Positions 1 to 64,000 of a stretch of DNA of 64,000 nt are shown here, in pieces. Within the stretch, counting starts at the first letter, position 1; each line of letters starts with the position of its first letter. A model generated the notes under the pieces. That model was not told the DNA's origin and did no database searches. It saw nothing but the letters and a program-made list of their open reading frames with translations. This DNA is from Phocaeicola dorei (lineage in GTDB: Bacteria > Bacteroidota > Bacteroidia > Bacteroidales > Bacteroidaceae). Position numbers and translations under genes: made by a program. Location of the stretch: contig NZ_CP046176.1 of the NCBI RefSeq assembly GCF_013009555.1, positions 1,271,501 through 1,335,500 of the forward strand, given 5' to 3'.

Positions 1-2102
1 GTGAACGGGTTTTCTGTACCGGTTTCTACGTGCCAGCCTTTGTGACTCCAACTGATGGAAGTTCCATAAATGGCGGGATTTTTTTCTATCGCAAGAGAGA
101 AACGGTTTATACGGCTTGTCGCTGTACTTCCATATACATTTATTGCAAGATTTTTCCAGTAATAGTTTATGTCCAATGATGCTATCACACTATTGTCTGT
201 AATGTTGTATTCTCCGGGAATGATTGTATGATAGTATCTGGCATTGAACTTGGCGCGTAAATTGTCGGAGAAGCGATAGGAAAGATCCAAAGCTGCGTTC
301 CAATGTTCCACATCCATGTCCGACCGGAAGCTGGAGACAAGTTTGTCATTCTCTAGGTAGTAATCGGTGGATATATTATTCTGAATCTTCTGATAAACAC
401 CTAAAATTTGAAAATTCAGTCGATTTAGTTGTGCTTTATAGGCGATGCCGACAACATATAATTTGGTATTATCCAGATGGGGATTACCACGTTTGATTTG
501 TATAAAGTCTACTGTTTGATCCATGCTGTTGATATAGCTGATGTCCGGTTGGTCGTTACCGATATCGACAGAGGCCATTAACTGCTGTGATTTATTGATA
601 GTATAAATAAAAGTGGAATTCATTCTAAGTGACCAATGCTGCTGCCGGGCATCTGTATGAAGTTTGTAATTCAACCATGAAAAACCCGGTAAGAAATTCA
701 TAGAGAACTTTTTGGCTATACGCTGGTTATAGTTTAAGAAGAACATCGTTTCTCCCATCCATAGATGTTGCCAAGAGTCGTAATCACCCGTATAGGAGGA
801 AGACGTGACTTTATGATGGTGCTGCAGGTTTGCTCCAAGTGAATTGTTGTGCTCCAATTTTATATTATATCTGGTAGAAAAGTCGAATGCATATAATTCT
901 TCATCAACATCCGTCAGGGATATATTTTCTCCTTCTGTATAGGTTCTGGTGTAATCGTTTTGTGTATAAGCGGTTTTGGCCGTTACCTCCAGTGTCTGTT
1001 TAGGGGTTATGTTGAAATTGCCATATAGTTTGACAGAGGGACTTAGTCCGTCTTCTTTTTTTTGGTTGGCTGAAGATATGCTGTATGTATGATGACCGGA
1101 ATAATCCAGTAATTCGCTATTGTTATTTTTGGGAGTTTCATTGTGGACTAATGAAAGTTGTGCCGAGATATTATGTTTCTCTGTACGATTGTTGGCTTTC
1201 AATTGTAGATATTGCTGGTTGTTTTGATAATCAGCTTGGGTCGTTTGTGTGTTTCGATGGGTGGTATATTCCGGGAATAATATCTCTTCGTTTTTTGAGG
1301 TTTTTACTCCGTCATATTTTTGGGTAATATAGCCTCCTAACACTGAATAGCTGTTGTTTCCATGCATCAGTTTAGTCCCTATATTATAATTACCCATCAG
1401 ATAACCGATGGTTTGTTTGCCGTCTAATGATACATATCCACCTGATGTTCGTTCCTTGGTTATATAATTGATGGAAGCTACATCACCGGCATATTTTCCT
1501 GTCGGGGTGTCATAATATTCTATATTCTTGATATCGCGTGGGCGTAGGTTTTGCACTTCCTCATATTCAGCTTTTTCTCCGTTTATATATAGTGCCACTT
1601 CACCACCAAAAGTGCTTACTTTCCCTGTCCGTTTGTTCACTTCCAAGCTGGGAATCATCAAGTTGTACAAAAGGTCATAGCCTGTACCGGCATGTTTCAC
1701 CTGTTGCTTGTCGGGAATGACCAATACATGATCAGTCTTTCTGACATAGGAACTTCCTTTTACCACGACTTCATTCAGTATTACATTGTCACTTTCCAAG
1801 GTAATTACAGGTAGTTGTGTATCTTGGTTTGAAACACTTGCCGGTATTATTTGCGGTTTGTATCCTATTGTACTGAATGCTAACAAATACTTGTCCGGCT
1901 GTACATTTGTGAACTGGTAATATCCTAATGTGTCTGTTGTTGTACCCGAGATGAAGGCTGAGTCTGTTTTTAATAACCGGACTGTGCTATAAGCTAAAGG
2001 CTGATTGTCTAAGTCGGTTACTTTACCATGTATGCGAACTTGAGCGTAAAGTGAAAAACCGGGCATCAGGCATACGCATAAAAATAATTTTAAAGTATTC
2101 AT
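1..2102 (-). CDS. Outer-membrane beta-barrel receptor, partial
   Basis: This reading frame is open from 2102 to the window edge, so about 700 N-terminal residues are seen and the C-terminus lies outside. It opens with a signal peptide (MNTLKLFLCVCLMPGFSLYA-Q). Residues 22-105 resemble a carboxypeptidase-regulatory-like beta-sandwich (RIHGKVTDLDNQPLAYSTV). A plug-like segment follows (VVVKGSSYVRKTDHVLVIP; DIKNIEYYDTPTGKYAGDVA), then long alternating polar/aromatic strands typical of a 22-strand barrel. This is the Bacteroidetes family of outer-membrane beta-barrel proteins related to TonB-dependent receptors; the substrate is unknown. In-frame starts also exist at 2111 and 2144; 2102 gives the cleanest signal peptide. 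No SusD partner is visible on the visible side. Confidence 0.8.
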   Translation of the reverse strand, partial: MNTLKLFLCVCLMPGFSLYAQVRIHGKVTDLDNQPLAYSTVRLLKTDSAFISGTTTDTLGYYQFTNVQPDKYLLAFSTIGYKPQIIPASVSNQDTQLPVITLESDNVILNEVVVKGSSYVRKTDHVLVIPDKQQVKHAGTGYDLLYNLMIPSLEVNKRTGKVSTFGGEVALYINGEKAEYEEVQNLRPRDIKNIEYYDTPTGKYAGDVASINYITKERTSGGYVSLDGKQTIGYLMGNYNIGTKLMHGNNSYSVLGGYITQKYDGVKTSKNEEILFPEYTTHRNTQTTQADYQNNQQYLQLKANNRTEKHNISAQLSLVHNETPKNNNSELLDYSGHHTYSISSANQKKEDGLSPSVKLYGNFNITPKQTLEVTAKTAYTQNDYTRTYTEGENISLTDVDEELYAFDFSTRYNIKLEHNNSLGANLQHHHKVTSSSYTGDYDSWQHLWMGETMFFLNYNQRIAKKFSMNFLPGFSWLNYKLHTDARQQHWSLRMNSTFIYTINKSQQLMASVDIGNDQPDISYINSMDQTVDFIQIKRGNPHLDNTKLYVVGIAYKAQLNRLNFQILGVYQKIQNNISTDYYLENDKLVSSFRSDMDVEHWNAALDLSYRFSDNLRAKFNARYYHTIIPGEYNITDNSVIASLDINYYWKNLAINVYGSTATSRINRFSLAIEKNPAIYGTSISWSHKGWHVETGTENPF

Positions 2103-2144
2103 AGTAATCATACTGTTGGGTAATAAAGGAATGTGTTTGTACAT

Positions 2145-2414
2145 ATTATATATTGTTTAATCATAAATTTAGACGGAGGTATGATTCTAAAAGTTGTAAT
2201 CAATATTACGTTATACTATAACACAAGTTTGTAGTCAACGTATTATTTTTACGATAGTAAAGGTATAGCTATTGGAGAAAAGAAATGAAAAAATACATTT
2301 TACTTTTTCTATACTTTTATATAACAGGCTGATATACAAGTAATATATGCTTGTGCATTCTTGAGAAAATACCAATTTTTACCCATTGGCAGATGAATTT
2401 TTCCATATGGGTCG
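2145..2414. other. Intergenic stretch, no gene
   Basis: This 270-base AT-rich gap lies between the TPR/HTH regulator and the outer-membrane receptor, both read leftward. I see no convincing ORF. A short palindrome GTTATACTATAAC at 2210-2222 sits about 110 bases upstream of the receptor start and could be an operator, but there is no second copy to support this. A weak -7-like TACCTTTA lies near 2257-2264 on the minus strand. Confidence 0.4.
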
Positions 2415-4154
2415 TTACAATTCTTGGATAATTCCTTCCATTTGTTGTGCCGTTCCCTTCTCGCTATAGATTTTTTGGTAGAGGCGGGAAAGAGAATTTG
2501 TAATGGCAGAGACAGAACGGTTGAGTAATTCTGCGATAATGCTTCTCTTGAGTTCGATCTTAATTAAATAGCAGATATGTAGTTCGTGTTCGGATAATTG
2601 AGGATAGAGTGCATACAGCTGTCGCAGAAAGTTAGGAAAAGTGCTATTTATAGCTTCACTTAAATGTTTCCAATCCCTTTCCGTTATTTCGGAACTTTGG
2701 GTGGCATGGTGGAAATGAAGATAGATGTCCGAATGTCGGAAGGCGAGTAAACGCATTTCCTGTTCGTTCCGGATGGCACGTATTTGTTCGTTGGTTGCTC
2801 CCAGTCTTTTTGCTTGAGCTTCCAGCAGGGAATGTTTGAATGTGTCATTTTCCAACTTGGCCGATTGAAGTTGTTCATTCAGTAGGGTTATCTGTTGCTC
2901 GTTTTCTAGAATGCGCCGGCTGCTTTGGGCTTCCTGTTCTGCAAAAATCTGTTGTAGTTGTTGTTCTCTGATTGTATATTTGCGGCGGCGTTCGCGTAAA
3001 CGGTGAAGCAGGTAAATTACAATACCAATCAGGAGACTTGCTACAAACAATAACTGGAACAGTAAAAGTTTCTGTCGTTCTGTCTTCGATTGCAGCCGCT
3101 GATTTTCTTGTTCAGATAGATTATAATTATATAAGGAATGGATTTTATTTACCTCTTCGGTTTTTGTGATCTGAAAAAGAGAATCGAATGCATTGATGCA
3201 AAGAGAGGCGTATTGATGGGCTTCCGGATATTGCTTTTTTTCCCTTGTAATCAGATGTAACAGACGATATGCAGTACGTTGGTGATAAAGGTTGTTTCCA
3301 GAAATTACCTTTTGAAGATAAATTGATGCGGAATCGAACATTTGCCTTTGATAATACACTTCGCCGAGTACTAAATAACTAAGTGAACTGGGGTGGTGGA
3401 CTTGTACTTGCTTTGCTATAATTTCAGCAGAGTCTGTTTTCCCTTGGTTGTAATAAAAACCGGCCATTTCATCGCCGATGCTGCAAGCTTTAACCAGAGA
3501 AACTTTTTCTTTCATCAATGTGTATGCTTTCCGGTAATAGATTTCCGCACTGTCTTTTTGGTTGTTTGTATCGTATATGCGTGCCATGTCCCTCAGACCG
3601 AAAGCCATGCCTTTATAATTATGGCAAGCTAAATTATATTTATAAGCTTGTTGAGTAGCTTCCATACTTTCATGATACAATCTTTGAAAGGCAAAAAGGC
3701 TGGCAAGCTGCCCGTATATGCGTCCATTCAGCGTATCATTAAAACATCTTTTCCCAATTTCGGCTGCACGCAAGAAAGCATCAACGGCTCGTGGCGCATC
3801 TTTCATATCCCGATAGGCGCTACCTTTATAATAATAAGCTTCCATCAGGTGTGGGTCATCCTGTTTGTCTTCATAAAAACTAATTATACGGTTAATCAAA
3901 GTATCGGAAGTAACCGGAATATAGAGCTTGTCTTTGGCTTTGACAGTGAGCAATAAGTAATATATATGAAGCTCTTCAGGCCATTCGGTGGTGGATATAC
4001 TGAGAGAATCCAAACAGGCTAGCGCGCTGTCCGGGTGCGTTTCCATTAATTGAACTGCCCGCTCCATCAGTGGCGGGTAACTTTGCTGTTCATAGCGGCA
4101 AGAGATGCAGAGCAATAGAAACAGCAGCAGTATATGTATCCTCCCACTTTTCAT
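2415..4154 (-). CDS. TPR membrane protein with C-terminal HTH, putative regulator
   Basis: The protein is about 579 residues. The N-terminus is hydrophobic and ends in a lipobox-like LLLCISC, so it is a signal peptide or lipoprotein anchor. TPR-like helical repeats fill roughly residues 25-345. A transmembrane helix follows near 370-395 (LLLFQLLFVASLLIGIVIYL), then a basic stretch, a coiled coil, and a C-terminal region (LSEHELHICYLIKIELKRSI, then a helix containing SVSAITNSLSRLYQKI) that resembles a LuxR-type HTH. Bacteroidetes have many such TPR-TM-HTH proteins, thought to be one-component regulators with a periplasmic sensor. A start at 4175 is possible, but the ATG at 4154 fits the signal peptide better. 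It is divergent from the 4310 gene, with an inverted repeat between them. Confidence 0.7.
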   Translation of the reverse strand: MKSGRIHILLLFLLLCISCRYEQQSYPPLMERAVQLMETHPDSALACLDSLSISTTEWPEELHIYYLLLTVKAKDKLYIPVTSDTLINRIISFYEDKQDDPHLMEAYYYKGSAYRDMKDAPRAVDAFLRAAEIGKRCFNDTLNGRIYGQLASLFAFQRLYHESMEATQQAYKYNLACHNYKGMAFGLRDMARIYDTNNQKDSAEIYYRKAYTLMKEKVSLVKACSIGDEMAGFYYNQGKTDSAEIIAKQVQVHHPSSLSYLVLGEVYYQRQMFDSASIYLQKVISGNNLYHQRTAYRLLHLITREKKQYPEAHQYASLCINAFDSLFQITKTEEVNKIHSLYNYNLSEQENQRLQSKTERQKLLLFQLLFVASLLIGIVIYLLHRLRERRRKYTIREQQLQQIFAEQEAQSSRRILENEQQITLLNEQLQSAKLENDTFKHSLLEAQAKRLGATNEQIRAIRNEQEMRLLAFRHSDIYLHFHHATQSSEITERDWKHLSEAINSTFPNFLRQLYALYPQLSEHELHICYLIKIELKRSIIAELLNRSVSAITNSLSRLYQKIYSEKGTAQQMEGIIQEL

Positions 4155-4199
4155 AGCAATTGCAAAAATAAACAAAATCTTTGAACTCAGCTACTGAAA

Positions 4200-4229
4200 T
4201 AGGGGAATCCCTACCAACTAATAGGGATT
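4200..4229. promoter_or_regulatory. Triple TAGGG/CCCTA inverted-repeat element
   Basis: TAGGG at 4200-4204 is followed by CCCTA at 4209-4213 and TAGGG at 4222-4226. The outer pair extends to a perfect 8-bp inverted repeat, AATCCCTA at 4206-4213 and TAGGGATT at 4222-4229. It ends 3 bases before the -33 box of the rightward promoter and lies 46 bases from the start of the divergent regulator. The position suits an operator; the binding protein is not known. Confidence 0.45.
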
Positions 4230-4232
4230 TTC

Positions 4233-4265
4233 TTTGTTATGAAGTAAAACCTCTGACTATCTTTG
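4233..4265 (+). promoter_or_regulatory. Bacteroides-type promoter (-33 TTTG, -7 TATCTTTG)
   Basis: TTTG at 4233-4236 and TATCTTTG at 4258-4265 are separated by 21 bases, matching the Bacteroides housekeeping promoter consensus. Transcription should start near 4270, so the long 5-prime extension of the next ORF (from 4181) cannot be translated from this transcript. Confidence 0.75.
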
Positions 4266-4309
4266 CACTAGAAAAAGTAGATAGAATAACAAATAAAACA
4301 GGTACGAGT

Positions 4310-5707
4310 ATGAAAAAGATTGTATTAGCTTCGCTTATGATGGTGTGCTTGCCTTACTTGGCAATGGCGCAAAGCGTTGATGACGACCTTTATTTCATCC
4401 CTAAGAAAAAAGCTGAAAAGAAAGAGGAGGTTAAGCAAGAGGTGAAAGTGGTGGTTCCGCAGAAGCAGAACACGACTACTGTTTACGCAGCCCCCGGTTC
4501 TACAGTGGTGGTGAAGGATGTGAAAGGAAAGGTTCGCGATGTGGATGAGTATAATCGTCGTTATACTTCACGTGATAATAATTTCTCGATGGAGAATGAT
4601 ACCTTGTATATTGAGGAGAAACCTTTGAATGAGAGAGGAGAATGGGTTAATGGTTTTGAGGGTTCTCAAGACGATTATGAATACGCGATGCGTATCGTCC
4701 GTTTCCGCAATCCCCGTTACGCCATTCCGGTAAGCAGTCCGCTCTATTGGGATGTAGTTTACGGTTTGCCTTCATGGGATTGGAATGTATATGATGACGG
4801 ATTGTATGCATACGTCTTTCCCACTTACACGAACCGCTTATGGTGGGATTGGCGTTGGAATTATCCATATGGCGCCAGTTGGGGATTCAGTTGGGGATGG
4901 AGTTCGCCATGGTACTACAATAGTTGGTACTATCCCGGTTATTGGGGTGGCGGCTACTGGGGTGGCTATTGGGGCTACCATTATCACCATCACCATTATT
5001 ATCCGCATTACTTTGGTCACGGTTGGGGTGGTGGCTACTGGGGAGGTAGTCATGGATGGTATGGCTCAAGCAGACGTAACCCGGGGATACATGCCGGAAG
5101 ATATACCAATAGCTATAGTTCTTCACGCCCAAGCCGGAATAATTACGTGAATAGTTATGATAGGAATAGTCGTAATTCATACGTAGGAAATTCCAGACAA
5201 AATGTCCGTAATAGTGCTAATAGTTATCGTACCGCAACACGTAACGGTTCTTCATCAGGAAGAGTGGTTTCGGGATCTAACAGTGTAAATTCGGTTCGTC
5301 CTAATAGAAGTGCTATCAGAACCCGTACCGGAGAAACTCTTTCACCAAGTCAGGCAGCAGGAGTTCGTCCGGGTAATTCGTATTCACGTCCGACAGAAGG
5401 AAGGGGTTCTTCCTATACCAGACCAAGCAGTACTCGGAGCAGTGTGGGAAATGCAGCAGGATCTGCTTATCAGAGAACAGGGGCTGCAAGTCGTGGCGCT
5501 TATCGTAACAATAGTGGCGTTTCGAATTCTCGTAGCAGTTCATACTCTCGTAGCAGTAGTCCTTCTCGTAATAGTTCGTCTAACTCTTACCGTAGTAGTG
5601 GAACTTCTTCTTCCCGTAGTAGTTTTTCTAGTGGCGGTGGTGCTTCTCGCAGTTCCGGTGGCGGTGTTTCCCGTTCAAGTGGTGGCGGCAGATCGCGTAC
5701 CAGATAA
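4310..5707 (+). CDS. Exported Trp/Tyr/Gly/His-rich protein with Ser/Arg-rich tail
   Basis: The protein is 465 residues from the chosen ATG, which begins a clear signal peptide (MKKIVLASLMMVCLPYLAMA-Q). An open frame extends upstream to 4181, but the promoter at 4233-4265 rules that start out. After a Lys/Glu/Val linker comes an acidic/aromatic region, then a low-complexity stretch (about residues 180-255) packed with Trp, Tyr, Gly and a His cluster (YHYHHHHYYPHYFGHGWGGG). The last 200 residues are dominated by Ser, Arg, Asn and Gly, ending in GGGRSRTR. I recognise no catalytic domain. The composition suggests an envelope-associated or surface protein, and the His cluster could bind metal. It is followed 43 bases later by a FadL-like barrel that may share its transcript. 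Confidence 0.75.
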   Translation: MKKIVLASLMMVCLPYLAMAQSVDDDLYFIPKKKAEKKEEVKQEVKVVVPQKQNTTTVYAAPGSTVVVKDVKGKVRDVDEYNRRYTSRDNNFSMENDTLYIEEKPLNERGEWVNGFEGSQDDYEYAMRIVRFRNPRYAIPVSSPLYWDVVYGLPSWDWNVYDDGLYAYVFPTYTNRLWWDWRWNYPYGASWGFSWGWSSPWYYNSWYYPGYWGGGYWGGYWGYHYHHHHYYPHYFGHGWGGGYWGGSHGWYGSSRRNPGIHAGRYTNSYSSSRPSRNNYVNSYDRNSRNSYVGNSRQNVRNSANSYRTATRNGSSSGRVVSGSNSVNSVRPNRSAIRTRTGETLSPSQAAGVRPGNSYSRPTEGRGSSYTRPSSTRSSVGNAAGSAYQRTGAASRGAYRNNSGVSNSRSSSYSRSSSPSRNSSSNSYRSSGTSSSRSSFSSGGGASRSSGGGVSRSSGGGRSRTR

Positions 5708-5750
5708 GTGGTAGATTAAACTAGACAGTTGAATTTAATAGAATTGATGT

Positions 5751-7322
5751 ATGAAAAATAAAGTAATAGTAACCGCTTGTGCGTTGTTGGCAATGACAAC
5801 GGCAAGCGCACAAAATGCTTATGATGCGGAAAAGTTGCTGGGGAATGACTTGAATGGAACAGCACGATTTGTTGGTATGGGTGGTGCCATGGGAGCTTTG
5901 GGCGGTGATATATCTGTCATAAGCTCCAACCCTGCGGGTATCGGCATTTTTCGTAGTAATGACGTGTCTATTTCTTTTGGTTTTAATAATACTTCGACAA
6001 AGAGTAACTTTAGTGGTGTGTCAATGAATGAAAACAAAACGCGCGCTTCATTTGACCAGATTGGATTTGTTTATAGCAATAAGATAGGCAATAATACTTC
6101 TTTGCGTTTTGTGAATTTCGGATTCAATTACCATAAAAGTAAAAACTTCAATCGCCTTTTCTCTATGGGAGGGGCGTTGGATAATTTGTCACAAAGCTTC
6201 CAGCTGGCTCAGGAGATGGAACGATATGGATTGACGGAAAGCGAGTTTAATGACATACTGGATGTGAAGAATCCTTATACCAAATATTGGAATCAGTTAC
6301 CTGTTTTAGGAGTAATGGGGGTGAGAACCGGTGTGGTTGACTGGGTTAATGATTCTGAAAAGAATATTCATGCTCCATGGGGGTGGAATGGTTTTAACAA
6401 TAACTTCTTTAGTAAGGAAACAGGAGGTATCAGTCAATATGATTTTAATGTTTCATTCAATATTGAAGATAGGGTCTATTTAGGAGCTACCCTGGGGGTC
6501 TATGATGTGAATTATGATCGTTATACTTCTTATACGGAAAATTTGAATGATGATAACGGTGCGGATAATGGGGGGTATACATTGGATAATTATTATAGGC
6601 TGGAAGGGACTGGTATGGATTTAAAATTGGGTGTTATTATACGGCCTATAGAAAGTTCCCCTTTCCGTTTGGGATTTGCTGTGCACACGCCTACATGGTA
6701 TGATTTAAGAGAAAGCTATAATGCCGCTTTATCTTCTAATATTTTAGCTTGTGAGGCACCCTATAACCAGACATTGAGTGATTTTCTGGTAACTCCGGAA
6801 TATGATTATTTGACCTATGATTATAATCTTACCACTCCGTGGAAATTTAATGTCAGCGCAGGTACTACTTTTGCGGGTGCAGTGGCAGTAGGTGCGGAAT
6901 ATGAATATCAGGATTATTCTTCCAGTAAGCTCAAGGATGTGGATGGTTATGAATTGGGAGATCAGCCCAGCGTTGAGAATTATTTGAAAGGTGTCCATAC
7001 TTTCCGTATCGGAATGGAAACGAGGATTATACCTGAGTTTAGCATTCGTGCAGGATATAATTACTCTTCGGCTGCTTTTTCTAAAGATGCTTATAGTGCC
7101 TTGTCTTTATATAGCACGCGTACTGATTTTAATAATACGGAGTCTAAGAATACATTTACGTTTGGTCTTGGATACCGTGGCAGTGTAATTTATGCGGATT
7201 TGGCATATAAATATGATATGTATAAATCAAACTTTTATGCTTTTGATGATATAGATCTTCCGGCAACTAAAGTGGACAATGAACGGCATCAGTTGCTTTT
7301 GACTGTCGGTGCTCGTTTCTAA
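5751..7322 (+). CDS. FadL/OmpP1-like outer-membrane protein
   Basis: The protein is 523 residues with signal peptide MKNKVIVTACALLAMTTASA. Mature residues 20-60 contain the pattern common in Bacteroidetes OmpP1/FadL relatives: an N-terminal LLGNDLNGTARFVGMGGAMG followed by LGGDISVISSNPAGIGIFRS. The remainder alternates aromatic and polar residues as in a beta-barrel and ends in an aromatic residue (VGARF), the usual outer-membrane insertion signal. FadL-family proteins carry hydrophobic small molecules across the outer membrane; the substrate here is unknown. It lies 43 bases after the Trp/Gly/His-rich gene on the same strand and is followed by a terminator hairpin, so the two probably form one unit. 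Confidence 0.75.
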   Translation: MKNKVIVTACALLAMTTASAQNAYDAEKLLGNDLNGTARFVGMGGAMGALGGDISVISSNPAGIGIFRSNDVSISFGFNNTSTKSNFSGVSMNENKTRASFDQIGFVYSNKIGNNTSLRFVNFGFNYHKSKNFNRLFSMGGALDNLSQSFQLAQEMERYGLTESEFNDILDVKNPYTKYWNQLPVLGVMGVRTGVVDWVNDSEKNIHAPWGWNGFNNNFFSKETGGISQYDFNVSFNIEDRVYLGATLGVYDVNYDRYTSYTENLNDDNGADNGGYTLDNYYRLEGTGMDLKLGVIIRPIESSPFRLGFAVHTPTWYDLRESYNAALSSNILACEAPYNQTLSDFLVTPEYDYLTYDYNLTTPWKFNVSAGTTFAGAVAVGAEYEYQDYSSSKLKDVDGYELGDQPSVENYLKGVHTFRIGMETRIIPEFSIRAGYNYSSAAFSKDAYSALSLYSTRTDFNNTESKNTFTFGLGYRGSVIYADLAYKYDMYKSNFYAFDDIDLPATKVDNERHQLLLTVGARF

Positions 7323-7357
7323 GAATTAATTGTGAGTCTAATATAATTAACTTGTGA

Positions 7358-7397
7358 TATACCGGGAATGCTTTATTGCTTTCCGGTATATTTTTTG
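7358..7397 (+). terminator. Intrinsic terminator after the FadL-like gene
   Basis: TATACCGGGAA (7358-7368) pairs with TTTCCGGTATA (7380-7390), an 11-bp stem with one G-T pair, and is followed by TTTTTTG. Confidence 0.7.
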
Positions 7398-7431
7398 CTA
7401 ATGTTTCATCCTGGTTTTCAAACAAAAGGGT

Positions 7432-7439
7432 TATCTTTG
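7432..7439 (+). promoter_or_regulatory. -7 box of the Rpn-nuclease gene
   Basis: TATCTTTG lies 15 bases before the ATG at 7455. No good TTTG -33 box is seen at the usual 19-21 base spacing. Confidence 0.5.
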
Positions 7440-7454
7440 TAAAAAGAGGTTTTT

Positions 7455-8351
7455 ATGGAACAGAAAGATAAATACATACGGTTTGATTGGGCAATCAAGC
7501 GTCTTTTACGCAACAAAGCCAATTTTGGTGTCCTGGAAGGTTTTCTTACCGTACTTTTGGGTGAGAAGATTCAAATCATGGAAATCCTTGAGAGCGAAGG
7601 TAACCAGCAACGGGAGGATGATAAGTTCAACCGGGTAGATATTAAAGCCCGTAATAGCAAGGATGAAATAATACTAGTGGAAGTGCAGAATACGCGGGAG
7701 TTATATTATCTTGAACGAATACTTTATGGAGTAGCAAAAGCAATAACCGAACATATAGATTTAGGTGGAATTTATGCAAATGTCAAGAAAGTGTATTCTA
7801 TCAGTATTCTTTATTTTGATATTGGCCAAGGAAATGATTACCTCTACCATGGTCAGAATACATTCCTCGGTGTCCATACTGGTGACTGTTTGAAAGTAAC
7901 CACTAAAGAACAAGGGGCTATTATCCGGAAATTGCCTGCCGAAATATTTCCTGAATATTTTCTTATTCGTGTGAATGAGTTTAATAAAGTGGCGGTTACT
8001 CCTTTGGAAGAATGGATAGAATATCTTAAGACTGGAACTATCCGTCCGGATACAACGACTCCCGGATTGGAGGAGGCGAGACAGAAACTTATTTATTATA
8101 ATATGAATAAGGCTGATAAACTGGCTTATGATCGGCATCTGGATGCATTGATGATACAAAATGATGTATTGAGTACCGCTAAATTAGAAGGATTAGAGGA
8201 AGGTCGTGTAGAAGGACGTGAGGAAGGTATCATGGTAGGTCGCCAAGAAGAAAAAATAGCTACAGCCCGTAACTTGAAATCTTTGAATATTCCTATTGCT
8301 GTTATTGTTCAAGCTACAGGCTTGTCTATAGATGAAATAGATAGACTTTAA
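7455..8351 (+). CDS. Rpn-family PD-(D/E)XK nuclease / putative transposase
   Basis: The protein is 298 residues, a normal length for the Rpn/PDDEXK_2 family (recombination-promoting nuclease, often annotated as putative transposase). Near the N-terminus there is a D-x-x-F-K-like segment (FDWAIKRLLRNKANFGVLEG). The nuclease core is near residues 60-80 (FNRVDIKARNSKDEIILVEV then QN), with the Asp and the Glu-x-Gln expected of the PD-(D/E)XK fold. The C-terminus has the charged EGREEGI repeat and the LSIDEID ending usual for the family. E. coli relatives are DNA endonucleases that increase RecA-independent recombination. No inverted repeats of an insertion sequence flank it, so it stands alone. 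Confidence 0.8.
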   Translation: MEQKDKYIRFDWAIKRLLRNKANFGVLEGFLTVLLGEKIQIMEILESEGNQQREDDKFNRVDIKARNSKDEIILVEVQNTRELYYLERILYGVAKAITEHIDLGGIYANVKKVYSISILYFDIGQGNDYLYHGQNTFLGVHTGDCLKVTTKEQGAIIRKLPAEIFPEYFLIRVNEFNKVAVTPLEEWIEYLKTGTIRPDTTTPGLEEARQKLIYYNMNKADKLAYDRHLDALMIQNDVLSTAKLEGLEEGRVEGREEGIMVGRQEEKIATARNLKSLNIPIAVIVQATGLSIDEIDRL

Positions 8352-8494
8352 TGAATGAAGGTATGTCAGGATTCTGTTGTGTAATCATGGATTCTGTCAT
8401 TTTGAGTCATGGTGAGGGATCTTGTGAGAACAAATGGATGTGATTGGATTCTTCATCTCTCTTTTTTCACTTTCCGTTTTTTGTCATCCTCCTC

Positions 8495-9622
8495 CTATTT
8501 ATCACGGAACTCTTTCTTTTTCCAAAAGTTGAATCCTGCATATATACGGACAGTTCCGAAAGTATTAGTGAGGGAGAAGTCCTTTTTTCGATAGTCGTAT
8601 GTATGCATCACCAACGAAGCTCCTATAAAATATTTGTTGGTGTTATAGACCACGGCAGCACGTGTTATCAGGTCAAAATTGATATCCTTTATCCAATGAT
8701 TGTCAGTATTAGGTGTATCGTCTATTTTTGATTTTTTATAGGCAATGGCCGGTAAGAGTGAAAGATTGGAAACCCAGTTTTTTGCAAATACCCAGTTATA
8801 GCCATAACCCACGTTGATGCTGTAATCAGAATATTTCACTTTCTTGAAAAGTAAAGCATCATGTAGTTGGACTCTCACTTCACCGGGAAGCTTTTCGTAA
8901 TCAAAAGATATGTTGTGCTGGGAATAAGAAAAGCCCGCCATCAGGGAACCCGCGCTTTTACGCTGGTTGGTGGACTGGCTATAGGCTGCCGGATAAGAGA
9001 ATTTTTTATAATTGAAAATCCAATAGGCGTTCAGTCCTTTGATTTTACTTTGCAATCCGTTGAAATTCAAATTTTTAATGGGAGTATTCAGATCAAAACC
9101 GCTGGAAGAACGTATCTTGAAATCGCTTCCTGTCTTTCTGTAATATAAATCCACACCAAATTTGGAACTATAAAGATTCAGTGCCATTTCGGTTTTCTTT
9201 GCCTTGTTTTTATGTCCGCCGAAAATATCTTTTACATCGAAAGAATATCCTAGAAATATCCAGCGCCATCCGAAATAGACTCCCAGCTTGAAACTGGCAT
9301 TGGGGGAGAATCCCAAACTTTGTTCGCCGTTGTTTCCTTTACTACCTAACCGATAGTATTCGTACCAACTGCTGGATTCCAGCATGAAAGCCAGATTGTA
9401 AAGGTTGGGCGAGATATAGGTAGTGTCAATCGCATTGAATTCTTTTCCTACTTTCCTTATTTTTCTTCCGGTATGGCGGACAGTCGTTGCTATTCCGTCA
9501 GTCAATGTAATGAGAACACCCTTGTTGTCCTGTACTGTCGAGTCTTTCTTTTCCGCTTGTGCATATACATTAAAGGCAGAAAGAAAAGACAGACAGAGCA
9601 GGCATAATTTACGGATGTCCAT
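8495..9622 (-). CDS. DUF4421 domain outer-membrane protein
   Basis: The protein is 375 residues with signal peptide MDIRKLCLLCLSFLSAFNVYA. The body matches the DUF4421 family of Bacteroidetes: TTYISPNLYNLAFMLESSSW near residue 68 and FKLGVYFGWRWIFLGYSFDV near residue 110. Regular amphipathic strands suggest a beta-barrel, and the C-terminus ends in an aromatic/charged strand (NFWKKKEF). Function is unknown. It starts 9 bases after the end of the Gfo/Idh/MocA gene and probably shares its promoter. It converges on the Rpn gene; the 143 bases between them show no clear terminator. Confidence 0.75.
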   Translation of the reverse strand: MDIRKLCLLCLSFLSAFNVYAQAEKKDSTVQDNKGVLITLTDGIATTVRHTGRKIRKVGKEFNAIDTTYISPNLYNLAFMLESSSWYEYYRLGSKGNNGEQSLGFSPNASFKLGVYFGWRWIFLGYSFDVKDIFGGHKNKAKKTEMALNLYSSKFGVDLYYRKTGSDFKIRSSSGFDLNTPIKNLNFNGLQSKIKGLNAYWIFNYKKFSYPAAYSQSTNQRKSAGSLMAGFSYSQHNISFDYEKLPGEVRVQLHDALLFKKVKYSDYSINVGYGYNWVFAKNWVSNLSLLPAIAYKKSKIDDTPNTDNHWIKDINFDLITRAAVVYNTNKYFIGASLVMHTYDYRKKDFSLTNTFGTVRIYAGFNFWKKKEFRDK

Positions 9623-9631
9623 AGGCGGAAA

Positions 9632-10621
9632 TCAGAGTTTATTAAGTATACGGTCCATTACCCAGTTGGTGGGTGTCGCACTGATGCCGTCGCAGGTACA
9701 GACAGCTTTTCCCTGCAGGTGTTCTACTACGGCTTTTATGAGCGGAAGTTGTACATGAGGGGGATTTTCGGGAAGAAATTCCTCGCGTCCTCTTTCAGTA
9801 TGCAGGGCGATGGGATCGTAAGTGAAAACGGAAAAACAGATCATCCCCTTGTCTCCGATGATTTCTATACGGTCTTCCTTGGCCGATTCATGGGCGACAA
9901 AACACCATGATCCTGATCCCGGCAGACCGGAATCAAATTTGAAGCAGGCACTTATCGTATCTTCTGCCGGATATAACCCGCCACGGTTGCTCTTGTATCC
10001 TTGGGCTTCGAGAATGCAGCCGAACATATCTTGTAATAAATCCAGCTGGTGAGGAGCCAGATCATAGAAATAACCGCCGCCGGCAATATCAGGTTGTACA
10101 CGCCAGGGCAGGTTGGTGCTGTTGTAATCCAAATCACGGGGAGGCTGGGCGAAACGTATCTGTATATTGATGACATTACCTATTTCACCATCCTCTACCA
10201 TTTGGCGTACTTTTTGGAAATAGGGAAGATAACGTCTGTAGTAAGCGACGAAACAAGGGATACCAGTCTCTTGTGATATGCGGTTGATGCGTGCGCAGTC
10301 CTCATAGCTGGCTGCCATTGGTTTTTCAATATACACGGGCTTTCCTGCCTTCATAGCCATAATGGCGAAAGTGGCATGAGAGGAAGGGGGAGTGGCTATA
10401 TAAATAGCATTGACATCTTCATCTCCTATTAACTGCTGCGGATCGGAGTACCAGCGGGGAATGTTGTGTCTTTTGGCGTATGATTGAGCTTTTTCTTTGT
10501 CACGGCTCATTACAGCCACTACCTCTGAACCTTCGATCAGGGCAAAGGCTGGTCCGCTTTTCTTCTCGGTCACTTCTCCGCAACCGATGAAGCCCCATTT
10601 TACTTTGTCTAATTTAACCAT
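9632..10621 (-). CDS. Gfo/Idh/MocA-family NAD(P)-dependent oxidoreductase
   Basis: The protein is 329 residues. It has an N-terminal Rossmann fold with the nucleotide-binding GFIGCGEVTEKKSGPAF (residues 11-27), the conserved EKP motif (KPVYIEKPMA, near residue 95), and a C-terminal alpha/beta domain with the usual GGGYFYDLAPHQLDLLQDMF segment carrying the active-site His. The family oxidises or reduces sugars, inositols and similar compounds; the substrate is not apparent. It has no signal peptide and so is cytoplasmic. A -7 box at 10671-10678 gives a short leader. The DUF4421 gene follows after 9 bases. Confidence 0.85.
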   Translation of the reverse strand: MVKLDKVKWGFIGCGEVTEKKSGPAFALIEGSEVVAVMSRDKEKAQSYAKRHNIPRWYSDPQQLIGDEDVNAIYIATPPSSHATFAIMAMKAGKPVYIEKPMAASYEDCARINRISQETGIPCFVAYYRRYLPYFQKVRQMVEDGEIGNVINIQIRFAQPPRDLDYNSTNLPWRVQPDIAGGGYFYDLAPHQLDLLQDMFGCILEAQGYKSNRGGLYPAEDTISACFKFDSGLPGSGSWCFVAHESAKEDRIEIIGDKGMICFSVFTYDPIALHTERGREEFLPENPPHVQLPLIKAVVEHLQGKAVCTCDGISATPTNWVMDRILNKL

Positions 10622-10670
10622 GGTAATAACTTTTTTGTCATTCCGCTTAAAATAATAACAATTTATATTG

Positions 10671-10678
10671 CAAAGATA
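10671..10678 (-). promoter_or_regulatory. -7 box of the Gfo/Idh/MocA gene
   Basis: TATCTTTG on the minus strand ends 49 bases before the ATG at 10621. No clear -33 TTTG is seen. Confidence 0.5.
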
Positions 10679-10709
10679 GGACTATTTTGCAATTTCAGCC
10701 GGATAAAAA

Positions 10710-11528
10710 TCAGTTATTGTAATATTTCTTGCGCAACAGTTTGAATGCAGGAGTCTTGACGTAATCATTTAACCAGGAATTCAGGCTGTCAAGCAATATT
10801 GGAGAATGTTTGCTTACTCCCCATGAATAGAATTGTGAGAAGCTGATGGCTGTTTCTATATCCAATTGTGGAAAATCATTGATGGAAGCTTTGGCAATGC
10901 TCTCGTCGCATACGGCATAGTCTATGTCACCATGTGCTACCATGGCCAGTAATTGTTCTTGTCCGTATTTCTCCACTTCTTTGATATAGATGGTATCACC
11001 TATTTCGTTACTTAAATTATGTATGCGCAGAATGGCAGGTGAGTTTTTGACTAGATGAAGGGTCTTGCGGGCTAGTTCCAACTGGCTGTGAATGTACAGA
11101 CTATCGTTTTCTTTTTCGGGTTTACGCTGTACCAGTACTTGTTTGTTCAGTATAATGGGGCGGGTAAACAACAGGGAGTCTTTGTATTCTGTGGTAACTA
11201 CCGTGCTGTTGGCCAATATATCGTATGTTCCTTTTTGTACGCCTTCCAGTCTTTTGGAAAAGCTCATTTCGGGAGTGATTTCCGGTTTCAGTCCTTTGCT
11301 GTGTGCAAAAGCATGGAGCAGTTCGTAGTGGAAACCGGAAACGGTGTCGCCGTCGGCATAAAAACTGATTGAGTTGTACTCGGTAACAGCACGCAGGATT
11401 CCCGATGCCGCTATTTCTGCATAATCGCGGGGCAGACTGGTTTCAGCCTCCGTTTTCTTTTTGAAGAAGATGGAGGATAGGGTTGCTGCAAGGATACCCA
11501 TCAGAACGTATTTCAGATATTTTTTCAT
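10710..11528 (-). CDS. Periplasmic solute-binding protein, SBP_bac_3/MltF-like
   Basis: The protein is 272 residues. The ATG at 11528 is chosen over an upstream TTG because it starts a good membrane signal (MKKYLKYVLMGILAATLSSI). From about residue 40 it follows the bacterial extracellular solute-binding family 3 pattern: GILRAVTEYNSISFY, then SGFHYELLHAFAHSKGLKPE, FSKRLEGVQKGTYDILANST, and a second lobe with YAVCDESIAKA. This is like the N-terminal domain of MltF, but without a transglycosylase domain. It may sense or bind amino acids or muropeptides; no ABC permease is nearby. It begins 8 bases after the porin stop codon and is likely co-transcribed with it. Confidence 0.75.
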   Translation of the reverse strand: MKKYLKYVLMGILAATLSSIFFKKKTEAETSLPRDYAEIAASGILRAVTEYNSISFYADGDTVSGFHYELLHAFAHSKGLKPEITPEMSFSKRLEGVQKGTYDILANSTVVTTEYKDSLLFTRPIILNKQVLVQRKPEKENDSLYIHSQLELARKTLHLVKNSPAILRIHNLSNEIGDTIYIKEVEKYGQEQLLAMVAHGDIDYAVCDESIAKASINDFPQLDIETAISFSQFYSWGVSKHSPILLDSLNSWLNDYVKTPAFKLLRKKYYNN

Positions 11529-11536
11529 ATAGACCG

Positions 11537-13648
11537 TCAATCAAAGAAATTCCATGAAAGGCCGAACTTTATCATTCGCGGATTGATTGGGTAGTGTGGC
11601 GCCAGGAAGTAATTGGATTTTCCCGAACCGGCATTGACATGATACATCATAATAAAGAAGCGGGTACGTTTTAAATGCAGGTTGGCATAGACGTTGACTA
11701 TCGGAAAAGCTCCTATCTCGATTTTGTCATTAGGATTCTGGTTATAGAATTGTCCGATGACGGGGGAGTAGTCTGGCGCGTAATATTTACTGAAATAACG
11801 CACATCTGCTCCCATTTCTATCTGGAGTACTTTTTTGGCGAGACCGAATTTCATGTACAAGTTGCCGTAAGCCGACAATTCCGGTAAGGGTAGAATGTCT
11901 TGCTCACTTGATTTTTGATAGGCTACTTCACCGTCGAGATGAAAAATTCCTACTTTTAATTTTTGTTGCAACATTGCAGTGAATATTTGTATGTTGCCGG
12001 AGTGTTGTCTTACGGCTGCATTGTTCTTGAAACCGGTGACATTTCCTTCACTGTCTTTTACCGGTATGCTGGTATTGGCCAGATAAGTGTAATTCTTTAT
12101 ATTTTCCACTCCGGCACGCAGCTGGGTTCCCCATCTGTCCAGACTTAGTTTTCCTTCCAGGCGGGTTCTCATTATTTTGGATAAATCGTTGTTGTCCCAC
12201 CAGTAATGTTTGGACTGGAAATGCCTGAAATAGAATACGGGGTTCTGGTTCTTGATGAATGCATTTACATCCAGTCTCACCGTATCTCCGAATAAACGGA
12301 GATTCAGATCCCCTCTGCCTTCTACGCTGAATTGTCCTGCGTCTTCACCGGCTATGGCTAATTCTCCTAGGATATTGTAATGTAATAGTTTTCCTTGTTT
12401 TTTGGATAGTTCGCCGCCAATGGAGAGTGAACTTTCCTTATAGTTGTTGATAATGCGTTGTCCCGGTATGTTTGTTGTGTCGGTCAAGGCGAAGTTTCGG
12501 TATTCATAACTTAAAAAGGCGGTAAGTCCGGCTTTTGCCCATTTGTTGAATCCTTCTTGTAAAGCAATGCCAATGGTGTTTTTGATGGATGTACGCTTCG
12601 TCTTGTCTATAGAGTCGGTCCCCAGATAGTTATGTTCAAAATACTTCTGATTCTGTGCGTCATCGTATGAGATGTATTTGCGATTGTTCAAGTCTACTTG
12701 TAGTGTATGTATGAAGCTTGTGACAGGAACAAATACCTGCGTTATTTTTACAGAGTCCGTATCCACACTGTCCTGTTTTTCTTTATAGAACCCTAGGTTG
12801 TAACGATGTGTCAGGAAGGCATGGTAGCTGGTGTTGTGATTCCATATCTGACTCAGTCGGGTTGGGATTTCGTTGGCGGAATATTCTTTTTTGCCTTCTG
12901 CCATATCCAGCGGGTTGGTGATATACCGGTCGTCCGTGATACCTCCGTTTTCTGCCATCTTCAAGTTATCGTTGTTGAATATGAAATGCATGTCATATTT
13001 ATCTCCCCGGTAGCTGGAGAACAGGCCACCGTTGAAGAAGGCTGTGGACTGATCTTGATAAAGCCCCCGGCCATACAGGTAATCTATGTAGAATCCGAAC
13101 CCTAGCCTTTTGTTTGCATTGATGGCAAAATAGGATTTGAAACGTTCTTCTCCGTCACGGCTGCCTCCTCCTTTGTAATAGGTCAGGTTTGTGAATGGAG
13201 AAAGTGTATTGGTGAATATGACATCTTCCGGACGTTGTACGCAAAAGTCGTATGGGTCGGTGAAAAAGTATTGGCTGGGGTCCCGACGGTCAAAAAAGAT
13301 GCGTGAGAGGCGGGGGGAGCCCAAATTTCCCAGGTAATTGTATTGTCCGGTATAGCCGCCCATGTCATTTGAGTTTTGGAAAGCGTGCTGCAAGGTATCT
13401 ACGGGGATATAAGTGACATTGCCAAAACGACTGTCCACTTTCCATGAGTACAGTCCGATGGGGATTGTGCTGGCATCTACTACGGCTGTCGTGTCTATGG
13501 GGTTTCCGTTACGGTCATATTGATCTCTGTTCAGTCCGCTTGCTGAGGAACCGAACTGGTTGTTCAGGGTATTCATTGTCCGCTGTGCCATCAAGGAAGT
13601 ATGGAAGCACAGGAATAATAAAAAAATAATAGAGAATATTCTTTTCAT
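11537..13648 (-). CDS. Putative porin (Porin_10 family)
   Basis: The protein is 703 residues with signal peptide MKRIFSIIFLLFLCFHTSLMA. An N-terminal region with YDRNGNPIDT and IGLYSWKVDSRFGNVTYIPVDT is followed by a long run of amphipathic strands, ending in the aromatic IKFGLSWNFFD. This pattern and length match the Bacteroidetes putative-porin family. It presumably forms an outer-membrane channel of unknown specificity. The solute-binding protein follows directly. A -7 box ends only 8 bases before the ATG, so the mRNA may be leaderless. Confidence 0.8.
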   Translation of the reverse strand: MKRIFSIIFLLFLCFHTSLMAQRTMNTLNNQFGSSASGLNRDQYDRNGNPIDTTAVVDASTIPIGLYSWKVDSRFGNVTYIPVDTLQHAFQNSNDMGGYTGQYNYLGNLGSPRLSRIFFDRRDPSQYFFTDPYDFCVQRPEDVIFTNTLSPFTNLTYYKGGGSRDGEERFKSYFAINANKRLGFGFYIDYLYGRGLYQDQSTAFFNGGLFSSYRGDKYDMHFIFNNDNLKMAENGGITDDRYITNPLDMAEGKKEYSANEIPTRLSQIWNHNTSYHAFLTHRYNLGFYKEKQDSVDTDSVKITQVFVPVTSFIHTLQVDLNNRKYISYDDAQNQKYFEHNYLGTDSIDKTKRTSIKNTIGIALQEGFNKWAKAGLTAFLSYEYRNFALTDTTNIPGQRIINNYKESSLSIGGELSKKQGKLLHYNILGELAIAGEDAGQFSVEGRGDLNLRLFGDTVRLDVNAFIKNQNPVFYFRHFQSKHYWWDNNDLSKIMRTRLEGKLSLDRWGTQLRAGVENIKNYTYLANTSIPVKDSEGNVTGFKNNAAVRQHSGNIQIFTAMLQQKLKVGIFHLDGEVAYQKSSEQDILPLPELSAYGNLYMKFGLAKKVLQIEMGADVRYFSKYYAPDYSPVIGQFYNQNPNDKIEIGAFPIVNVYANLHLKRTRFFIMMYHVNAGSGKSNYFLAPHYPINPRMIKFGLSWNFFD

Positions 13649-13656
13649 AACGGCGG

Positions 13657-13664
13657 CAAAGATA
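13657..13664 (-). promoter_or_regulatory. -7 box of the porin gene, very close to the start codon
   Basis: TATCTTTG on the minus strand is followed by GCCGCCGTT-ATG with 8 intervening bases. The region where its -33 box should lie overlaps the terminator hairpin of the kor operon. Confidence 0.55.
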
Positions 13665-13676
13665 CAATATAAAAAT

Positions 13677-13720
13677 AAAAGGAAGAGCTTTTCCGCTATG
13701 GAAAGTTCTTCCTTTTATTA
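13677..13720 (-). terminator. Terminator of the 2-oxoacid oxidoreductase operon
   Basis: AAAAGGAAGAGCTTTTCC at 13677-13694 pairs with GGAAAGTTCTTCCTTTT at 13700-13716 with one mismatch and one bulge. T-rich sequence follows on either strand, so it could work in both directions. Confidence 0.65.
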
Positions 13721-13741
13721 TTCGTTTAGAGTTATTTTAAC

Positions 13742-14284
13742 TTACTGAGGTTTAATAATCTCCATTCCGATTCGGATGGCTTCTTCATTCATCGGTATCA
13801 GATGATGGTGACGTTCGGGTAATGTTTTGCGTAAAGCTTTTATTACACTTTCAATGGATACTACGGGACGTAGTTTTAGCAAGCCTCCTAAGACAATCAT
13901 GTTGAAGGTCTTTGCCATTCCTTTTTCGTTGGCGGCATCCATTGCGTCAATACGATAGATTTGTATGTCCCTACGTGTCGGAGGCTCGATGATTCCGTAT
14001 CCGTCATAAATGAGAATACCACCTGGTTTAATTTTGCCTTCAAACTTTTCCAATGAGGGTTGGTTCAGTATGATGGCTGTGTCATATTGGCTGAGAATGG
14101 GTGAAGAGATGCGTTCATCACTGACAATCACCGTTACGTTAGCGGTTCCTCCCCGTTGTTCGGGACCGTATGCCGGCATCCAGGTTACTTCCTTGTCTTC
14201 CATCAGTCCGGAATAGGCAAGTATCTTACCCATGGATAGCACACCCTGACCGCCGAATCCTGCTATAATGATTTCCTGTTTCAT
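13742..14284 (-). CDS. korC: 2-oxoacid:ferredoxin oxidoreductase, gamma subunit
   Basis: The protein is 180 residues. It has the gamma-domain opening GFGGQGVLSMGKILAYSG (residues 9-26) and the segment MPAYGPEQRGGTANVTVIVS typical of KorC/VorG-type subunits. With the alpha and beta subunits it forms the enzyme that converts a 2-oxoacid, CoA and oxidised ferredoxin to acyl-CoA, CO2 and reduced ferredoxin, or the reverse. In Bacteroidetes this set is annotated either as 2-oxoglutarate or as branched-chain 2-oxoacid oxidoreductase; the sequence alone does not settle the substrate. It is the last gene of the operon, 13 bases after the beta subunit, with a terminator after it. Confidence 0.85.
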   Translation of the reverse strand: MKQEIIIAGFGGQGVLSMGKILAYSGLMEDKEVTWMPAYGPEQRGGTANVTVIVSDERISSPILSQYDTAIILNQPSLEKFEGKIKPGGILIYDGYGIIEPPTRRDIQIYRIDAMDAANEKGMAKTFNMIVLGGLLKLRPVVSIESVIKALRKTLPERHHHLIPMNEEAIRIGMEIIKPQ

Positions 14285-14297
14285 GGTTTCTGTCTTT

Positions 14298-15062
14298 TTA
14301 TTCTTTATTTTTCAAATCACCCAGCGGATAGAAAGGGAACATGTGTTCCACCATCCAGTCATTGGATGCTTGCGGAGTCATTTTCCAACCGGAATTACAA
14401 GTCGATACAATTTCCACCAAATTAGAACCTTTGCCATTCATTGAATTTTCAAATGCCTTGCGGATAGCCTTTTTGGCTTTGCGGATGGCGGGAACTGTAT
14501 GTACGGACTGGCGGGTAACGTAGGCGGTGCCTTCCAAAGTGGCGGCAATTTCTGTCATTTTCAGCGGATAGCCGTGAATGGCTACATCACGACCATAGGG
14601 GCAGGTGGCTGTTTTCATGCCAACCAGAGTGGTAGGAGCCATTTGCCCACCGGTCATTCCATAAATGGCATTGTTGATAAAGATGATAGTAATGTTTTCA
14701 CCACGATTTAAAGCATGGATAGTTTCGGCAGTACCGATACATGCCAAGTCACCATCTCCTTGGTAGGTAAATACCAGACGTCCGGGCCATAAACGCTTAA
14801 TGGCGGTAGCTACGGCTGGTGCGCGTCCGTGGGCGGCTTCTTGCCAATCGATGTCTAGATAATTGTATGCAAATACGGCACATCCTACTGGTGACACACC
14901 GATTGTCTTATCTTCCATGCCCATTTCTTCAATAACTTCGGCTATTAACTTGTGAACCACACCGTGGCTGCATCCGGGGCAATAATGCATCGGATTGTCA
15001 TTCATCAGTGTCGGTTTCTTATAAACCAGGTTTTCGGGTTTTATGATTTCTTCTTTTGTCAT
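14298..15062 (-). CDS. korB: 2-oxoacid:ferredoxin oxidoreductase, beta (TPP) subunit
   Basis: The protein is 254 residues. The conserved YCPGCSHG near residue 27 and the thiamine-diphosphate motif GDGDLACIG...NNAIYGMTGGQ near residues 103-140 identify the TPP-binding beta subunit. It binds thiamine diphosphate and magnesium for decarboxylation of the 2-oxoacid. The gene lies between the 55-residue membrane protein and the gamma subunit. No Fe-S cluster cysteines are seen beyond the CPGC region, consistent with the cluster being carried by the separate ferredoxin-like subunit. Confidence 0.88.
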   Translation of the reverse strand: MTKEEIIKPENLVYKKPTLMNDNPMHYCPGCSHGVVHKLIAEVIEEMGMEDKTIGVSPVGCAVFAYNYLDIDWQEAAHGRAPAVATAIKRLWPGRLVFTYQGDGDLACIGTAETIHALNRGENITIIFINNAIYGMTGGQMAPTTLVGMKTATCPYGRDVAIHGYPLKMTEIAATLEGTAYVTRQSVHTVPAIRKAKKAIRKAFENSMNGKGSNLVEIVSTCNSGWKMTPQASNDWMVEHMFPFYPLGDLKNKE

Positions 15063-15080
15063 AGTTTCTCCTCCTATTGT

Positions 15081-15248
15081 TTATAACATGAACCGCATAA
15101 AGAATTCCACCAGCTTGAGAAAAATAGCTGCTGCACAGACATAGATGAATACTTTGAAGTCACTTGCCACGAAGTAAGTGATGACAGCTGCTAATGCCAG
15201 TGCCATGAAAAGTATGTTCAATATATTTCTGATCAGATCGATATTCAT
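15081..15248 (-). CDS. 55-residue membrane protein inside the 2-oxoacid oxidoreductase operon
   Basis: ATG at 15248 to TAA at 15081 encodes 55 residues. After a short polar start (MNIDLIRNIL) there are two hydrophobic stretches, about residues 10-27 (NILFMALALAAVITYFVA) and 33-45 (VFIYVCAAAIFLK), then a basic/aromatic end (EFFMRFML). It starts 6 bases after the alpha-subunit stop codon and ends 18 bases before the beta-subunit start, with an AGGAGGAG ribosome site for the beta subunit in that second gap. Tight spacing and membrane-like composition argue that it is a real gene. It may tether the complex to the membrane, but that is inference. Confidence 0.65.
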   Translation of the reverse strand: MNIDLIRNILNILFMALALAAVITYFVASDFKVFIYVCAAAIFLKLVEFFMRFML

Positions 15249-15254
15249 ACGGTC

Positions 15255-16337
15255 TTATTTTATTAGTTTCTCTTTCAGTGCAGTGATTACTTCATCCGGA
15301 TCGGGGACAATACCACCCAGACGTCCGAAGTGTTCTACAGGCACTTTACATTTTACAGCCAGACGGACATCTTCTACCATTTGTCCGGCGTTCAATTCTA
15401 CAGTGAGGATACCTTTTACCTGTGCGGCGCGTGCTGCAATAGCTTTCGACGGGAACGGCCATAGGGTAATAGGACGGAGCAAACCAACTTTGATGCCTTC
15501 TTCCCGAGCCATTTCCATTGCCTTTTGGGCAATGCGGGCGCAAGAGCCGAAAGCTACGATCAAATATTCTGCATCTTCGCAGTGAAGTTCTTCGAAGCGT
15601 ACTTCATTCTCTTCTATTTCTGCATATTTTTTCTGAAGATGAATATTGCGCTTTTCCATTTCGGCAGGATCGAGTTCTAATGAGGTAATGATGTTGGGGG
15701 TACGGTGGTGGGTTCTGCCGGTAGTGGCCCACGGACAACGGGCAATGACTTCTTCATCTGTCAGGCGTGTGCGCTGTTCGGGTAATACTACTTTTTCCAT
15801 CATCTGCCCGATAACGCCATCTGCTAGAATAATGGCGGGATTGCGGTATTTGAAAGCCAAATCAAAAGCTATACCTACGAAATCTGCCATTTCCTGTACT
15901 GATGCAGGTGCCAGGGCTATGAGACGATAGTCTCCGTGACCGCCACCTTTCACTGTTTGGAAATAGTCGGCCTGACTAGGTTGGATGGTTCCTAATCCGG
16001 GACCTCCGCGCATGACATTGACAATCAGGCAGGGGAGTTCGGCACCGGCAATGTACGAGATGCCTTCCTGCTTTAAACTAACGCCGGGACTGGAGGATGA
16101 GGTCATTACCATTTTACCGCTTGCTGCACCGCCATATACCATGTTGATTGCTGCGACTTCACTTTCTGCCTGTAACACCACCATACCGGTAGTTTCCCAA
16201 GGTTTCTCTTCGGCCAGAGTTTCCAATATTTCCGATTGGGGAGTGATGGGATAGCCAAAGTAACCGTCTACTCCGATACGGATGGCGGCGTGGGCTATGG
16301 CTTCATTTCCCTTCATTAAAACGACTTCTTCTGCCAT
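15255..16337 (-). CDS. korA: 2-oxoacid:ferredoxin oxidoreductase, alpha subunit
   Basis: The protein is 360 residues. It has the pyruvate:ferredoxin oxidoreductase N-terminal domain, with GNEAIAHAAIRIGVDGYFGYP then ITPQSEI near residues 10-37 and SSSSPGVSLKQEGISYIAGA near residues 80-99, and the C-terminal domain II (LIVAFGSCARIAQKAM). No gamma domain is fused, so this is the separate-subunit KorA/VorB form. The gene starts 11 bases after the ferredoxin gene. In Bacteroides the orthologue is commonly named VorB; the actual substrate is not proven here. Confidence 0.87.
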   Translation of the reverse strand: MAEEVVLMKGNEAIAHAAIRIGVDGYFGYPITPQSEILETLAEEKPWETTGMVVLQAESEVAAINMVYGGAASGKMVMTSSSSPGVSLKQEGISYIAGAELPCLIVNVMRGGPGLGTIQPSQADYFQTVKGGGHGDYRLIALAPASVQEMADFVGIAFDLAFKYRNPAIILADGVIGQMMEKVVLPEQRTRLTDEEVIARCPWATTGRTHHRTPNIITSLELDPAEMEKRNIHLQKKYAEIEENEVRFEELHCEDAEYLIVAFGSCARIAQKAMEMAREEGIKVGLLRPITLWPFPSKAIAARAAQVKGILTVELNAGQMVEDVRLAVKCKVPVEHFGRLGGIVPDPDEVITALKEKLIK

Positions 16338-16348
16338 ATTTGTTACAT

Positions 16349-16579
16349 TTATTGTTGTTTTACTTTATACACAGTAATGCATCCGTCCGGACAGACTGTG
16401 GCACATGATGCGCAACCATTGCAGGTATCCTCTAATACCTGGTGGGCGAATGTGTATCCTTTTTTATTCACTTGTTTGGCATTGAGCGCGATTACATGTA
16501 GCGGACATGCCACTACACATAGATTGCAACCTTTGCAACGCTCTGTGTCTACTACAATAGCACCTTTAATCTTTGCCAT
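16349..16579 (-). CDS. korD: 4Fe-4S ferredoxin-type subunit of the 2-oxoacid oxidoreductase
   Basis: The protein is 76 residues with two 4Fe-4S motifs, CKGCNLCVVACP (residues 15-26) and CNGCASCATVCP (near 53-64), each in the C-x2-C-x2-C-x3-CP arrangement of bacterial dicluster ferredoxins. It is expected to relay electrons from the TPP site to free ferredoxin. It lies 10 bases after the TPR gene and 11 bases before the alpha subunit, in the middle of the operon. Confidence 0.87.
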   Translation of the reverse strand: MAKIKGAIVVDTERCKGCNLCVVACPLHVIALNAKQVNKKGYTFAHQVLEDTCNGCASCATVCPDGCITVYKVKQQ

Positions 16580-16589
16580 GGGTTAGTTA

Positions 16590-16868
16590 TTATTGATTAT
16601 ACATGTCTTTGTTATAGAAATTCAGAATATTCATAATCATGTCACGGGCGGAAACGGCGGGACTTTCCGGATTACGCTCGATGGCTTCCAAATAATTGTT
16701 CAAAGCTTGTTGCCAGTTTCCCATTTTGCGGTAGGCGTTACCCAGTAAGTAATAGGGTTCATCGTTGACGTGCGCATCGTTTCGGATGAAATTAGTTAGC
16801 GCATGAATAGCTCTCTCCGTATCACCCTGTTCGATAAGTGTCTTTATGTCCTGTAATTCTTCCGTCAT
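16590..16868 (-). CDS. Small TPR protein, first gene of the 2-oxoacid oxidoreductase operon
   Basis: From the ATG at 16868 the protein has 92 residues (MTEELQDIKTLIEQGDTERA). It carries TPR-like helices, with YYLLGNAYRKMGNWQQALNN then YLEAI in the second half matching the TPR signature. A second in-frame ATG at 16886 is only 9 bases from the -7 box at 16896-16903, so the later start is preferred. It is probably a protein-protein contact module. Its place at the head of the operon suggests a link to assembly of the oxidoreductase, but nothing in the sequence proves that. Confidence 0.7.
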   Translation of the reverse strand: MTEELQDIKTLIEQGDTERAIHALTNFIRNDAHVNDEPYYLLGNAYRKMGNWQQALNNYLEAIERNPESPAVSARDMIMNILNFYNKDMYNQ

Positions 16869-16895
16869 AAGGCATGATTGTCTCATTGTTGTTTA

Positions 16896-16903
16896 CAAAG
16901 ATA
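16896..16903 (-). promoter_or_regulatory. -7 box of the TPR/2-oxoacid oxidoreductase operon
   Basis: TATCTTTG on the minus strand lies 27 bases upstream of the ATG at 16868. No clear TTTG -33 is seen, although the region is AT-rich. Confidence 0.55.
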
Positions 16904-17257
16904 CTCTTTATTTGTTATGAAAGGGAAGATTGGAGCAGAAAAAACGACTTTCTTGCTAAAAACATTTAAAAAAAGGAGAGAAAGATAGGGAAAAAATGGA
17001 AGAATGATTTCTTCTAATGGTTTGATTATTATAGAAATGGTTTCAAGTGAAACGGTTGATAGAGGAACGGTGTTATTTATTCTTAAAGGGGGGATATGTT
17101 TGAATTGTATTTGTTATGATATTTTTGGGGGGAAGTATATGGTAAATCGTTTGTATGTTTTTTAGGGGGAGTTGTCAGGTTATCTCCCCCCCCCTAAATA
17201 TTTTATGTATTATCGTATAGAATTAACTGTCACGGCATAAATATATAGAAGAAAAGA
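16904..17257. other. Intergenic region with G-runs and a long C-run
   Basis: No ORF is credible in these 354 bases. G-runs occur at 17088-17093 (6), 17127-17132 (6) and 17165-17169 (5), and a run of 9 C at 17186-17194. The last two can pair: GGGGGAG at 17165-17171 with CTCCCCC at 17184-17190, loop of 12. There is no T-run on either side, so it is a weak terminator candidate for the DUF4468 gene. Confidence 0.45.
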
Positions 17258-18355
17258 TTATTTTATTACTTCACCTACATACATATTATATGCCTTCTGG
17301 CCGTTGTTACTGGGGTTCATCTTTTTTGCTTCCTCACCGGTAACTGTCTGTTTCATCAGTTTCTTACAGTTTACTATCAACCACGGCTCACTACTACCTT
17401 GCTTGTAGAACGAAATTTTATAATTATCGCTTTGATCCATTAGCATATTGCCCATTGATTTGGATTGGTCAATTATGCAGAATGCTACTTCTTTGCCGAA
17501 TAACTGACCGAAACCTCCCCAACATTCTTTACCAATTTCGAATTGTTCATCGTTTCCGGCAGTAATTGTCATACGTGAAGATGCCTTGATTTGGTCATCT
17601 ATGCTTTGTTCTTTGCTAGGAGTTACATTATTGGCTACTTTTATTTCGGTATTACCCTCAGAACCACCGATGATAGCCGGTTGGGCAGGGGGAGTTACCG
17701 GAGTGGCGGTAATGATTGTGGTTGTATTTGATATCGGAGTGGCTGTTACACCCGAAGTAGGAGCAACTGCAATTTGTGAGTTGTTCAAGACTTTGTTGCC
17801 CAATGTATCTTGGATGGATTTGAACAGTGTGTCTTTCAAGTCAATTGTTTCTCTTCTGAATTTGCCGCAGATGGGAGCCAGTTTGGTTTTCGATTTGTTT
17901 AAAGCCATATCGTCTACAATCCATTCCTCTGCGCTGTATTTTTCTCCTCCGTCACGAGCTTCATCATACCAATAGCGGATACGGGTCATTTCGATATCAC
18001 ATTTTCCGTTTCCGCAGGTGATAAACATCTGATAATAAATTCTGGTTCTGTCCAATGACAATGCAGAGGATGAGAATACCAGATATTCTTCGCCACCTGC
18101 TGCAATGGTTCCTTCATCTTCATTGGTGTAAAGAACACGTGCATTGAACTTGCCTTCGGGCTTGAAACGTTCTGTAGCCCATTTCAGCATTGTCTCATAT
18201 AGCTGGTCTTTCGTTAAAGACGGTGCCTGTATTTCTGTTTTGAAAGAAACTTTACCGTCATCCAAAGTTATTGCTCCCGCCAGATATTTGGGATCTGTCT
18301 GTGCCATAGCGATGAATGGCAGGCATAAGAGCATTAAAAAAAGAATTTTCTTCAT
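17258..18355 (-). CDS. Exported DUF4468-type protein
   Basis: From the ATG at 18355 the protein has 365 residues with signal peptide MKKILFLMLLCLPFIAMA. Residues 30-170 resemble the DUF4468 (TBP-like fold) domain of Bacteroidetes: LDDGKVSFKTEIQAPSLTKD, then LYETMLKWATERF. A Thr/Pro/Val-rich linker follows, and residues 270-365 form a separate mixed domain with ECWGGFGQLFGKEVAFCIID. The upstream start at 18391 lies within the -7 box and is rejected. Function is unknown; it is probably periplasmic or surface-associated. It stands alone between a terminator and an intergenic region. Confidence 0.7.
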   Translation of the reverse strand: MKKILFLMLLCLPFIAMAQTDPKYLAGAITLDDGKVSFKTEIQAPSLTKDQLYETMLKWATERFKPEGKFNARVLYTNEDEGTIAAGGEEYLVFSSSALSLDRTRIYYQMFITCGNGKCDIEMTRIRYWYDEARDGGEKYSAEEWIVDDMALNKSKTKLAPICGKFRRETIDLKDTLFKSIQDTLGNKVLNNSQIAVAPTSGVTATPISNTTTIITATPVTPPAQPAIIGGSEGNTEIKVANNVTPSKEQSIDDQIKASSRMTITAGNDEQFEIGKECWGGFGQLFGKEVAFCIIDQSKSMGNMLMDQSDNYKISFYKQGSSEPWLIVNCKKLMKQTVTGEEAKKMNPSNNGQKAYNMYVGEVIK

Positions 18356-18388
18356 AGTAATATATCTTATTTTATATTTTAATCTAAG

Positions 18389-18396
18389 CAAAGATA
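18389..18396 (-). promoter_or_regulatory. -7 box of the DUF4468 gene
   Basis: TATCTTTG on the minus strand is 33 bases upstream of the ATG at 18355; this decides the start codon. It follows directly after the terminator of the transketolase operon. Confidence 0.55.
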
Positions 18397-18401
18397 GGAA
18401 T

Positions 18402-18437
18402 AAAAAAAAAGAGAAGCTATAAAGCCTCTCTTTTTTT
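18402..18437 (-). terminator. Terminator of the tkt-rpiB operon
   Basis: On the minus strand GAGAGGC pairs with GCTTCTC around the loop TTTATA, with one mismatch, and a run of nine T follows. The complementary strand also has a T-run, so it may act both ways. Confidence 0.75.
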
Positions 18438-18461
18438 ACTTTTATTATTATTGCGTGAATT

Positions 18462-18896
18462 TTACTTTACAGGTATCTTTTCAATGCGTTTTTGGTGACG
18501 TCCGCCTTCAAAGCCGCTGTTAAAGAATTCATCTAATATTTTTTCAGCCATTTCATGGTCTATGAATCGTCCTGGCATTACCAGAACATTGGCATCATTG
18601 TGTTGACGTGACAAATGGGCTATCTCGGGAATCCAGCATAGTGCCGCACGGATACCCTGATGTTTGTTCAATGTCATGCTGATCCCTTCACCGCTTCCGC
18701 AAATAGCTACTCCGGGTCCGCATTCTCCGGCTTCTATAGCCAGTGCAAGCGGATGGGCGTAATCTGCATAGTCACAGCTTTCTGTACTGTATGTACCGAA
18801 ATCTTTGCATGGATAACCTTTTTCAGTCAACCATGTTTTTACAAACTCTTTCAGTTCAAATCCTGCATGATCGGATGCCAGTCCTACTTTTTTCAT
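18462..18896 (-). CDS. rpiB: Ribose-5-phosphate isomerase B
   Basis: The protein is 144 residues, standard for RpiB. The sequence shows ASDHAGFELK (residues 7-16), the catalytic Cys66 in AICGSGEG, and His99 in SRQHNDAN; these are the base and ring-opening residues of the LacAB/RpiB fold. It interconverts ribose 5-phosphate and ribulose 5-phosphate in the non-oxidative pentose phosphate pathway. The start codon overlaps the stop codon of transketolase by four bases (ATGA), so the two are translationally coupled. Confidence 0.92.
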   Translation of the reverse strand: MKKVGLASDHAGFELKEFVKTWLTEKGYPCKDFGTYSTESCDYADYAHPLALAIEAGECGPGVAICGSGEGISMTLNKHQGIRAALCWIPEIAHLSRQHNDANVLVMPGRFIDHEMAEKILDEFFNSGFEGGRHQKRIEKIPVK

Positions 18897-20905
18897 GCCA
18901 GCATTTCTTTTACTTGGTTATACACGTTCTGTGCGGTAAAGCCCAGCTTTTCATCCAATACTTTGTAAGGAGCGGAGAATCCGAATGATTCCAGACCGAA
19001 TACTTTACCGTTGGCACCTACCAAACCTTCAAGGTTTACAGGAAGACCGGCAGTCAGACCGAATACTTTAGCCTCTGTGGGAATGACACTGTTTTGGTAT
19101 TCCTTGCTTTGGCTGCGGAACAATCCCTCAGAAGGAGCGGATACGATACGTATTTTTATGCCATCCTTGCGGAGAAGTTCTGCACCTGCTTCCAAAGTGG
19201 AAACTTCGGAACCTGAAGCGACTAGGATTATATCCGGATTTTCGTCGGAACCTGCAACAATATAAGCGCCTTTTGCAGCCTGTGAGTAGTCGTTTCCTGC
19301 AGGCAGATTCGCGATATTCTGGCGGGAGAAGATTAGTGCGGTGGGGGTGCTGGTATTTTCCATGGCCAATTTCCACGCTACAGTGGTCTCTTCCGCATCT
19401 GCCGGACGGAGTACCAACATAGAATTGTGCCCTTTGTGGTTTTTCAGTTTTTCCATCAGGCGGATTTGTGCTTCTTGTTCTACCGGTTCGTGAGTAGGAC
19501 CGTCTTCACCTACACGGAATGCGTCGTGTGTCCAGATGAACTTGACGGGAAGTTCCATCAAGGCAGCCATACGTACGGCGGGTTTCATATAGTCTGAGAA
19601 TACGAAGAAAGTAGCACATGCAGCAATCACGCCTCCGTGAAGTGCCATACCTAGGCAGCAGCAAGCCATGGTTAATTCGGAAACACCTGCTTGCAGAAAC
19701 GCGCCGGTGAAGTCATCTTTAGTGAATGCATGTGTTTTCTTCAAGAAACCGTCGGTCTTGTCTGAGTTTGACAGGTCGGCCGAAGAAACAATCATGTTTT
19801 CTACTTCTGTAGCTAGTACACCGAGAACTTTGGCAGAAGCACTGCGTGTAGCATCTCCGGCTTTTTGTTCAATAGCATTCCAATTTACTTTCGGAGCTTT
19901 GCCTGAGAACCACAGTTCCAATTTAGCTGCCAGTTCGGGATTAGCTTTAGTCCATTCAGCTTTAGCTGCATATTTTTCTGCAACAATTTTTTTCAGTTCT
20001 TCTGCACGTTTGGCATACAACTCTTTTACTTCAGGGAAGATTTGGAAAGGATTGGTTGGATCGCCACCTAAGTTTTTGATTGTATTGATGTAAGCATCAC
20101 CTCCCAAAGGGGCACCGTGGGTGGCACAGTTACGTTCATAACTGGAATCATCCGCTTTGCGTGCACCTTTACCCATAATGGTCTTACCGATAATTAATGT
20201 GGGCTGACCGGTTACGGCTTTCGCTTCTGTCAGAGCTGTGCGGATTGCATCGGGATCATTACCATTGATAATAATTACTTTCCAGTGCCATGCTTCGTAT
20301 TTCTTGGCAACATCTTCGCTGGTAACAGCATCGGTAGCGGTAGACAGCTGGATGTCGTTTGAATCATAAAACATGATCAGATTGTCCAGTCCCAAATGAC
20401 CTGCCAAACGTCCTGCACCCTGAGAAATTTCTTCTTGAATGCCACCATCGGATATATAGGCATAGATAGTCTGGTCCATGACATTACCCAGACGGGCTTT
20501 CAGAAATTTGGCAGCGATAGCAGCACCTACTGCAAAAGTGTGTCCTTGTCCTAACGGACCGGAAGTATTTTCAATACCGCGCATGATGTCCACTTCAGGG
20601 TGTCCCGGAGTCGGACTTCCCCATTGACGGAACTGTGCCAGTTCTTCCATGGTGAACTTGCCGGTCAGTGCCAAAGTGGAATATAACATCGGTGACATGT
20701 GGCCTGGATCAAGGAAGAAACGGTCACGTCCTTCCCAACGCGGATTTTCAGGATCGTAAACTAAAAACTCAGAGAAAAGTACATTCACAAAATCAGCGCC
20801 ACCCATAGCTCCACCCGGATGTCCTGAATTAGCTTTCTCTACCATCGAAGCAGCCAGAATACGGATGTTGTCCGCTGCACGGTTCATAAGTTTCTTTTCG
20901 TTCAT
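18893..20905 (-). CDS. tkt: Transketolase
   Basis: The protein is 670 residues, the usual full length. The N-terminal TPP domain has HPGGAMGGADFVNVLF, the SDGGIQEEISQGAGRLAG magnesium/TPP motif near residue 150, and HGAPLGG near residue 265. The central pyrimidine-binding domain has THDAFRVGEDGPTHEPVEQ near residue 460. It moves two-carbon ketol units between sugar phosphates and so links pentoses from arabinose to glycolysis. Its promoter is separate from the arabinose operon just upstream, and rpiB follows with a four-base overlap. Confidence 0.93.
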   Translation of the reverse strand: MNEKKLMNRAADNIRILAASMVEKANSGHPGGAMGGADFVNVLFSEFLVYDPENPRWEGRDRFFLDPGHMSPMLYSTLALTGKFTMEELAQFRQWGSPTPGHPEVDIMRGIENTSGPLGQGHTFAVGAAIAAKFLKARLGNVMDQTIYAYISDGGIQEEISQGAGRLAGHLGLDNLIMFYDSNDIQLSTATDAVTSEDVAKKYEAWHWKVIIINGNDPDAIRTALTEAKAVTGQPTLIIGKTIMGKGARKADDSSYERNCATHGAPLGGDAYINTIKNLGGDPTNPFQIFPEVKELYAKRAEELKKIVAEKYAAKAEWTKANPELAAKLELWFSGKAPKVNWNAIEQKAGDATRSASAKVLGVLATEVENMIVSSADLSNSDKTDGFLKKTHAFTKDDFTGAFLQAGVSELTMACCCLGMALHGGVIAACATFFVFSDYMKPAVRMAALMELPVKFIWTHDAFRVGEDGPTHEPVEQEAQIRLMEKLKNHKGHNSMLVLRPADAEETTVAWKLAMENTSTPTALIFSRQNIANLPAGNDYSQAAKGAYIVAGSDENPDIILVASGSEVSTLEAGAELLRKDGIKIRIVSAPSEGLFRSQSKEYQNSVIPTEAKVFGLTAGLPVNLEGLVGANGKVFGLESFGFSAPYKVLDEKLGFTAQNVYNQVKEMLA

Positions 20906-20975
20906 ATTAAAATAATATTATAATTTGAATGCTATTAGTGAGTCGGTTTATCCTTGCTATTTTATTTAATATCTG

Positions 20976-20983
20976 CAAAGATA
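20976..20983 (-). promoter_or_regulatory. -7 box of the tkt-rpiB operon
   Basis: TATCTTTG on the minus strand lies about 70 bases upstream of the transketolase ATG. GTTG, a near match to the -33 TTTG, is 19 bases further upstream. Confidence 0.55.
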
Positions 20984-21039
20984 ACTCTTTATGTGTAAAC
21001 CACAACATGTAAAGAGGCTCTTTTTTAAACCTGTTTGAC

Positions 21040-22638
21040 TCACTTCTTAAATTGGGTCGCTGCTTCTTCAACAGGCAGTCCTGCCTTATAGTTTTCGATA
21101 TATGTGTTGAATCCGGCTACATCTTCGGCTGTTGGCGATATTTCAATACCGGCATCACCGGCGAATACTTTGTCTTCCAGAAAATCTGCCAGGGATTGTT
21201 TCTTTTCATTGTTGACAAGGTAAGAACCTAGCAGGGCGATTCCCCATGCGCCACCTTCACCGGCAGTTTCCATTACGGAAATAGGGGAGTTTATAGCTGC
21301 TGCAAGTATTCTCTGGCCTACACCTTTCGTCTTGAATAATCCGCCGTGTCCTGTGATTCTGTCTACTTTGATTTTCTCTTCATTGAAAAGAATGTCATTA
21401 CCTATCTTAAGAACTCCGACTGAAGCGTATAAATGGGTACGCATGAAGTTGGCGAGGCTGAATTTGTCATTTGCAGAACGTACAAACAATGGCCTTCCGT
21501 CGGCAAGTCCTGTCACGGGTTCACCTGAAATATAATTATATGAAATAAGACCACCGCAATCTGCATCACCTGCGAGCGCATGATTGTAAAGTTTTCCATA
21601 TAATTCATTCATATCTACAGGTATACCCAGCAGTTCTTGGTATTCCTTAAACAGATTGATCCAGGCATTGAGGTCGGAGGTGCAGTTGTTGCAATGTACC
21701 ATAGCTACAAGGCTTCCGTCGGGAGTGGTGACCATGTCAATCATTTCGTATGGCTTGGACAACTCTTTTTCCAACACAATCATGGAAAATGAGGAAGTGC
21801 CTGCTGATACATTCCCGGTACGTTGCTTGACAGCGTTGGTTGCTACCATGCCAGTTCCGGCATCTCCTTCCGGAGGACAGACAGGTATACCTGCTTTTAA
21901 ATGGCCCGACACGTCCAGCCTCTTGGCACCTTCTGGTGTAAGGAACCCTGCATTCTCGCCGGCGGGTAAGACTTTGGGCAGGATATCTGTCAGTTTCCAG
22001 GGGTATCCTTTAGGAGCTACCAACTTGTCGAACTTGGCTATCATTCCGGCAGAATAATTCTTGGTAGCCGGGTCTATGGGAAGCATTCCTGATGCATCAC
22101 CTATGCCCAGAACTTTTTGACCTGTAATTTGCCAATGAATGAAACCTGCAAGGGTGGTCAGATAGTCAATGTCACTTACGTGCTCTTCATTGTCTAAAAT
22201 AGCTTGGTATAAATGAGAAATGCTCCATCTCAGAGGAATATTATATACGAATAATTCAGATAAAGCGGCTGCTGCCGGACCGGTATTGGTGTTTCTCCAT
22301 GTACGGAAAGGTACAAGGATTTCTTCTTCTTTATTGAATGCCATATAACCATGCATCATGGCACTGACACCGATTGCTGCCAAGGTTTCTATTTCTGTGT
22401 CATATAGCTTTTTTACGTTGGAACGGAGATCTGCATAGCAGTCTTGCAGGCCATGCCAGATAGCTTCCACACTGTAAGTCCACAGTCCGTCTACCAATTG
22501 ATTTTCCCAGCTATGGCTTCCTTGGGCAATGGGCTTGTTTTCCTGGTCAATCAAAACAGCTTTGATTCGCGTTGATCCGAATTCTATGCCTAGAATAGCT
22601 TTTCCTGCTTCGATGGTTGATTTTGCATCTGATTTCAT
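21040..22638 (-). CDS. FGGY-family sugar kinase, probable L-ribulokinase
   Basis: The protein is 532 residues. It has the FGGY N-terminal phosphate loop ([20 protein letters not shown] near residue 17) and the C-terminal ATP-binding domain ([20 protein letters not shown] near residue 433, then [20 protein letters not shown]). FGGY kinases phosphorylate pentulose or similar sugars. Here the neighbours are araA and araD, so L-ribulose is the expected substrate and the gene stands in the araB position. It is not a close match in length or motifs to the enterobacterial AraB I remember, and is often annotated as xylulokinase in Bacteroides. It is the last gene of the arabinose operon. Confidence 0.82.
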
Positions 22639-22687
22639 ATTAAAACCTATAATTTAAGGTACAACAATAATGATGATAAAATAAGGT

Positions 22688-22725
22688 GGGATGTGCCAAG
22701 AATCTTATTAGCCTTGACACATCCC
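22688..22725 (-). repeat. Hairpin between araA and the FGGY kinase
   Basis: GGGATGTG at 22688-22695 and CACATCCC at 22718-22725 are inverted repeats, with an inner CAAG/CTTG pair after one mismatch. There is no T-run, so this looks like an RNA processing or stability hairpin rather than a terminator. Confidence 0.5.
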
Positions 22726-22740
22726 CTCTTCATGGATGAA

Positions 22741-24270
22741 TTAGCAAAGTGCTTTGTTCAGCATATAGTAGACTTCGTTCATGCGAAGCTCTTTCTTGAA
22801 GTTGCTGATGGTAGTATCTTTGTCAATACGGATCATTTCGATACCTGCAATTTCAGCATAGTCTTCCCAATATTCTGCTGTCAGATCATAAGAGAAGCAA
22901 GAATGATGTGTTCCACCTGCCAGGATCCATGCGCCTGCACCTACTTCGAAATTAGGCATCGGAATCCACAGGGCGGAAGCAACCGGTAATTTGGGCAACG
23001 GTTTCGGTTCGATGCATTCTACGTCGTTCACGATCAGACGGAAACGGTTACCCAAGTCTACTACAGTGGCGGTACAACCTGAACCTACTTTTGAAGTGAA
23101 TACAAGACGGGCTGTCTGGCTCTTGCGAATACCTATACCTAGGAAGTGTACTTCCAGACGTGGTTTGGAAGCGGCGATAAGAGGACAAACTTCCAGCATA
23201 TGTGATTGCAGGATAGCACTGTTTGCACCATCGAAGTTCAATGTGTAATCTTCCAAGAAAGAACAACCTTGGGAAAGTCCTTGGTTCATCACCCATACAG
23301 TGCGGTAGAGAGCTGCTGATTTCCAGTCACCTTCCGCACCGAATCCGTAGCCTTCAGCCATCAGACGCTGGGAAGCCAGTCCCGGAATCTGATCGAAGTA
23401 GCTGCCGTCTGTTTGGCCCAAATCATCAAAATTAGTAGTGAATCCTTTAGCGCCTTTGGCTTTGAGGATGGCACGAAGAGCTAATTCGGCTTTTGCAGCA
23501 TTCCATACTTTCTGATAAGCTTCGGTTGATTTATCTTCTAATGAAGCATCGTGGTCGTATTCGTTAAAGTAAGTTGCTACAAGTGCTTCTACATCTGTAT
23601 CCTTGATATTTTTATGGTATTCCATCAGTTCGCTTGCCGGACAGTAATCTACGTGGTACCCCATACGTTGTTCTGCTTCCACTTTATCACCGTCAGTTAC
23701 AGCTACATTATTCATCTGATCGCCGAAACGGATGATCAGCATATCCTGAGAGTCTGCCCAACCTGCACAAACGCGCATCCAAACGGCAATCTTGTGCTGG
23801 GTGTCTTCGTCTTTCCAGTAACCTACCACTACTTTGCGGCGGATGCGCATACGGGTACAGATATGTCCGAATTCGCGGTCACCATGGGCGGATTGATTCA
23901 GATTCATGAAGTCCATATCCATGGTATCCCAAGGAATTTCCTTATTGAATTGAGTGTGTAGATGTAACAGTGGTTTCTTTAACTGCTGCAGACCGTGAAT
24001 CCACATTTTAGCAGGGGAGAAAGTGTGCATCCAAGTGATGACACCGATACATTTTTCATCGTTGTTGGCTGCTTTGAACACTGCTTCCACTTCTTTAGAA
24101 GAATTGGCTGTTCCTTTATATACTACTTTTACAGGAAGTTTCCCTGATTCGTTCAATCCGTTTACCATTTCATTGGAGTGAGCGTCTACTGCTACAACTG
24201 CGTCACCTCCGTACAGAAGCTGTGCTCCTGTTACAAACCATACTTCATACTGATCAAATGCTTTTTCCAT
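22741..24270 (-). CDS. araA: L-arabinose isomerase
   Basis: The protein is 509 residues, the usual size. It has the N-terminal EVWFVTGAQLLYG, the central GLASQRLMAEGYGFGAEGDW segment with the two catalytic Glu residues, and near the C-terminus GGTHHSCFSYDL with the metal-binding His. It converts L-arabinose to L-ribulose in the cytoplasm using a divalent metal. It is preceded by araD (39-base gap) and followed by the FGGY kinase (102-base gap containing a hairpin). Confidence 0.93.
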   Translation of the reverse strand: MEKAFDQYEVWFVTGAQLLYGGDAVVAVDAHSNEMVNGLNESGKLPVKVVYKGTANSSKEVEAVFKAANNDEKCIGVITWMHTFSPAKMWIHGLQQLKKPLLHLHTQFNKEIPWDTMDMDFMNLNQSAHGDREFGHICTRMRIRRKVVVGYWKDEDTQHKIAVWMRVCAGWADSQDMLIIRFGDQMNNVAVTDGDKVEAEQRMGYHVDYCPASELMEYHKNIKDTDVEALVATYFNEYDHDASLEDKSTEAYQKVWNAAKAELALRAILKAKGAKGFTTNFDDLGQTDGSYFDQIPGLASQRLMAEGYGFGAEGDWKSAALYRTVWVMNQGLSQGCSFLEDYTLNFDGANSAILQSHMLEVCPLIAASKPRLEVHFLGIGIRKSQTARLVFTSKVGSGCTATVVDLGNRFRLIVNDVECIEPKPLPKLPVASALWIPMPNFEVGAGAWILAGGTHHSCFSYDLTAEYWEDYAEIAGIEMIRIDKDTTISNFKKELRMNEVYYMLNKALC

Positions 24271-24309
24271 AATGTTATATTTTAAAAGGGTTATTAATTT
24301 CTTTGTTTC

Positions 24310-24996
24310 TTATTTCTGTCCATAATAGGCATTGGGACCGTGTTTGCGGCTGAAATGCTTTTCTATTAATAAAGAATTCATCGTTAAATGAGGGTTGGCG
24401 GCAAAAGCGATACTTGCCATTTGGGCTACCTGTTCCATGACTACTGCATTATGCACAGCATCATTGGCATCTTTTCCCCATGCAAAAGGACCATGATTTT
24501 TTACTAGTACTCCCGGAGTATGTACAGGGTTCAGTTTCTTGAAACGTTTCACAATCACATTGCCTGTTTCCTGTTCATAGGCACCTTTTACTTCCTCTTC
24601 TGTCATATCTGCGGTACAAGGAATGGCGTCATGGAAATAATCGGCATGAGTCGTTCCGATATTGGGAATATCCATTCCGGCTTGTGCCCAGGCGGTGGCA
24701 TAGGTGGAGTGGGTATGTACCACTCCACCTATTTCGGGGAATGCTTTATATAGAACTACATGGGTGGGAGTATCTGAAGACGGACGAAGAGAACCTTCTA
24801 CCACGTTGCCGTCCAGATTTACTACAACCATGTCTTCAGCTTTCATATCATCGTATGATACACCACTGGGTTTGATTACTACCAAGCCTGTTTCACGATC
24901 AATGGCAGAAACATTTCCCCATGTAAAAATAACTAGTCCGTGTTTCACCAAATCCAGATTGGCACGGAATACTTTTTCTTTTAATTTTTCTAACAT
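24310..24996 (-). CDS. araD: L-ribulose-5-phosphate 4-epimerase
   Basis: From the ATG at 24996 ([20 protein letters not shown]) the protein has 228 residues, as expected for AraD. An open frame continues upstream to 25128 but overlaps the Nudix gene and adds no family sequence. Class-II aldolase/epimerase motifs are present: [44 protein letters not shown], the zinc site [12 protein letters not shown], and [13 protein letters not shown]. It converts L-ribulose 5-phosphate to D-xylulose 5-phosphate, the substrate of the transketolase encoded nearby. Confidence 0.92.
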
Positions 24997-25066
24997 AATG
25001 AATAATTGGGTAATGTGGCAATATGCTAATTTGTCAATTGGCAAATTATTGCATCGGCACATTATT

Positions 25067-25744
25067 TTAAAGTTTAAATTTCGGATCCTTTCTGTAGGCC
25101 TTATCATTAAATTTATAAAGATAAGCACCTCGTCGGGAACCTGATTTGTCTATCAAATCTGTTTTTTCAATGAAATCCATTTCGGCTACCCGCTTGCGGA
25201 AATTCCGCTTGTCCATCGGTTCGCCATAGATTGCTTCATATAGATTTTGCAACTGTGTCAGGGTAAACAATTCGGGCAGCAGGTTAAAACCAATTGGATT
25301 GTATGATGCTTTGTGCTTCATTAGTTCACGTGCTTTGGAAATCATGATCGGATGATCGAAAATGAGCTGTGGCAGTTCGTCTATTTTTGTCCAATGGGCA
25401 TTGTGCTGCTGCACTAGTTCCCTGTCATATTCATTTACATTGACTAAAGCATAATAGGCTACTGATATAACTCGTTCTCCTGGATCGCGCTCTAAGTCGC
25501 CAAATGTGCCTACTTGTTCCATATATACATTTTCCAATCCGGTCAGTTCTGCCAATACCCGTTTGGCGGCAGCGTCTACACTTTCGTCTTCTTGTACGAA
25601 TCCTCCCATCAAAGACCATTTTCCCATAGCTGGTTCAAAATTTCGTTTTAGTAGAAGCAGTTTTAATTCTCCTTCGTCAAAACCGAAAATGATACAGTCT
25701 ACAGATACATAGAATTTAGGATTTATGTTATAATAGGTGGTCAT
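25067..25744 (-). CDS. araR: NrtR/Nudix-type transcriptional regulator, probable AraR
   Basis: The protein is 225 residues. Residues 1-140 form a Nudix-like domain ([47 protein letters not shown]), but the Nudix box is altered ([14 protein letters not shown] in place of REx2EE), so catalysis is unlikely. The C-terminal third ([20 protein letters not shown], then [11 protein letters not shown]) is a winged helix as in NrtR/AraR regulators. A Nudix-type AraR has been described in Bacteroides thetaiotaomicron in the same operon position, where it responds to L-arabinose. Here too it lies between the symporter and araD. Its operator is probably the repeat pair at 28759-28809. Confidence 0.82.
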
Positions 25745-25769
25745 GGTTTAGTGTCGGTTTAAAATTAAC

Positions 25770-25807
25770 AGGCTGTATTCTTCAAGATAATTCAAAGCAT
25801 ACAGCCT
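25770..25807 (-). repeat. Hairpin between the symporter and the Nudix regulator
   Basis: AGGCTGTAT at 25770-25778 and ATACAGCCT at 25799-25807 are perfect 9-bp inverted repeats around a 20-base loop. Without a strong T-run it may only attenuate or process the operon mRNA between the symporter and regulator genes. Confidence 0.5.
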
Positions 25808-25819
25808 TTAATTTATGGT

Positions 25820-27562
25820 TTACCAGAAATAAGCATAGAATAGTGCGCAAAGCAGAACTACACCTAAAGAGGTTATAACATCCCATTTGTTCCAGCTCTT
25901 TCTGATAAGTTCCTTGTAACTGCCGGTAAAGGTGATGGCTTCCACTTGTTTGGCGGTTGGAGCCGGAGTGAAGCATGATACAACAACCATTAACAACAAA
26001 AGGAATACAAGTAACCATATTTCAAAAATAAGCCAGTTTGTCTGCCAAAACCAAGTTGTATTTTCCCAAAACCAGCCGGTCATCACATCTTTTCCGGTGT
26101 TGGTGAGGATATTAGTCAGCAAACGGATCATACCAATTAGGAAACCGACAATCATGGCAGTTTCACCGGCTTTCGGAGTGATTTTCTTGGAGAATATACC
26201 AAGTGCAAATACGGCTACCATTGCAGGTGCAAGGAGAGACTGTATACCTTGCAGATAGTCGTAAAGGCTGCCGAGACTCATCATTACAGGAATCCATGCC
26301 ATGCCGAGGATAACTACAACTACGGTAGCGATACGTCCTACCATAACATAAGTAGCTTCACTTTTGTTCTTAAACATGGGTTTGTAAAAGTCTTCTGTAA
26401 AAAGTGTGGCACATGAATTAAAGAAAGCAGCCAGTGAAGCAACCAATGCACAGATGAATCCAATAGTTACAATACCTTTTACACCGGCAGGCAGAACATC
26501 CTTTACCATTACAGCAAAAGCTGCATCTGTATTTGACATATCAAATTCACCTTTTGCAGCCAAGGCGGCAGCTACCATCCCCGGAATAAGAAACATGAAG
26601 ACAGGCAGGATTTTAAAATAACCGGCTGCAATAGTACCTCTACGGGCACGCTTCATTACTACATCATTATCTTCGCCTTTACGTTGTCCAAGTACACGCT
26701 GTACGATATGCTGGTCGGTACACCAATACCAGAAACCGATGATAGAAGCTCCGATAAATACCCAGAATCCAGGATAATCTTGATACATCGGGTCTGCTTC
26801 AGTCCAGTGAAACATATGGTTGGCACCATAAGCGTGTCCGTCTGCTCCTATATTCATGGCGCTACGCGCATGATCCATCATTTCTGTCCATCCTGTAGCA
26901 ATATTACCGTCTCCCAAGGCTGACAGTCCCAGGAAAAGAACCAAGAAAGAACCAATGATTAAAATAGGGGTTTGAATAGCTGAGAGGGTCATTACTCCTT
27001 TCATTCCACTCAGTACGGTGAAGATGCCGGTCAAGACAATAAGTCCGATTGCCCCATACCAAAAAGGAAGTCCAAGTAAAAACTCCAAAAAGATACCTCC
27101 GGTATAGGCGGTTACACTAACTTTAGTAAGAATGTAGGCTATCAATGTGATGATAGAAAGCCATGAACCGGTACGCGGGGTATAACGGTATTTAAGGAAA
27201 TCGGGCATGGTAATGATTTTGCCCATTTTATTATTTAATAGTTGGTAGAATGGAACAAAAAGCCATCCTAGAAGAAGAATCATCCAACCTTGCATTTCCC
27301 AGTGTGCCATACCTACTCCGGATTTGGCACCGGTTCCTGCCAAACCTACCAGATGTTCCGAACCGATATTGGCTGCAAAGATAGCAGCACCAATGATGTA
27401 CCATGGCTCACCTTTACCAAATAGATAATCTTCACTGCTTGCTCCTTGTTGCGAGCGTTTGTCTTTTTGTACAGAGCGCCATACCGCCCATATCACAGCT
27501 ACAATGCCGACTGCCAGTATTGTCCAGTCCAGCCAGATGAATTCATGTGAATTCCAATTCAT
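25820..27562 (-). CDS. Sodium/sugar symporter (SSS family), probable arabinose importer
   Basis: The protein is 580 residues with about 14 hydrophobic segments and family signatures of the sodium:solute symporter (SGLT) group: IIGAAIFAANIGSEHLVGLA near residue 55, FWYWCTDQHIVQRVLGQRKG near residue 280, and FNSCATLFTEDFYKP near residue 385. It brings sugar into the cytoplasm with sodium. Operon context with araA, araD, a mutarotase and the Nudix regulator suggests L-arabinose. It starts 26 bases after the mutarotase stop codon. Confidence 0.87.
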   Translation of the reverse strand: MNWNSHEFIWLDWTILAVGIVAVIWAVWRSVQKDKRSQQGASSEDYLFGKGEPWYIIGAAIFAANIGSEHLVGLAGTGAKSGVGMAHWEMQGWMILLLGWLFVPFYQLLNNKMGKIITMPDFLKYRYTPRTGSWLSIITLIAYILTKVSVTAYTGGIFLEFLLGLPFWYGAIGLIVLTGIFTVLSGMKGVMTLSAIQTPILIIGSFLVLFLGLSALGDGNIATGWTEMMDHARSAMNIGADGHAYGANHMFHWTEADPMYQDYPGFWVFIGASIIGFWYWCTDQHIVQRVLGQRKGEDNDVVMKRARRGTIAAGYFKILPVFMFLIPGMVAAALAAKGEFDMSNTDAAFAVMVKDVLPAGVKGIVTIGFICALVASLAAFFNSCATLFTEDFYKPMFKNKSEATYVMVGRIATVVVVILGMAWIPVMMSLGSLYDYLQGIQSLLAPAMVAVFALGIFSKKITPKAGETAMIVGFLIGMIRLLTNILTNTGKDVMTGWFWENTTWFWQTNWLIFEIWLLVFLLLLMVVVSCFTPAPTAKQVEAITFTGSYKELIRKSWNKWDVITSLGVVLLCALFYAYFW

Positions 27563-27588
27563 GATATTAAATATTTAAAGTTTAACAA

Positions 27589-28743
27589 TTATTTTTCAAC
27601 ACCGAATTTAAAGATACATTGGCTGTGATAGGTCTGTCCCGGTTCCAGGATTACAGAAGGCCATTGTGATTTGTTGGGGCTGTCGGGATAGTGCTGTGTT
27701 TCCAGACAAACAGACGCGCGTTGCGGATAAGTAATTCCCTTTTTCCCTTTTACAGTTCCATCCAAAAAGTTGCCTGTATAGACTTGTATTCCCGGTTCAT
27801 TAGTATATATTTCCAAAGTGATACCACTAGTGGGGCTGGTCAGTTTGGCAGCCAGTTGGTTGATATCACCTTTCGTGTTAAGTACCCAATTGTGGTCGAA
27901 CCCGTTGCCGAATTTTATTTGTTCGTTTTCAAAATTAGTCACATCGGGGGCAATAGTTTTAGGAGTATTGAAATCAAATGGAGTTTCTGTTACTGCTATC
28001 ATTTCTCCAGTGGTCATGAATGTGCTGTCAACGGGAGTGATGCTGTCTGCATTTACATAAAGAATATGGTCGGTGGCTGGATTGGCAGGGTTTCCACTCA
28101 AGTTGAAATAAGAGTGGTTAGTCATATTGATAACAGTCTTTTTGTCAGTTGTCGCTTTGTAGTTTATGTCGATGACATTGTCTCTTGTCAGTGCATAAGT
28201 AACAGTAGCGGTTACATTTCCCGGAAAATTGGCATCTCCATCTGGTGACTTCATAGTTAGTGTCATAGTACTGTCGTTTAATTGGTTTGCTTCATAAACT
28301 TGGTATTGCCATCCTTTAGGACCTCCATGCAGGCAGTGGCCAAAATTATTTTGGGGCAGTTGAATGGTTTCTCCATCTATTACGATGACTCCTTTATTAA
28401 TACGGTTGGCATAGCGTCCGATAGAAGCACCGAAGTCGCTGGGAATATTTTGGTAGTCAGCAATGCTGTCAAAACCCAGCACTACGTCTTTTAGATTTCC
28501 GTTTTTGTCAGGGACCATGATAGATACAATACGTCCGCCAAAATTGGTTACGCATACTTCCATTCCGGCTGCATTTTTTAGCGTATACAGTTTAACAGGT
28601 TTTACGCCATCCACTATTGTTTCATAATTAGTGGGGGCTAATCCGGACTTTGTAAGTGCTTCTTGAGATTGTTTGGGAGCGCAAGCACTTAACAATGTCA
28701 GTGCGATACCGGTTCCCAGAAAGGTTTTTTTCATGCTTTTCAT
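27589..28743 (-). CDS. Lipoprotein aldose 1-epimerase (mutarotase)
   Basis: The protein is 384 residues. The N-terminus (MKSMKKTFLGTGIALTLLSA-C) has a lipobox with Cys21, so it is exported and lipid-anchored; a second ATG at 28734 would also work. The rest is a GalM-type beta-sandwich: GASIGRYANRINKG, the catalytic-site NMTNHSYFNLSGN, and FGNGFDHNWVL with the conserved His. It interconverts alpha and beta anomers of aldoses in the periplasm before uptake. It is the first gene of the arabinose operon, so arabinose is the likely substrate. A second, cytoplasmic-looking homologue is at 31523-32617. Confidence 0.87.
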   Translation of the reverse strand: MKSMKKTFLGTGIALTLLSACAPKQSQEALTKSGLAPTNYETIVDGVKPVKLYTLKNAAGMEVCVTNFGGRIVSIMVPDKNGNLKDVVLGFDSIADYQNIPSDFGASIGRYANRINKGVIVIDGETIQLPQNNFGHCLHGGPKGWQYQVYEANQLNDSTMTLTMKSPDGDANFPGNVTATVTYALTRDNVIDINYKATTDKKTVINMTNHSYFNLSGNPANPATDHILYVNADSITPVDSTFMTTGEMIAVTETPFDFNTPKTIAPDVTNFENEQIKFGNGFDHNWVLNTKGDINQLAAKLTSPTSGITLEIYTNEPGIQVYTGNFLDGTVKGKKGITYPQRASVCLETQHYPDSPNKSQWPSVILEPGQTYHSQCIFKFGVEK

Positions 28744-28758
28744 GATATAAAAGTACTA

Positions 28759-28809
28759 ATTAGTAATAGAGTATATGATTTTGGGTGTAAAAGTAACACT
28801 ATTACTAAT
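28759..28809 (-). promoter_or_regulatory. Inverted repeat pair upstream of the arabinose operon, candidate AraR operator
   Basis: ATTAGTAATAG at 28759-28769 and CTATTACTAAT at 28799-28809 are exact inverted copies with centres 40 bp apart, about four helical turns. They lie 16-66 bases upstream of the first gene and bracket the probable promoter. No other match this good was noticed in the window. Assignment to the Nudix regulator of the same operon is inference. Confidence 0.55.
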
Positions 28810-28828
28810 ACATTGGATATGAAAAGAG

Positions 28829-28868
28829 TATGTTGTGCAACATAAAAGTGTATTTCCTACACTTTTAT
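28829..28868. promoter_or_regulatory. Palindrome TATGTTG-TG-CAACATA and an 11-bp hairpin upstream of the arabinose operon
   Basis: TATGTTG/CAACATA (28829-28844) is an inverted repeat with a 2-base centre. It runs into ATAAAAGTGTA (28842-28852) and its exact complement TACACTTTTAT (28858-28868) with a 5-base loop. The first fits a dimer binding site of the CRP type in size, though not in known consensus. The second could be a second operator or a hairpin. Confidence 0.4.
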
Positions 28869-28882
28869 AGCATAAAGAAGAA

Positions 28883-28913
28883 AAAAACCGCTTTGGATTC
28901 AAAGCGGTTTTTT
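28883..28913 (-). terminator. Terminator of the galactose operon, after galK
   Basis: AACCGCTTTG pairs with CAAAGCGGTT around GATT. A-runs on one side and T-runs on the other make it a bidirectional intrinsic terminator. It separates the galactose operon from the arabinose operon. Confidence 0.85.
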
Positions 28914-28940
28914 CATATGTTAGCGAATTTGAGATATTTT

Positions 28941-30095
28941 TTATACCAGCTTGCGAGAACCGTCACTGATGACTACATCGTAAACTTTTGGACTTCTTCC
29001 GAATTTTTCTTTGAATCTTTCTTTGGCAGTGGTGATGAATGTTTCGTATAGTTCATTTTTAACTAGGTTGATTGTACATCCACCGAAACCTCCACCCATT
29101 ACACGTGAACCGGTAACACCGCAGTCGAAAGCAACATCATTCAAGAAATCAAGTTCCTCACAGCTTACTTCATACAATTTACTCATGCCATAGTGAGTTT
29201 CATACATCTTCTGTCCTACGGTTTCGTAATCACCTCTTTCCAAAGCGTCGCAAACATCGAGTACACGTTGGATTTCTTCAATGACGTATTCTGCACGCAT
29301 ATAGTCTTCTTCACTGATCTCGGCTTTTGCTTCCTGCAACATTTCCATTGTACAATCACGTAAAAATTCTACATGAGGATGTTTTTTCTGAATGGCAGAT
29401 ACGGCAGCTTCACAACTTTGACGACGCTTATTGTATGCAGAAGAAGCCAATTCGTGTTTGACTACTGAGTCAACTAATACTAAACGGTAACCTTCCGGTT
29501 TGAAAGGGAAATATTGATATTCTAATGAACGACAATCCAAACGGATCAAACTACCTTCTTTTCCAAATACAGATGCAAATTGATCCATAATACCGCAATT
29601 TACACCACAATAATTATGTTCTGTTGCCTGACCTACCTTGGCTAATTCAAATTTATCTATTTTGTTGTCGCCGAAAAGTTCGTTGATAGCGAAAGCGTAT
29701 GTACTTTCCAATGCAGCAGATGAAGACATACCTGCACCCAAAGGTACGTCACCCGCAAAAGCAGTGTCAAAACCTTTCACATCTACACCACGTTTGATCA
29801 TTTCACGGCAAACGCCGAAAATATATCTTGCCCAACTGGCTTTAGGAGCATCTTCTTCGTTCAAACCGAACTCTACATAGTCTTTTAAATCAATAGAATA
29901 AGCACGTACCTTATTGGTACCATTAGGTTTGATTTCAGCAATCATACCTTTATCTACTGCTCCGGGAAATACAAAACCACCGTTATAGTCGGTATGTTCT
30001 CCAATAAGGTTAATACGTCCGGGTGATGCATATACTGAACCTGTTGTACCATCAAAATGTTTGATGAAGCGACTTCTTACGTATTCTATATCCAT
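28941..30095 (-). CDS. galK: Galactokinase
   Basis: The protein is 384 residues. The galactokinase signature GRINLIGEHTDYNGGFVFPG is at residues 26-45, the GHMP ATP-binding motif PLGAGMSSSAALE near residue 118, NYCGVNCGIMDQFASVFGKE with the catalytic Asp near residue 165, and the C-terminal GGGFGGCTINLV. It phosphorylates alpha-D-galactose with ATP at C1 as the first step of the Leloir pathway. It is the last gene of galM-transporter-galK, 40 bases after the transporter. No galT or galE is in the window. Confidence 0.94.
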   Translation of the reverse strand: MDIEYVRSRFIKHFDGTTGSVYASPGRINLIGEHTDYNGGFVFPGAVDKGMIAEIKPNGTNKVRAYSIDLKDYVEFGLNEEDAPKASWARYIFGVCREMIKRGVDVKGFDTAFAGDVPLGAGMSSSAALESTYAFAINELFGDNKIDKFELAKVGQATEHNYCGVNCGIMDQFASVFGKEGSLIRLDCRSLEYQYFPFKPEGYRLVLVDSVVKHELASSAYNKRRQSCEAAVSAIQKKHPHVEFLRDCTMEMLQEAKAEISEEDYMRAEYVIEEIQRVLDVCDALERGDYETVGQKMYETHYGMSKLYEVSCEELDFLNDVAFDCGVTGSRVMGGGFGGCTINLVKNELYETFITTAKERFKEKFGRSPKVYDVVISDGSRKLV

Positions 30096-30135
30096 GATAT
30101 TAATAGTTTAAAGTTAATACTATATGTTTTTATAA

Positions 30136-31476
30136 TTATTCTACAGGAATGTCTTTGTTTACGTTCTTGCATCCTATCAAACCATAGAACAACAGATAAG
30201 CAAGCAAAGCGATAATTAACCAATAGCTGGCCATATATCCCACAGCGTCAGAAATGAATTGCTGCAATAATGGGAAAATACCGCCACCGACAACCATCAT
30301 CATAAAAATACCTGAAGCTTGTGCGGTATATTTGCCTAAACCCTCTACAGCGAGGTTGAAGATACCTCCCCACATAATGGACGTACATAAACCACAAAGT
30401 ACCAAAAATAGGGCACTGACAGGTACAGAGGCCATTTCGAATCCATTTTCTACACTATATCCCGGCATAGAGACAGTGATTTCTTTTGGAGTGAAGATTG
30501 CGATTAATATAAAACAGATAGCTGTTGCGGAAACAACAATCAATTGTGTGCGTGTAGCTACTTTACCGCTGATGACACTACTTGCAGAACGTCCCACTAA
30601 CATGAGCAACCAATAGATGGCAGCAATAGCACCACCGATAGCGGCACCGTTGGCAAGCAGGCCCGCACCTTTTTCCGTTGGGTCGGCAAGGTAGAAATTT
30701 AATGTGCCTGGAATACCGATTTCAATGCCTACATATACAAAGATACCGATTACACCTAATACAGTATGGCGAAAATTCCAAGGACTATGAGAGAATTTCT
30801 CTTTTTCATGACCTGCTTTTCTTAGATGGGGCTCTGGAATAGCGATGAATGAAAGAGCGATAAACGCTGATACGAATACACCCATTGCGATGAAAAGCAG
30901 AGGAGCTACATCTGACATAGCTGTTTGAGGGGTGACAGAACCAATCAAGGCACCTACGAAAAGCGGAGTCAAAGTACCCGACAATGAGTTTAGAGCACCA
31001 CCGGCTTGGATTAATTGGTTACCTTTGTTACCACCACCACCTAAAAGATTTAGCATCGGGTTAACTACTGTGTTCAGCATACATACACAAAAACCACAGA
31101 CGAAGGCACCAAGCAGGTAGATAATAAAATTCATTTTAATGGCATATTCTCCTAAATTGAATACGTCTATATCTGCACCGAACAAACTGGAAATATATTG
31201 GATAAACAAACCGATGAAACCTACTGCCATGGCAATGAGGGCTGTTTTTTTATATCCGATTTTTACAAGCATATTACCTGAAGGAATCCCCATAAACAGA
31301 TATGCAAGGAAATTCATCATATTTCCCATCATACCCAAGGTATTGGCACCTGCATATTGGTTTTTCCATATTGTGCCGAAAGGCGCAGCAAGATTAGTAA
31401 CGAAGGAAATCATCGCGAAAAGGAAGAACATTGTAATGATAGCGATGATATTACCGTTCTGTTTTTGTTGATTCAT
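30136..31476 (-). CDS. MFS glucose/galactose-type transporter
   Basis: The protein is 446 residues with about 12 transmembrane segments. It has features of the FucP/GluP branch of the major facilitator superfamily, such as MMNFLAYLFMGIPSGNMLVK near residue 50 and NTVVNPMLNLLGGGGNKGNQ near residue 135. It likely takes up galactose or glucose by proton symport. Neighbours galM and galK favour galactose. It begins 46 bases after galM and is followed 40 bases later by galK. Confidence 0.87.
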   Translation of the reverse strand: MNQQKQNGNIIAIITMFFLFAMISFVTNLAAPFGTIWKNQYAGANTLGMMGNMMNFLAYLFMGIPSGNMLVKIGYKKTALIAMAVGFIGLFIQYISSLFGADIDVFNLGEYAIKMNFIIYLLGAFVCGFCVCMLNTVVNPMLNLLGGGGNKGNQLIQAGGALNSLSGTLTPLFVGALIGSVTPQTAMSDVAPLLFIAMGVFVSAFIALSFIAIPEPHLRKAGHEKEKFSHSPWNFRHTVLGVIGIFVYVGIEIGIPGTLNFYLADPTEKGAGLLANGAAIGGAIAAIYWLLMLVGRSASSVISGKVATRTQLIVVSATAICFILIAIFTPKEITVSMPGYSVENGFEMASVPVSALFLVLCGLCTSIMWGGIFNLAVEGLGKYTAQASGIFMMMVVGGGIFPLLQQFISDAVGYMASYWLIIALLAYLLFYGLIGCKNVNKDIPVE

Positions 31477-31522
31477 GGTCTTGAAAAAATTATAAGTTTA
31501 TAAATTAGGTTATTTCATAAAA

Positions 31523-32617
31523 TTATTTTTCTACACCGAATTTGTAGATGGTTACTTGACTGTAAGTTTCCCCCGGATGTAGAACACAAGAAGGGAAATG
31601 GCCTTTATTGGGTGTATCAGGAAAATGTTGTGCTTCAAAACAGATGGCACTTCTTGCTGGGAAAGTTGCTCCATGAGCACCTTCGAAACCATTATGCCAG
31701 TTTGAAGTATAAACTTGTACGCCGGGCTCTGTAGTGTATACTTCCATGCTACGACCGCTTTCGGGCTCCACACATTTTGCTGCAAAACTCAGTGTGCCTG
31801 CTTCACGTTTGTTTAATACATAGCAGTGGTCATAGCCGGCACCGAATTTTAGCTGTTCGAATGGGTCATTGATTCTACTGTCTACTCTTTGAGGAGTACG
31901 AAAATCCATAGGAGTACCTTCTACTTTGGCAATTTCGCCTGTAGGGATTGATACATTATCTATCGGAGTATAAAAATCAGCATTAATGGTTACGATGTTG
32001 TTATCAACGGTTGCCGTAGGATTGGCAATGCCTGATAGGCTGAAAAAACCATGGTGAGTGAGGTTTACCAATGTTGTTTTGTCTGTTGTAGCGTGGTAAG
32101 TAATGATGAATTCATTTTGATTACTTAAAGTGTACGTTACGTGAATATCCAAATTTCCCGGAAATCCTTCTTCGCCATCAGCAGATAAATAATGCAATTT
32201 CAAATTTTGTGGAGTTTCCTGTTCTGCATCCCAAATGCGGGTATGAAATCCGGTAGGACCGCCATGCAGCGAGTTGGGACCATTGTTGATAGTCAGTGAA
32301 TATTCTTTCCCTTCTAAAATGAATTTGCCTCCTGCTATACGGTTTCCGTAACGACCGATAAGAGTACTGAGGAAAGGTTCGTGGCTATTGATTACATGGG
32401 TTATACTATCATGTCCTTGAATGACATTGGCATATTTACCGTTTTTGTCCGGAACCATAATAGCTAATACTGCTCCACCATAGTTGGTAACAGCTATTTC
32501 AGCTCCGTTTTCATTTTTCAGAATGAAGAGGTCTGTTTGTTTCCCGTTCACTGTTGTCTGAAAATCGGCCCGTTTCAGGCCACATAAATTCTCATCGGAA
32601 GTAGATGTGTTTATCAT
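31523..32617 (-). CDS. galM: Galactose mutarotase, cytoplasmic form
   Basis: The protein is 364 residues with no signal peptide. It has the aldose-1-epimerase pattern: STLIGRYGNRIAGGKF, LHGGPTGFHTRIWDAE, VNLTHHGFFSLSG with a catalytic His, and KFGAGYDHCYVL with the second conserved His. It equilibrates galactose anomers to supply alpha-galactose to galactokinase. It is similar in sequence to the lipoprotein mutarotase at 27589-28743, so the two are paralogues for different compartments. It is the first gene of the galactose operon. Confidence 0.9.
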   Translation of the reverse strand: MINTSTSDENLCGLKRADFQTTVNGKQTDLFILKNENGAEIAVTNYGGAVLAIMVPDKNGKYANVIQGHDSITHVINSHEPFLSTLIGRYGNRIAGGKFILEGKEYSLTINNGPNSLHGGPTGFHTRIWDAEQETPQNLKLHYLSADGEEGFPGNLDIHVTYTLSNQNEFIITYHATTDKTTLVNLTHHGFFSLSGIANPTATVDNNIVTINADFYTPIDNVSIPTGEIAKVEGTPMDFRTPQRVDSRINDPFEQLKFGAGYDHCYVLNKREAGTLSFAAKCVEPESGRSMEVYTTEPGVQVYTSNWHNGFEGAHGATFPARSAICFEAQHFPDTPNKGHFPSCVLHPGETYSQVTIYKFGVEK

Positions 32618-32623
32618 GTTATT

Positions 32624-32688
32624 GAAAATCTTTTTATTGTATGTATAAAACTAATGCAAATAAAAAGATTTTCTTCGGTATTCCCAAA
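32624..32688 (-). promoter_or_regulatory. Promoter of the galactose operon embedded in a 14-bp inverted repeat
   Basis: On the minus strand TTTG (32685-32688) and TTTATTTG (32657-32664) are spaced 20 bases apart and resemble the Bacteroides -33/-7 promoter with one mismatch. GAAAATCTTTTTAT (32624-32637) and ATAAAAAGATTTTC (32660-32673) are exact 14-bp inverted repeats, the latter overlapping the -7 box. This is a good candidate for an operator; the regulator is unknown. Confidence 0.55.
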
Positions 32689-32711
32689 CTTTTTCTATAA
32701 AAGTGAACGGA

Positions 32712-33998
32712 CTAAACGTGAAATTTTAATAAATCCGCAACGATAAAGCTGCTTCCTCCAACAAAAATAAAGTCATTTTTGTTAGCTTTTTCTTTAGCGG
32801 CTGCTACAGCGGTTTCTACATCAGGATAAGCATCTCCGTGCAGCCTGGATTGCATCGCTAAGCTTTGTAATTCTTTTTCGGATAAAGCGCGTTTTACACT
32901 GGCTTTGGTAAAATAATATGTGGCATTTTTAGGAAGCATGGACAATACTCCACTGATATCCTTGTCGTTTACCATACCTATTACAATGTGTAATCGTTCA
33001 TATTTCTGATGTTTTAATTGTTCTATGATATACGAAATTCCTCCTACATTATGTCCTGTATCACATATTAAAGTCGGTTCACTTTCTAATTTTTGCCATC
33101 TTCCCATCAGGCCGGTGAGTTCACATACTTGTGAGAACCCTTTACGTATATTACTTTCGGTAAGCTGATAACCTGCTTGTTTTAATAGGCGGATGGCAGA
33201 TAAAAGCGTATTGGTGTTTTTAAGTTGGCAAAGTCCTTCCAGCTCGCCTTCCAGATTGAGGTAGTCGGTTGTTTGATATATTCGTTTACCTTTTTCATTT
33301 ATACTGGAGGAGTGTAATAACTGTTCTTCTTCTGCAAAGTAGATAGGAGCGTTTACTTCTTTAGCACGAGTTGTAAATATAGGTTTGGTTTCAGGTGTGG
33401 TTTCACCAATAACTACCGGAGTCTTTTCTTTGATGATTCCGGCCTTCTCTGTGGCTATTTTGGCTAATGTATTACCTAAAAATTGTATATGGTCGAAACT
33501 GATATTAGTTATGACACATAGATCCGGACGGATGATATTTGTACAATCTATTCGTCCTCCCAGGCCGACTTCTATAATGGCTACATCTATTTGGCTCTGG
33601 GCAAAATAGTGGAAAGCCATTGCGGTAGTCAGTTCAAAGAAAGAAGGATGCAGAGGTTCAAAAAAGACACGGTGTTTTTCTACAAAGTCTATGACATATT
33701 CTTTGGATACAGGAATTCCGTTGACACGTATTCGTTCACGAAAATCTATCAGATGTGGAGAAGTGTAAAGTCCTGTCTTGTATCCGGCTGATTGTAAAAT
33801 GGCGGCTAAAGTATGTGAACAAGAGCCTTTTCCATTGGTTCCGGCTATATGAATGGTTCGGAATTGGCGATGAGGATGGTTGAAATACTCGTCTAAAAGA
33901 TAAGTATTCTCTAATCCTGCTTTGTATGCATCTTTTCCTATATGTTGGAATAATGGGGCACTATTATATAAATAATCCAATGTTTCTTCGTAATTCAT
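32712..33998 (-). CDS. folC: Folylpolyglutamate synthase / dihydrofolate synthase
   Basis: The protein is 428 residues. Mur-ligase-type motifs are present: the P-loop IAGTNGKGSCSHTLAAIL at residues 51-68, SPHLIDFRERIRVNG near residue 80, IEVGLGGRIDCTNI near residue 141, and the C-terminal domain with LICDTGHNVGG near residue 305. It adds glutamate to folates and usually also makes dihydrofolate from dihydropteroate. It lies 94 bases downstream of dnaJ on the same strand, with a long hairpin between them, so it may have its own promoter or be read through. Confidence 0.92.
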   Translation of the reverse strand: MNYEETLDYLYNSAPLFQHIGKDAYKAGLENTYLLDEYFNHPHRQFRTIHIAGTNGKGSCSHTLAAILQSAGYKTGLYTSPHLIDFRERIRVNGIPVSKEYVIDFVEKHRVFFEPLHPSFFELTTAMAFHYFAQSQIDVAIIEVGLGGRIDCTNIIRPDLCVITNISFDHIQFLGNTLAKIATEKAGIIKEKTPVVIGETTPETKPIFTTRAKEVNAPIYFAEEEQLLHSSSINEKGKRIYQTTDYLNLEGELEGLCQLKNTNTLLSAIRLLKQAGYQLTESNIRKGFSQVCELTGLMGRWQKLESEPTLICDTGHNVGGISYIIEQLKHQKYERLHIVIGMVNDKDISGVLSMLPKNATYYFTKASVKRALSEKELQSLAMQSRLHGDAYPDVETAVAAAKEKANKNDFIFVGGSSFIVADLLKFHV

Positions 33999-34019
33999 GG
34001 CAAATGTTTTTATTTACCG

Positions 34020-34081
34020 CAAAGTGTCACAAAAGAATGCCAGGCAGATATAAAACCTAGTATTCTTTCTGTGACACTTTG
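34020..34081 (-). repeat. Long inverted repeat between dnaJ and folC
   Basis: The 19-base arm at 34020-34038 (starting CAAAGTGTCACA) pairs with the 20-base arm at 34062-34081 (ending TGTGACACTTTG) with a single bulged base and a 23-base loop. There is no T-run on the minus strand after the stem, so it is not a classical terminator. It could be a processing hairpin or a trace of a small repeat element. Confidence 0.6.
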
Positions 34082-34092
34082 TAGTATAAAAA

Positions 34093-35268
34093 TTAATCGA
34101 AGAAGTTTTTGAACTTCTTGAATATTTTTTCTTTAATGCTTGTATTCGGTTTGAAGTTATCCGATTCTTGCATTTTCTCTAGTGCTTGTTTTTCATCTTT
34201 ATTCAATGTTTCTGGAATATATACGCTTACATTGACTAATAAATCACCTGTACCGTTACTGTAACCATAACTATTGACGTTGGGCAATCCTTTACCTCTT
34301 AGGCGTAAGACCTTACCTGGTTGGGTGCCTGGTTCAATTTTTACTTTTACTTTGCTATCAATAGTTGGTATTTCTACAGTGCCTCCTAAAGCAGCAGTCG
34401 GAACGCTTAGTAACAGATTGTAAATCAAATCATTTTCATCGCGTATTAGGTCTGGATGGGATTCTTCTTCTATGACAACAAGTAAATCACCGGGAACACC
34501 GTTATGTTTGCCCGCATTTCCTTTTCCATTGACAGAAAGTTGCATTCCTTCAGCCACACCGGCAGGAATTTTCACTTCCACGACTTCTTCTCCGTATACA
34601 ATACCTTCTCCTGCACAAGCTTTACATTTGTTCTTAATGATTTTCCCTTCTCCGTTACATTGTGGACATACGCTTTGTGATTGTACCATTCCAAAAATGC
34701 TTTGTTGGGTGCGGGTGATACTTCCTGTTCCATGACAAGTGGGACACGTTTCCGTTCCTCCTTCTCCTTCGGCTCCTGAACCATGGCAATGGTCACATGT
34801 TACGTACTTTTTCAGTTTGAATTTCTTTTCTACTCCCGTAGAAATTTCTTTTAAGTTCAGTTTTACTTTTACACGGAGGTCTGAACCACGGAACTTGCGT
34901 TGTGCGGAACGTCCGCCACCGCCGAAACCTCCAAAGCCTCCGAAACCTCCTCCATGTCCACCGAAGATGTCACCGAACATAGAGAAAATGTCATCCATGG
35001 ACATACCTTGTCCGAATCCTTCAAAACCGCCACCGGCGGCTCCACTCATTCCTGCATGTCCAAATTGATCGTAACGGGCGCGTTTATCCGGGTTGCTCAA
35101 CACATCATAGGCTTCGGCTGCTTCCTTGAATTTTTCTTCCGCTTCTTTATCCCCCGGATTCTTGTCCGGATGATATTGTATTGCTTTTTTGCGGTATGCT
35201 TTTTTTATAACATCAAGGGTGGCTGTTTTGTCCACCTCCAGAACTTCGTAATAGTCTCTTTTTGCCAT
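34093..35268 (-). CDS. dnaJ: Chaperone DnaJ
   Basis: The protein is 391 residues. The N-terminal J domain has the HPD motif at 33-35 that stimulates the DnaK ATPase. A Gly/Phe-rich linker follows ([20 protein letters not shown]). The zinc-finger region has four CxxCxGxG-type repeats ([32 protein letters not shown]), then two substrate-binding beta domains. It is the co-chaperone of DnaK and starts 19 bases after grpE. dnaK is not in the window. Confidence 0.95.
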
Positions 35269-35287
35269 GTCGTTTTATGATACTGTT

Positions 35288-35908
35288 TTATTGAGCCACA
35301 ACTACTTTGGCGTGGCGTATTACTTTGTCATTCAGCTTATAACCGGTTTGTACACAGTCCAATATTTTCCCTTTCTTCTCTTCAGAAGGAGCTGGGACTA
35401 ATGCAATTGCTTCGTGATAATCGGTATCAAAGTTCTCACCGTCAGTCTCTATTTTCTGAAGTCCTTCCTGGTTCAATACTTTCAGGAATTTGTTGTAGAT
35501 CAACTCAATTCCTTCACGCATTGCTTTTACATCATCCGAAGTTTCTGAAGTTTTTACAGCACGCTCCAAGTCGTCCAAAATAGGGAGAATGGCAGTAATG
35601 GCCTTTTCTCCACCATTCTTAATCAATTCGGCCTTTTCTTTCATGGTGCGTTTACGGTAATTGTCAAATTCGGCTGAAAGACGCAGGTATTTGTCATGCT
35701 GCTCTTCTATTGTTTTCTGAGCTTCCGCCAATTCCTTATTCACCTTCTCTTCAGCGTTCAGTTCTTCTGTTGCTTCTTTCTGAGTTTCTTCATCAATGGC
35801 AGCTTCTGCCGCTTCCTGATTTTTCAAAACTTCCTCGTCTTGAGGTTGGTTCTTCTCTGTTGGGTTCATATTCTTATTAAACTTTTTGTTTTTCTTATTT
35901 TTACTCAT
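35288..35908 (-). CDS. grpE: Nucleotide exchange factor GrpE
   Basis: The protein is 206 residues. A long, charged, disordered and coiled-coil N-terminus (Glu/Lys/Ala-rich) leads into the GrpE core: LRLSAEFDNYRKRTMKEKAE near residue 80, and near the C-terminus the signature FDTDYHEAIALVPAPSEEKK, then GKILDCVQTGYKLNDKVIRH with AKVVVA. It releases ADP from DnaK. It is the first gene of grpE-dnaJ, with a -7 box at 35984-35991. No CIRCE element is seen upstream. Confidence 0.94.
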   Translation of the reverse strand: MSKNKKNKKFNKNMNPTEKNQPQDEEVLKNQEAAEAAIDEETQKEATEELNAEEKVNKELAEAQKTIEEQHDKYLRLSAEFDNYRKRTMKEKAELIKNGGEKAITAILPILDDLERAVKTSETSDDVKAMREGIELIYNKFLKVLNQEGLQKIETDGENFDTDYHEAIALVPAPSEEKKGKILDCVQTGYKLNDKVIRHAKVVVAQ

Positions 35909-35983
35909 AACAGTCAGGTCTTTTAGGTTAATTTACTGCTAACAAATTTCGTGCCTAGTTGTTTCCTTAGAGTGATAATTTTG

Positions 35984-35991
35984 CAAAAGTA
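35984..35991 (-). promoter_or_regulatory. -7 box of grpE-dnaJ
   Basis: TACTTTTG on the minus strand matches TAnnTTTG. A small inverted repeat TGCCA-CAC-TGGCA at 36001-36013 occupies the spacer to -33 and might be an operator. Confidence 0.5.
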
Positions 35992-36035
35992 CGGAATTTC
36001 TGCCACACTGGCATACTTTTCTGAATTAAAATACC

Positions 36036-36043
36036 TACCTTTG
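36036..36043 (+). promoter_or_regulatory. -7 box of the ABC-F gene
   Basis: TACCTTTG lies 42 bases before the ATG at 36086; it is divergent from the grpE promoter. A clear -33 is not visible. Confidence 0.5.
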
Positions 36044-36070
36044 CAATTTCAAAATAGAATAATTATATAA

Positions 36071-37705
<1,635 letters not shown>

Positions 37706-37741
37706 ATTATAAATATGAGCTGAAAAAGAAAGAGTCATTGG

Positions 37742-37769
37742 GAGCCATTGTTCCTGTGGCTCTTTTTTT
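37742..37769 (+). terminator. Terminator of the ABC-F gene
   Basis: GAGCCA (37742-37747) pairs with TGGCTC (37757-37762), followed by TTTTTTT. Confidence 0.8.
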
Positions 37770-37866
37770 ATGGTTTAGCCGCAATTCTCATTCTGTATGA
37801 ATCATAATGAGTTCAAAAATCTATGATAATGGACGATAATCCATGTCGTTATATTAGAATTAGGAT

Positions 37867-37874
37867 TATTTTTG
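37867..37874 (+). promoter_or_regulatory. -7 box of the two-domain esterase
   Basis: TATTTTTG lies 28 bases before the ATG at 37903. No TTTG is seen at the -33 position. Confidence 0.45.
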
Positions 37875-37902
37875 TGTCCATTAAAAACATGAAATGATAC
37901 TT

Positions 37903-39405
37903 ATGAAAAACTTAATTTTGATTTTGATTTTTGCAGCTGTTAGCTTGAATACGATGGCTTCCAATCCTGTACATGTGATTATAACTGCCGGACAGTCTAA
38001 TACCGATGGACGAACTCCTAATGAAGATTTGCCGGCATATATTAAAGCATTGGCTACGGACACACTGACGTATACCGAAGGTGCCTACCGTTATTGTCAG
38101 ATAGCTCAGAATGACGGGAAAGGAGAATTTATTCCTTTCTGGCCTCGTGCCAAACGTAGCGGAAAAAATAATATGTGGGCTTTTGATGCAGTGACATATT
38201 ATTGGTTGGAGCAGTTGTTGCAGGAGAAATTTTATGTGGTGAAATGGGCTGTTGGCGGAACTTCCATTGCACCTGATTATAATGCTTCCAAGGGACGTTT
38301 TTGGTCTGCGGCTCCTGAATGGCTGGCACAGGCTAAGCCAACTTCTGATGGAGGAAATTCCTTGTTGCTTTCTTTCATTCAAGAGATAGACATGTGTATA
38401 GACAAAACTCTTTCCCGGCTGAAGGATGGCTATCAGATAGATGCATTTCTTTGGCATCAGGGGGAAAGTGATTATGCTAAAAGTAAAGATTATTACCGTA
38501 ACTTGAAGACAATGGTGGCTTATGTGCGTATGCATCTGACAGAAAAAACCGGAAAGGATTATTCTCGTTTGCCTTTTATTTTTGGTACTGTTGCCCGAAG
38601 TAATAAATATTTCAGCAGAGAAGTGGAGAATGCGATGAAGCAATTGGCTGCTGAAGATCCGAACATGCACCTGATAGATATGTCAGGCGCAGAATTGCTA
38701 AATGACAGACTTCATTTTACGGCTCATTCGGCAGAGTATTTGGGACAACAGGTATATAAGCAGTTGGAACAAATTATTAAAGGAGTTATCGTCAGGACTG
38801 ATGAATTGAAAGGAAAACGTTTGGGAATTATTGGAGATAGTTATGTGAAGAATCATAAGGAACCTGTTAAGAATACCTGGCATTATAAATTTGCCGAGAA
38901 GCATGGTATGGAATATTTAAATTATGGCAAGAACGGCAGCAGCATTGCTTATAGTAGCCCGCGTTGGGGGGAAGCGATGTATGTAAGATATAAGGAAATG
39001 CCGGATGATTTGGATTATGTTATTGTTGTGGGTGGGCACAATGATGGTTTTAAATTGGATTCAATTGGCGGTATTGATGTATTTAAAGAGAGGCTGGCAA
39101 TGCTGTGTGAAGGGCTTATTGAAAAGTATCCCACAGCTAAGATTTTTTTCTTTACCCGATGGAACTGTAAAAACTTTGCGGGAAGTGATGCTGAGAAAGT
39201 GGTGGATGCTATGATTGAGGTTTGTGGAAATTATAGTATTCCTATTTTTGACAGCGCCCGAAAAGGAGGAATTTATGCAAATAATGATCATTTTAGAAAA
39301 ATATATTTTCAGAACAGCAAAAATAATACAGATACTGCACATTTGAATGAAAAAGGTCATGAACGTTTCTTGAAAGTGGCTGAGAGTTTTATATTGCAAT
39401 ACTGA
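37903..39405 (+). CDS. Two-domain exported esterase (SASA + SGNH hydrolase)
   Basis: From the ATG at 37903 the protein has 500 residues with signal peptide MKNLILILIFAAVSLNTMA. The first half is a sialate O-acetylesterase-like (SASA) domain: nucleophile in AGQSNTDGR (Ser32), WHQGESDYAKSKDYYRNL near residue 183, and DRLHFTAHSAEYLGQ near residue 265. The second half is an SGNH/GDSL domain: LGIIGDSYVKNHKEPVKNTW near residue 300, YGKNGSSIAYS, and DTAHLNEKGHERFL near the end. Both domains keep their Ser and Asp-x-x-His, so both may be active. It probably removes acetyl or acyl groups from glycans in the periplasm or outside. Confidence 0.82.
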   Translation: MKNLILILIFAAVSLNTMASNPVHVIITAGQSNTDGRTPNEDLPAYIKALATDTLTYTEGAYRYCQIAQNDGKGEFIPFWPRAKRSGKNNMWAFDAVTYYWLEQLLQEKFYVVKWAVGGTSIAPDYNASKGRFWSAAPEWLAQAKPTSDGGNSLLLSFIQEIDMCIDKTLSRLKDGYQIDAFLWHQGESDYAKSKDYYRNLKTMVAYVRMHLTEKTGKDYSRLPFIFGTVARSNKYFSREVENAMKQLAAEDPNMHLIDMSGAELLNDRLHFTAHSAEYLGQQVYKQLEQIIKGVIVRTDELKGKRLGIIGDSYVKNHKEPVKNTWHYKFAEKHGMEYLNYGKNGSSIAYSSPRWGEAMYVRYKEMPDDLDYVIVVGGHNDGFKLDSIGGIDVFKERLAMLCEGLIEKYPTAKIFFFTRWNCKNFAGSDAEKVVDAMIEVCGNYSIPIFDSARKGGIYANNDHFRKIYFQNSKNNTDTAHLNEKGHERFLKVAESFILQY

Positions 39406-39460
39406 ATAATGTAAATGTAATGAATTATTTTTGAAATGTGATGACGCAGAAATAATCCAT

Positions 39461-39895
39461 TTACAAATTACTTACTGTTCGGAGGAAAAAGTGAGGTATT
39501 CTTTCTCCGCTAGGGAAAGTAATTCTCTTTTGATTTTCTAATAGTCGGTTTGCTTTGTTGTAAATGTCAACTGAAATGTCTTGCTCTCTGGACTTGGCAA
39601 AAGAGTGATTGGCAGTAATGATGCGTCGGGATGAAAGTTTCAGTGTCCAGCGTATATCTTCAGCAGCTACATAATGCCGAGTAGGACGCATGACGTGAAT
39701 GCGCAATATATATCCTTTTGCCAGTGCCTCATTGACTGTTTGCAGATTTCCTGCCTCTAGCCGGATACCAATAGCTCATTTGGACATAGTGTAATCTTGC
39801 GCTTGAATGCTTCCCATCCATGATACGAGGTCTTTCGGATTATTTAAAACTGGATTTATTAACTGTTGGCTGTGCAGACGGATGGTAGGTATCAT
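39461..39895 (-). pseudogene. Broken winged-helix DNA-binding (HTH_42/AlkZ-like) gene
   Basis: The frame from the ATG at 39895 reads MIPTIRLHSQQLINPVLNNP, then DLVSWMGSIQAQDYTMSK, then a TGA at about 39778, and continues in the same frame with AIGIRLEAGNLQTVNEALAK, GYILRIHVMRPTRHYVAAED and IRWTLKLSSRRI. This is the N-terminal part of the PF06224 family, where a Trp is expected at the TGA. The frame ends at 39461 after about 145 codons, while family members have about 350, so the C-terminus is gone too. The ATG overlaps the cytidine deaminase stop codon (ATGA). The gene is taken as decayed. Confidence 0.75.
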
Positions 39896-40371
39896 TTCAG
39901 ATAATTTCCATCAAACGATAAAGGTAAAAGTCCACTTACGTTTTCTAATATATAAATATCAGTCTTACTATAAAGCAGTATCCGCATGGGTTTTCCATAT
40001 CGTTTTTCAGTTTCTAATAATACTTGCCGACAGGCACCGCAAGGAGGAATAGGTGTGTCAAGAAAATCATTTTCTGTGCGGGCAGCAATGGCAAGTGTTT
40101 TTACTGCTTGATCCGGATATTGAGAATTGGCATAAAACAAAGTGGTACGTTCTGCACAAAGACCAGATGGGTAGGCTGCATTTTCTTGATTGGTTCCGGT
40201 AATAACGATATCATTTTCCAACAGTGCGGCGGCTCCAACAGCAAAATGTGAGTAAGGAGCATAGCTTCTTTTCGTTGCTTCACACGCAGCGTCTATCAGT
40301 TTGCGGTCCTTCTCTGTTAGTTCGTTATAATGGCAAGCCTCTATGTTTATTTCCAGTTTGATTTGTTTCAT
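39892..40371 (-). CDS. cdd: Cytidine deaminase
   Basis: From the ATG at 40371 the protein has 159 residues. A TTG further upstream lies inside the -7 box and is rejected. The zinc-site motifs are clear: NAAYPSGLCAERTTLFYA with the Cys-Ala-Glu triad near residue 60, and PPCGACRQVLLE near residue 95 with the two further Cys ligands. It deaminates cytidine and deoxycytidine to uridine and deoxyuridine for pyrimidine salvage. The decayed winged-helix gene follows with a four-base overlap, so the two were once an operon. Confidence 0.9.
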   Translation of the reverse strand: MKQIKLEINIEACHYNELTEKDRKLIDAACEATKRSYAPYSHFAVGAAALLENDIVITGTNQENAAYPSGLCAERTTLFYANSQYPDQAVKTLAIAARTENDFLDTPIPPCGACRQVLLETEKRYGKPMRILLYSKTDIYILENVSGLLPLSFDGNYLK

Positions 40372-40395
40372 GATACGTTCCTCTTTGTTTTCCTG

Positions 40396-40403
40396 CAAAT
40401 GTA
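40396..40403 (-). promoter_or_regulatory. -7 box of cdd
   Basis: TACATTTG on the minus strand ends 24 bases before the ATG at 40371; this sets the start of cdd. Confidence 0.55.
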
Positions 40404-40588
40404 ATGTTTTGTTTTTAATCTCCCATGTTTCTTTTCTAAAATCTGGTTTTTAATTTATTTACTTTCTTATTGCTTGTCAGAGTTGAATGTGAAAAGAATA
40501 ATATGGTTACCGATAAAAAAGGAGAAAGTTGCAACTTTTTCTTTTATTTGTGCGTCTAATGAATATATAATTAAAAAAGAGAAAGATT

Positions 40589-40912
40589 ATGTTAGCAACA
40601 ACAACACCTACTATCGAAGGAAAACGTATAACCAAATATTATGGCATTGTAACAGGTGAAACTATTATCGGCGCTAATCTGTTTCGTGATTTTTTTGCTA
40701 GTATTCGTGACATTGTAGGCGGTCGTTCCGGTTCTTATGAAGAAGTACTTCGACAGGCTAAAGATACCGCGTTACGAGAAATGCAGGATCAGGCTGCTTT
40801 ATTGGGAGCTAATGCTGTAGTTGGGGTGGATTTGGATTATGAAACTGTGGGGGACAGTGGTAGTATGCTGATGGTAACCGCAAGCGGCACAGCTGTCAGA
40901 ATAGAAGATTGA
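40589..40912 (+). CDS. YbjQ/UPF0145 (heavy-metal-binding-domain) protein
   Basis: The protein is 107 residues. It follows the YbjQ family pattern: [20 protein letters not shown] at residues 16-35, [20 protein letters not shown] at 41-60, and [20 protein letters not shown] near residue 75. Members are small, cytoplasmic and pentameric in structures; their function is not known, though a metal-binding role was suggested from the fold. It stands alone and is followed by a strong hairpin. Confidence 0.85.
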
Positions 40913-40924
40913 GGTAAAGCAGAT

Positions 40925-40965
40925 GTGCCTGTTGCAATATTTTTTAGGTTTATTGCAACAGGTAC
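40925..40965. terminator. Hairpin between the convergent YbjQ and lipoprotein genes
   Basis: CCTGTTGCAATA (40928-40939) and TATTGCAACAGG (40951-40962) pair perfectly; the stem extends to about 15 bp with one G-T pair. A T-rich loop but only a weak T-run follows, so it is likely a shared terminator for both strands. Confidence 0.6.
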
Positions 40966-40981
40966 GTTTGCTTTTACTGTA

Positions 40982-41593
40982 TTAGGGTATTCCTAATATC
41001 TCTTTGGCCTTGTTTTTACTTGAAATGAAATCTAGTGAGTTGACAATATTATCGTAATTTGTTGTGTCAGCTATATGGTCTTTCAATACTTGTAACATTT
41101 TTAACTTGTCATTATCAAAAGTATAAAGTGACATAAGTTTAAGGCATTGTGCGCAACTTAATTTTTTATTTATAATGGCCTTTTCCAGAGTTGAATCTTT
41201 GAACACGGAATTTTTTGTTTCATTGTATATCTTTTCAAATTCGTTATCGTCTATTGAACCAACGGTATGGAGGGATATTTTGCTGGAATATAGGTCTCCT
41301 ACTGAAGTTTCTTTAGCTATTTCATTGTAGGAATCCATGCCTGTTACCTTTCCGTTTCTAAATTCGATAATTAGAAATTTGCAAGACGTTGCAATTCCTC
41401 CGCTCTGATATTCCCATTGTTCCAAAGAACCATCGAAACGTCGGAAATCGGGTTTTCCAAGAAGTTGGCCTATTTCTTCTGTTGTCATTCCCTGCTGTAC
41501 CTTCCATGCTTTCTGCTTGATACTTCCTGTGGTATGACAGCCGACAAGTGTTATACTGATAACAAGCAATAATAATTGTTTAAATTTTCTCAT
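40982..41593 (-). CDS. Lipoprotein with BamE-like and DUF4476-like domains, copy 2
   Basis: The protein is 203 residues. The signal peptide ends in a lipobox (MRKFKQLLLLVISITLVG-C), so it is an envelope lipoprotein. Residues 28-60 look like a SmpA/OmlA (BamE) start (VQQGMTTEEIGQLLGKPDFR). The C-terminal 90 residues match DUF4476 (FEKIYNETKNSVFKDSTLEK, then CAQCLKLMSLYTFDNDKLKM). It is a diverged tandem copy of the 41627-42298 gene, 33 bases downstream of it, and probably shares its promoter. Function is unknown. Confidence 0.72.
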   Translation of the reverse strand: MRKFKQLLLLVISITLVGCHTTGSIKQKAWKVQQGMTTEEIGQLLGKPDFRRFDGSLEQWEYQSGGIATSCKFLIIEFRNGKVTGMDSYNEIAKETSVGDLYSSKISLHTVGSIDDNEFEKIYNETKNSVFKDSTLEKAIINKKLSCAQCLKLMSLYTFDNDKLKMLQVLKDHIADTTNYDNIVNSLDFISSKNKAKEILGIP

Positions 41594-41626
41594 ATATTTA
41601 TGTTTTTGTGTGTTGTTTAGGTTGAA

Positions 41627-42298
41627 TTACCATCGGTCAGTGATTCCCAATATTTTACGTGCATCATCTTGTTTAAATAAAGAATCCAGTGTCTTGATGA
41701 TTTCTTTTCCATTTTCACGGTCTACAATGCGGTTGGAAACCATTCTTAATACTTTCATTTTTTCATCGTCCCATGTAAATATGGACATGAGTCGGGCAGT
41801 TTGTTTACAGGTGAAGTAGTTGTTTACAACTCCTACAGATAATAATTCCATTTGGTCGTCCTTAAATGCTTTGTTTTTTACTTTTTTATAGAGGTTTTCA
41901 AAATCATGTGGATTCATAGCTTTGTGTTTTGGTCTGTGCGGGCCAAAATGATCAGGGTGGCTGGGTGGAACTACCGTAATTATTTCATTTGGCGGACACA
42001 CTGCAACTGGAGGCGGAGTAATGTTGGGCTCAAAAGAATCCATGTTTGTTACCATTCCGTCTACAAAATCGATAATAATTACCGTGTTTGCAGCTGTGGA
42101 CATATTGGTCTTGGTGTATTCCCATTGTTCCGAGCCGTTGTCGAATCTACGGAAATCGGGTTTTCCAAGTAAATGGCTGACTTCTTCTTGGGACATCCCT
42201 CTCTGTACTTTCATAATAGTGCTACTAGTAGTCAAACCGCAACTGATGACTAAAGTACAAATGGTTAACGCTAATAATGTTTGTTTCAATCTTCTCAT
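41627..42298 (-). CDS. Lipoprotein with BamE-like and DUF4476-like domains, copy 1
   Basis: The protein is 223 residues with lipobox MRRLKQTLLALTICTLVIS-C. A BamE-like N-terminal segment (VQRGMSQEEVSHLLGKPDFR) is followed by a Pro/His-rich linker around residues 95-125 (PPSHPDHFGPHRPKHKAMNP) that the neighbouring copy lacks. The C-terminal DUF4476-like domain (FENLYKKVKNKAFKDDQMEL, then CKQTARLMSIFTWDDEKMKV) is similar to copy 2. The His-rich linker might bind metal. It is first in the two-gene unit, with a -7 box at 42321-42328. Confidence 0.72.
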   Translation of the reverse strand: MRRLKQTLLALTICTLVISCGLTTSSTIMKVQRGMSQEEVSHLLGKPDFRRFDNGSEQWEYTKTNMSTAANTVIIIDFVDGMVTNMDSFEPNITPPPVAVCPPNEIITVVPPSHPDHFGPHRPKHKAMNPHDFENLYKKVKNKAFKDDQMELLSVGVVNNYFTCKQTARLMSIFTWDDEKMKVLRMVSNRIVDRENGKEIIKTLDSLFKQDDARKILGITDRW

Positions 42299-42320
42299 TT
42301 TTTTGTTTTTTTGTTTGTAA

Positions 42321-42328
42321 CAAAGATA
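42321..42328 (-). promoter_or_regulatory. -7 box of the paired lipoprotein genes
   Basis: TATCTTTG on the minus strand ends 22 bases before the ATG at 42298. The rest of the gap to 42606 is AT-rich; no clear promoter for the ECF sigma factor was found in it. Confidence 0.55.
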
Positions 42329-42605
42329 AGTTGGGAAAAGGTATATTCTTCTATCTTTTTCCCTATTTATTTTTAGGGATTTCCCTACTGTTTATATGGT
42401 AATTCTTCTAAGAACTGAAATTTATTGTTAGGAAGATTGAGTTTGAAATCTTTAAATTCATATTCTGGAAGATTGGTTGTATTTTTCTCTTGTTGGAAAT
42501 GTGATTGATTATTTTAACTTCATCTATAATTAATGTAAAAACTTTATTTTCACTTTTAACTTCTTGTTCTCGGGTGGTTCTAACCTATAAACTTTTGACG
42601 AATAG

Positions 42606-43142
42606 ATGATAAACGAAGATAAAATTAGGGAAGTATGGGCTTCCGACCCGGAACGGGGATTTAAATTGTTGATAGATTTTTTTCAACAGCCCATATATTG
42701 GCATATCCGGAGATTGGTTGTATCACATGAGGATGCAGAGGATATTTTGCAGGAAGTCTTTATTCGCGTCTTTCGCCATCTTCCTCAGTTTAGGGAGGAA
42801 AGTTCATTGGGAACATGGATTTATCGGATAGCGACCAATGAGTGTCTCCGTTTTCTGAATATGCGTAAAGAACAAGCTGTTTCGGCGGAAGAAGTTCAGG
42901 AAGAGTTAATGAATAAGTTGATGGCGTCAGATTATGTGGATTATGAGAACGAAATGGCGGTGAAATTTCAGCAGGCTATTTTGATGCTTCCTGAAAAACA
43001 GCGGGTAGTTTTCAATCTTCGTTATTATGATGAACTGGAATATGAAGAAATTAGCAGGATTACGGACACGAAGGTGGATACGTTGAAAGTGAATTATCAT
43101 TATGCAAAAGAGAAGATAAAAGAGTACATGATAAATAATTAA
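42606..43142 (+). CDS. ECF-type RNA polymerase sigma factor
   Basis: The protein is 178 residues with region 2 (YWHIRRLVVSHEDAEDILQE, then VFIRVFRHL; near residues 32-60) and region 4 (LPEKQRVVFNLRYYDELEYE then EISRITDTKVDTLKVNYHYA; near residues 125-165). This is the ECF/sigma-70-like two-domain form. The next gene, 7 bases later, is a small single-pass membrane protein that fits an anti-sigma factor, and the third is a periplasmic Spy/CpxP-like protein. The three look like an envelope-stress cassette. Confidence 0.87.
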   Translation: MINEDKIREVWASDPERGFKLLIDFFQQPIYWHIRRLVVSHEDAEDILQEVFIRVFRHLPQFREESSLGTWIYRIATNECLRFLNMRKEQAVSAEEVQEELMNKLMASDYVDYENEMAVKFQQAILMLPEKQRVVFNLRYYDELEYEEISRITDTKVDTLKVNYHYAKEKIKEYMINN

Positions 43143-43149
43143 AGATAGG

Positions 43150-43512
43150 ATGGAAAAGGAGTTTGATTTTAAGAATATTGGGAAGCGGATGCCTTATCGT
43201 ACCCCTGATGGCTTTTTCGGAAAAATGCAAAAACAAGTATTGGAGCGTACCCAGGCTGAGAGGTTTAATAGGCAGAATAGAATAAAATTGATTATTGGGG
43301 CTACTTTAGCTATTGCGGCTGTCATGTTGGGAGTTCTTTTCTTTCCGATATCTCAACCTGTGGCAGAGGAGTTGCCTTCTCATTCACTTATTGTTTCTAC
43401 GGATTTAGACTCTTCTTATTCAGATACTTTGGATCGTTATATAGAATCTATGTCTGATGAGGAATTAGCAGAATGGGTGGAATTGTCTGAAAATGATATA
43501 TTTATAAATTGA
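43150..43512 (+). CDS. Single-pass membrane protein, probable anti-sigma factor
   Basis: The protein is 120 residues. The cytoplasmic N-terminus (KNIGKRMPYRTPDGFFGKMQ) is followed by a transmembrane helix near residues 46-66 (IKLIIGATLAIAAVMLGVLF) and an acidic Ser/Asp-rich periplasmic tail. Its position between the sigma factor and a periplasmic sensor-like protein suggests an anti-sigma role, but it has no recognisable zinc anti-sigma motif (HxxxCxxC). It starts 7 bases after the sigma gene. Confidence 0.65.
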   Translation: MEKEFDFKNIGKRMPYRTPDGFFGKMQKQVLERTQAERFNRQNRIKLIIGATLAIAAVMLGVLFFPISQPVAEELPSHSLIVSTDLDSSYSDTLDRYIESMSDEELAEWVELSENDIFIN

Positions 43513-43533
43513 TTAATCACTAAAAACAAAAAA

Positions 43534-44082
43534 ATGATGAGAACAAAATTTTTTTTAATGGTGTTGGCAGCCATTGTTATGGGAAGTCAGGTAACACTTT
43601 TTGCCCAAGAAAAGAAAGAAACTAAATCTGAAAGAAGGCAGTTTAATAAAGAACAGATGCTGGAAATACAGTGCAATCAAATTATAAAAGGATTGGCATT
43701 GGATGACGCAACGGCTGCTAAATTTATTCCGGTGTATAAACAATACATGGAAGAAATGCAGGCTACTCGTCATATGGGAGTTTGTCGAAATGTTGCAAAT
43801 AGAACGGCCGCCGATAAACAGATCCCCAAACCGGTCCCTACAGATGCTGAAGTGGAGCAGGCTATTAAGGCACGTTTCGCGCAGAGTAGAAAGATACTGG
43901 ATATTCGTGAGGAATATTATAATGAGTTTCGGAAATTTCTTTCTCCTAAACAAATTCAGAAAATGTATAATATGGAGAAACACAATGGTGATAAATTTCG
44001 TAAAGAGATGAAAAAAAGACAAGGAATGAAAAAGCAGCATGATGGAAGAAGACATATGTCACAGGGCGATGTGAAGAAGTAA
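43534..44082 (+). CDS. Periplasmic Spy/CpxP-like protein
   Basis: The protein is 182 residues with signal peptide MMRTKFFLMVLAAIVMGSQV-TLFA (or from the next ATG at 43537). The mature part is all-helical and strongly charged: RRQFNKEQMLEIQCNQIIKG, LDDATAAKFIPVYKQYMEEM, and a C-terminal tail rich in Lys, Arg, His and Met (KKRQGMKKQHDGRRHMSQGD). This is like Spy/CpxP-type proteins in which LTxxQ-like helices sense misfolding or metal. Its place after the sigma and anti-sigma genes suggests that it reports envelope state; this is inferred from context. Confidence 0.65.
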   Translation: MMRTKFFLMVLAAIVMGSQVTLFAQEKKETKSERRQFNKEQMLEIQCNQIIKGLALDDATAAKFIPVYKQYMEEMQATRHMGVCRNVANRTAADKQIPKPVPTDAEVEQAIKARFAQSRKILDIREEYYNEFRKFLSPKQIQKMYNMEKHNGDKFRKEMKKRQGMKKQHDGRRHMSQGDVKK

Positions 44083-44138
44083 ATATGGGTGAAATGGGAA
44101 AAAATAGTACTTTCATTGTCTTTATGGCTTTATTCTTT

Positions 44139-44175
44139 TAGTGGCTGCTGTTTATGGTAGCCACTATTTTGTTTT
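44139..44175 (+). terminator. Terminator after the sigma factor cassette
   Basis: TAGTGGCT (44139-44146) pairs with AGCCACTA (44159-44166), followed by TTTTGTTTT. Confidence 0.75.
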
Positions 44176-44235
44176 CTCATTGGAAGTATATATTTTTGTG
44201 AAGCTAACAGTAGCTATTTAATTAATAAAAATAAT

Positions 44236-44880
44236 ATGATGAAAGTAAAGAAATTAAGTGGCAAAGTTCAGGATGCACAACAAATACCGACCTTATTTGA
44301 TCATGAGAACATAATGTATTATCCTATTAATATAGTGAACTGGAAAGAATATCCTTATCAACCTCAAGTCTCTTTTCGTATAGCCTATACAAATGATGCT
44401 ATATTAGTTCATTATAAAGTAGTAGAAGATAGTGTTCGTGCCAAATACGGTGAAGATAACGGTAGTGTCTGGACAGATTCCTGTGTGGAATTTTTCTCTA
44501 TTCCTGCGAGAGATGGCGTTTATTACAATTTGGAATGTAACTGTATCGCTACGATTCTTTTAGCAGCAGGTTCGGAGCGTAGTAATCGAGAAATGGCTCC
44601 TCTTGAAATAACAGATCAGGTGAAGCGTTGGGCTAGTTTGGGCAGAGAAACTTTTGAAGAAAAGATAGGAGAATGTACTTGGGAGGTTGCTTTGCAGATT
44701 CCGTATAAGGTATTTTTTAAGCATACCATTACCAAGTTGGATGGAATGGTTGTACGAGCTAATTTTTATAAATGTGGAGATGAATTGCAAAAGCCTCATT
44801 TCTTATCATGGAGTCCTATAAAAATAGAGAAGCCGGATTTTCATCGTCCGGATTTCTTTGGACTTTTGGAATTCGAATGA
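44236..44880 (+). CDS. CBM9-like (DOMON-fold) carbohydrate-binding protein
   Basis: The protein is 214 residues without a clear signal peptide. It has the CBM family 9 pattern: QVSFRIAYTNDAILVHYKVV near residue 55, GSVWTDSCVEFFSI near residue 85, WEVALQIPYKVFF near residue 154, and RANFYKCGDELQKPHFLSWS near residue 175. Such domains bind the ends of sugar chains; this stand-alone form is common in Bacteroidetes and its role is unknown. It lies between a terminator and the promoter of the glucosaminidase gene, so it is a single-gene unit. Confidence 0.75.
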   Translation: MMKVKKLSGKVQDAQQIPTLFDHENIMYYPINIVNWKEYPYQPQVSFRIAYTNDAILVHYKVVEDSVRAKYGEDNGSVWTDSCVEFFSIPARDGVYYNLECNCIATILLAAGSERSNREMAPLEITDQVKRWASLGRETFEEKIGECTWEVALQIPYKVFFKHTITKLDGMVVRANFYKCGDELQKPHFLSWSPIKIEKPDFHRPDFFGLLEFE

Positions 44881-44902
44881 AATTCGTAATTAATTTAAAA
44901 AG

Positions 44903-44935
44903 ATTGCATACAGCTGGATAAAAATGGTAAGTTTG
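44903..44935 (+). promoter_or_regulatory. Promoter of the LysM glucosaminidase gene
   Basis: ATTG (44903-44906) and TAAGTTTG (44928-44935) are spaced by 21 bases, close to the Bacteroides -33/-7 pattern. Confidence 0.55.
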
Positions 44936-44985
44936 CAACTATATATAACGGATAAAGTATAGTAGCGATTTTGAAACAGTTTTAT

Positions 44986-45882
44986 ATGATGAAACATACG
45001 TTGAAATTTATATTAATCGGGTTGCTTTGTTGTCTATGTAATTTTACAGTGCAAGCGCAAACCCGTAACCGGCAGTATGAGGAATATATTCATAAGTATA
45101 AAGATCTTGCTGTCGATGAGATGAAACGGTATCGTATTCCTGCCAGCATCACTTTGGCTCAAGGATTATTGGAATCAGGGGCGGGAAAAAGTACGCTGGC
45201 TCGTAAATCCAATAATCATTTTGGTATAAAATGTGGTGGTGACTGGACTGGTCGTACTGTACGGCATGATGATGATGCCCGTAATGAATGTTTTCGTGCC
45301 TATAAGCACCCTCGTGAGTCATATGAAGATCATTCTAAATTTTTAAAAGGACGTTCACGTTATGCATCTCTTTTTAAATTAAAAATCACCGATTATAAAG
45401 GATGGGCACATGGGCTGAAGAAGGCGGGATATGCTACTGACCCTCGCTATGCGTATCGTTTAATTGATATCATTGAATTATATGAATTACATAAGTATGA
45501 TACCAAGGATGGTATAAAGTGGATGAAGGAATTCCCAAACCCGCATCAGCCTTATTTAGCTAATGATTTACTTTATATTGTGGTACGCCCGGGGGATACA
45601 TTTAAAAAACTTTCTAAAGAATTTGATATCAGTCAACGTAAGTTGAGGAAATACAATGATCTTTATAAAGGATATGTATTGAAACCAGGTGATATTATTT
45701 ATTTGGATAAAAAGCATCGTCGTGCGGATAAGGAACACATAGTTCATGTTGTCCGTGAGGGAGAATCTATGTATTCCATTTCCCAAAAGTATGGTATTCG
45801 TCTGAAGAATTTATATAAGATGAATAAGATGAAACCGGAAGATTCTTCTCCTAAAGTAGGTGATATATTGCGTTTGCGTTAG
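44986..45882 (+). CDS. Glucosaminidase with two LysM domains
   Basis: From the ATG at 44986 the protein has 298 residues; another ATG follows directly, and a TTG at 44971 is less likely. The signal peptide is MMKHTLKFILIGLLCCLCNF-TVQA. Residues 30-175 form a glucosaminidase (PF01832) domain: ASITLAQGLLESGAGKSTLA with the catalytic Glu, NNHFGIKCGGDWTG, and GWAHGLKKAGYATDPRYAYR. Two C-terminal LysM repeats bind peptidoglycan: YIVVRPGDTFKKLSKEFDIS and HVVREGESMYSISQKYGIRL. It cuts N-acetylglucosamine links in peptidoglycan, probably in the periplasm for wall remodelling or cell separation. Confidence 0.87.
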   Translation: MMKHTLKFILIGLLCCLCNFTVQAQTRNRQYEEYIHKYKDLAVDEMKRYRIPASITLAQGLLESGAGKSTLARKSNNHFGIKCGGDWTGRTVRHDDDARNECFRAYKHPRESYEDHSKFLKGRSRYASLFKLKITDYKGWAHGLKKAGYATDPRYAYRLIDIIELYELHKYDTKDGIKWMKEFPNPHQPYLANDLLYIVVRPGDTFKKLSKEFDISQRKLRKYNDLYKGYVLKPGDIIYLDKKHRRADKEHIVHVVREGESMYSISQKYGIRLKNLYKMNKMKPEDSSPKVGDILRLR

Positions 45883-45909
45883 TCATTATAGTACGGTAAC
45901 TGATGTTTA

Positions 45910-45951
45910 AAAACGTACAGGGTGTCCGATTTCGGACACCCTGTACGTTTT
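45910..45951 (+). promoter_or_regulatory. Enhancer-like site 1 (GTGTCCGATTTCGGACAC) within a 19-bp palindrome
   Basis: GTGTCCGATTTCGGACAC occupies 45922-45939. The palindrome extends to 19 bp per arm with a 4-base centre and ends in TTTTGTTTG. It therefore could serve both as terminator of the glucosaminidase gene and as a binding site for the NtrC-family regulator. The same 18 bases occur again at 59007-59024. Its centre is 54.5 bp upstream of the -24 GG of the next promoter. Confidence 0.7.
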
Positions 45952-45982
45952 GTTTGTTATTGATTATCAATAAGTTGCTTTC

Positions 45983-45999
45983 TTGGCACGGATGTTGTT
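45983..45999 (+). promoter_or_regulatory. Sigma-54-type promoter 1 (adaptor gene)
   Basis: TTGGCACGGATGTTGTT matches the RpoN consensus TTGGCACGN4TTGCW except at the C of the -12 GC. The -24 GG is at 45985-45986, and the ATG of the adaptor gene follows at 46044. Confidence 0.75.
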
Positions 46000-46043
46000 T
46001 ATTCTTTAGTACAAAAATGACAATAATAAAATTACAATAAGTT

Positions 46044-47291
46044 ATGGACAGAGAAATCCCTAAAGAAGTGCGTGATAAGGAACGCAAAAAGAAGTTCATT
46101 AAATATGGTGCAATAGGTGTGGCGGCAGTGGTATGTATAGCTGTATTGATTTCGTTTATGCGAAGTAGCGTCAATAAGAAAGATTTGGTGTTTTCAGAAG
46201 TAGACAATGGAACTATTGAAGTAAGTGTCAGTGCTTCCGGTAAGGTTGTCCCGGCTTTTGAAGAGATTATCAATTCACCTATTAATACTCGTATCGTGGA
46301 AGTTTACCGTAAGGGAGGAGACAGCGTGGATGTAGGTACGCCGATTTTGAAACTTGATTTGCAGAGTACGGAAACCGAATACAAGAAATTGCTGGATGAA
46401 GAACAGATGAAACGTTATCAGTTAGAGCAGTTGAAAGTGAATAATAATACGTATCTGAGCGATTTATCAATGCAAGTGAAAATTTCTGCCATGAAATTGA
46501 ACCGTATGGAGGTAGAACTTCGCAACGAACGTTATTTGGATAGCTTGGGTTCTGGAACAACGGACAAGGTTCGTCAGGCTGAATTGAACTTCAATACAGG
46601 AAAACTGGAATTGGAACAGCTCCGTCAGCAATACGCAAATGAATCGAAAGTAAAAGAGGCTGATTTGAAAGTGAAGGAATTGGAATTCAATATTTTCTCA
46701 AAGAGTCTTGCTGAAATGAAACGTACATTGGATGACGCTCAAATTCGTTCACCGCGTAAAGCGATTCTTACCTATATTAATAATCAGGTAGGTGCGCAGG
46801 TGGCGGAAGGTAGTCAAGTAGCTATCATTTCTGATTTGAGCCACTTTAAAGTGGAAGGTGAAATAGCTGATACATACGGTGACCGTGTGGCAGCAGGTGG
46901 ACGTGCCATAGTCAAGATTGGCAATGAGAAACTGGAAGGAACGGTAAGTAGTGTGACACCGTTGAGTAAGAATGGGGTGATTTCGTTCATTGTACAACTG
47001 AATGAAGATAATAACAAGCGATTGCGTTCCGGCTTGAAGACGGATGTATATGTAATGAATGCCGTGAAAGAAGGGGTTTTAAGATTGGCGAATGCTTCTT
47101 ATTATGTCGGTCGCGGTGAATATGAATTATTTGTTCAGGATAGTAAGGATGAAGTAGTGAAGCGTAAAGTTCAATTGGGTGACAGTAATTTTGAATATGT
47201 GGAAGTCATATCGGGATTGAAACCGGGTGACAAGGTGGTTGTCAGCGATATGAGCAGTTACAAAAACAAGAATAAGTTGAAGTTGAAATAA
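46044..47291 (+). CDS. HlyD/RND-type periplasmic adaptor of the export system
   Basis: The protein is 415 residues. A single N-terminal transmembrane helix (YGAIGVAAVVCIAVLISFMR, residues 16-35) anchors a periplasmic part. Lipoyl-like half motifs flank a long coiled coil: SASGKVVPAFEEIINSPINT near residue 55 and AQIRSPRKAILTYINNQVGA near residue 233, with Leu/Glu/Lys-rich helices between them. A beta-barrel domain and a membrane-proximal domain (GLKPGDKVVVSDMSSY) follow. Adaptors of this type bridge an inner-membrane permease and a TolC channel. It is the first gene of the export cluster and is preceded by its own enhancer-like site and sigma-54-type promoter. Confidence 0.88.
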   Translation: MDREIPKEVRDKERKKKFIKYGAIGVAAVVCIAVLISFMRSSVNKKDLVFSEVDNGTIEVSVSASGKVVPAFEEIINSPINTRIVEVYRKGGDSVDVGTPILKLDLQSTETEYKKLLDEEQMKRYQLEQLKVNNNTYLSDLSMQVKISAMKLNRMEVELRNERYLDSLGSGTTDKVRQAELNFNTGKLELEQLRQQYANESKVKEADLKVKELEFNIFSKSLAEMKRTLDDAQIRSPRKAILTYINNQVGAQVAEGSQVAIISDLSHFKVEGEIADTYGDRVAAGGRAIVKIGNEKLEGTVSSVTPLSKNGVISFIVQLNEDNNKRLRSGLKTDVYVMNAVKEGVLRLANASYYVGRGEYELFVQDSKDEVVKRKVQLGDSNFEYVEVISGLKPGDKVVVSDMSSYKNKNKLKLK

Positions 47292-47352
47292 GAAGCAGCT
47301 ATGACATAAACAACAAGATAAAACTCTCTCTTAATTAATACATTGATTGTTA

Positions 47353-47394
47353 CGGGAAATGAAGTGTCTTTTCTTCCTTTTCACTCATTTCCCG
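47353..47394 (+). terminator. Hairpin after the adaptor gene
   Basis: CGGGAAATGA (47353-47362) and TCATTTCCCG (47385-47394) are perfect inverted repeats with a T-rich 22-base loop. There is only a weak T-run after the stem. It separates the adaptor gene from the next sigma-54-type promoter. The rest of the 390-base gap to 47683 holds no ORF on the coding strand. Confidence 0.5.
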
Positions 47395-47557
47395 AACATA
47401 ATTTAATTTGTTCTTAGGCTATGTCGTTTTTTTGATTGTTTACTTTTTTATATTATTCATAATGCTTGTTGGCATTCTTATTCCGGTATACAGCATCAGT
47501 TGTATTAGTCCGGTAGATGTGTTGTGGGATGAATACGACTGACAAAAACGATCATAC

Positions 47558-47573
47558 TGTCCGTTATCGGACA
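47558..47573 (+). promoter_or_regulatory. Enhancer-like site 2 (TGTCCG-TTAT-CGGACA)
   Basis: A perfect 6-bp inverted repeat around TTAT, with the same half-sites as sites 1 and 4. Its centre (47565.5) is 53.5 bp upstream of the GG of the promoter-like sequence at 47617-47633. Confidence 0.65.
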
Positions 47574-47616
47574 ATATATTAAATAATAATCTGTTGAAAA
47601 TTAAATGTTTATTGCT

Positions 47617-47633
47617 TTGGTATATCTTTTGAT
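47617..47633 (+). promoter_or_regulatory. Weak sigma-54-type promoter 2 (ATPase gene)
   Basis: TTGGTATATCTTTTGAT keeps the -24 GG and the TTG before the -12 position, but has GA in place of GC. Its distance from the enhancer-like site is almost the same as at the other three promoters, which supports it despite the poor match. The ATPase ATG follows at 47683. Confidence 0.5.
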
Positions 47634-47682
47634 TCATAAAAATAAAAAGTGTATAAGATTAACAATTTAAATAAGAAAAATT

Positions 47683-48354
47683 ATGGCAATGATTAAATTA
47701 ACCGGTATCAATAAAATCTACCGTACCAATGAGATTGAAACATTAGCACTGGAAAATGTAAATTTGGATGTGATTAAAGGCGAATTTGTTAGTATTATGG
47801 GGCCTTCCGGTTGCGGTAAGTCTACCTTGTTGAATATTATGGGGTTATTGGATGCTCCCAGCAGTGGAAAGATTGAAATAAACGGTACTTCTGTAGAAAG
47901 TATGAAAGATAAAGAACTGGCTGCTTTTCGTAATAAGACTTTGGGATTTGTGTTCCAGTCATTCCACCTGATTAATTCGCTGAATGTGATTGACAATGTA
48001 GAATTGCCTTTGCTCTATAGAAAGATGGCTGCCAAGGAGCGTACCCGTTTGGCAAAAGAAGTGTTGGAGCGTGTTGGTTTAAGTCATCGTATGCGCCACA
48101 TGCCCACACAGCTTTCCGGTGGTCAGTGTCAGCGTGTGGCGATAGCCCGTGCTATTGTGGGCAATCCCGAAATTATCCTTGCCGATGAGCCTACCGGAAA
48201 TTTGGACTCAAAAATGGGTGCTGAAGTAATGGAGTTGTTGCATAAATTGAATAAAGAAGATGGACGTACCATTGTGATGGTAACCCATAATGAAGAACAA
48301 GCCAAACAGACTTCAAGAACTATCCGTTTCTTTGATGGCCGTCAGGTGCAATAA
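47683..48354 (+). CDS. ABC transporter ATPase, LolD/MacB type
   Basis: The protein is 223 residues, a single nucleotide-binding domain. Walker A is GPSGCGKST near residue 42, the signature is LSGGQCQRVAIARAI near residue 146, Walker B is ILADEPTGNLD near residue 166, and the His switch is in MVTHNEEQA near residue 202. It belongs to the LolD/FtsE/MacB group that powers FtsX-like permeases. It is the only ATPase gene for the eight permeases that follow, so it is expected to serve all four permease pairs. The first permease begins 50 bases later. Confidence 0.92.
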   Translation: MAMIKLTGINKIYRTNEIETLALENVNLDVIKGEFVSIMGPSGCGKSTLLNIMGLLDAPSSGKIEINGTSVESMKDKELAAFRNKTLGFVFQSFHLINSLNVIDNVELPLLYRKMAAKERTRLAKEVLERVGLSHRMRHMPTQLSGGQCQRVAIARAIVGNPEIILADEPTGNLDSKMGAEVMELLHKLNKEDGRTIVMVTHNEEQAKQTSRTIRFFDGRQVQ

Positions 48355-48404
48355 CTGGAGGCTACTTCATTTTTTCTACGGACCATTAATGAAAAGGTAC
48401 TATA

Positions 48405-49682
48405 ATGATAAAAAAAACAATAGGACAAGTAATTTATCAATTGCGTAACCAACCGTTACTAAGTGCAATTACTATATTGGGAACTGCCCTCGCTATTGCT
48501 TTGATAATGGTTATTCTAATTGTCTATCAAGCGAAAACGGCGGACTATGCTCCTGAAGTAAATCGTTCACGCTCGCTTTACGTCAAATGGGAGCGTACGG
48601 TATATGACAAGAAAGAACCTAACAGCGCAGGTCATTCCCGACCTTCATTGTGGATGGCTAAAGAAGTCTTTTATCCGTTGAAAACTCCCGAAGCTGTATG
48701 CGTTACTTATGAAGCCGGTGAAGTATTAGTCAGTACTCCAGGAGCTGATGAAGAGGTCAATACACCGTTGTTACTGACAGATGCTGATTTTTGGAAGATA
48801 TACCAATTTCATTACTTGTCGGGAAAACCTTTTACCCAGGCTGACTTTCAGTCGGGAATAAAGAAAGCTGTTATTGTTGAAAGTGTGGCGAGGCGTCTTT
48901 ATGGAGATGTGGACGCTGCTATTGGGAAACCTGTACAGATTAATTTTACTGATTATACTGTTTGTGGTGTAGTAGAGAATGTAAATCGTTTTTGTGAGTT
49001 TGCATGGAGTGAGGTTTATGCACCTTATTCTTCGAATGCGATAGCCAATAAGGTGGAAGCAGGAGAAACTCAGGGAAATCATATCATTACTATCTTGGCG
49101 CATAGTTCAGATGATTTTGAGAAAATCCGTAATGAGGTGGCCCGTGGAGTGGCACAGATTAATACGACACTGGGTGAGAGAGAATTGCAACTGATGGGGC
49201 AACCGGATAACTTCCGTACTCAGTTGAATCGTAAATTTGCCAACTCGTATGAAAATCTGGATGCGGCATATTGGAAATATGGCATTATGATTATTGTTAT
49301 TTTATTGGTTCCCGCCATTAATCTAAGCGGATTGACACATACCCGTATGCGTCGTCGGCTGGAAGAATTAGGTATTCGTAAATCTTTTGGCGCTACACAG
49401 GGAGAGTTGGTGTGGCAGGTTTTGAACGAGAACTTTGTATTGACATTAATCGGTGGGATGCTGGGACTTGGACTTTCTTATCTGTGTCTGTGGCTGATGA
49501 GTGATTGGTTGCTTCAGACTGCTTGGGGAGCAACAGCTACCATGAATGTTTCTATGGTCAGTCCTGTTGTATTTTTTGTGGCGCTTTGTTTTTGTCTGGT
49601 GCTTAATTTGCTTTCGGCATACATTCCTGCCTGGCGTGTTGCCCATACTCCGATTGTCGATTCGTTAAATCAAAAACTCTAA
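48405..49682 (+). CDS. FtsX/MacB-type permease A1
   Basis: The protein is 425 residues. One transmembrane helix near residues 18-40 (ITILGTALAIALIMVILIVY) is followed by a periplasmic MacB-type domain of about 240 residues. The C-terminal FtsX domain has three helices (about 290-312, 345-367, 388-410). The cytoplasmic loop after helix 2 carries LLVPAINLSGLTHTRMRRRL then EELGIRKSFGAT, the coupling-loop pattern shared by all A-class permeases of this cluster. It is paired with B1, which starts 4 bases after its stop codon. The pair should form one heterodimeric transporter with the ATPase. Confidence 0.88.
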   Translation: MIKKTIGQVIYQLRNQPLLSAITILGTALAIALIMVILIVYQAKTADYAPEVNRSRSLYVKWERTVYDKKEPNSAGHSRPSLWMAKEVFYPLKTPEAVCVTYEAGEVLVSTPGADEEVNTPLLLTDADFWKIYQFHYLSGKPFTQADFQSGIKKAVIVESVARRLYGDVDAAIGKPVQINFTDYTVCGVVENVNRFCEFAWSEVYAPYSSNAIANKVEAGETQGNHIITILAHSSDDFEKIRNEVARGVAQINTTLGERELQLMGQPDNFRTQLNRKFANSYENLDAAYWKYGIMIIVILLVPAINLSGLTHTRMRRRLEELGIRKSFGATQGELVWQVLNENFVLTLIGGMLGLGLSYLCLWLMSDWLLQTAWGATATMNVSMVSPVVFFVALCFCLVLNLLSAYIPAWRVAHTPIVDSLNQKL

Positions 49683-49686
49683 GGCT

Positions 49687-50985
49687 ATGCTGATTCATTT
49701 ATTAATTATTATAAAGAATAATCTTCGTGCCAATCTGTTGCTGATGGCTGGAATGTTCGTCATTGCTACTTCACTGTGGTATGCTGTGGATTATGTGTAT
49801 GCTGTGGTAGTGAACCAACAGAAATCATTAGGGTTTGATTGGGAGCATGTATATTATGTACAAGCGGCCGTCTTACCCAATGAAAGCGTGGAGTGTGACA
49901 CAGCAAGTCGGTCTGATGATGAAGTGACAGCTGAATATTTGGAATTTTATAATCGGCTGCAACATCATCCGGCAGTAGAAAGTGCATGTTATACTTTGAT
50001 GCATTTCCATTATATATGGAAAAACGGTAGTGGAACCATGTCTTATGATACATTGAAGACCAGTGCGATGTATCGGGAAGTCACTCCTTCTTATTTTACC
50101 GTGTTTCGTGTCAGAGGGGCTGATGAATGTTCGCCTGAAGAGTTGTCCCGGCGGGCATCACATACCAATGATTTTGTGGTGACGGAAAATACAGCTTGTC
50201 GGCTGTTGAATCCGGACATAAATAATATGACTGTAAAAGGAGTGGAGCTAGCCGGTCGGTTTATTCATAGTGGGGTTTCCATGCGCGAGGATGAACCAGA
50301 TTCGGTGCGTGTGGCCGCCGTATGCGAGAATCAGAAATATAATGAATATTCCAATTGGAGTAAAGCCGTTTATCGCATTGTACAGTTGGGACAGGGAGAT
50401 TTTAAGATAAGCTATGGCAGTATTCCTTATCATGATATATTTATTCGTGTGAAGGCAGATGCCGACCGTCCTGGCTTTGTGGAATCATTCCGGAAAGAGA
50501 TGAAGAAACAGCTGCGTGTGGGTAATCTGTATCTGGCGGATATGCGTCCTATGAGTTATTACCGGAATGAACATCTGGCTGATTATCGTAGCGATCTTTA
50601 TACTTATTTGGCCATTGCTGGATTCTTTTTAGCTAATGCGTTTTTGGCCATATTGGGTACTTTCTGGTTCCGTACGCAGCAGCGTCGTGAAGAACTGGCC
50701 GTCCGTCTGGTTGCTGGGGCTACGCCGCACAGTCTTCAGACTCTTTTAATGGGAGAAGGCTTTCTACTGATAACCATCGCTTATATTCCTGCTTTGGTTG
50801 TAGCTTATAATTTAGGTATTTCTGATTTAGTAGAGACATGGCCTGTAGAATGGAGTTTCACACGTTTCCTGATAGGAGGGCTTGTTACTTTTCTGTTACT
50901 TTGGGCTATTGCCGCTATCAGCATTTGGTTTCCGGCACGGCAGGCCATGAGTATCCAGCCAGCTGAGGCATTGCATGGTGAGTAA
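49687..50985 (+). CDS. FtsX/MacB-type permease B1
   Basis: The protein is 432 residues with the same topology as A1 but of the B class. It begins with KNNLRANLLLMAGMFVIATS and a first helix ending WYAVDYVYA. A periplasmic domain of about 260 residues follows, then the loop GTFWFRTQQRREELAVRLVA and the ending ARQAMSIQPAEALHGE. B-class members share the GTFWFRT and PAEALH motifs, which A-class members lack. It is the last gene of the ATPase-A1-B1 unit; a 263-base gap follows that holds the third enhancer-like site and promoter and a weak GAGATACA/TGTATCTC hairpin (51029-51073). Confidence 0.88.
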   Translation: MLIHLLIIIKNNLRANLLLMAGMFVIATSLWYAVDYVYAVVVNQQKSLGFDWEHVYYVQAAVLPNESVECDTASRSDDEVTAEYLEFYNRLQHHPAVESACYTLMHFHYIWKNGSGTMSYDTLKTSAMYREVTPSYFTVFRVRGADECSPEELSRRASHTNDFVVTENTACRLLNPDINNMTVKGVELAGRFIHSGVSMREDEPDSVRVAAVCENQKYNEYSNWSKAVYRIVQLGQGDFKISYGSIPYHDIFIRVKADADRPGFVESFRKEMKKQLRVGNLYLADMRPMSYYRNEHLADYRSDLYTYLAIAGFFLANAFLAILGTFWFRTQQRREELAVRLVAGATPHSLQTLLMGEGFLLITIAYIPALVVAYNLGISDLVETWPVEWSFTRFLIGGLVTFLLLWAIAAISIWFPARQAMSIQPAEALHGE

Positions 50986-51124
50986 ATCAGATATTCATTT
51001 TATTAAAAGATGGAATTAATGAAAAACGGAGATACATTTGGGATCTATTTGGAAATATAGAACATTGTATCTCTGCTTTAATTTATATATCAGGAAGTGA
51101 AATCGTGTGCGAAAATGAAGTTGG

Positions 51125-51140
51125 TGTTCATTTTCGGACA
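51125..51140 (+). promoter_or_regulatory. Enhancer-like site 3 (TGTTCA-TTTT-CGGACA)
   Basis: The right half-site CGGACA is exact; the left differs from TGTCCG at two bases. Its centre (51132.5) is 54.5 bp upstream of the -24 GG, as at sites 1 and 4. It is also part of another inverted repeat, CGAAAATGAA...TTCATTTTCG (about 51110-51136). Confidence 0.6.
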
Positions 51141-51185
51141 GTGTATAATAAAGATAATATGTTTATATTCAGTTTTTTGTGTCTT

Positions 51186-51201
51186 TGGCATGACTTTGGC
51201 T
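51186..51201 (+). promoter_or_regulatory. Sigma-54-type promoter 3 (permeases A2-B4)
   Basis: TGGCATGACTTTGGCT has the -24 GG (51187-51188) and -12 GC (51199-51200) exactly ten bases apart. It precedes the run of six permease genes that starts at 51249. Confidence 0.65.
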
Positions 51202-51248
51202 AGTATAGATATAAAGTGTATAAGAAAATAATAAAATAGAATTCGAAA

Positions 51249-52541
51249 ATGATAAAACAGTATTACAAGCAAGCTTTGGCACAACTACGCCAACATCCGC
51301 TTATCAGTATTATCGGTATTGTGGGGACTGCGCTGAGTATTTTCCTTATTATGTTGGTAGTGATGATGCAACAAGTAAAGGTCGCTCCTTTTTCTCCCGA
51401 GTCCAATCGTAACCGTTTTTTACATGTACATTATATGAGTATCAGTCATAAAGATTGGGGAAATGGGACAAGTAATGGTCCGATGAGTGTACAGACTGCA
51501 CGTGAAGTATACAAATCGTTGAAGACTCCTGAGGCTGTTACTGTTTATTGTTGCATGACGGTGTCCACTCCTGTTTCCCTACCTGGTGCGCCTGCGATAG
51601 GAGCTGATGTGCGTGAGACAGATGATACATTTTTTCATGTGTTCGATTTTCAGTTTACAGATGGAAAGCCGTATGATGAAGCTACTTTTACAGCTGGGCG
51701 CCCTGTAGCTGTTATAACAGAGAGCATATCACGTGCCTTGTTTGGTTCTATTCAGTCTGTAGGTAAAGAATTTCTGCTGAGTCATGCTCCTTATCGTGTA
51801 GTAGGAGTAGTGAAAGATGTTTCAACTCTTGCCGATATGGCTTACGGGCAAGTATGGATTCCTTTCACTTCGACCAACCTGTCTAATGACACATGGAGTG
51901 ATAACCACATGGGAATGATGAGTGTAACTCTGTTGGCGCATGACCGTGAGGATTTTGATGAGATTCGTGCTGAGGCTAAGCGCCGTATGAATGAGTATAA
52001 TTCAATACTTGCTGATCAAGGGTATACATTGATAGATCGCAACCGTCCTTATGACCAGGAAACCCAATCGATTTCTTTTGCTGCCAATTTGGAACCGGAT
52101 TTAAAAGCGGCTCGTCGTGAGCGTGTCATTATCTTTATTATTCTATTATTGGTTCCTGCCATAAATTTGAGCAGCATGACGCAAAGCCGTTTGCGTCAGC
52201 GTGTAGCCGAGATAGGTGTGCGTCGTGCATTTGGAAGTACCTGCATAGAGATGGTGGGGCAGATTGTGATGGAAAATCTCGTAATCACTTTGTTGGCAGG
52301 GGCTATCGGATTGCTCATTAGTATATTATTCGCTTATTGGGGCACTGATATATTGTTTGCACAACCTTATAGTGTTACTCTGAATGCGCCTACTGTTGAT
52401 TCCAGAATTTTATTGCAACCATCTACTTTCCTCTATGCATTGTTGTTCTGTTTTGTATTGAATTTGCTTAGTAGCGGTATTCCCGCATGGCGGGCATCGC
52501 GTACTAACATAGTCAATGCTTTGGGAGGAAAGATACATTAA
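51249..52541 (+). CDS. FtsX/MacB-type permease A2
   Basis: The protein is 430 residues of the A class. It opens with MIKQYYKQALAQLRQHPLIS, first helix near residues 18-40 (IIGIVGTALSIFLIMLVVMM), a periplasmic domain to about residue 290, and the coupling loop LLVPAINLSSMTQSRLRQRV then AEIGVRRAFGST. Three C-terminal helices follow. It is the first of six permease genes in this transcription unit, expressed from sigma-54-type promoter 3. Its partner is B2 36 bases downstream. Confidence 0.88.
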   Translation: MIKQYYKQALAQLRQHPLISIIGIVGTALSIFLIMLVVMMQQVKVAPFSPESNRNRFLHVHYMSISHKDWGNGTSNGPMSVQTAREVYKSLKTPEAVTVYCCMTVSTPVSLPGAPAIGADVRETDDTFFHVFDFQFTDGKPYDEATFTAGRPVAVITESISRALFGSIQSVGKEFLLSHAPYRVVGVVKDVSTLADMAYGQVWIPFTSTNLSNDTWSDNHMGMMSVTLLAHDREDFDEIRAEAKRRMNEYNSILADQGYTLIDRNRPYDQETQSISFAANLEPDLKAARRERVIIFIILLLVPAINLSSMTQSRLRQRVAEIGVRRAFGSTCIEMVGQIVMENLVITLLAGAIGLLISILFAYWGTDILFAQPYSVTLNAPTVDSRILLQPSTFLYALLFCFVLNLLSSGIPAWRASRTNIVNALGGKIH

Positions 52542-52577
52542 TAGATGAAAAATTAAGAATTTAAAAGAAGAGTTAGA

Positions 52578-53828
52578 ATGAATAAGAAACTATTGACACA
52601 GATAAAGAATGAGTGGCGTTCCAATCTTTGGCTTGTTACCGAATTGTTGTTGGTGAGTGTTGTTATGTGGTATATTGTCGATTATATGTATGTTAAGGCA
52701 GCTGTTTACTATGAGCCACGTGGTTTTGATATCTCCCATTGTTATTTGATACAAATGGGACGCCTTACTGATAAAAGTCCTGATTTTATTCCTAATCAGA
52801 CAAAAGAGCAGCAGCGGGAAGATGTGAAAGGACTTGCCGAGCGTCTTAAATATCGTCCGGATATAGAGGCGGTTGGTTTTGGTCAGAATTCTTATCCTTA
52901 TAATGGGAGTAACAGCGGTACGGAGGTTAGATATGACACACTTCAGTCGCCGGGATGGACTATTCGACGTTTAGTAAGTCCTGATTTTGTCCGGGTTTTC
53001 CAGTATCATGGTACTCGTGGGGAAACTCCTGAACAATTGGCGGAGTTGCTTAGCCATCCCAAGAATTTTTTGGCTTCCGATAATTTATACAAGAAACGTT
53101 ACGGAAGAGATTTGACTCCATTGGTAGGAAAACAGTTTTATTTGTTTGGAGATACGACGGAAACCTATACGCTGGGAGCATCGTTGGAGGTAGTCCGGTA
53201 TTCAGATTATGAGCAGGCATGGAACAGCTACAGTATGGTGAAACTTTTGCCGGAGAATTGGTATGATGTGGGACTTGAATTGTGTGTACGGGTAAAAGAA
53301 GATCAGGATAAAGATTTTATAACCCGTTTGAAAGCTGATAGTGAGAAGCTATATCGGGTGGGGAATGTGTTTATAGCCGAAGTGCGTTCGTTTGATGATA
53401 TCCGTCGTAACTATCAACAGTCACAAACCAATTCCATGCGCAGCTATATTTTGGGTATGGTTTTTTTATTGTTGAATATTTTTTTAGGATTGCTGGGCAC
53501 GTTCTGGTTTCGTACTCAGCAACGACGTGGTGAGATTGCTTTGATGAAATCTTTGGGAGGAACAGACCACAGTGTCTTTGTACGCCAGTTGGTGGAAGGA
53601 TTACTGCTATTGGTTATAGCCACTATTCCGGCTGTTTTTATCAATTGGAATCTGGCAAATAGTGAATTGAATGCTTGGATGAATGGTACTACTATTGAAG
53701 GTGGACGCTTCATAATAACAGTTCTTATCTCCTTTATTTTGATTGCATTGATGATTGTAGTAGGCATTTGGATTCCTGCACGTAAGGCTATGAAAGTTCA
53801 GCCGGCGGAAGCATTGCATAATGAGTAA
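52578..53828 (+). CDS. FtsX/MacB-type permease B2
   Basis: The protein is 416 residues of the B class: MNKKLLTQIKNEWRSNLWLV, first helix ending VDYMYVKAAV, periplasmic domain, then GTFWFRTQQRRGEIALMKSL and the end ARKAMKVQPAEALHNE. A long spacer region in its periplasmic part (residues 60-270) differs strongly from B1, so the pairs may bind different substrates or partners. It follows A2 and is 40 bases upstream of A3. Confidence 0.87.
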   Translation: MNKKLLTQIKNEWRSNLWLVTELLLVSVVMWYIVDYMYVKAAVYYEPRGFDISHCYLIQMGRLTDKSPDFIPNQTKEQQREDVKGLAERLKYRPDIEAVGFGQNSYPYNGSNSGTEVRYDTLQSPGWTIRRLVSPDFVRVFQYHGTRGETPEQLAELLSHPKNFLASDNLYKKRYGRDLTPLVGKQFYLFGDTTETYTLGASLEVVRYSDYEQAWNSYSMVKLLPENWYDVGLELCVRVKEDQDKDFITRLKADSEKLYRVGNVFIAEVRSFDDIRRNYQQSQTNSMRSYILGMVFLLLNIFLGLLGTFWFRTQQRRGEIALMKSLGGTDHSVFVRQLVEGLLLLVIATIPAVFINWNLANSELNAWMNGTTIEGGRFIITVLISFILIALMIVVGIWIPARKAMKVQPAEALHNE

Positions 53829-53868
53829 TTTCTTTTTTTGTTAAAAGATTTTAGAGCATAGCACAAAC

Positions 53869-55149
53869 ATGATAAAACTATATTTCAAACAGGCTTTTTT
53901 CCAACTCCGTGAGAATAGGCTCATCAGCTTGGTCTCTATTATAGGAACGGCATTGGCTATTTGTATGATCATGGTCATCGTTTTGGTGTTGGAAGTGCGC
54001 ATTACGGATTGTGTGCCTGAGGTGAACCGTTCACGTTCTCTTTATATGAAAGCGATGTCTATTCATCAGAAAGGAGATACTAGTGATAATTCATCAAACG
54101 GCTGTATGTCACTTACGGTGGCTAAAGAGTGTTTTAAGGCGCTTACTGTTCCTGAGACGGTAACTATAGTGTCTACAGGAGGCAGGATGCGTATTTCTGT
54201 ACCTGCGGGAAAAACAATGACAGTGGATAATCTTGAAACTGACGATACTTTTTGGAAAGTGTTCTCTTTTGATTTTATTGCCGGAAAGCCGTTTACGGCT
54301 GCCGATAGTGAAAGCGGACTTCCTAAGGTTGTAATTAGCGCTTCTGTGGCCCGGAATTTATTTGGTACGGTAGAAGCAGTGGGGCGTACAGTCCAACTTA
54401 ACTTGGCCGATTATACGATAGTGGGTGTTGTGAAAGATGTATCCAAACTGGCTGTTTCTTCGTATGCGCAGATTTGGATACCTTTCAATTCAACTGAAAT
54501 AGCCAGGAAGTGTTGGTATGACAATGCGATGGGAACTTTTCGTGTGGTCATTCTGGCACATTCGGAGAAAGATTTTCCTGCTATCAGAGAAGAGGTGGAA
54601 CGTCTGCGTCAGAAATTTAATGACGGATTGCAGGATTCTGAAATCTTTTATCGTGGACAACCCGATGATCGTTTCTCTTTTATCTTTCGTCACTGGGGAA
54701 GAGAGTTACAGGCGAAGGAAGCTTATTTGTACTACCTGCTGGTGATTGTCATTTTATTGTTGGTACCGGCTATAAATCTTAGTAGCATGACTTTGTCCCG
54801 TATGCGGAAGCGCATGTCGGAAATAGGAGTGAGGAAGGCATTTGGTGCTACTGCCAATGTCTTGTTGAGGCAAGTGTTTTATGAAAACTTATTATTGACG
54901 CTCATAGCCGGAGCAGTAGGAATGCTTTTCAGTTATGCATGTACTTTTTTATTGAATGATTTCTTATTTTCCAATAGCGAGAACCGTGCCCAAATAGGAG
55001 AAACCAGTCTTTCGGCAGATATGTTGTTCAGTCCCTGGATATTCTTGGCCGCATTCATTTTCTGCCTGCTCTTGAATTTGCTGTCAGCGTGCATTCCTGC
55101 CTGGAGGGCATCGCGCATGAATATTACGGACGCTTTAAACCAACGTTAG
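53869..55149 (+). CDS. FtsX/MacB-type permease A3
   Basis: The protein is 426 residues of the A class: MIKLYFKQAFFQLRENRLIS, first helix near residues 18-40, periplasmic domain, then LLVPAINLSSMTLSRMRKRM and SEIGVRKAFGAT, and three C-terminal helices. It is closer to A1 and A2 than to A4, judging by the motif around PEVNRSRSLYMKAM. The partner B3 starts 3 bases after its stop codon. Confidence 0.88.
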   Translation: MIKLYFKQAFFQLRENRLISLVSIIGTALAICMIMVIVLVLEVRITDCVPEVNRSRSLYMKAMSIHQKGDTSDNSSNGCMSLTVAKECFKALTVPETVTIVSTGGRMRISVPAGKTMTVDNLETDDTFWKVFSFDFIAGKPFTAADSESGLPKVVISASVARNLFGTVEAVGRTVQLNLADYTIVGVVKDVSKLAVSSYAQIWIPFNSTEIARKCWYDNAMGTFRVVILAHSEKDFPAIREEVERLRQKFNDGLQDSEIFYRGQPDDRFSFIFRHWGRELQAKEAYLYYLLVIVILLLVPAINLSSMTLSRMRKRMSEIGVRKAFGATANVLLRQVFYENLLLTLIAGAVGMLFSYACTFLLNDFLFSNSENRAQIGETSLSADMLFSPWIFLAAFIFCLLLNLLSACIPAWRASRMNITDALNQR

Positions 55150-55152
55150 ATC

Positions 55153-56424
55153 ATGAACAGGAATTTATTGAAACAGATATGGAACGAGCGCCGCAGCAAT
55201 GCGTTTCTGTGGATGGAACTTTTTGTGGTGTTTGTCATATTATGGTATATTGTGGATGTGGTATATGTCACATTGAGCATCTATAATTTGCCGATGGGCT
55301 TTGATATAGAAAATACGTATGTTCTTCGTTTTGAGCGGATGACTTCGAAGGCGGCTGCTTATCAGCCTGGCCGTACTATGAAAGAAGATGTTGCCGATTT
55401 GCATGAAATTGTAAACAGGCTTGCGCATCGTCCGGATGTGGAAGCAGTCAGCCTCTCGCAAAACTGTATACCTTATAATGACGGTGCAAACAGTTTTTCA
55501 TTTTATCTGGATACAGTCCCGGTACGTAGTTTGAAACGATGGATAACTCCGGAGTATTTTAATGTATTCCGTTATCGCAATATAGACGGTTCGGATAGTG
55601 AAAGCCTTGCTGAGGCACTGACACCGTCCGGCATGGTCTTATCTGTGAATATTGCCGATGTTTATCAGGATGCACCTTGGCATGGTAAGGAACTTTTAGG
55701 GCGTAGGGTGCCTGTTTGGCGGAATGAGCCGGAGGCGGAGCACCTTTCTATAGCTGCTCTTACCGAGCCGGTCCGTTATGATCATTTTACAGCTCCGGAT
55801 GATTACGGCTCCCGTTATGCTGCTGTGTACCTGACAGATGAGGTAATGGAATCCTTGGGCGAAACGGTTTATATAGAAGTTTGCCTACGTGTTCGTGAGG
55901 GACAGAATGATGGATTCATAGACCGTTTGATAGTGGATGCCGACCGTCAATATCAGGTGGGCAATCTATATCTTTTGGATATAACTCCTTTGAGTGATGT
56001 ACGCACTGCTTATGAAACGGATTCGGTGAATGAGTTGAATACGCAATTTTGTATCATATTTTTCTTATTGCTGAATATCTTTCTAGGCATTATCGGAACT
56101 TTCTGGTTCCGGACACAGCATCGGCGTGTCGAAATTGCGTTGCGTATAGCTTTAGGTTCTACCCGTTGGGGAATCTGCGGTCGTCTGATGGGGGAAGGAG
56201 TCTTTTTATTGTTGGTATCTGCTATTCCTGCATTGGTCGTAGCGTGGAATTTGGGATATGCCGAACTGGTGGAAGTTACACGTATGCCTTTTACGGAAGG
56301 TCGTTTTGCGATTACAATTCTGGGCACTTTCATTCTGATTGCTGGAATGATTGTCATTGGAATAGGATACCCTGCCCGTCGTGCCATGAGTATCGAACCG
56401 GCTGAGGCATTACATGAAGAATAA
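55153..56424 (+). CDS. FtsX/MacB-type permease B3
   Basis: The protein is 423 residues of the B class: MNRNLLKQIWNERRSNAFLW, first helix ending VDVVYVTLSI, periplasmic domain, then GTFWFRTQHRRVEIALRIAL and the end ARRAMSIEPAEALHEE. It follows A3 by 3 bases, showing tight coupling of the pair, and is followed by A4 after 22 bases. Confidence 0.88.
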   Translation: MNRNLLKQIWNERRSNAFLWMELFVVFVILWYIVDVVYVTLSIYNLPMGFDIENTYVLRFERMTSKAAAYQPGRTMKEDVADLHEIVNRLAHRPDVEAVSLSQNCIPYNDGANSFSFYLDTVPVRSLKRWITPEYFNVFRYRNIDGSDSESLAEALTPSGMVLSVNIADVYQDAPWHGKELLGRRVPVWRNEPEAEHLSIAALTEPVRYDHFTAPDDYGSRYAAVYLTDEVMESLGETVYIEVCLRVREGQNDGFIDRLIVDADRQYQVGNLYLLDITPLSDVRTAYETDSVNELNTQFCIIFFLLLNIFLGIIGTFWFRTQHRRVEIALRIALGSTRWGICGRLMGEGVFLLLVSAIPALVVAWNLGYAELVEVTRMPFTEGRFAITILGTFILIAGMIVIGIGYPARRAMSIEPAEALHEE

Positions 56425-56446
56425 ATAAAATGAAGAGATAAAACGA

Positions 56447-57703
56447 ATGAAACAGCTATTATTACAAGCATTTAATCTGATACGGCAGAATCCTTTTTAT
56501 GCTACAATCAGTATTATAGGAACAGCTGTCACTATCGCTTTTGTTATGGTGGTAGTGATGATTTATGACTTCCGTACAATGGATATGGCTCCGGAAAGTG
56601 ATCGGAGCGATATGATGTATACAGGTTCGGGAATGACCTATCGTAAGCAGGATCATACCAACCAGAACAGCGGTATGGGACGCAAGGCTTTTGAAGCATT
56701 GTTTTCAGAGCTCCCTGGTGTAAAAGAGGTTACTTGGTATCGTGGCGTTTCCAAGACCCCTTGTAACTTGTCCGCTTCGAATGAGATATTCAACTATTTT
56801 GTGCGGCCTGTGGCTGATAACTGGTTTAAGTTCTTTGATTATGAATTTATAGCGGGACGTCCTTTCACACAAGAGGAGTATGATGCCCGTCGGTGTGTCA
56901 GTGTGGTAACCGAGCGTATGGCCTTGCAGCTTTTCGGCACGACGGATGTGGTAGGAAAAGAATATCAAAGTAATTTTTTTCCGACTAAAGTGGTAGGCGT
57001 GGTGAAAGATGTCAATGCTATTTTCCAGACAGCATACGCTGATGCTTTTGTTCCTTTCTCATTGGAAAATGAAGACTATTATGCTACTTGGACAGGGGGC
57101 TTGGGAGGAATCCGTCTGGGATTGCTCAAACTGCTGCCGGACACTCGTCCTGCAGAGGTACGGACTGAAGTACAGCATCGGCAGGATCGTTTGAATAGTT
57201 CAACGGCAGAATATGCTTTCGAGATGAACGAACTCTATACTCATACGGAATATACCTTTTTTCGTGGAAAAGATATTAGTGCACCGTTGGTTTACAGTAT
57301 GTTATTGATGGTCTTGCTGATTGTTCCTGCTATTAATATCTCAGGTATGACCAATGCCCGAATGCAGGAGCGTGTGACAGAGATTGCAGTTCGCAAGGCG
57401 TATGGTGCATCACGTATTTCCATTATGGTGAGGTTGTTTTTAGAGAATCTGTTTACGGTCTTTTTGGGTGGAATTTTAGGATATCTGTTTTCGTGTGTGT
57501 TGGTTTGGCTGGGACGTGTATGGTTGTTTGGTAGCGGCGAGGTAGAATTATCAGATATCAGTCTGGATGGAGGTTTGTTGTTGCATCCTGCTTTATTTGT
57601 GTTGGTTTTCGGCGTATGTGTTGTTTTTAATTTATTGTCGGTATTGATTCCGGTATGGATGGTCACACATCGTAATATTGCGACTACCATCAAAGGAGAA
57701 TAG
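56447..57703 (+). CDS. FtsX/MacB-type permease A4
   Basis: The protein is 418 residues of the A class: MKQLLLQAFNLIRQNPFYAT, first helix near residues 18-40 (TISIIGTAVTIAFVMVVVMI), periplasmic domain, then LLIVPAINISGMTNARMQER and VTEIAVRKAYGAS. It is the most diverged A-class copy (IVPAINISGM, KAYGAS). Three C-terminal helices follow. B4 begins 12 bases later. Confidence 0.87.
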   Translation: MKQLLLQAFNLIRQNPFYATISIIGTAVTIAFVMVVVMIYDFRTMDMAPESDRSDMMYTGSGMTYRKQDHTNQNSGMGRKAFEALFSELPGVKEVTWYRGVSKTPCNLSASNEIFNYFVRPVADNWFKFFDYEFIAGRPFTQEEYDARRCVSVVTERMALQLFGTTDVVGKEYQSNFFPTKVVGVVKDVNAIFQTAYADAFVPFSLENEDYYATWTGGLGGIRLGLLKLLPDTRPAEVRTEVQHRQDRLNSSTAEYAFEMNELYTHTEYTFFRGKDISAPLVYSMLLMVLLIVPAINISGMTNARMQERVTEIAVRKAYGASRISIMVRLFLENLFTVFLGGILGYLFSCVLVWLGRVWLFGSGEVELSDISLDGGLLLHPALFVLVFGVCVVFNLLSVLIPVWMVTHRNIATTIKGE

Positions 57704-57715
57704 GAGGAAAGAAAA

Positions 57716-58960
57716 ATGATAAAGAGTTTATTCAGACAAATGTGGAACCAGAGGCACGCCAATGTATGGGTGTGGGTTGAATTGATTGTTGTTCTTATCT
57801 TGCTATGGTACAGCATCGATCTGGTTTATAATTATGAGGCTGCTGCCCGTCAGTCTAAAGGATATGACACGGAGAATGTTTTTGATATTCAATTGAATAT
57901 TAAGCCGGCTTTGCAAAATGATTCTGTATTAATGAGTCATTCTGCTGAATATTTGGAACAAATCTATCATTTAATCCAACAATATCAAGGGGTGGAGGAA
58001 GCTTGTTTTTATTATGGGACAATACCTTATACGGGAAATAATATGTATGAGGGATATGCTCCGCATTCGGATTCGACCCATGTGGTAGGCTGTTTCATCC
58101 GTTATGTCAGCCCTACTTATTTCAAGGTATTTCGTTTGCAGCCATTATCAGGCTCATTTGAGGCGGAGCGTTGGGACAAGAATGAATACCCCATGCCGGT
58201 GTTGATGAGTGAAACGTTAAGTGATTCCTTGTTTAGCGGACGCAATGGAGTAGGGGAGACTTGTTTCAATCCTTATTTTCTGAATAGTGTGCAACCGGAA
58301 ACTAATTATAAGGTAATGGCGGTACTTCCTGCTCATAAGACCGATGAGTACGAGCGTTACGAACCTTTTATTTATCTTCCCAGTCCGCCGCTGACTCATT
58401 GGCATCACATTGCGGTGCGTGTGGCTTCCAATTCCATACCGGGATTTACCGAACATTTTATGCAGGATATGCAAGGGAAATTATCTATCGGCCCTTATTA
58501 CTTATACGATATAAATTCGTATGGCGATATGAAGGAAGCTTTCGATATAGAGCAAGGAACGGTGAATTATCTGAATACTACCTATGCCGTTATCCTTTTC
58601 TTTGTTTTCAATATATTTTTAGGGATGCTGGGTACTTTCTGGTTTCGGACTCGTAAAAACCGAAGTGAGATAGCTTTGCGTATGGCACTAGGTTGCAGTA
58701 GGATGAATGTATTTGGTTATTATGTACTTGAGGGCATCCTTCTCTTGGTTTCGGCTGCCATTCCCGCTGTTTTTGTTTGTGCGAATATGCAGATGGCGGA
58801 TCTTACTGTGCATACATTAATGGAACCTGCTTGGGGACGTTTTTTGCTTTGTTTTGTGTCGGCCATGCTGTTGTTGGGGATAATAATTTTGCTCGGCATT
58901 TATTTCCCCGCCCGGAAAGCGATGGGGATTGAGCCGGCAGACGCGTTGCATAATGAATAA
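57716..58960 (+). CDS. FtsX/MacB-type permease B4
   Basis: The protein is 414 residues of the B class: MIKSLFRQMWNQRHANVWVW, first helix ending IDLVYNYEAA, periplasmic domain, then GTFWFRTRKNRSEIALRMAL and the end ARKAMGIEPADALHNE. The QRR of the B loop is replaced by RKNRSE, so it is the most diverged B copy, matching A4. It ends the permease run, and the fourth enhancer-like site follows within 47 bases of its stop codon. Confidence 0.88.
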   Translation: MIKSLFRQMWNQRHANVWVWVELIVVLILLWYSIDLVYNYEAAARQSKGYDTENVFDIQLNIKPALQNDSVLMSHSAEYLEQIYHLIQQYQGVEEACFYYGTIPYTGNNMYEGYAPHSDSTHVVGCFIRYVSPTYFKVFRLQPLSGSFEAERWDKNEYPMPVLMSETLSDSLFSGRNGVGETCFNPYFLNSVQPETNYKVMAVLPAHKTDEYERYEPFIYLPSPPLTHWHHIAVRVASNSIPGFTEHFMQDMQGKLSIGPYYLYDINSYGDMKEAFDIEQGTVNYLNTTYAVILFFVFNIFLGMLGTFWFRTRKNRSEIALRMALGCSRMNVFGYYVLEGILLLVSAAIPAVFVCANMQMADLTVHTLMEPAWGRFLLCFVSAMLLLGIIILLGIYFPARKAMGIEPADALHNE

Positions 58961-59000
58961 TGTTATTTCATTGTCACATGATCAGCAGTGTTCGTATATG

Positions 59001-59030
59001 AATGGAGTGTCCGATTTCGGACACTCCATT
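59001..59030 (+). promoter_or_regulatory. Enhancer-like site 4 (GTGTCCGATTTCGGACAC) within a 13-bp palindrome
   Basis: GTGTCCGATTTCGGACAC at 59007-59024 is identical to site 1 and is extended to a 13-bp stem (AATGGA...TCCATT) followed by TTTTTG. It may also terminate the permease transcript. Its centre is 54.5 bp upstream of the -24 GG of the TolC promoter. Confidence 0.7.
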
Positions 59031-59067
59031 TTTGTCGTAAGGTGTTATAAAACAGTGAAATAGTTTT

Positions 59068-59084
59068 TTGGCATACCATTTGCC
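59068..59084 (+). promoter_or_regulatory. Sigma-54-type promoter 4 (TolC-type gene)
   Basis: TTGGCATACCATTTGCC has the -24 GG (59070-59071), ten bases, then the -12 GC (59082-59083) preceded by TT, an exact match to the invariant RpoN bases. The ATG follows at 59114. Confidence 0.75.
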
Positions 59085-59113
59085 TTACCTTTGATAAAAA
59101 GAATAATAACGCA

Positions 59114-60598
59114 ATGAAAAAACAAGTAATATCTCTATTTTTAGCCTTTGGCATATCGTTGGTTGCCGGAGCGCAGCCACAAGAAAAGCGACGTGCCATC
59201 ACTTTGGAGGAAGCCATTACTATTGCCCGTGTGCAAAGTGTAGATGCGGCCGTAGCTTTAAACGAGCTGAAAACCGCTTATTGGGAATATCGTACTTTCC
59301 GTGCGGATTTGCTTCCGGAAATGAATTTTGAAGCCACTATTCCCAGCTATAATAAGAAGTATAATTCTTATCAGCAGGATAACGGTGCTTATACATTTGT
59401 ACGTAATAATTATATGGAAATGAATGGTGAAGTTTCTATCGATCAGAATATTTGGTTGACCGGTGGTAAACTCTCATTGAATACCTCTCTTGATTTCTTG
59501 AAACAACTGGATGGAGATAAATCAAAACGATATATGTCTGTTCCTGTGGCATTGACTTTGGAACAACCTATTTTCGGAGTGAATACAATTAAATGGAACC
59601 GCCGCATCGAACCGGTGAGATACGCTGAAGCTAAAGCCGCATTTCTTACTGCAACCGAAGAGGTAACCATGACTACTATCAACTATTTTTTCAATTTGTT
59701 GTTGGCTAAGGAAAATGTAGGCATCGCCCGACAGAATCTGAAGAATGCAGATAAACTGTATGAAGTGGCTAAGGCAAAGCGTAGTATGGGGCAGATCAGT
59801 GAAAATGATTTGTTGCAATTGGAACTGAATGTATTGAATGCCCGTTCTACGTTGACTGAAAATGAAAGCAACTTGAAAAGTAATATGTTCAAACTCCGTT
59901 CATTTCTAGCATTAGGAGAAGATGAGGAATTGGAACCGGTTGTTCCCGAGACGATTCCGACTGTATTGCTGAACTATCCGGATGTTTTGGACAAAGCACT
60001 TGCCAATAATTCATTTGCGCACAATATTCGTCGCCGCCAGTTGGAAGCAGATTTTGAAGTGGCTAAGGCGAAAGGTAATTTACGTGAAATCAAGCTCTAT
60101 GCACAGGTAGGTTTTACAGGAACAGACAATGAATTTAATAGTGCATACCGCCGTTTGAAAGATAACCAGATTGTAGAAGTTGGTTTTAAAATTCCTATTC
60201 TTGACTGGGGAAAACGTCGTGGTCAGGTAAAGATTGCTCAAAGTAACCGCGATGTGACTGAAAGCAAGCTACGTCAGGAGACCATGAATTTCAATCAGAA
60301 TCTGTTTATCCTTGTAGAACAGTTCAATAACCAGCAGGCCCAGTTGCAGATAGCAGACGATGCGGACAAGATTGCCCAGAAACGTTACAGCACCAATGTG
60401 GAAACCTTCATGGTCGGTAAAATCTCGACATTGGATTTGAATGATTCCCAGTCAAAGAAAGATGAGGCTCGTCAGAAGCATATCAATGAGTTGTTCTATT
60501 ATTGGTACTATTATTACCAGTTGCGCAGCTTGACATTGTGGGATTTCAATACCAATACTAATATTGATGCCGATTTCGAGAAGATTATCAAACAATAG
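59114..60598 (+). CDS. TolC-type outer-membrane efflux protein
   Basis: The protein is 494 residues with signal peptide MKKQVISLFLAFGISLVAGA. It has two outer-membrane efflux repeats: ITLEEAITIARVQSVDAAVA near residue 30, with long Asn/Leu/Lys-rich helices (NLLLAKENVGIARQNLKNAD) and a second repeat with VGFKIPILDWGKRRGQVKIA near residue 357. It would form the periplasm-spanning exit duct. With the adaptor at 46044 and the ATPase/permeases it completes a tripartite exporter of the MacAB-TolC type. It is expressed from its own sigma-54-type promoter. Confidence 0.88.
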   Translation: MKKQVISLFLAFGISLVAGAQPQEKRRAITLEEAITIARVQSVDAAVALNELKTAYWEYRTFRADLLPEMNFEATIPSYNKKYNSYQQDNGAYTFVRNNYMEMNGEVSIDQNIWLTGGKLSLNTSLDFLKQLDGDKSKRYMSVPVALTLEQPIFGVNTIKWNRRIEPVRYAEAKAAFLTATEEVTMTTINYFFNLLLAKENVGIARQNLKNADKLYEVAKAKRSMGQISENDLLQLELNVLNARSTLTENESNLKSNMFKLRSFLALGEDEELEPVVPETIPTVLLNYPDVLDKALANNSFAHNIRRRQLEADFEVAKAKGNLREIKLYAQVGFTGTDNEFNSAYRRLKDNQIVEVGFKIPILDWGKRRGQVKIAQSNRDVTESKLRQETMNFNQNLFILVEQFNNQQAQLQIADDADKIAQKRYSTNVETFMVGKISTLDLNDSQSKKDEARQKHINELFYYWYYYYQLRSLTLWDFNTNTNIDADFEKIIKQ

Positions 60599-60642
60599 GA
60601 TTTTCACTATTCAATTCTGTTTGAATATAAAATGGGGTTGTC

Positions 60643-60676
60643 TTTGTACTTATTAAAATAATAATTTCTACATTTG
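60643..60676 (+). promoter_or_regulatory. Bacteroides-type promoter of the NtrC-family regulator gene
   Basis: TTTG (60643-60646) and TACATTTG (60669-60676) are 22 bases apart. The ATG at 60684 lies only 7 bases after the box, so the mRNA is probably leaderless. Unlike the exporter genes, no TGTCCG-type site is seen here. Confidence 0.6.
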
Positions 60677-60683
60677 CAGCATT

Positions 60684-62039
60684 ATGATATTAATTATAGA
60701 CGATGACAGTGCCATTCGTTCTTCTCTGAGCTTTATGCTGAAAAGGGCGAAATATGATGTGCAGGCCGTACCGGGTCCCAAAGAGGCTATTGAAATAGTC
60801 CGTTCGGTTGCGCCCCAGTTAATCTTGATGGATATGAACTTCACCCTGTCCACCAGTGGTGAAGAAGGATTGACTCTTTTGAAACAGGTCAAAGTGTTCC
60901 GGCCCGATGTTCCCGTTATATTGATGACAGCATGGGGAAGTATCCAGCTTGCCGTGCAAGGGATGCAGGCAGGTGCATTTGACTTTATTACCAAGCCTTG
61001 GAACAACGTGGCGTTGATGCAACGGATAGAAACGGCTTTGGAACTGACTTCACAAGATAAGAAAGCAGAGGTTCCGGTGGAAGATAATGACGGCTTTGAC
61101 CGTAGCCATATCATTGGAAAGAGTAAAGCACTGATGGATGTGCTGGCCACGATCAAGCGGATAGCGCGTACCAACGCATCGGTCTTGATTACCGGTGAAA
61201 GTGGTACAGGCAAGGAGTTGATAGCCGAAGCGGTACATTTGAACAGTCCCCGTAGCAAGAAACCTTTTGTGAAAGTGAACTTGGGAGGAATTTCTCATAC
61301 TTTGTTCGAGAGTGAAATGTTCGGTCATAAGAAAGGTGCGTTTACGGATGCCACAGCCGACAGGGTAGGACGTTTTGAACTGGCTGATAAAGGTACGATT
61401 TTTTTGGATGAGATTGGCGATTTGGATTTAAGCTGTCAGGTGAAACTGCTTCGCGTGTTACAAGAACAGACTTTTGAAGTCTTGGGCGACAGCCGTCCCC
61501 GTAAAGTCGATATCCGTGTGGTCAGTGCGACGAATGCCGATTTACGACAGATGGTGCAGGAACACACCTTCCGCGAGGATTTGTTCTATCGTATTAATTT
61601 AATTACGGTGCATCTTCCGGCATTACGCGAACGCCGTGAGGATATTCCCTTATTGGTCCGTCATTTTGCCGACAAACAATGTGAATCGAACGGTCTTCCC
61701 AAAGTGGAATTTACTTCTGAAGCGATGGATTATTTAAGCCGTTTGCCTTATCCGGGTAATATCCGTGAATTAAAGAATTTGGTGGAACGTACCTTGCTGG
61801 TCAGTGGAAAGGAAATATTGACTGCGGATGATTTTAAATCACAATACCAGCATCCTATAGAACAGAAGGTGACAACGAATCTGCAAGGCATGACCTTGGA
61901 GGAGATAGAAAAGCAGACTATTCTACAAACGCTTGAGAAGTATAACAATAATATGTCACAGGTTGCCGTAGCCTTAGGAATCAGCCGGGCTGCTCTTTAT
62001 CGCCGTTTGGAGAAATACAATATACAAGTGAATGATTAG
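60684..62039 (+). CDS. NtrC-family sigma-54-dependent response regulator
   Basis: The protein is 451 residues. The receiver domain is at 1-120 with the acidic pocket IIDDD and phospho-acceptor Asp50 in LILMDMNF. The AAA+ sigma-54 interaction domain is at about 145-375: Walker A GESGTGKEL, the sigma-54 contact loop GAFTDA (usual form GAFTGA), Walker B GTIFLDEIGDL, and the arginine-finger region. The C-terminal Fis-type HTH is near 425-446 (QVAVALGISRAALYRRLEKY). It should bind the TGTCCG sites and drive sigma-54 transcription of the exporter. The kinase gene follows after 22 bases. Confidence 0.92.
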   Translation: MILIIDDDSAIRSSLSFMLKRAKYDVQAVPGPKEAIEIVRSVAPQLILMDMNFTLSTSGEEGLTLLKQVKVFRPDVPVILMTAWGSIQLAVQGMQAGAFDFITKPWNNVALMQRIETALELTSQDKKAEVPVEDNDGFDRSHIIGKSKALMDVLATIKRIARTNASVLITGESGTGKELIAEAVHLNSPRSKKPFVKVNLGGISHTLFESEMFGHKKGAFTDATADRVGRFELADKGTIFLDEIGDLDLSCQVKLLRVLQEQTFEVLGDSRPRKVDIRVVSATNADLRQMVQEHTFREDLFYRINLITVHLPALRERREDIPLLVRHFADKQCESNGLPKVEFTSEAMDYLSRLPYPGNIRELKNLVERTLLVSGKEILTADDFKSQYQHPIEQKVTTNLQGMTLEEIEKQTILQTLEKYNNNMSQVAVALGISRAALYRRLEKYNIQVND

Positions 62040-62061
62040 CAAAAACGGAACCGGATAAAAT

Positions 62062-63357
62062 ATGAAACTGAAATTCTTGTTCTTTTTTTTAGCATTACTG
62101 TTGACAGCAGTATGGACTATCCTGCTCGTTCTTACATTGAAGGAACGCGGTGCGTTGTTTTATATAGGAGAGGGAGTTATTACATTCAGTCTTGTGTTTC
62201 TGGTTTATTTCTATCGCAAAGTCGTGAAACCGCTTGATATCATCGGCAACGGTATGGAGCTTCTTCGTGAGCAGGATTTCAGCAGTAGGCTGACTCCTGT
62301 CGGACAAAAGGAAGCCGACCGCATTGTGTTGGTTTTCAACCGCATGATGGAGCAGTTGAAAGACGAGCGCCTTCGGTTGCGTGAGCAGAATCATTTTCTT
62401 GACCTGCTGGTCAGCGCTTCTCCCATGGGAGTTGTCATACTGACTTTGGACGGACATATTTCCATGCTAAATGCTGCAGCTCTTCGTTTTTTGGATTATT
62501 CTTCGGCAGAGGAAGTCAGAGGCCGATTGCTGTGCGAGTTGGCTTCCCCTTTGGCCGAAGAAATAGAACGTATTCCCAAAGATACTACTGAAACAATTCG
62601 TCTGAGCGACTCCATGATTTACCGCTGTTCCCGGCTTTCTTTTGTTGACAGAGGCTTCTCTCATCCGTTTATTCTGGTGGAAAGTCTGACTTCCGAGGTG
62701 GTGAAAGCAGAGAAAAAGGCATACGAAAAAGTGATCCGTATGATAGCACATGAGGTGAATAATACGACTGCGGGCATTACCTCTACTCTTGATACGGTGG
62801 ATGGCGCTTTGGAATGTATGGAGGATACGGAAGACTTGCGCGAAGTGATGAAAGTCTGCATAGAGCGTTGCTACAGCATGAGCCGTTTTATCACAAATTT
62901 TGCCAATGTGGTGAAGATTCCCGAGCCTCAATTACAATCAGTGGACTTGAATGACCGCGTAGCCGCTTGCAAGACATTTATGGAAACGGTTTGCCGTAAC
63001 CGTAAGATTACGCTGCATCTTGATTTATGTAAAGAGAATCCTGAAGTGATGATGGATACTTCTCTGTTTGAGCAAGTACTAGTCAACATTATCAAGAATG
63101 CGGCTGAAAGTATCGGGGAAACAGGAGATATCTTTATCCGTACTTCCGTATCACCTACGATGTTGGAAATTGCTGATACCGGTGCCGGTATCAGTAAAGA
63201 GGTGGAAACCAAACTGTTCAGTCCTTTCTTCTCCACCAAGCCTAACGGACAGGGTATCGGTCTTATTTTTATTCGTGAAGTTTTGATAAAACATGGGTGT
63301 ACTTTCTCTCTTCGTACCTATCCGGATAAACTGACCCGTTTCCGTATCCGTTTCTGA
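62062..63357 (+). CDS. Sensor histidine kinase
   Basis: The protein is 431 residues. Two close transmembrane helices (about 4-26 and 32-50) leave almost no periplasmic loop, so it senses in the membrane or cytoplasm. A HAMP-like linker (PLDIIGNGMELLREQDFSSR) and a PAS-like domain (residues 110-215) follow. The phospho-acceptor His lies in RMIAHEVNNTTAGITSTLD near residue 230. The ATPase domain has N-box IIKNAAESI, G1 DTGAGIS and G2 GQGIGLIF. This NtrB-like layout fits the NtrC-family regulator 22 bases upstream, whose Asp50 it is expected to phosphorylate. Confidence 0.9.
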   Translation: MKLKFLFFFLALLLTAVWTILLVLTLKERGALFYIGEGVITFSLVFLVYFYRKVVKPLDIIGNGMELLREQDFSSRLTPVGQKEADRIVLVFNRMMEQLKDERLRLREQNHFLDLLVSASPMGVVILTLDGHISMLNAAALRFLDYSSAEEVRGRLLCELASPLAEEIERIPKDTTETIRLSDSMIYRCSRLSFVDRGFSHPFILVESLTSEVVKAEKKAYEKVIRMIAHEVNNTTAGITSTLDTVDGALECMEDTEDLREVMKVCIERCYSMSRFITNFANVVKIPEPQLQSVDLNDRVAACKTFMETVCRNRKITLHLDLCKENPEVMMDTSLFEQVLVNIIKNAAESIGETGDIFIRTSVSPTMLEIADTGAGISKEVETKLFSPFFSTKPNGQGIGLIFIREVLIKHGCTFSLRTYPDKLTRFRIRF

Positions 63358-63595
63358 TGATTTTCTACCACTTTACCACGCTGATGCTTCCGCAAGGAAG
63401 TGAAAAGGGAGGGTTTATAGTAAATGTCTTTCGGGTGTTTCTTTTTGTGCTGTTGGTTCTTTCGAAATCTCAGTTCAAAATGAAAACTCTTTTTATTATG
63501 CTAAGTCGTCCGCGATGAAAAATGTTTAATCAGGATTGAATGAAATCGGTTTGTTTGGTTTATCTTCACAATATTATGTGCTAAATAATTAAATT
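63358..63595. other. Intergenic stretch, no gene
   Basis: No credible ORF is seen. A small stem-loop CTTCC-GCAA-GGAAG lies at about 63388-63401 shortly after the kinase stop codon, without a T-run. Confidence 0.4.
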
Positions 63596-63763
63596 ATGAA
63601 ATACCCTATCGGCATACAGACTTTTAGTCAAATCCGTGAAAACGGATATGTTTATGTGGATAAGACCGACCTTATCTACCAGTCGGTGAGTAGAGGAAGT
63701 ATTTATTTTTTCAGCCGTCCGCGCCGTTTCGGCAAAAGTATTATGAAGGGCGGAAAGAGGTGA
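63596..63763 (+). pseudogene. Truncated AAA-ATPase-like gene (PF09820 type)
   Basis: The ATG at 63596 opens [30 protein letters not shown], then [11 protein letters not shown], the N-terminus and Walker A of the AAA-ATPase-like/PD-(D/E)XK family abundant in Bacteroidetes (normally about 500-580 residues). After GKS the frame ends at 63763 (55 residues). In another frame the bases 63742-63768 read YEGRKEVR and stop; this resembles the family sequence expected some residues after the Walker A. A deletion in this interval plus loss of the remainder would explain it. Confidence 0.7.
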
Positions 63764-64000
63764 GGTAATATCCGGACAAGCCTGAAAATATCCTGTAGTT
63801 TGGAATAAGTAAGTAACGTTATAAAATAGCTTGATACATTATTTTATTCATCGTTATCAGTCCAAATCCACAAAAAAGTTGGGAGCGTTTATGCCCTCAT
63901 GCTCTCACTGTATATGTAACATGTTGATCATGAATAATTTGTGTAGTTGTGGTAAAAATAGTTGCTCTTCCTTATGCCCTCACTAATCTCTCATGCCCTC
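63764..64000. repeat. Non-coding edge with ATGCCCTC repeats
   Basis: ATGCCCTC occurs at 63891-63898, 63974-63981 and 63993-64000, with a variant ATGCTCTC at about 63899-63906. Two copies are within 20 bases of each other at the window end, so a repeat array may begin here. No gene is recognised. Confidence 0.35.

Follow-up and report, generated by a model that had tools for sequence, protein, structure and literature searches.

A predicted sigma-54-type promoter module repeated four times within an exporter gene cluster of Phocaeicola dorei

The window analyzed here, a 64,000-nucleotide stretch of the Phocaeicola dorei genome, contains a 17-kb exporter cluster that holds four copies of one fixed-geometry module. 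All genes and elements of the window described below lie on the plus strand. The cluster opens with the gene for an HlyD-type periplasmic adaptor (46044..47291; Pfam HlyD_3), followed by those for an ABC ATPase resembling LolD, MacB and DarD (47683..48354; Pfam ABC_tran, with the NCBIfam models below their cut-offs), two permeases, p1 and p2, of the MacB_PCD/FtsX and FtsX types, respectively (48405..50985), six more FtsX/MacB-type permeases, p3 to p8 (51249..58960), and a TolC-type outer membrane channel (59114..60598; Pfam OEP). All parts of a MacB-type tripartite system, namely adaptor, MacB_PCD/FtsX permease, ABC ATPase and TolC, are present. Whereas MacB combines ATPase and permease in one protein, the two are separate proteins here. 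Both MacAB-TolC and the darobactin exporters of the DarBCD type consist of an adaptor, a LolD/MacB-like ATPase, FtsX-type permeases and TolC, and the window cluster shares this composition. It differs, however, in having eight permeases per ATPase and in missing the NCBIfam equivalog cut-offs for the darobactin exporter (260.5 versus 375 bits for DarD and 75.4 versus 450 for DarC).

At the end of the cluster, as the earlier note on this DNA had claimed, lie the genes for an NtrC-type response regulator, the presumed activator (60684..62039), and a histidine kinase (62062..63357). The regulator is composed of a receiver domain, a sigma-54 AAA+ domain and a Fis-type helix-turn-helix motif (Pfam PF00072, PF00158 and PF02954). 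Its activator loop reads GAFTDA, the canonical sequence being GAFTGA; in 80 related loci the loop was GAFTDA in 75 and GAFTGA in 3, and was not found in 2. The kinase carries HAMP and PAS domains, and its hydropathy profile indicates two transmembrane helices joined by a very short external loop, too short for a sensor domain. Among 40 viewed rows out of 78, the related kinases showed the same N-terminal pattern by eye; one of these rows was an unrelated protein. Intramembrane-sensing kinases of the BceS type, which pair with FtsX-type transporters, likewise have two transmembrane helices and a very short external loop, and the window kinase resembles them both in this architecture and in adjoining FtsX-type permeases. 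It differs from them in its HAMP/PAS arrangement and its NtrC-type partner. The genome itself contains a single rpoN match (PF04552, E 1.7e-48) and 13 strong matches to sigma-54 activators, one of which is the adjacent regulator. A regular expression for the sigma-54 loop recovered 0-3 of these 13 activators and was not used.

In relatives the module reads, from 5' to 3', a weaker distal palindrome, a proximal palindrome, an IHF-consensus box, WATCARNNNNTTR, and a -24/-12 element. The four inverted repeats that the earlier note had placed at 45922-45939, 47558-47573, 51125-51140 and 59007-59024 were all found there, the first and last sharing the same 18 bases, GTGTCCGATTTCGGACAC, as claimed. 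When re-measured, the distances between the -24 GG and the centre of the palindrome were again 54.5, 53.5, 54.5 and 54.5 bp, and the genes behind the repeats are indeed those for the adaptor, the ATPase, the third permease (the start of the second permease run) and TolC. Module 1 consists of a distal palindrome, TGTTTAAAAACGTACA (45904..45919; offset -19, 2 mismatches), the proximal palindrome TGTCCGATTTCGGACA (45923..45938), a perfect IHF-consensus box, TATCAATAAGTTG (45965..45977), and the -24/-12 element TTGGCACGGATGTTGT (45983..45998). Module 2 has the palindrome TGTCCGTTATCGGACA (47558..47573), a box with one mismatch, AATTAAATGTTTA (47599..47611), and the element TTGGTATATCTTTTGA (47617..47632); a distal palindrome is not present there, the corresponding site being poor with 5 mismatches. 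In module 3, the palindrome-like distal site TGTGCGAAAATGAAGT (51106..51121; 3 mismatches) precedes an imperfect palindrome with two differences, TGTTCATTTTCGGACA (51125..51140), a box with one mismatch, ATTCAGTTTTTTG (51167..51179), and the element TTGGCATGACTTTGGC (51185..51200). Module 4 repeats the proximal palindrome of module 1, TGTCCGATTTCGGACA (59008..59023), behind the distal palindrome TGTTCGTATATGAATG (58989..59004; 2 mismatches), and continues with the weakest box of the four, AAACAGTGAAATA (59050..59062; 2 mismatches), and the element TTGGCATACCATTTGC (59068..59083). The -24/-12 elements are of the TTGGCA-N6-TTTGC type. Since the -12 dinucleotides are GT, GA, GC and GC in modules 1-4, the strict GG-N10-GC form thus being confined to modules 3 and 4, the label "GG-N10-GC-like" used previously is a fair one.

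The whole-genome search proposed in the earlier note revealed a motif confined to the exporter cluster rather than scattered. The 5.63-Mb genome has three exact copies of TGTCCGN4CGGACA, all within the cluster (reversed-pattern control, 0). A relaxed palindrome-plus-promoter pattern allowing 19 gap lengths was matched at five places: the four sites, whose gaps are 43 or 44, and a single stray match with a gap of 46; the reversed control was matched once. This rarity against the reversed controls bears out the view that the fixed spacing is hard to explain by chance. Elsewhere in the genome, one promoter standing before a MacB_PCD/FtsX permease gene shares the offset of the IHF-like match; its palindrome, TGTCTAATAATTAGACA, is another one and lies 63 bp from the GG. 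A matrix scan of the 20-kb surroundings of the other 12 activators gave 13 promoter-like matches (mononucleotide shuffles gave 2), none of which carries an IHF-like box at the usual offset, and the presence of the same module at those activators was rejected on this basis. Sigma-70-type promoters at the module positions were also rejected, the scan giving 36 matches versus 44.5 in shuffles. Alignment columns downstream of the -12 element are weakly conserved.

The palindrome, the spacing and the -24/-12 element are kept in Bacteroidaceae and Parabacteroides. Palindrome-N38-48-TGGYA is present in 26 of 60 genus genomes, and its reversed control in 0 of 60. The spacing is likewise kept in orthologous clusters, where one comparison admitted only values of 51.5-56.5 and another those of 36.5-69.5. 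Among 40 shared genus genomes, the strict pattern occurs in 18 of the 23 with a regulator match of at least 73% identity versus 2 of the 17 without. At the order level the corresponding counts are 7/19 and 2/276, with a gap range picked post hoc; taken over all gaps, the relaxed pattern there is close to its control (36 matches versus 31), and outside gaps of 42-44 it is mostly noise. Two genomes have cluster and module while the genome searches gave no close regulator: G032 (best genome-wide match, 5.4e-89) and G358 (no match at 1e-120); none was found in the neighboring stretches of either. A set of 30 hand-picked genomes yielded the module in 30/30, but most had been chosen for an already known module, and the figure is therefore no test of frequency. 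No tolC-promoter candidate was found in 30 of the 80 related loci. DUF3836 and DUF2807 proteins are likewise preceded by the module in five Bacteroides genomes.

For the finer comparisons, near-identical modules were removed by identity, both for the set of 114 long-spaced modules and for the set of 51 used below for single box positions, and for another module comparison by a hand-made list; close relatives are still included in all of these, and many loci in two locus sets come from the same genomes. A distal palindrome with at most 3 mismatches lies at -19 in 57 of the 114 (other offsets, 0-7). The WATCARNNNNTTR box, with at most one mismatch, lies between enhancer and -24 at offset -20 in 84 of the 114, with counts of 0-3 at other offsets; shuffled spacers gave a mean of 0.2 and a maximum of 3 (1000 shuffles). 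A second, short-spaced architecture was seen only upstream of tolC. Its palindromes lie at 40.5 and about 63.5 bp across a GC-rich spacer, such that the two sites are 23 bp apart, as opposed to 54.5 bp and 19 bp in the long form. Of 15 short-spaced modules, 12 have the distal palindrome at -23, again with at most 3 mismatches, and none has the IHF box.

Beyond the features described in the earlier note are the IHF-like box, the distal half-sites and the location of sites 1 and 4 inside long hairpins with T-rich tails. The proximal palindrome of module 1 is contained in a terminator-like hairpin with a 19-bp stem (45910..45951), 27 nt behind the stop codon of a LysM/glucosaminidase gene, with a fold energy of -34.9 kcal/mol and a z-score of -9.3. 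That of module 4 lies in a hairpin with a 14-bp stem in a T-run (59000..59031; -24.5 kcal/mol, z -6.0), 39 nt behind the p8 stop. A separate hairpin follows the adaptor gene (47353..47395; -20.2 kcal/mol, z -5.6). The terminator scan listed 8 sites in 15.8 kb versus 11.6 in shuffles, which leaves the 19-pair stem of site 1 as its one outstanding entry; site 4 was not listed, nor was either of the separate hairpins preceding sites 2 and 3. Rfam gave no matches in the window. With terminator-like defined as a stem of at least 10 and at least 6 T in 8, modules within 60 nt of a stop codon qualified in 16/16 adaptor, 1/6 ATPase and 8/26 TolC cases, close relatives included, versus 0/6, 0/1 and 1/15 beyond 130 nt; the remaining 3 adaptor and 11 TolC modules have another or unknown distance. 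The 16 near-stop adaptor rows, several of them close relatives, have a LysM/glucosaminidase gene upstream in 8 and an unassigned frame in the other 8. Terminator overlap as a general rule was rejected given these counts, and overlap is predicted only for the border of the cluster and for part of the tolC sites.

Given four modules of fixed geometry that recur in relatives, the whole exporter is very likely switched on by a single activator, and the sequence comparisons give good support to control of the modules by the adjacent NtrC-type regulator, acting through RpoN. Conservation, motif restriction, co-occurrence with the regulator and the single rpoN support the earlier proposal of one activator acting through RpoN on the whole machine; the proposal was incomplete in that it missed the IHF-like box, the tandem sites, the terminator overlap and the second architecture. 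That the cluster forms a self-contained RpoN regulon, with four promoters under the adjacent regulator and IHF-like bending, we consider highly probable. Elements, spacing, conservation and genome rarity were read from the sequence; the binding protein, phosphorylation, bending, termination, operon structure and signal are what we infer. The kinase would phosphorylate the regulator, dimers of which would bind the proximal palindrome and, more weakly, the distal one, which lies 19 bp further up. Bending of the DNA by an IHF-like protein just upstream of -24 would allow the AAA+ ring to reach RpoN-RNA polymerase at -24/-12. The four promoters, serving the adaptor, the ATPase with p1/p2, p3-p8, and tolC, would fire together, and read-through from the tolC promoter may transcribe regulator and kinase, giving positive feedback. 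The palindrome at the left border would also serve as the stem of the neighboring gene's terminator, so that one short sequence would both insulate and activate. Modules 1 and 2, without C at -12, and the two mismatches in the box of module 4 run counter to the regulon reading. Also counted against it were G032 and G358, the GAFTDA loop, the 12 other activators, one of which could bind here instead, the HU structure matched best by one tandem protein, the order-level relaxed pattern close to its control, and the relatedness of the compared sequences, for which the counts carry no correction.

The sites might instead be bound by one or several other NtrC-type activators of the genome, which has 13 strong matches including the adjacent regulator, and G032 and G358 possess the module with no close regulator found. 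This is quite improbable, however, for the motif is confined to the exporter cluster in the own genome, the module co-occurs with the adjacent regulator across genomes, and the promoter found elsewhere in the genome has its own palindrome, TGTCTAATAATTAGACA, as expected if every activator has its own site. Somewhat less improbable, though still unlikely, is that the WATCARNNNNTTR box is a site for HU or some other regulator, or a stretch of intrinsically bent DNA. The box is often extended to TTGATWATCAA, a possible dimer site, and none of four HU/IHF-family proteins tested, out of 12 PF00216 matches in the genome, reaches an IHF cut-off. A tandem pair of this family scores better against IHF than HU models, with IHF-alpha best, albeit below the cut-offs; the best solved-structure match is HU for one protein and an IHF construct for the other. 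Pointing to an IHF-like protein are the downstream TTR at exact N4 spacing (T in 35 and 45 and R in 48, each of 51), which the TTGATWATCAA palindrome alone does not predict, and the absence of the box from all 15 short-spaced modules.

The hairpins raise the question of whether the palindromes are mainly intrinsic terminators of the upstream genes, with promoter spacing incidental. Sites 1 and 4 do lie in strong hairpins with T-rich tails shortly behind stop codons, and the scan lists site 1. As a full account, plain terminators were rejected because at sites 2 and 3 the core has the same spacing but no stem of this kind. Additionally, palindromes are retained amid differing flanks in the off-cluster modules of other species and in the short-spaced modules, and terminators predict neither a fixed distance to -24 nor an IHF box; we regard this explanation as very improbable. 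Returning to the RpoN regulon, we tentatively propose, at slightly short of even chances, that the sigma-54 enhancer is also the intrinsic terminator of the foreign gene at the border, its RNA hairpin insulating the enhancer and bound activator perhaps strengthening termination, and that orthologous tolC promoters have shifted from an IHF-bent to an IHF-free form while other promoters of the same genomes stayed bent.

Proteobacterial NtrC-type sigma-54 promoters that employ IHF include nifH and glnHp2. The window modules resemble these in their palindromic enhancer sites, an IHF box between enhancer and -24/-12, and an AAA+ response regulator as predicted activator. They differ in belonging to another phylum, in a rigid spacing that recurs upstream of four units of a single machine, in an enhancer palindrome that doubles as a terminator-like stem, and in the GAFTDA loop. 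FtsX/COG0577 permeases of Bacteroidia have been predicted to be sigma-54 dependent from promoter matrices (PMC12316311), the permease family and class being the same as in the window cluster. The permease passages of that article assign no regulator to such a cluster and name neither an activator site nor a spacing for it, and "IHF" does not occur in its main text.

For gut Bacteroidales, on whose RpoN enhancers the literature entries found say little, the cluster would provide a concrete RpoN regulon with a predicted activator site. The apparently co-regulated DUF3836/DUF2807 proteins hint at a possible cargo of the many-permease exporter. Because orthologous promoters come in two architectures, IHF dependence and the geometry of the enhancer may be compared inside one regulon and, if true, the shift at the tolC promoter would amount to a natural experiment on enhancer looping.

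The exporter gene cluster encodes, in order, an adaptor, an ATPase, eight FtsX/MacB-type permeases, TolC, an NtrC-type response regulator (60684-62039), and a histidine kinase (62062-63357). The regulator is 99% identical to its counterpart in Phocaeicola vulgatus ATCC 8482. An ECF-type sigma factor gene (Sigma70_r2 and r4) lies upstream at 42606-44082, and behind it, within the same interval, are two small frames without a Pfam match. The 55-codon open frame behind the kinase, at 63596-63763, appears to be what is left of a longer gene.

The earlier note had described four inverted repeats of the TGTCCGN4CGGACA type before the adaptor (45922-45939), ATPase (47558-47573), second permease run (51125-51140), and tolC (59007-59024) genes. 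Their positions were reproduced, as were the identity of the first and last over 18 bases and the distances from palindrome centre to -24 GG of 54.5, 53.5, 54.5, and 54.5 bp. In the whole genome (G000; 5.63 Mb, one contig, with the window at G000:C1:1271501-1335500), the exact palindrome occurs three times, always within the cluster, and the reversed pattern is absent. A search for the relaxed palindrome with TTGGYA 28-46 bases behind it returned five places, namely the four sites, each with a gap of 43 or 44, and one stray; the reversed control returned one.

The conserved region, as judged from column counts in 51 non-redundant modules, is larger than first described. Upstream of the proximal palindrome, CRAAANCGNACA forms the right part of a second, distal palindrome. 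Between the enhancer palindrome and the -24 element lies WATCARNNNNTTR, the IHF consensus. Its columns, which played no part in choosing the modules, are conserved as W (51/51), A (51/51), R (50/51), TT (35/51 and 45/51), and R (48/51). A larger set of 160 distinct modules was reduced to 129 non-redundant ones, 114 long-spaced (∼54.5 bp) and 15 short-spaced (∼40.5 bp). In 84 of the 114 long-spaced modules the box stands at offset -20 with no more than one mismatch (40 exact), as compared to 0-3 at the other offsets examined and a mean of 0.2 (maximum 3) in 1000 trials with shuffled spacers. The distal palindrome, with three or fewer mismatches, is positioned at -19 in 57 of the 114 and elsewhere in 0-7. 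In modules 1-4 of the window the boxes contain 0, 1, 1, and 2 mismatches and the distal palindromes 2, 5, 3, and 2; module 1 is thus the clearest. When the box plus -24/-12 was searched genome-wide with up to two mismatches, all four modules were among the 13 places observed (versus seven in the reversed control), and only module 1 matched perfectly.

Related loci were collected both by a search with the regulator protein and by a pattern search. The palindrome followed by N38-48 and TGGYA is present in 26 of 60 genomes of the genus, and its reversed form in none of the 60. In the 80 named loci that the protein search alone had supplied, the 2.6 kb preceding the regulator were scanned with spacings of 36.5-69.5 bp allowed. 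This yielded 50 candidates, at 54.5 (17), 53.5 (10), 40.5 (19), 41.5 (1), and 62.5-63.5 bp (3), and no candidate in 30 loci; of the three at 62.5-63.5 bp, two resemble chance matches and the third a distal site. A pattern with gaps of 24-49 allowed was also run on 30 named genomes, hand-picked and mostly with a module already known; the gaps were again mainly 42-44 and 30, with seven reversed-control matches in total.

The shorter spacing represents a second architecture. In 20 of the 80 loci, those of B. clarus, B. cellulosilyticus, and B. fluxus included, the tolC promoter has its proximal palindrome 40.5-41.5 bp from the GG. A distal palindrome sits 23 bp further upstream in 12 of the 15 non-redundant short-spaced modules. 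The spacer GC content is 62% in the short versus 30% in the long form, and an IHF-like box occurs anywhere in 0 of 15 short-spaced versus 86 of 114 long-spaced modules. The short form was met only before tolC, save for one match in genome G088 (gap 30, TTGGTA), and genomes with the short form have the long one at other promoters. On the regulator tree the short form falls among Bacteroides, including one uncultured Mediterranea, and in no Phocaeicola or Parabacteroides row; several Phocaeicola rows lack any candidate. The tree as drawn would imply six changes of form, at least two of them forced by well-supported branches.

The presumed activator contains receiver, AAA+, and Fis-type HTH domains. 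Its sigma-54 contact loop reads GAFTDA, not GAFTGA, in 75 of the 80 related loci. A module is present in 18 of 23 genus genomes with a close regulator versus 2 of 17 without (Fisher test, kinship ignored). At the order level, counting only TTGGCA at gaps of 42-44, a range chosen after the matches were known, the values are 7 of 19 versus 2 of 276 (Fisher test, kinship ignored). Among the exceptions is G032, where the cluster comes with one module and a kinase fragment far away (loci L344 and L345). Its best regulator match is ≤38% identical, and a recent loss of the regulator is possible. In G358, a short contig carries both the cluster and a module. In G036, an assembly rated 79% complete, the module precedes an adaptor 92% identical to that of the window. 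The match in G340 has no cluster protein around it and looks like chance. The terminator scan listed no terminator-like site in the interval from tolC to the regulator gene, so the transcript from module 4 probably extends into the regulator and kinase genes. Two membrane helices joined by a very short loop were seen in the kinase, which may therefore, as a guess, sense within the membrane, perhaps via the permeases. Tandem HU/IHF-family genes are located at G000:C1:2744034-2744613 (L226, L227), where IHF-alpha models outscore HU, below cut-off.

Around further sites, 37 stretches were fetched, 29 of which gave 30 module rows. Homologues of cluster genes follow ten of these modules (six adaptors, two ATPases, and two permeases), and seven have no clear gene behind them. 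Ten others precede DUF3836 and three DUF2807 (GIN-type) proteins by Pfam (L264, L266-L277), from five Bacteroides genomes: B. cellulosilyticus, B. clarus, B. stercorirosoris, B. propionicigenes, and one uncultured. From their N-termini we read these proteins as probably secreted, and they are candidate cargo or partner proteins for the exporter; their genes could instead be driven by a related activator. DUF3836 was absent from the literature searched. A further promoter of the P. dorei genome (G000:C1:2915447-2915479, minus strand, L359) has an IHF-like match at the offset seen in the modules. Its palindrome, TGTCTAATAATTAGACA, differs from theirs and lies 63 bp from the -24 GG, and the gene behind it encodes a MacB_PCD/FtsX permease; this promoter looks like the module of a second activator. 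Near other activators, -24/-12-like sites at L215:11148 (plus strand) and L214:9281 (minus strand) precede, respectively, a gene for a small protein that matches PepSY_like below threshold and a gene of TolC type. At the L215 site, an exact IHF consensus lies 12 bp upstream of the position it takes in the cluster modules.

Sites 1 and 4 also form the stems of strong hairpins with T-rich tails directly behind the preceding gene (-34.9 and -24.5 kcal/mol; none of 200 shuffles as stable). The terminator scan listed site 1 and not site 4, nor the separate upstream hairpins of sites 2 and 3. The 25 adaptor modules comprise 16 near a stop codon (≤60 nt), six far from one (>130 nt), and three at unknown distance; some rows are related (the window, L081, and L082 are near-copies, likewise L160 and L161). 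In all 16 near modules the stem has 10 or more pairs and there are at least six T in eight bases, and none of the six far ones has such a stem and T-run. The link is weak inside the cluster (near ATPase modules, 1/6; near TolC modules, 8/26). We read this as a border function, in which the palindrome would terminate transcription from the foreign gene at the activator's binding site.

A 2025 survey predicts that sigma-54 controls FtsX-type permeases in Bacteroidia and describes its result as the first evidence of such a link; the term IHF is absent from its main text (PMC12316311). Among the matches listed, in a search with most subscription journals outside it, no paper dealt, by title or abstract, with enhancers of this kind in Bacteroides or with one doubling as a terminator. 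IHF-assisted NtrC-type promoters are textbook knowledge in Proteobacteria. As a predicted variant of that known class, the system is well supported by comparison.
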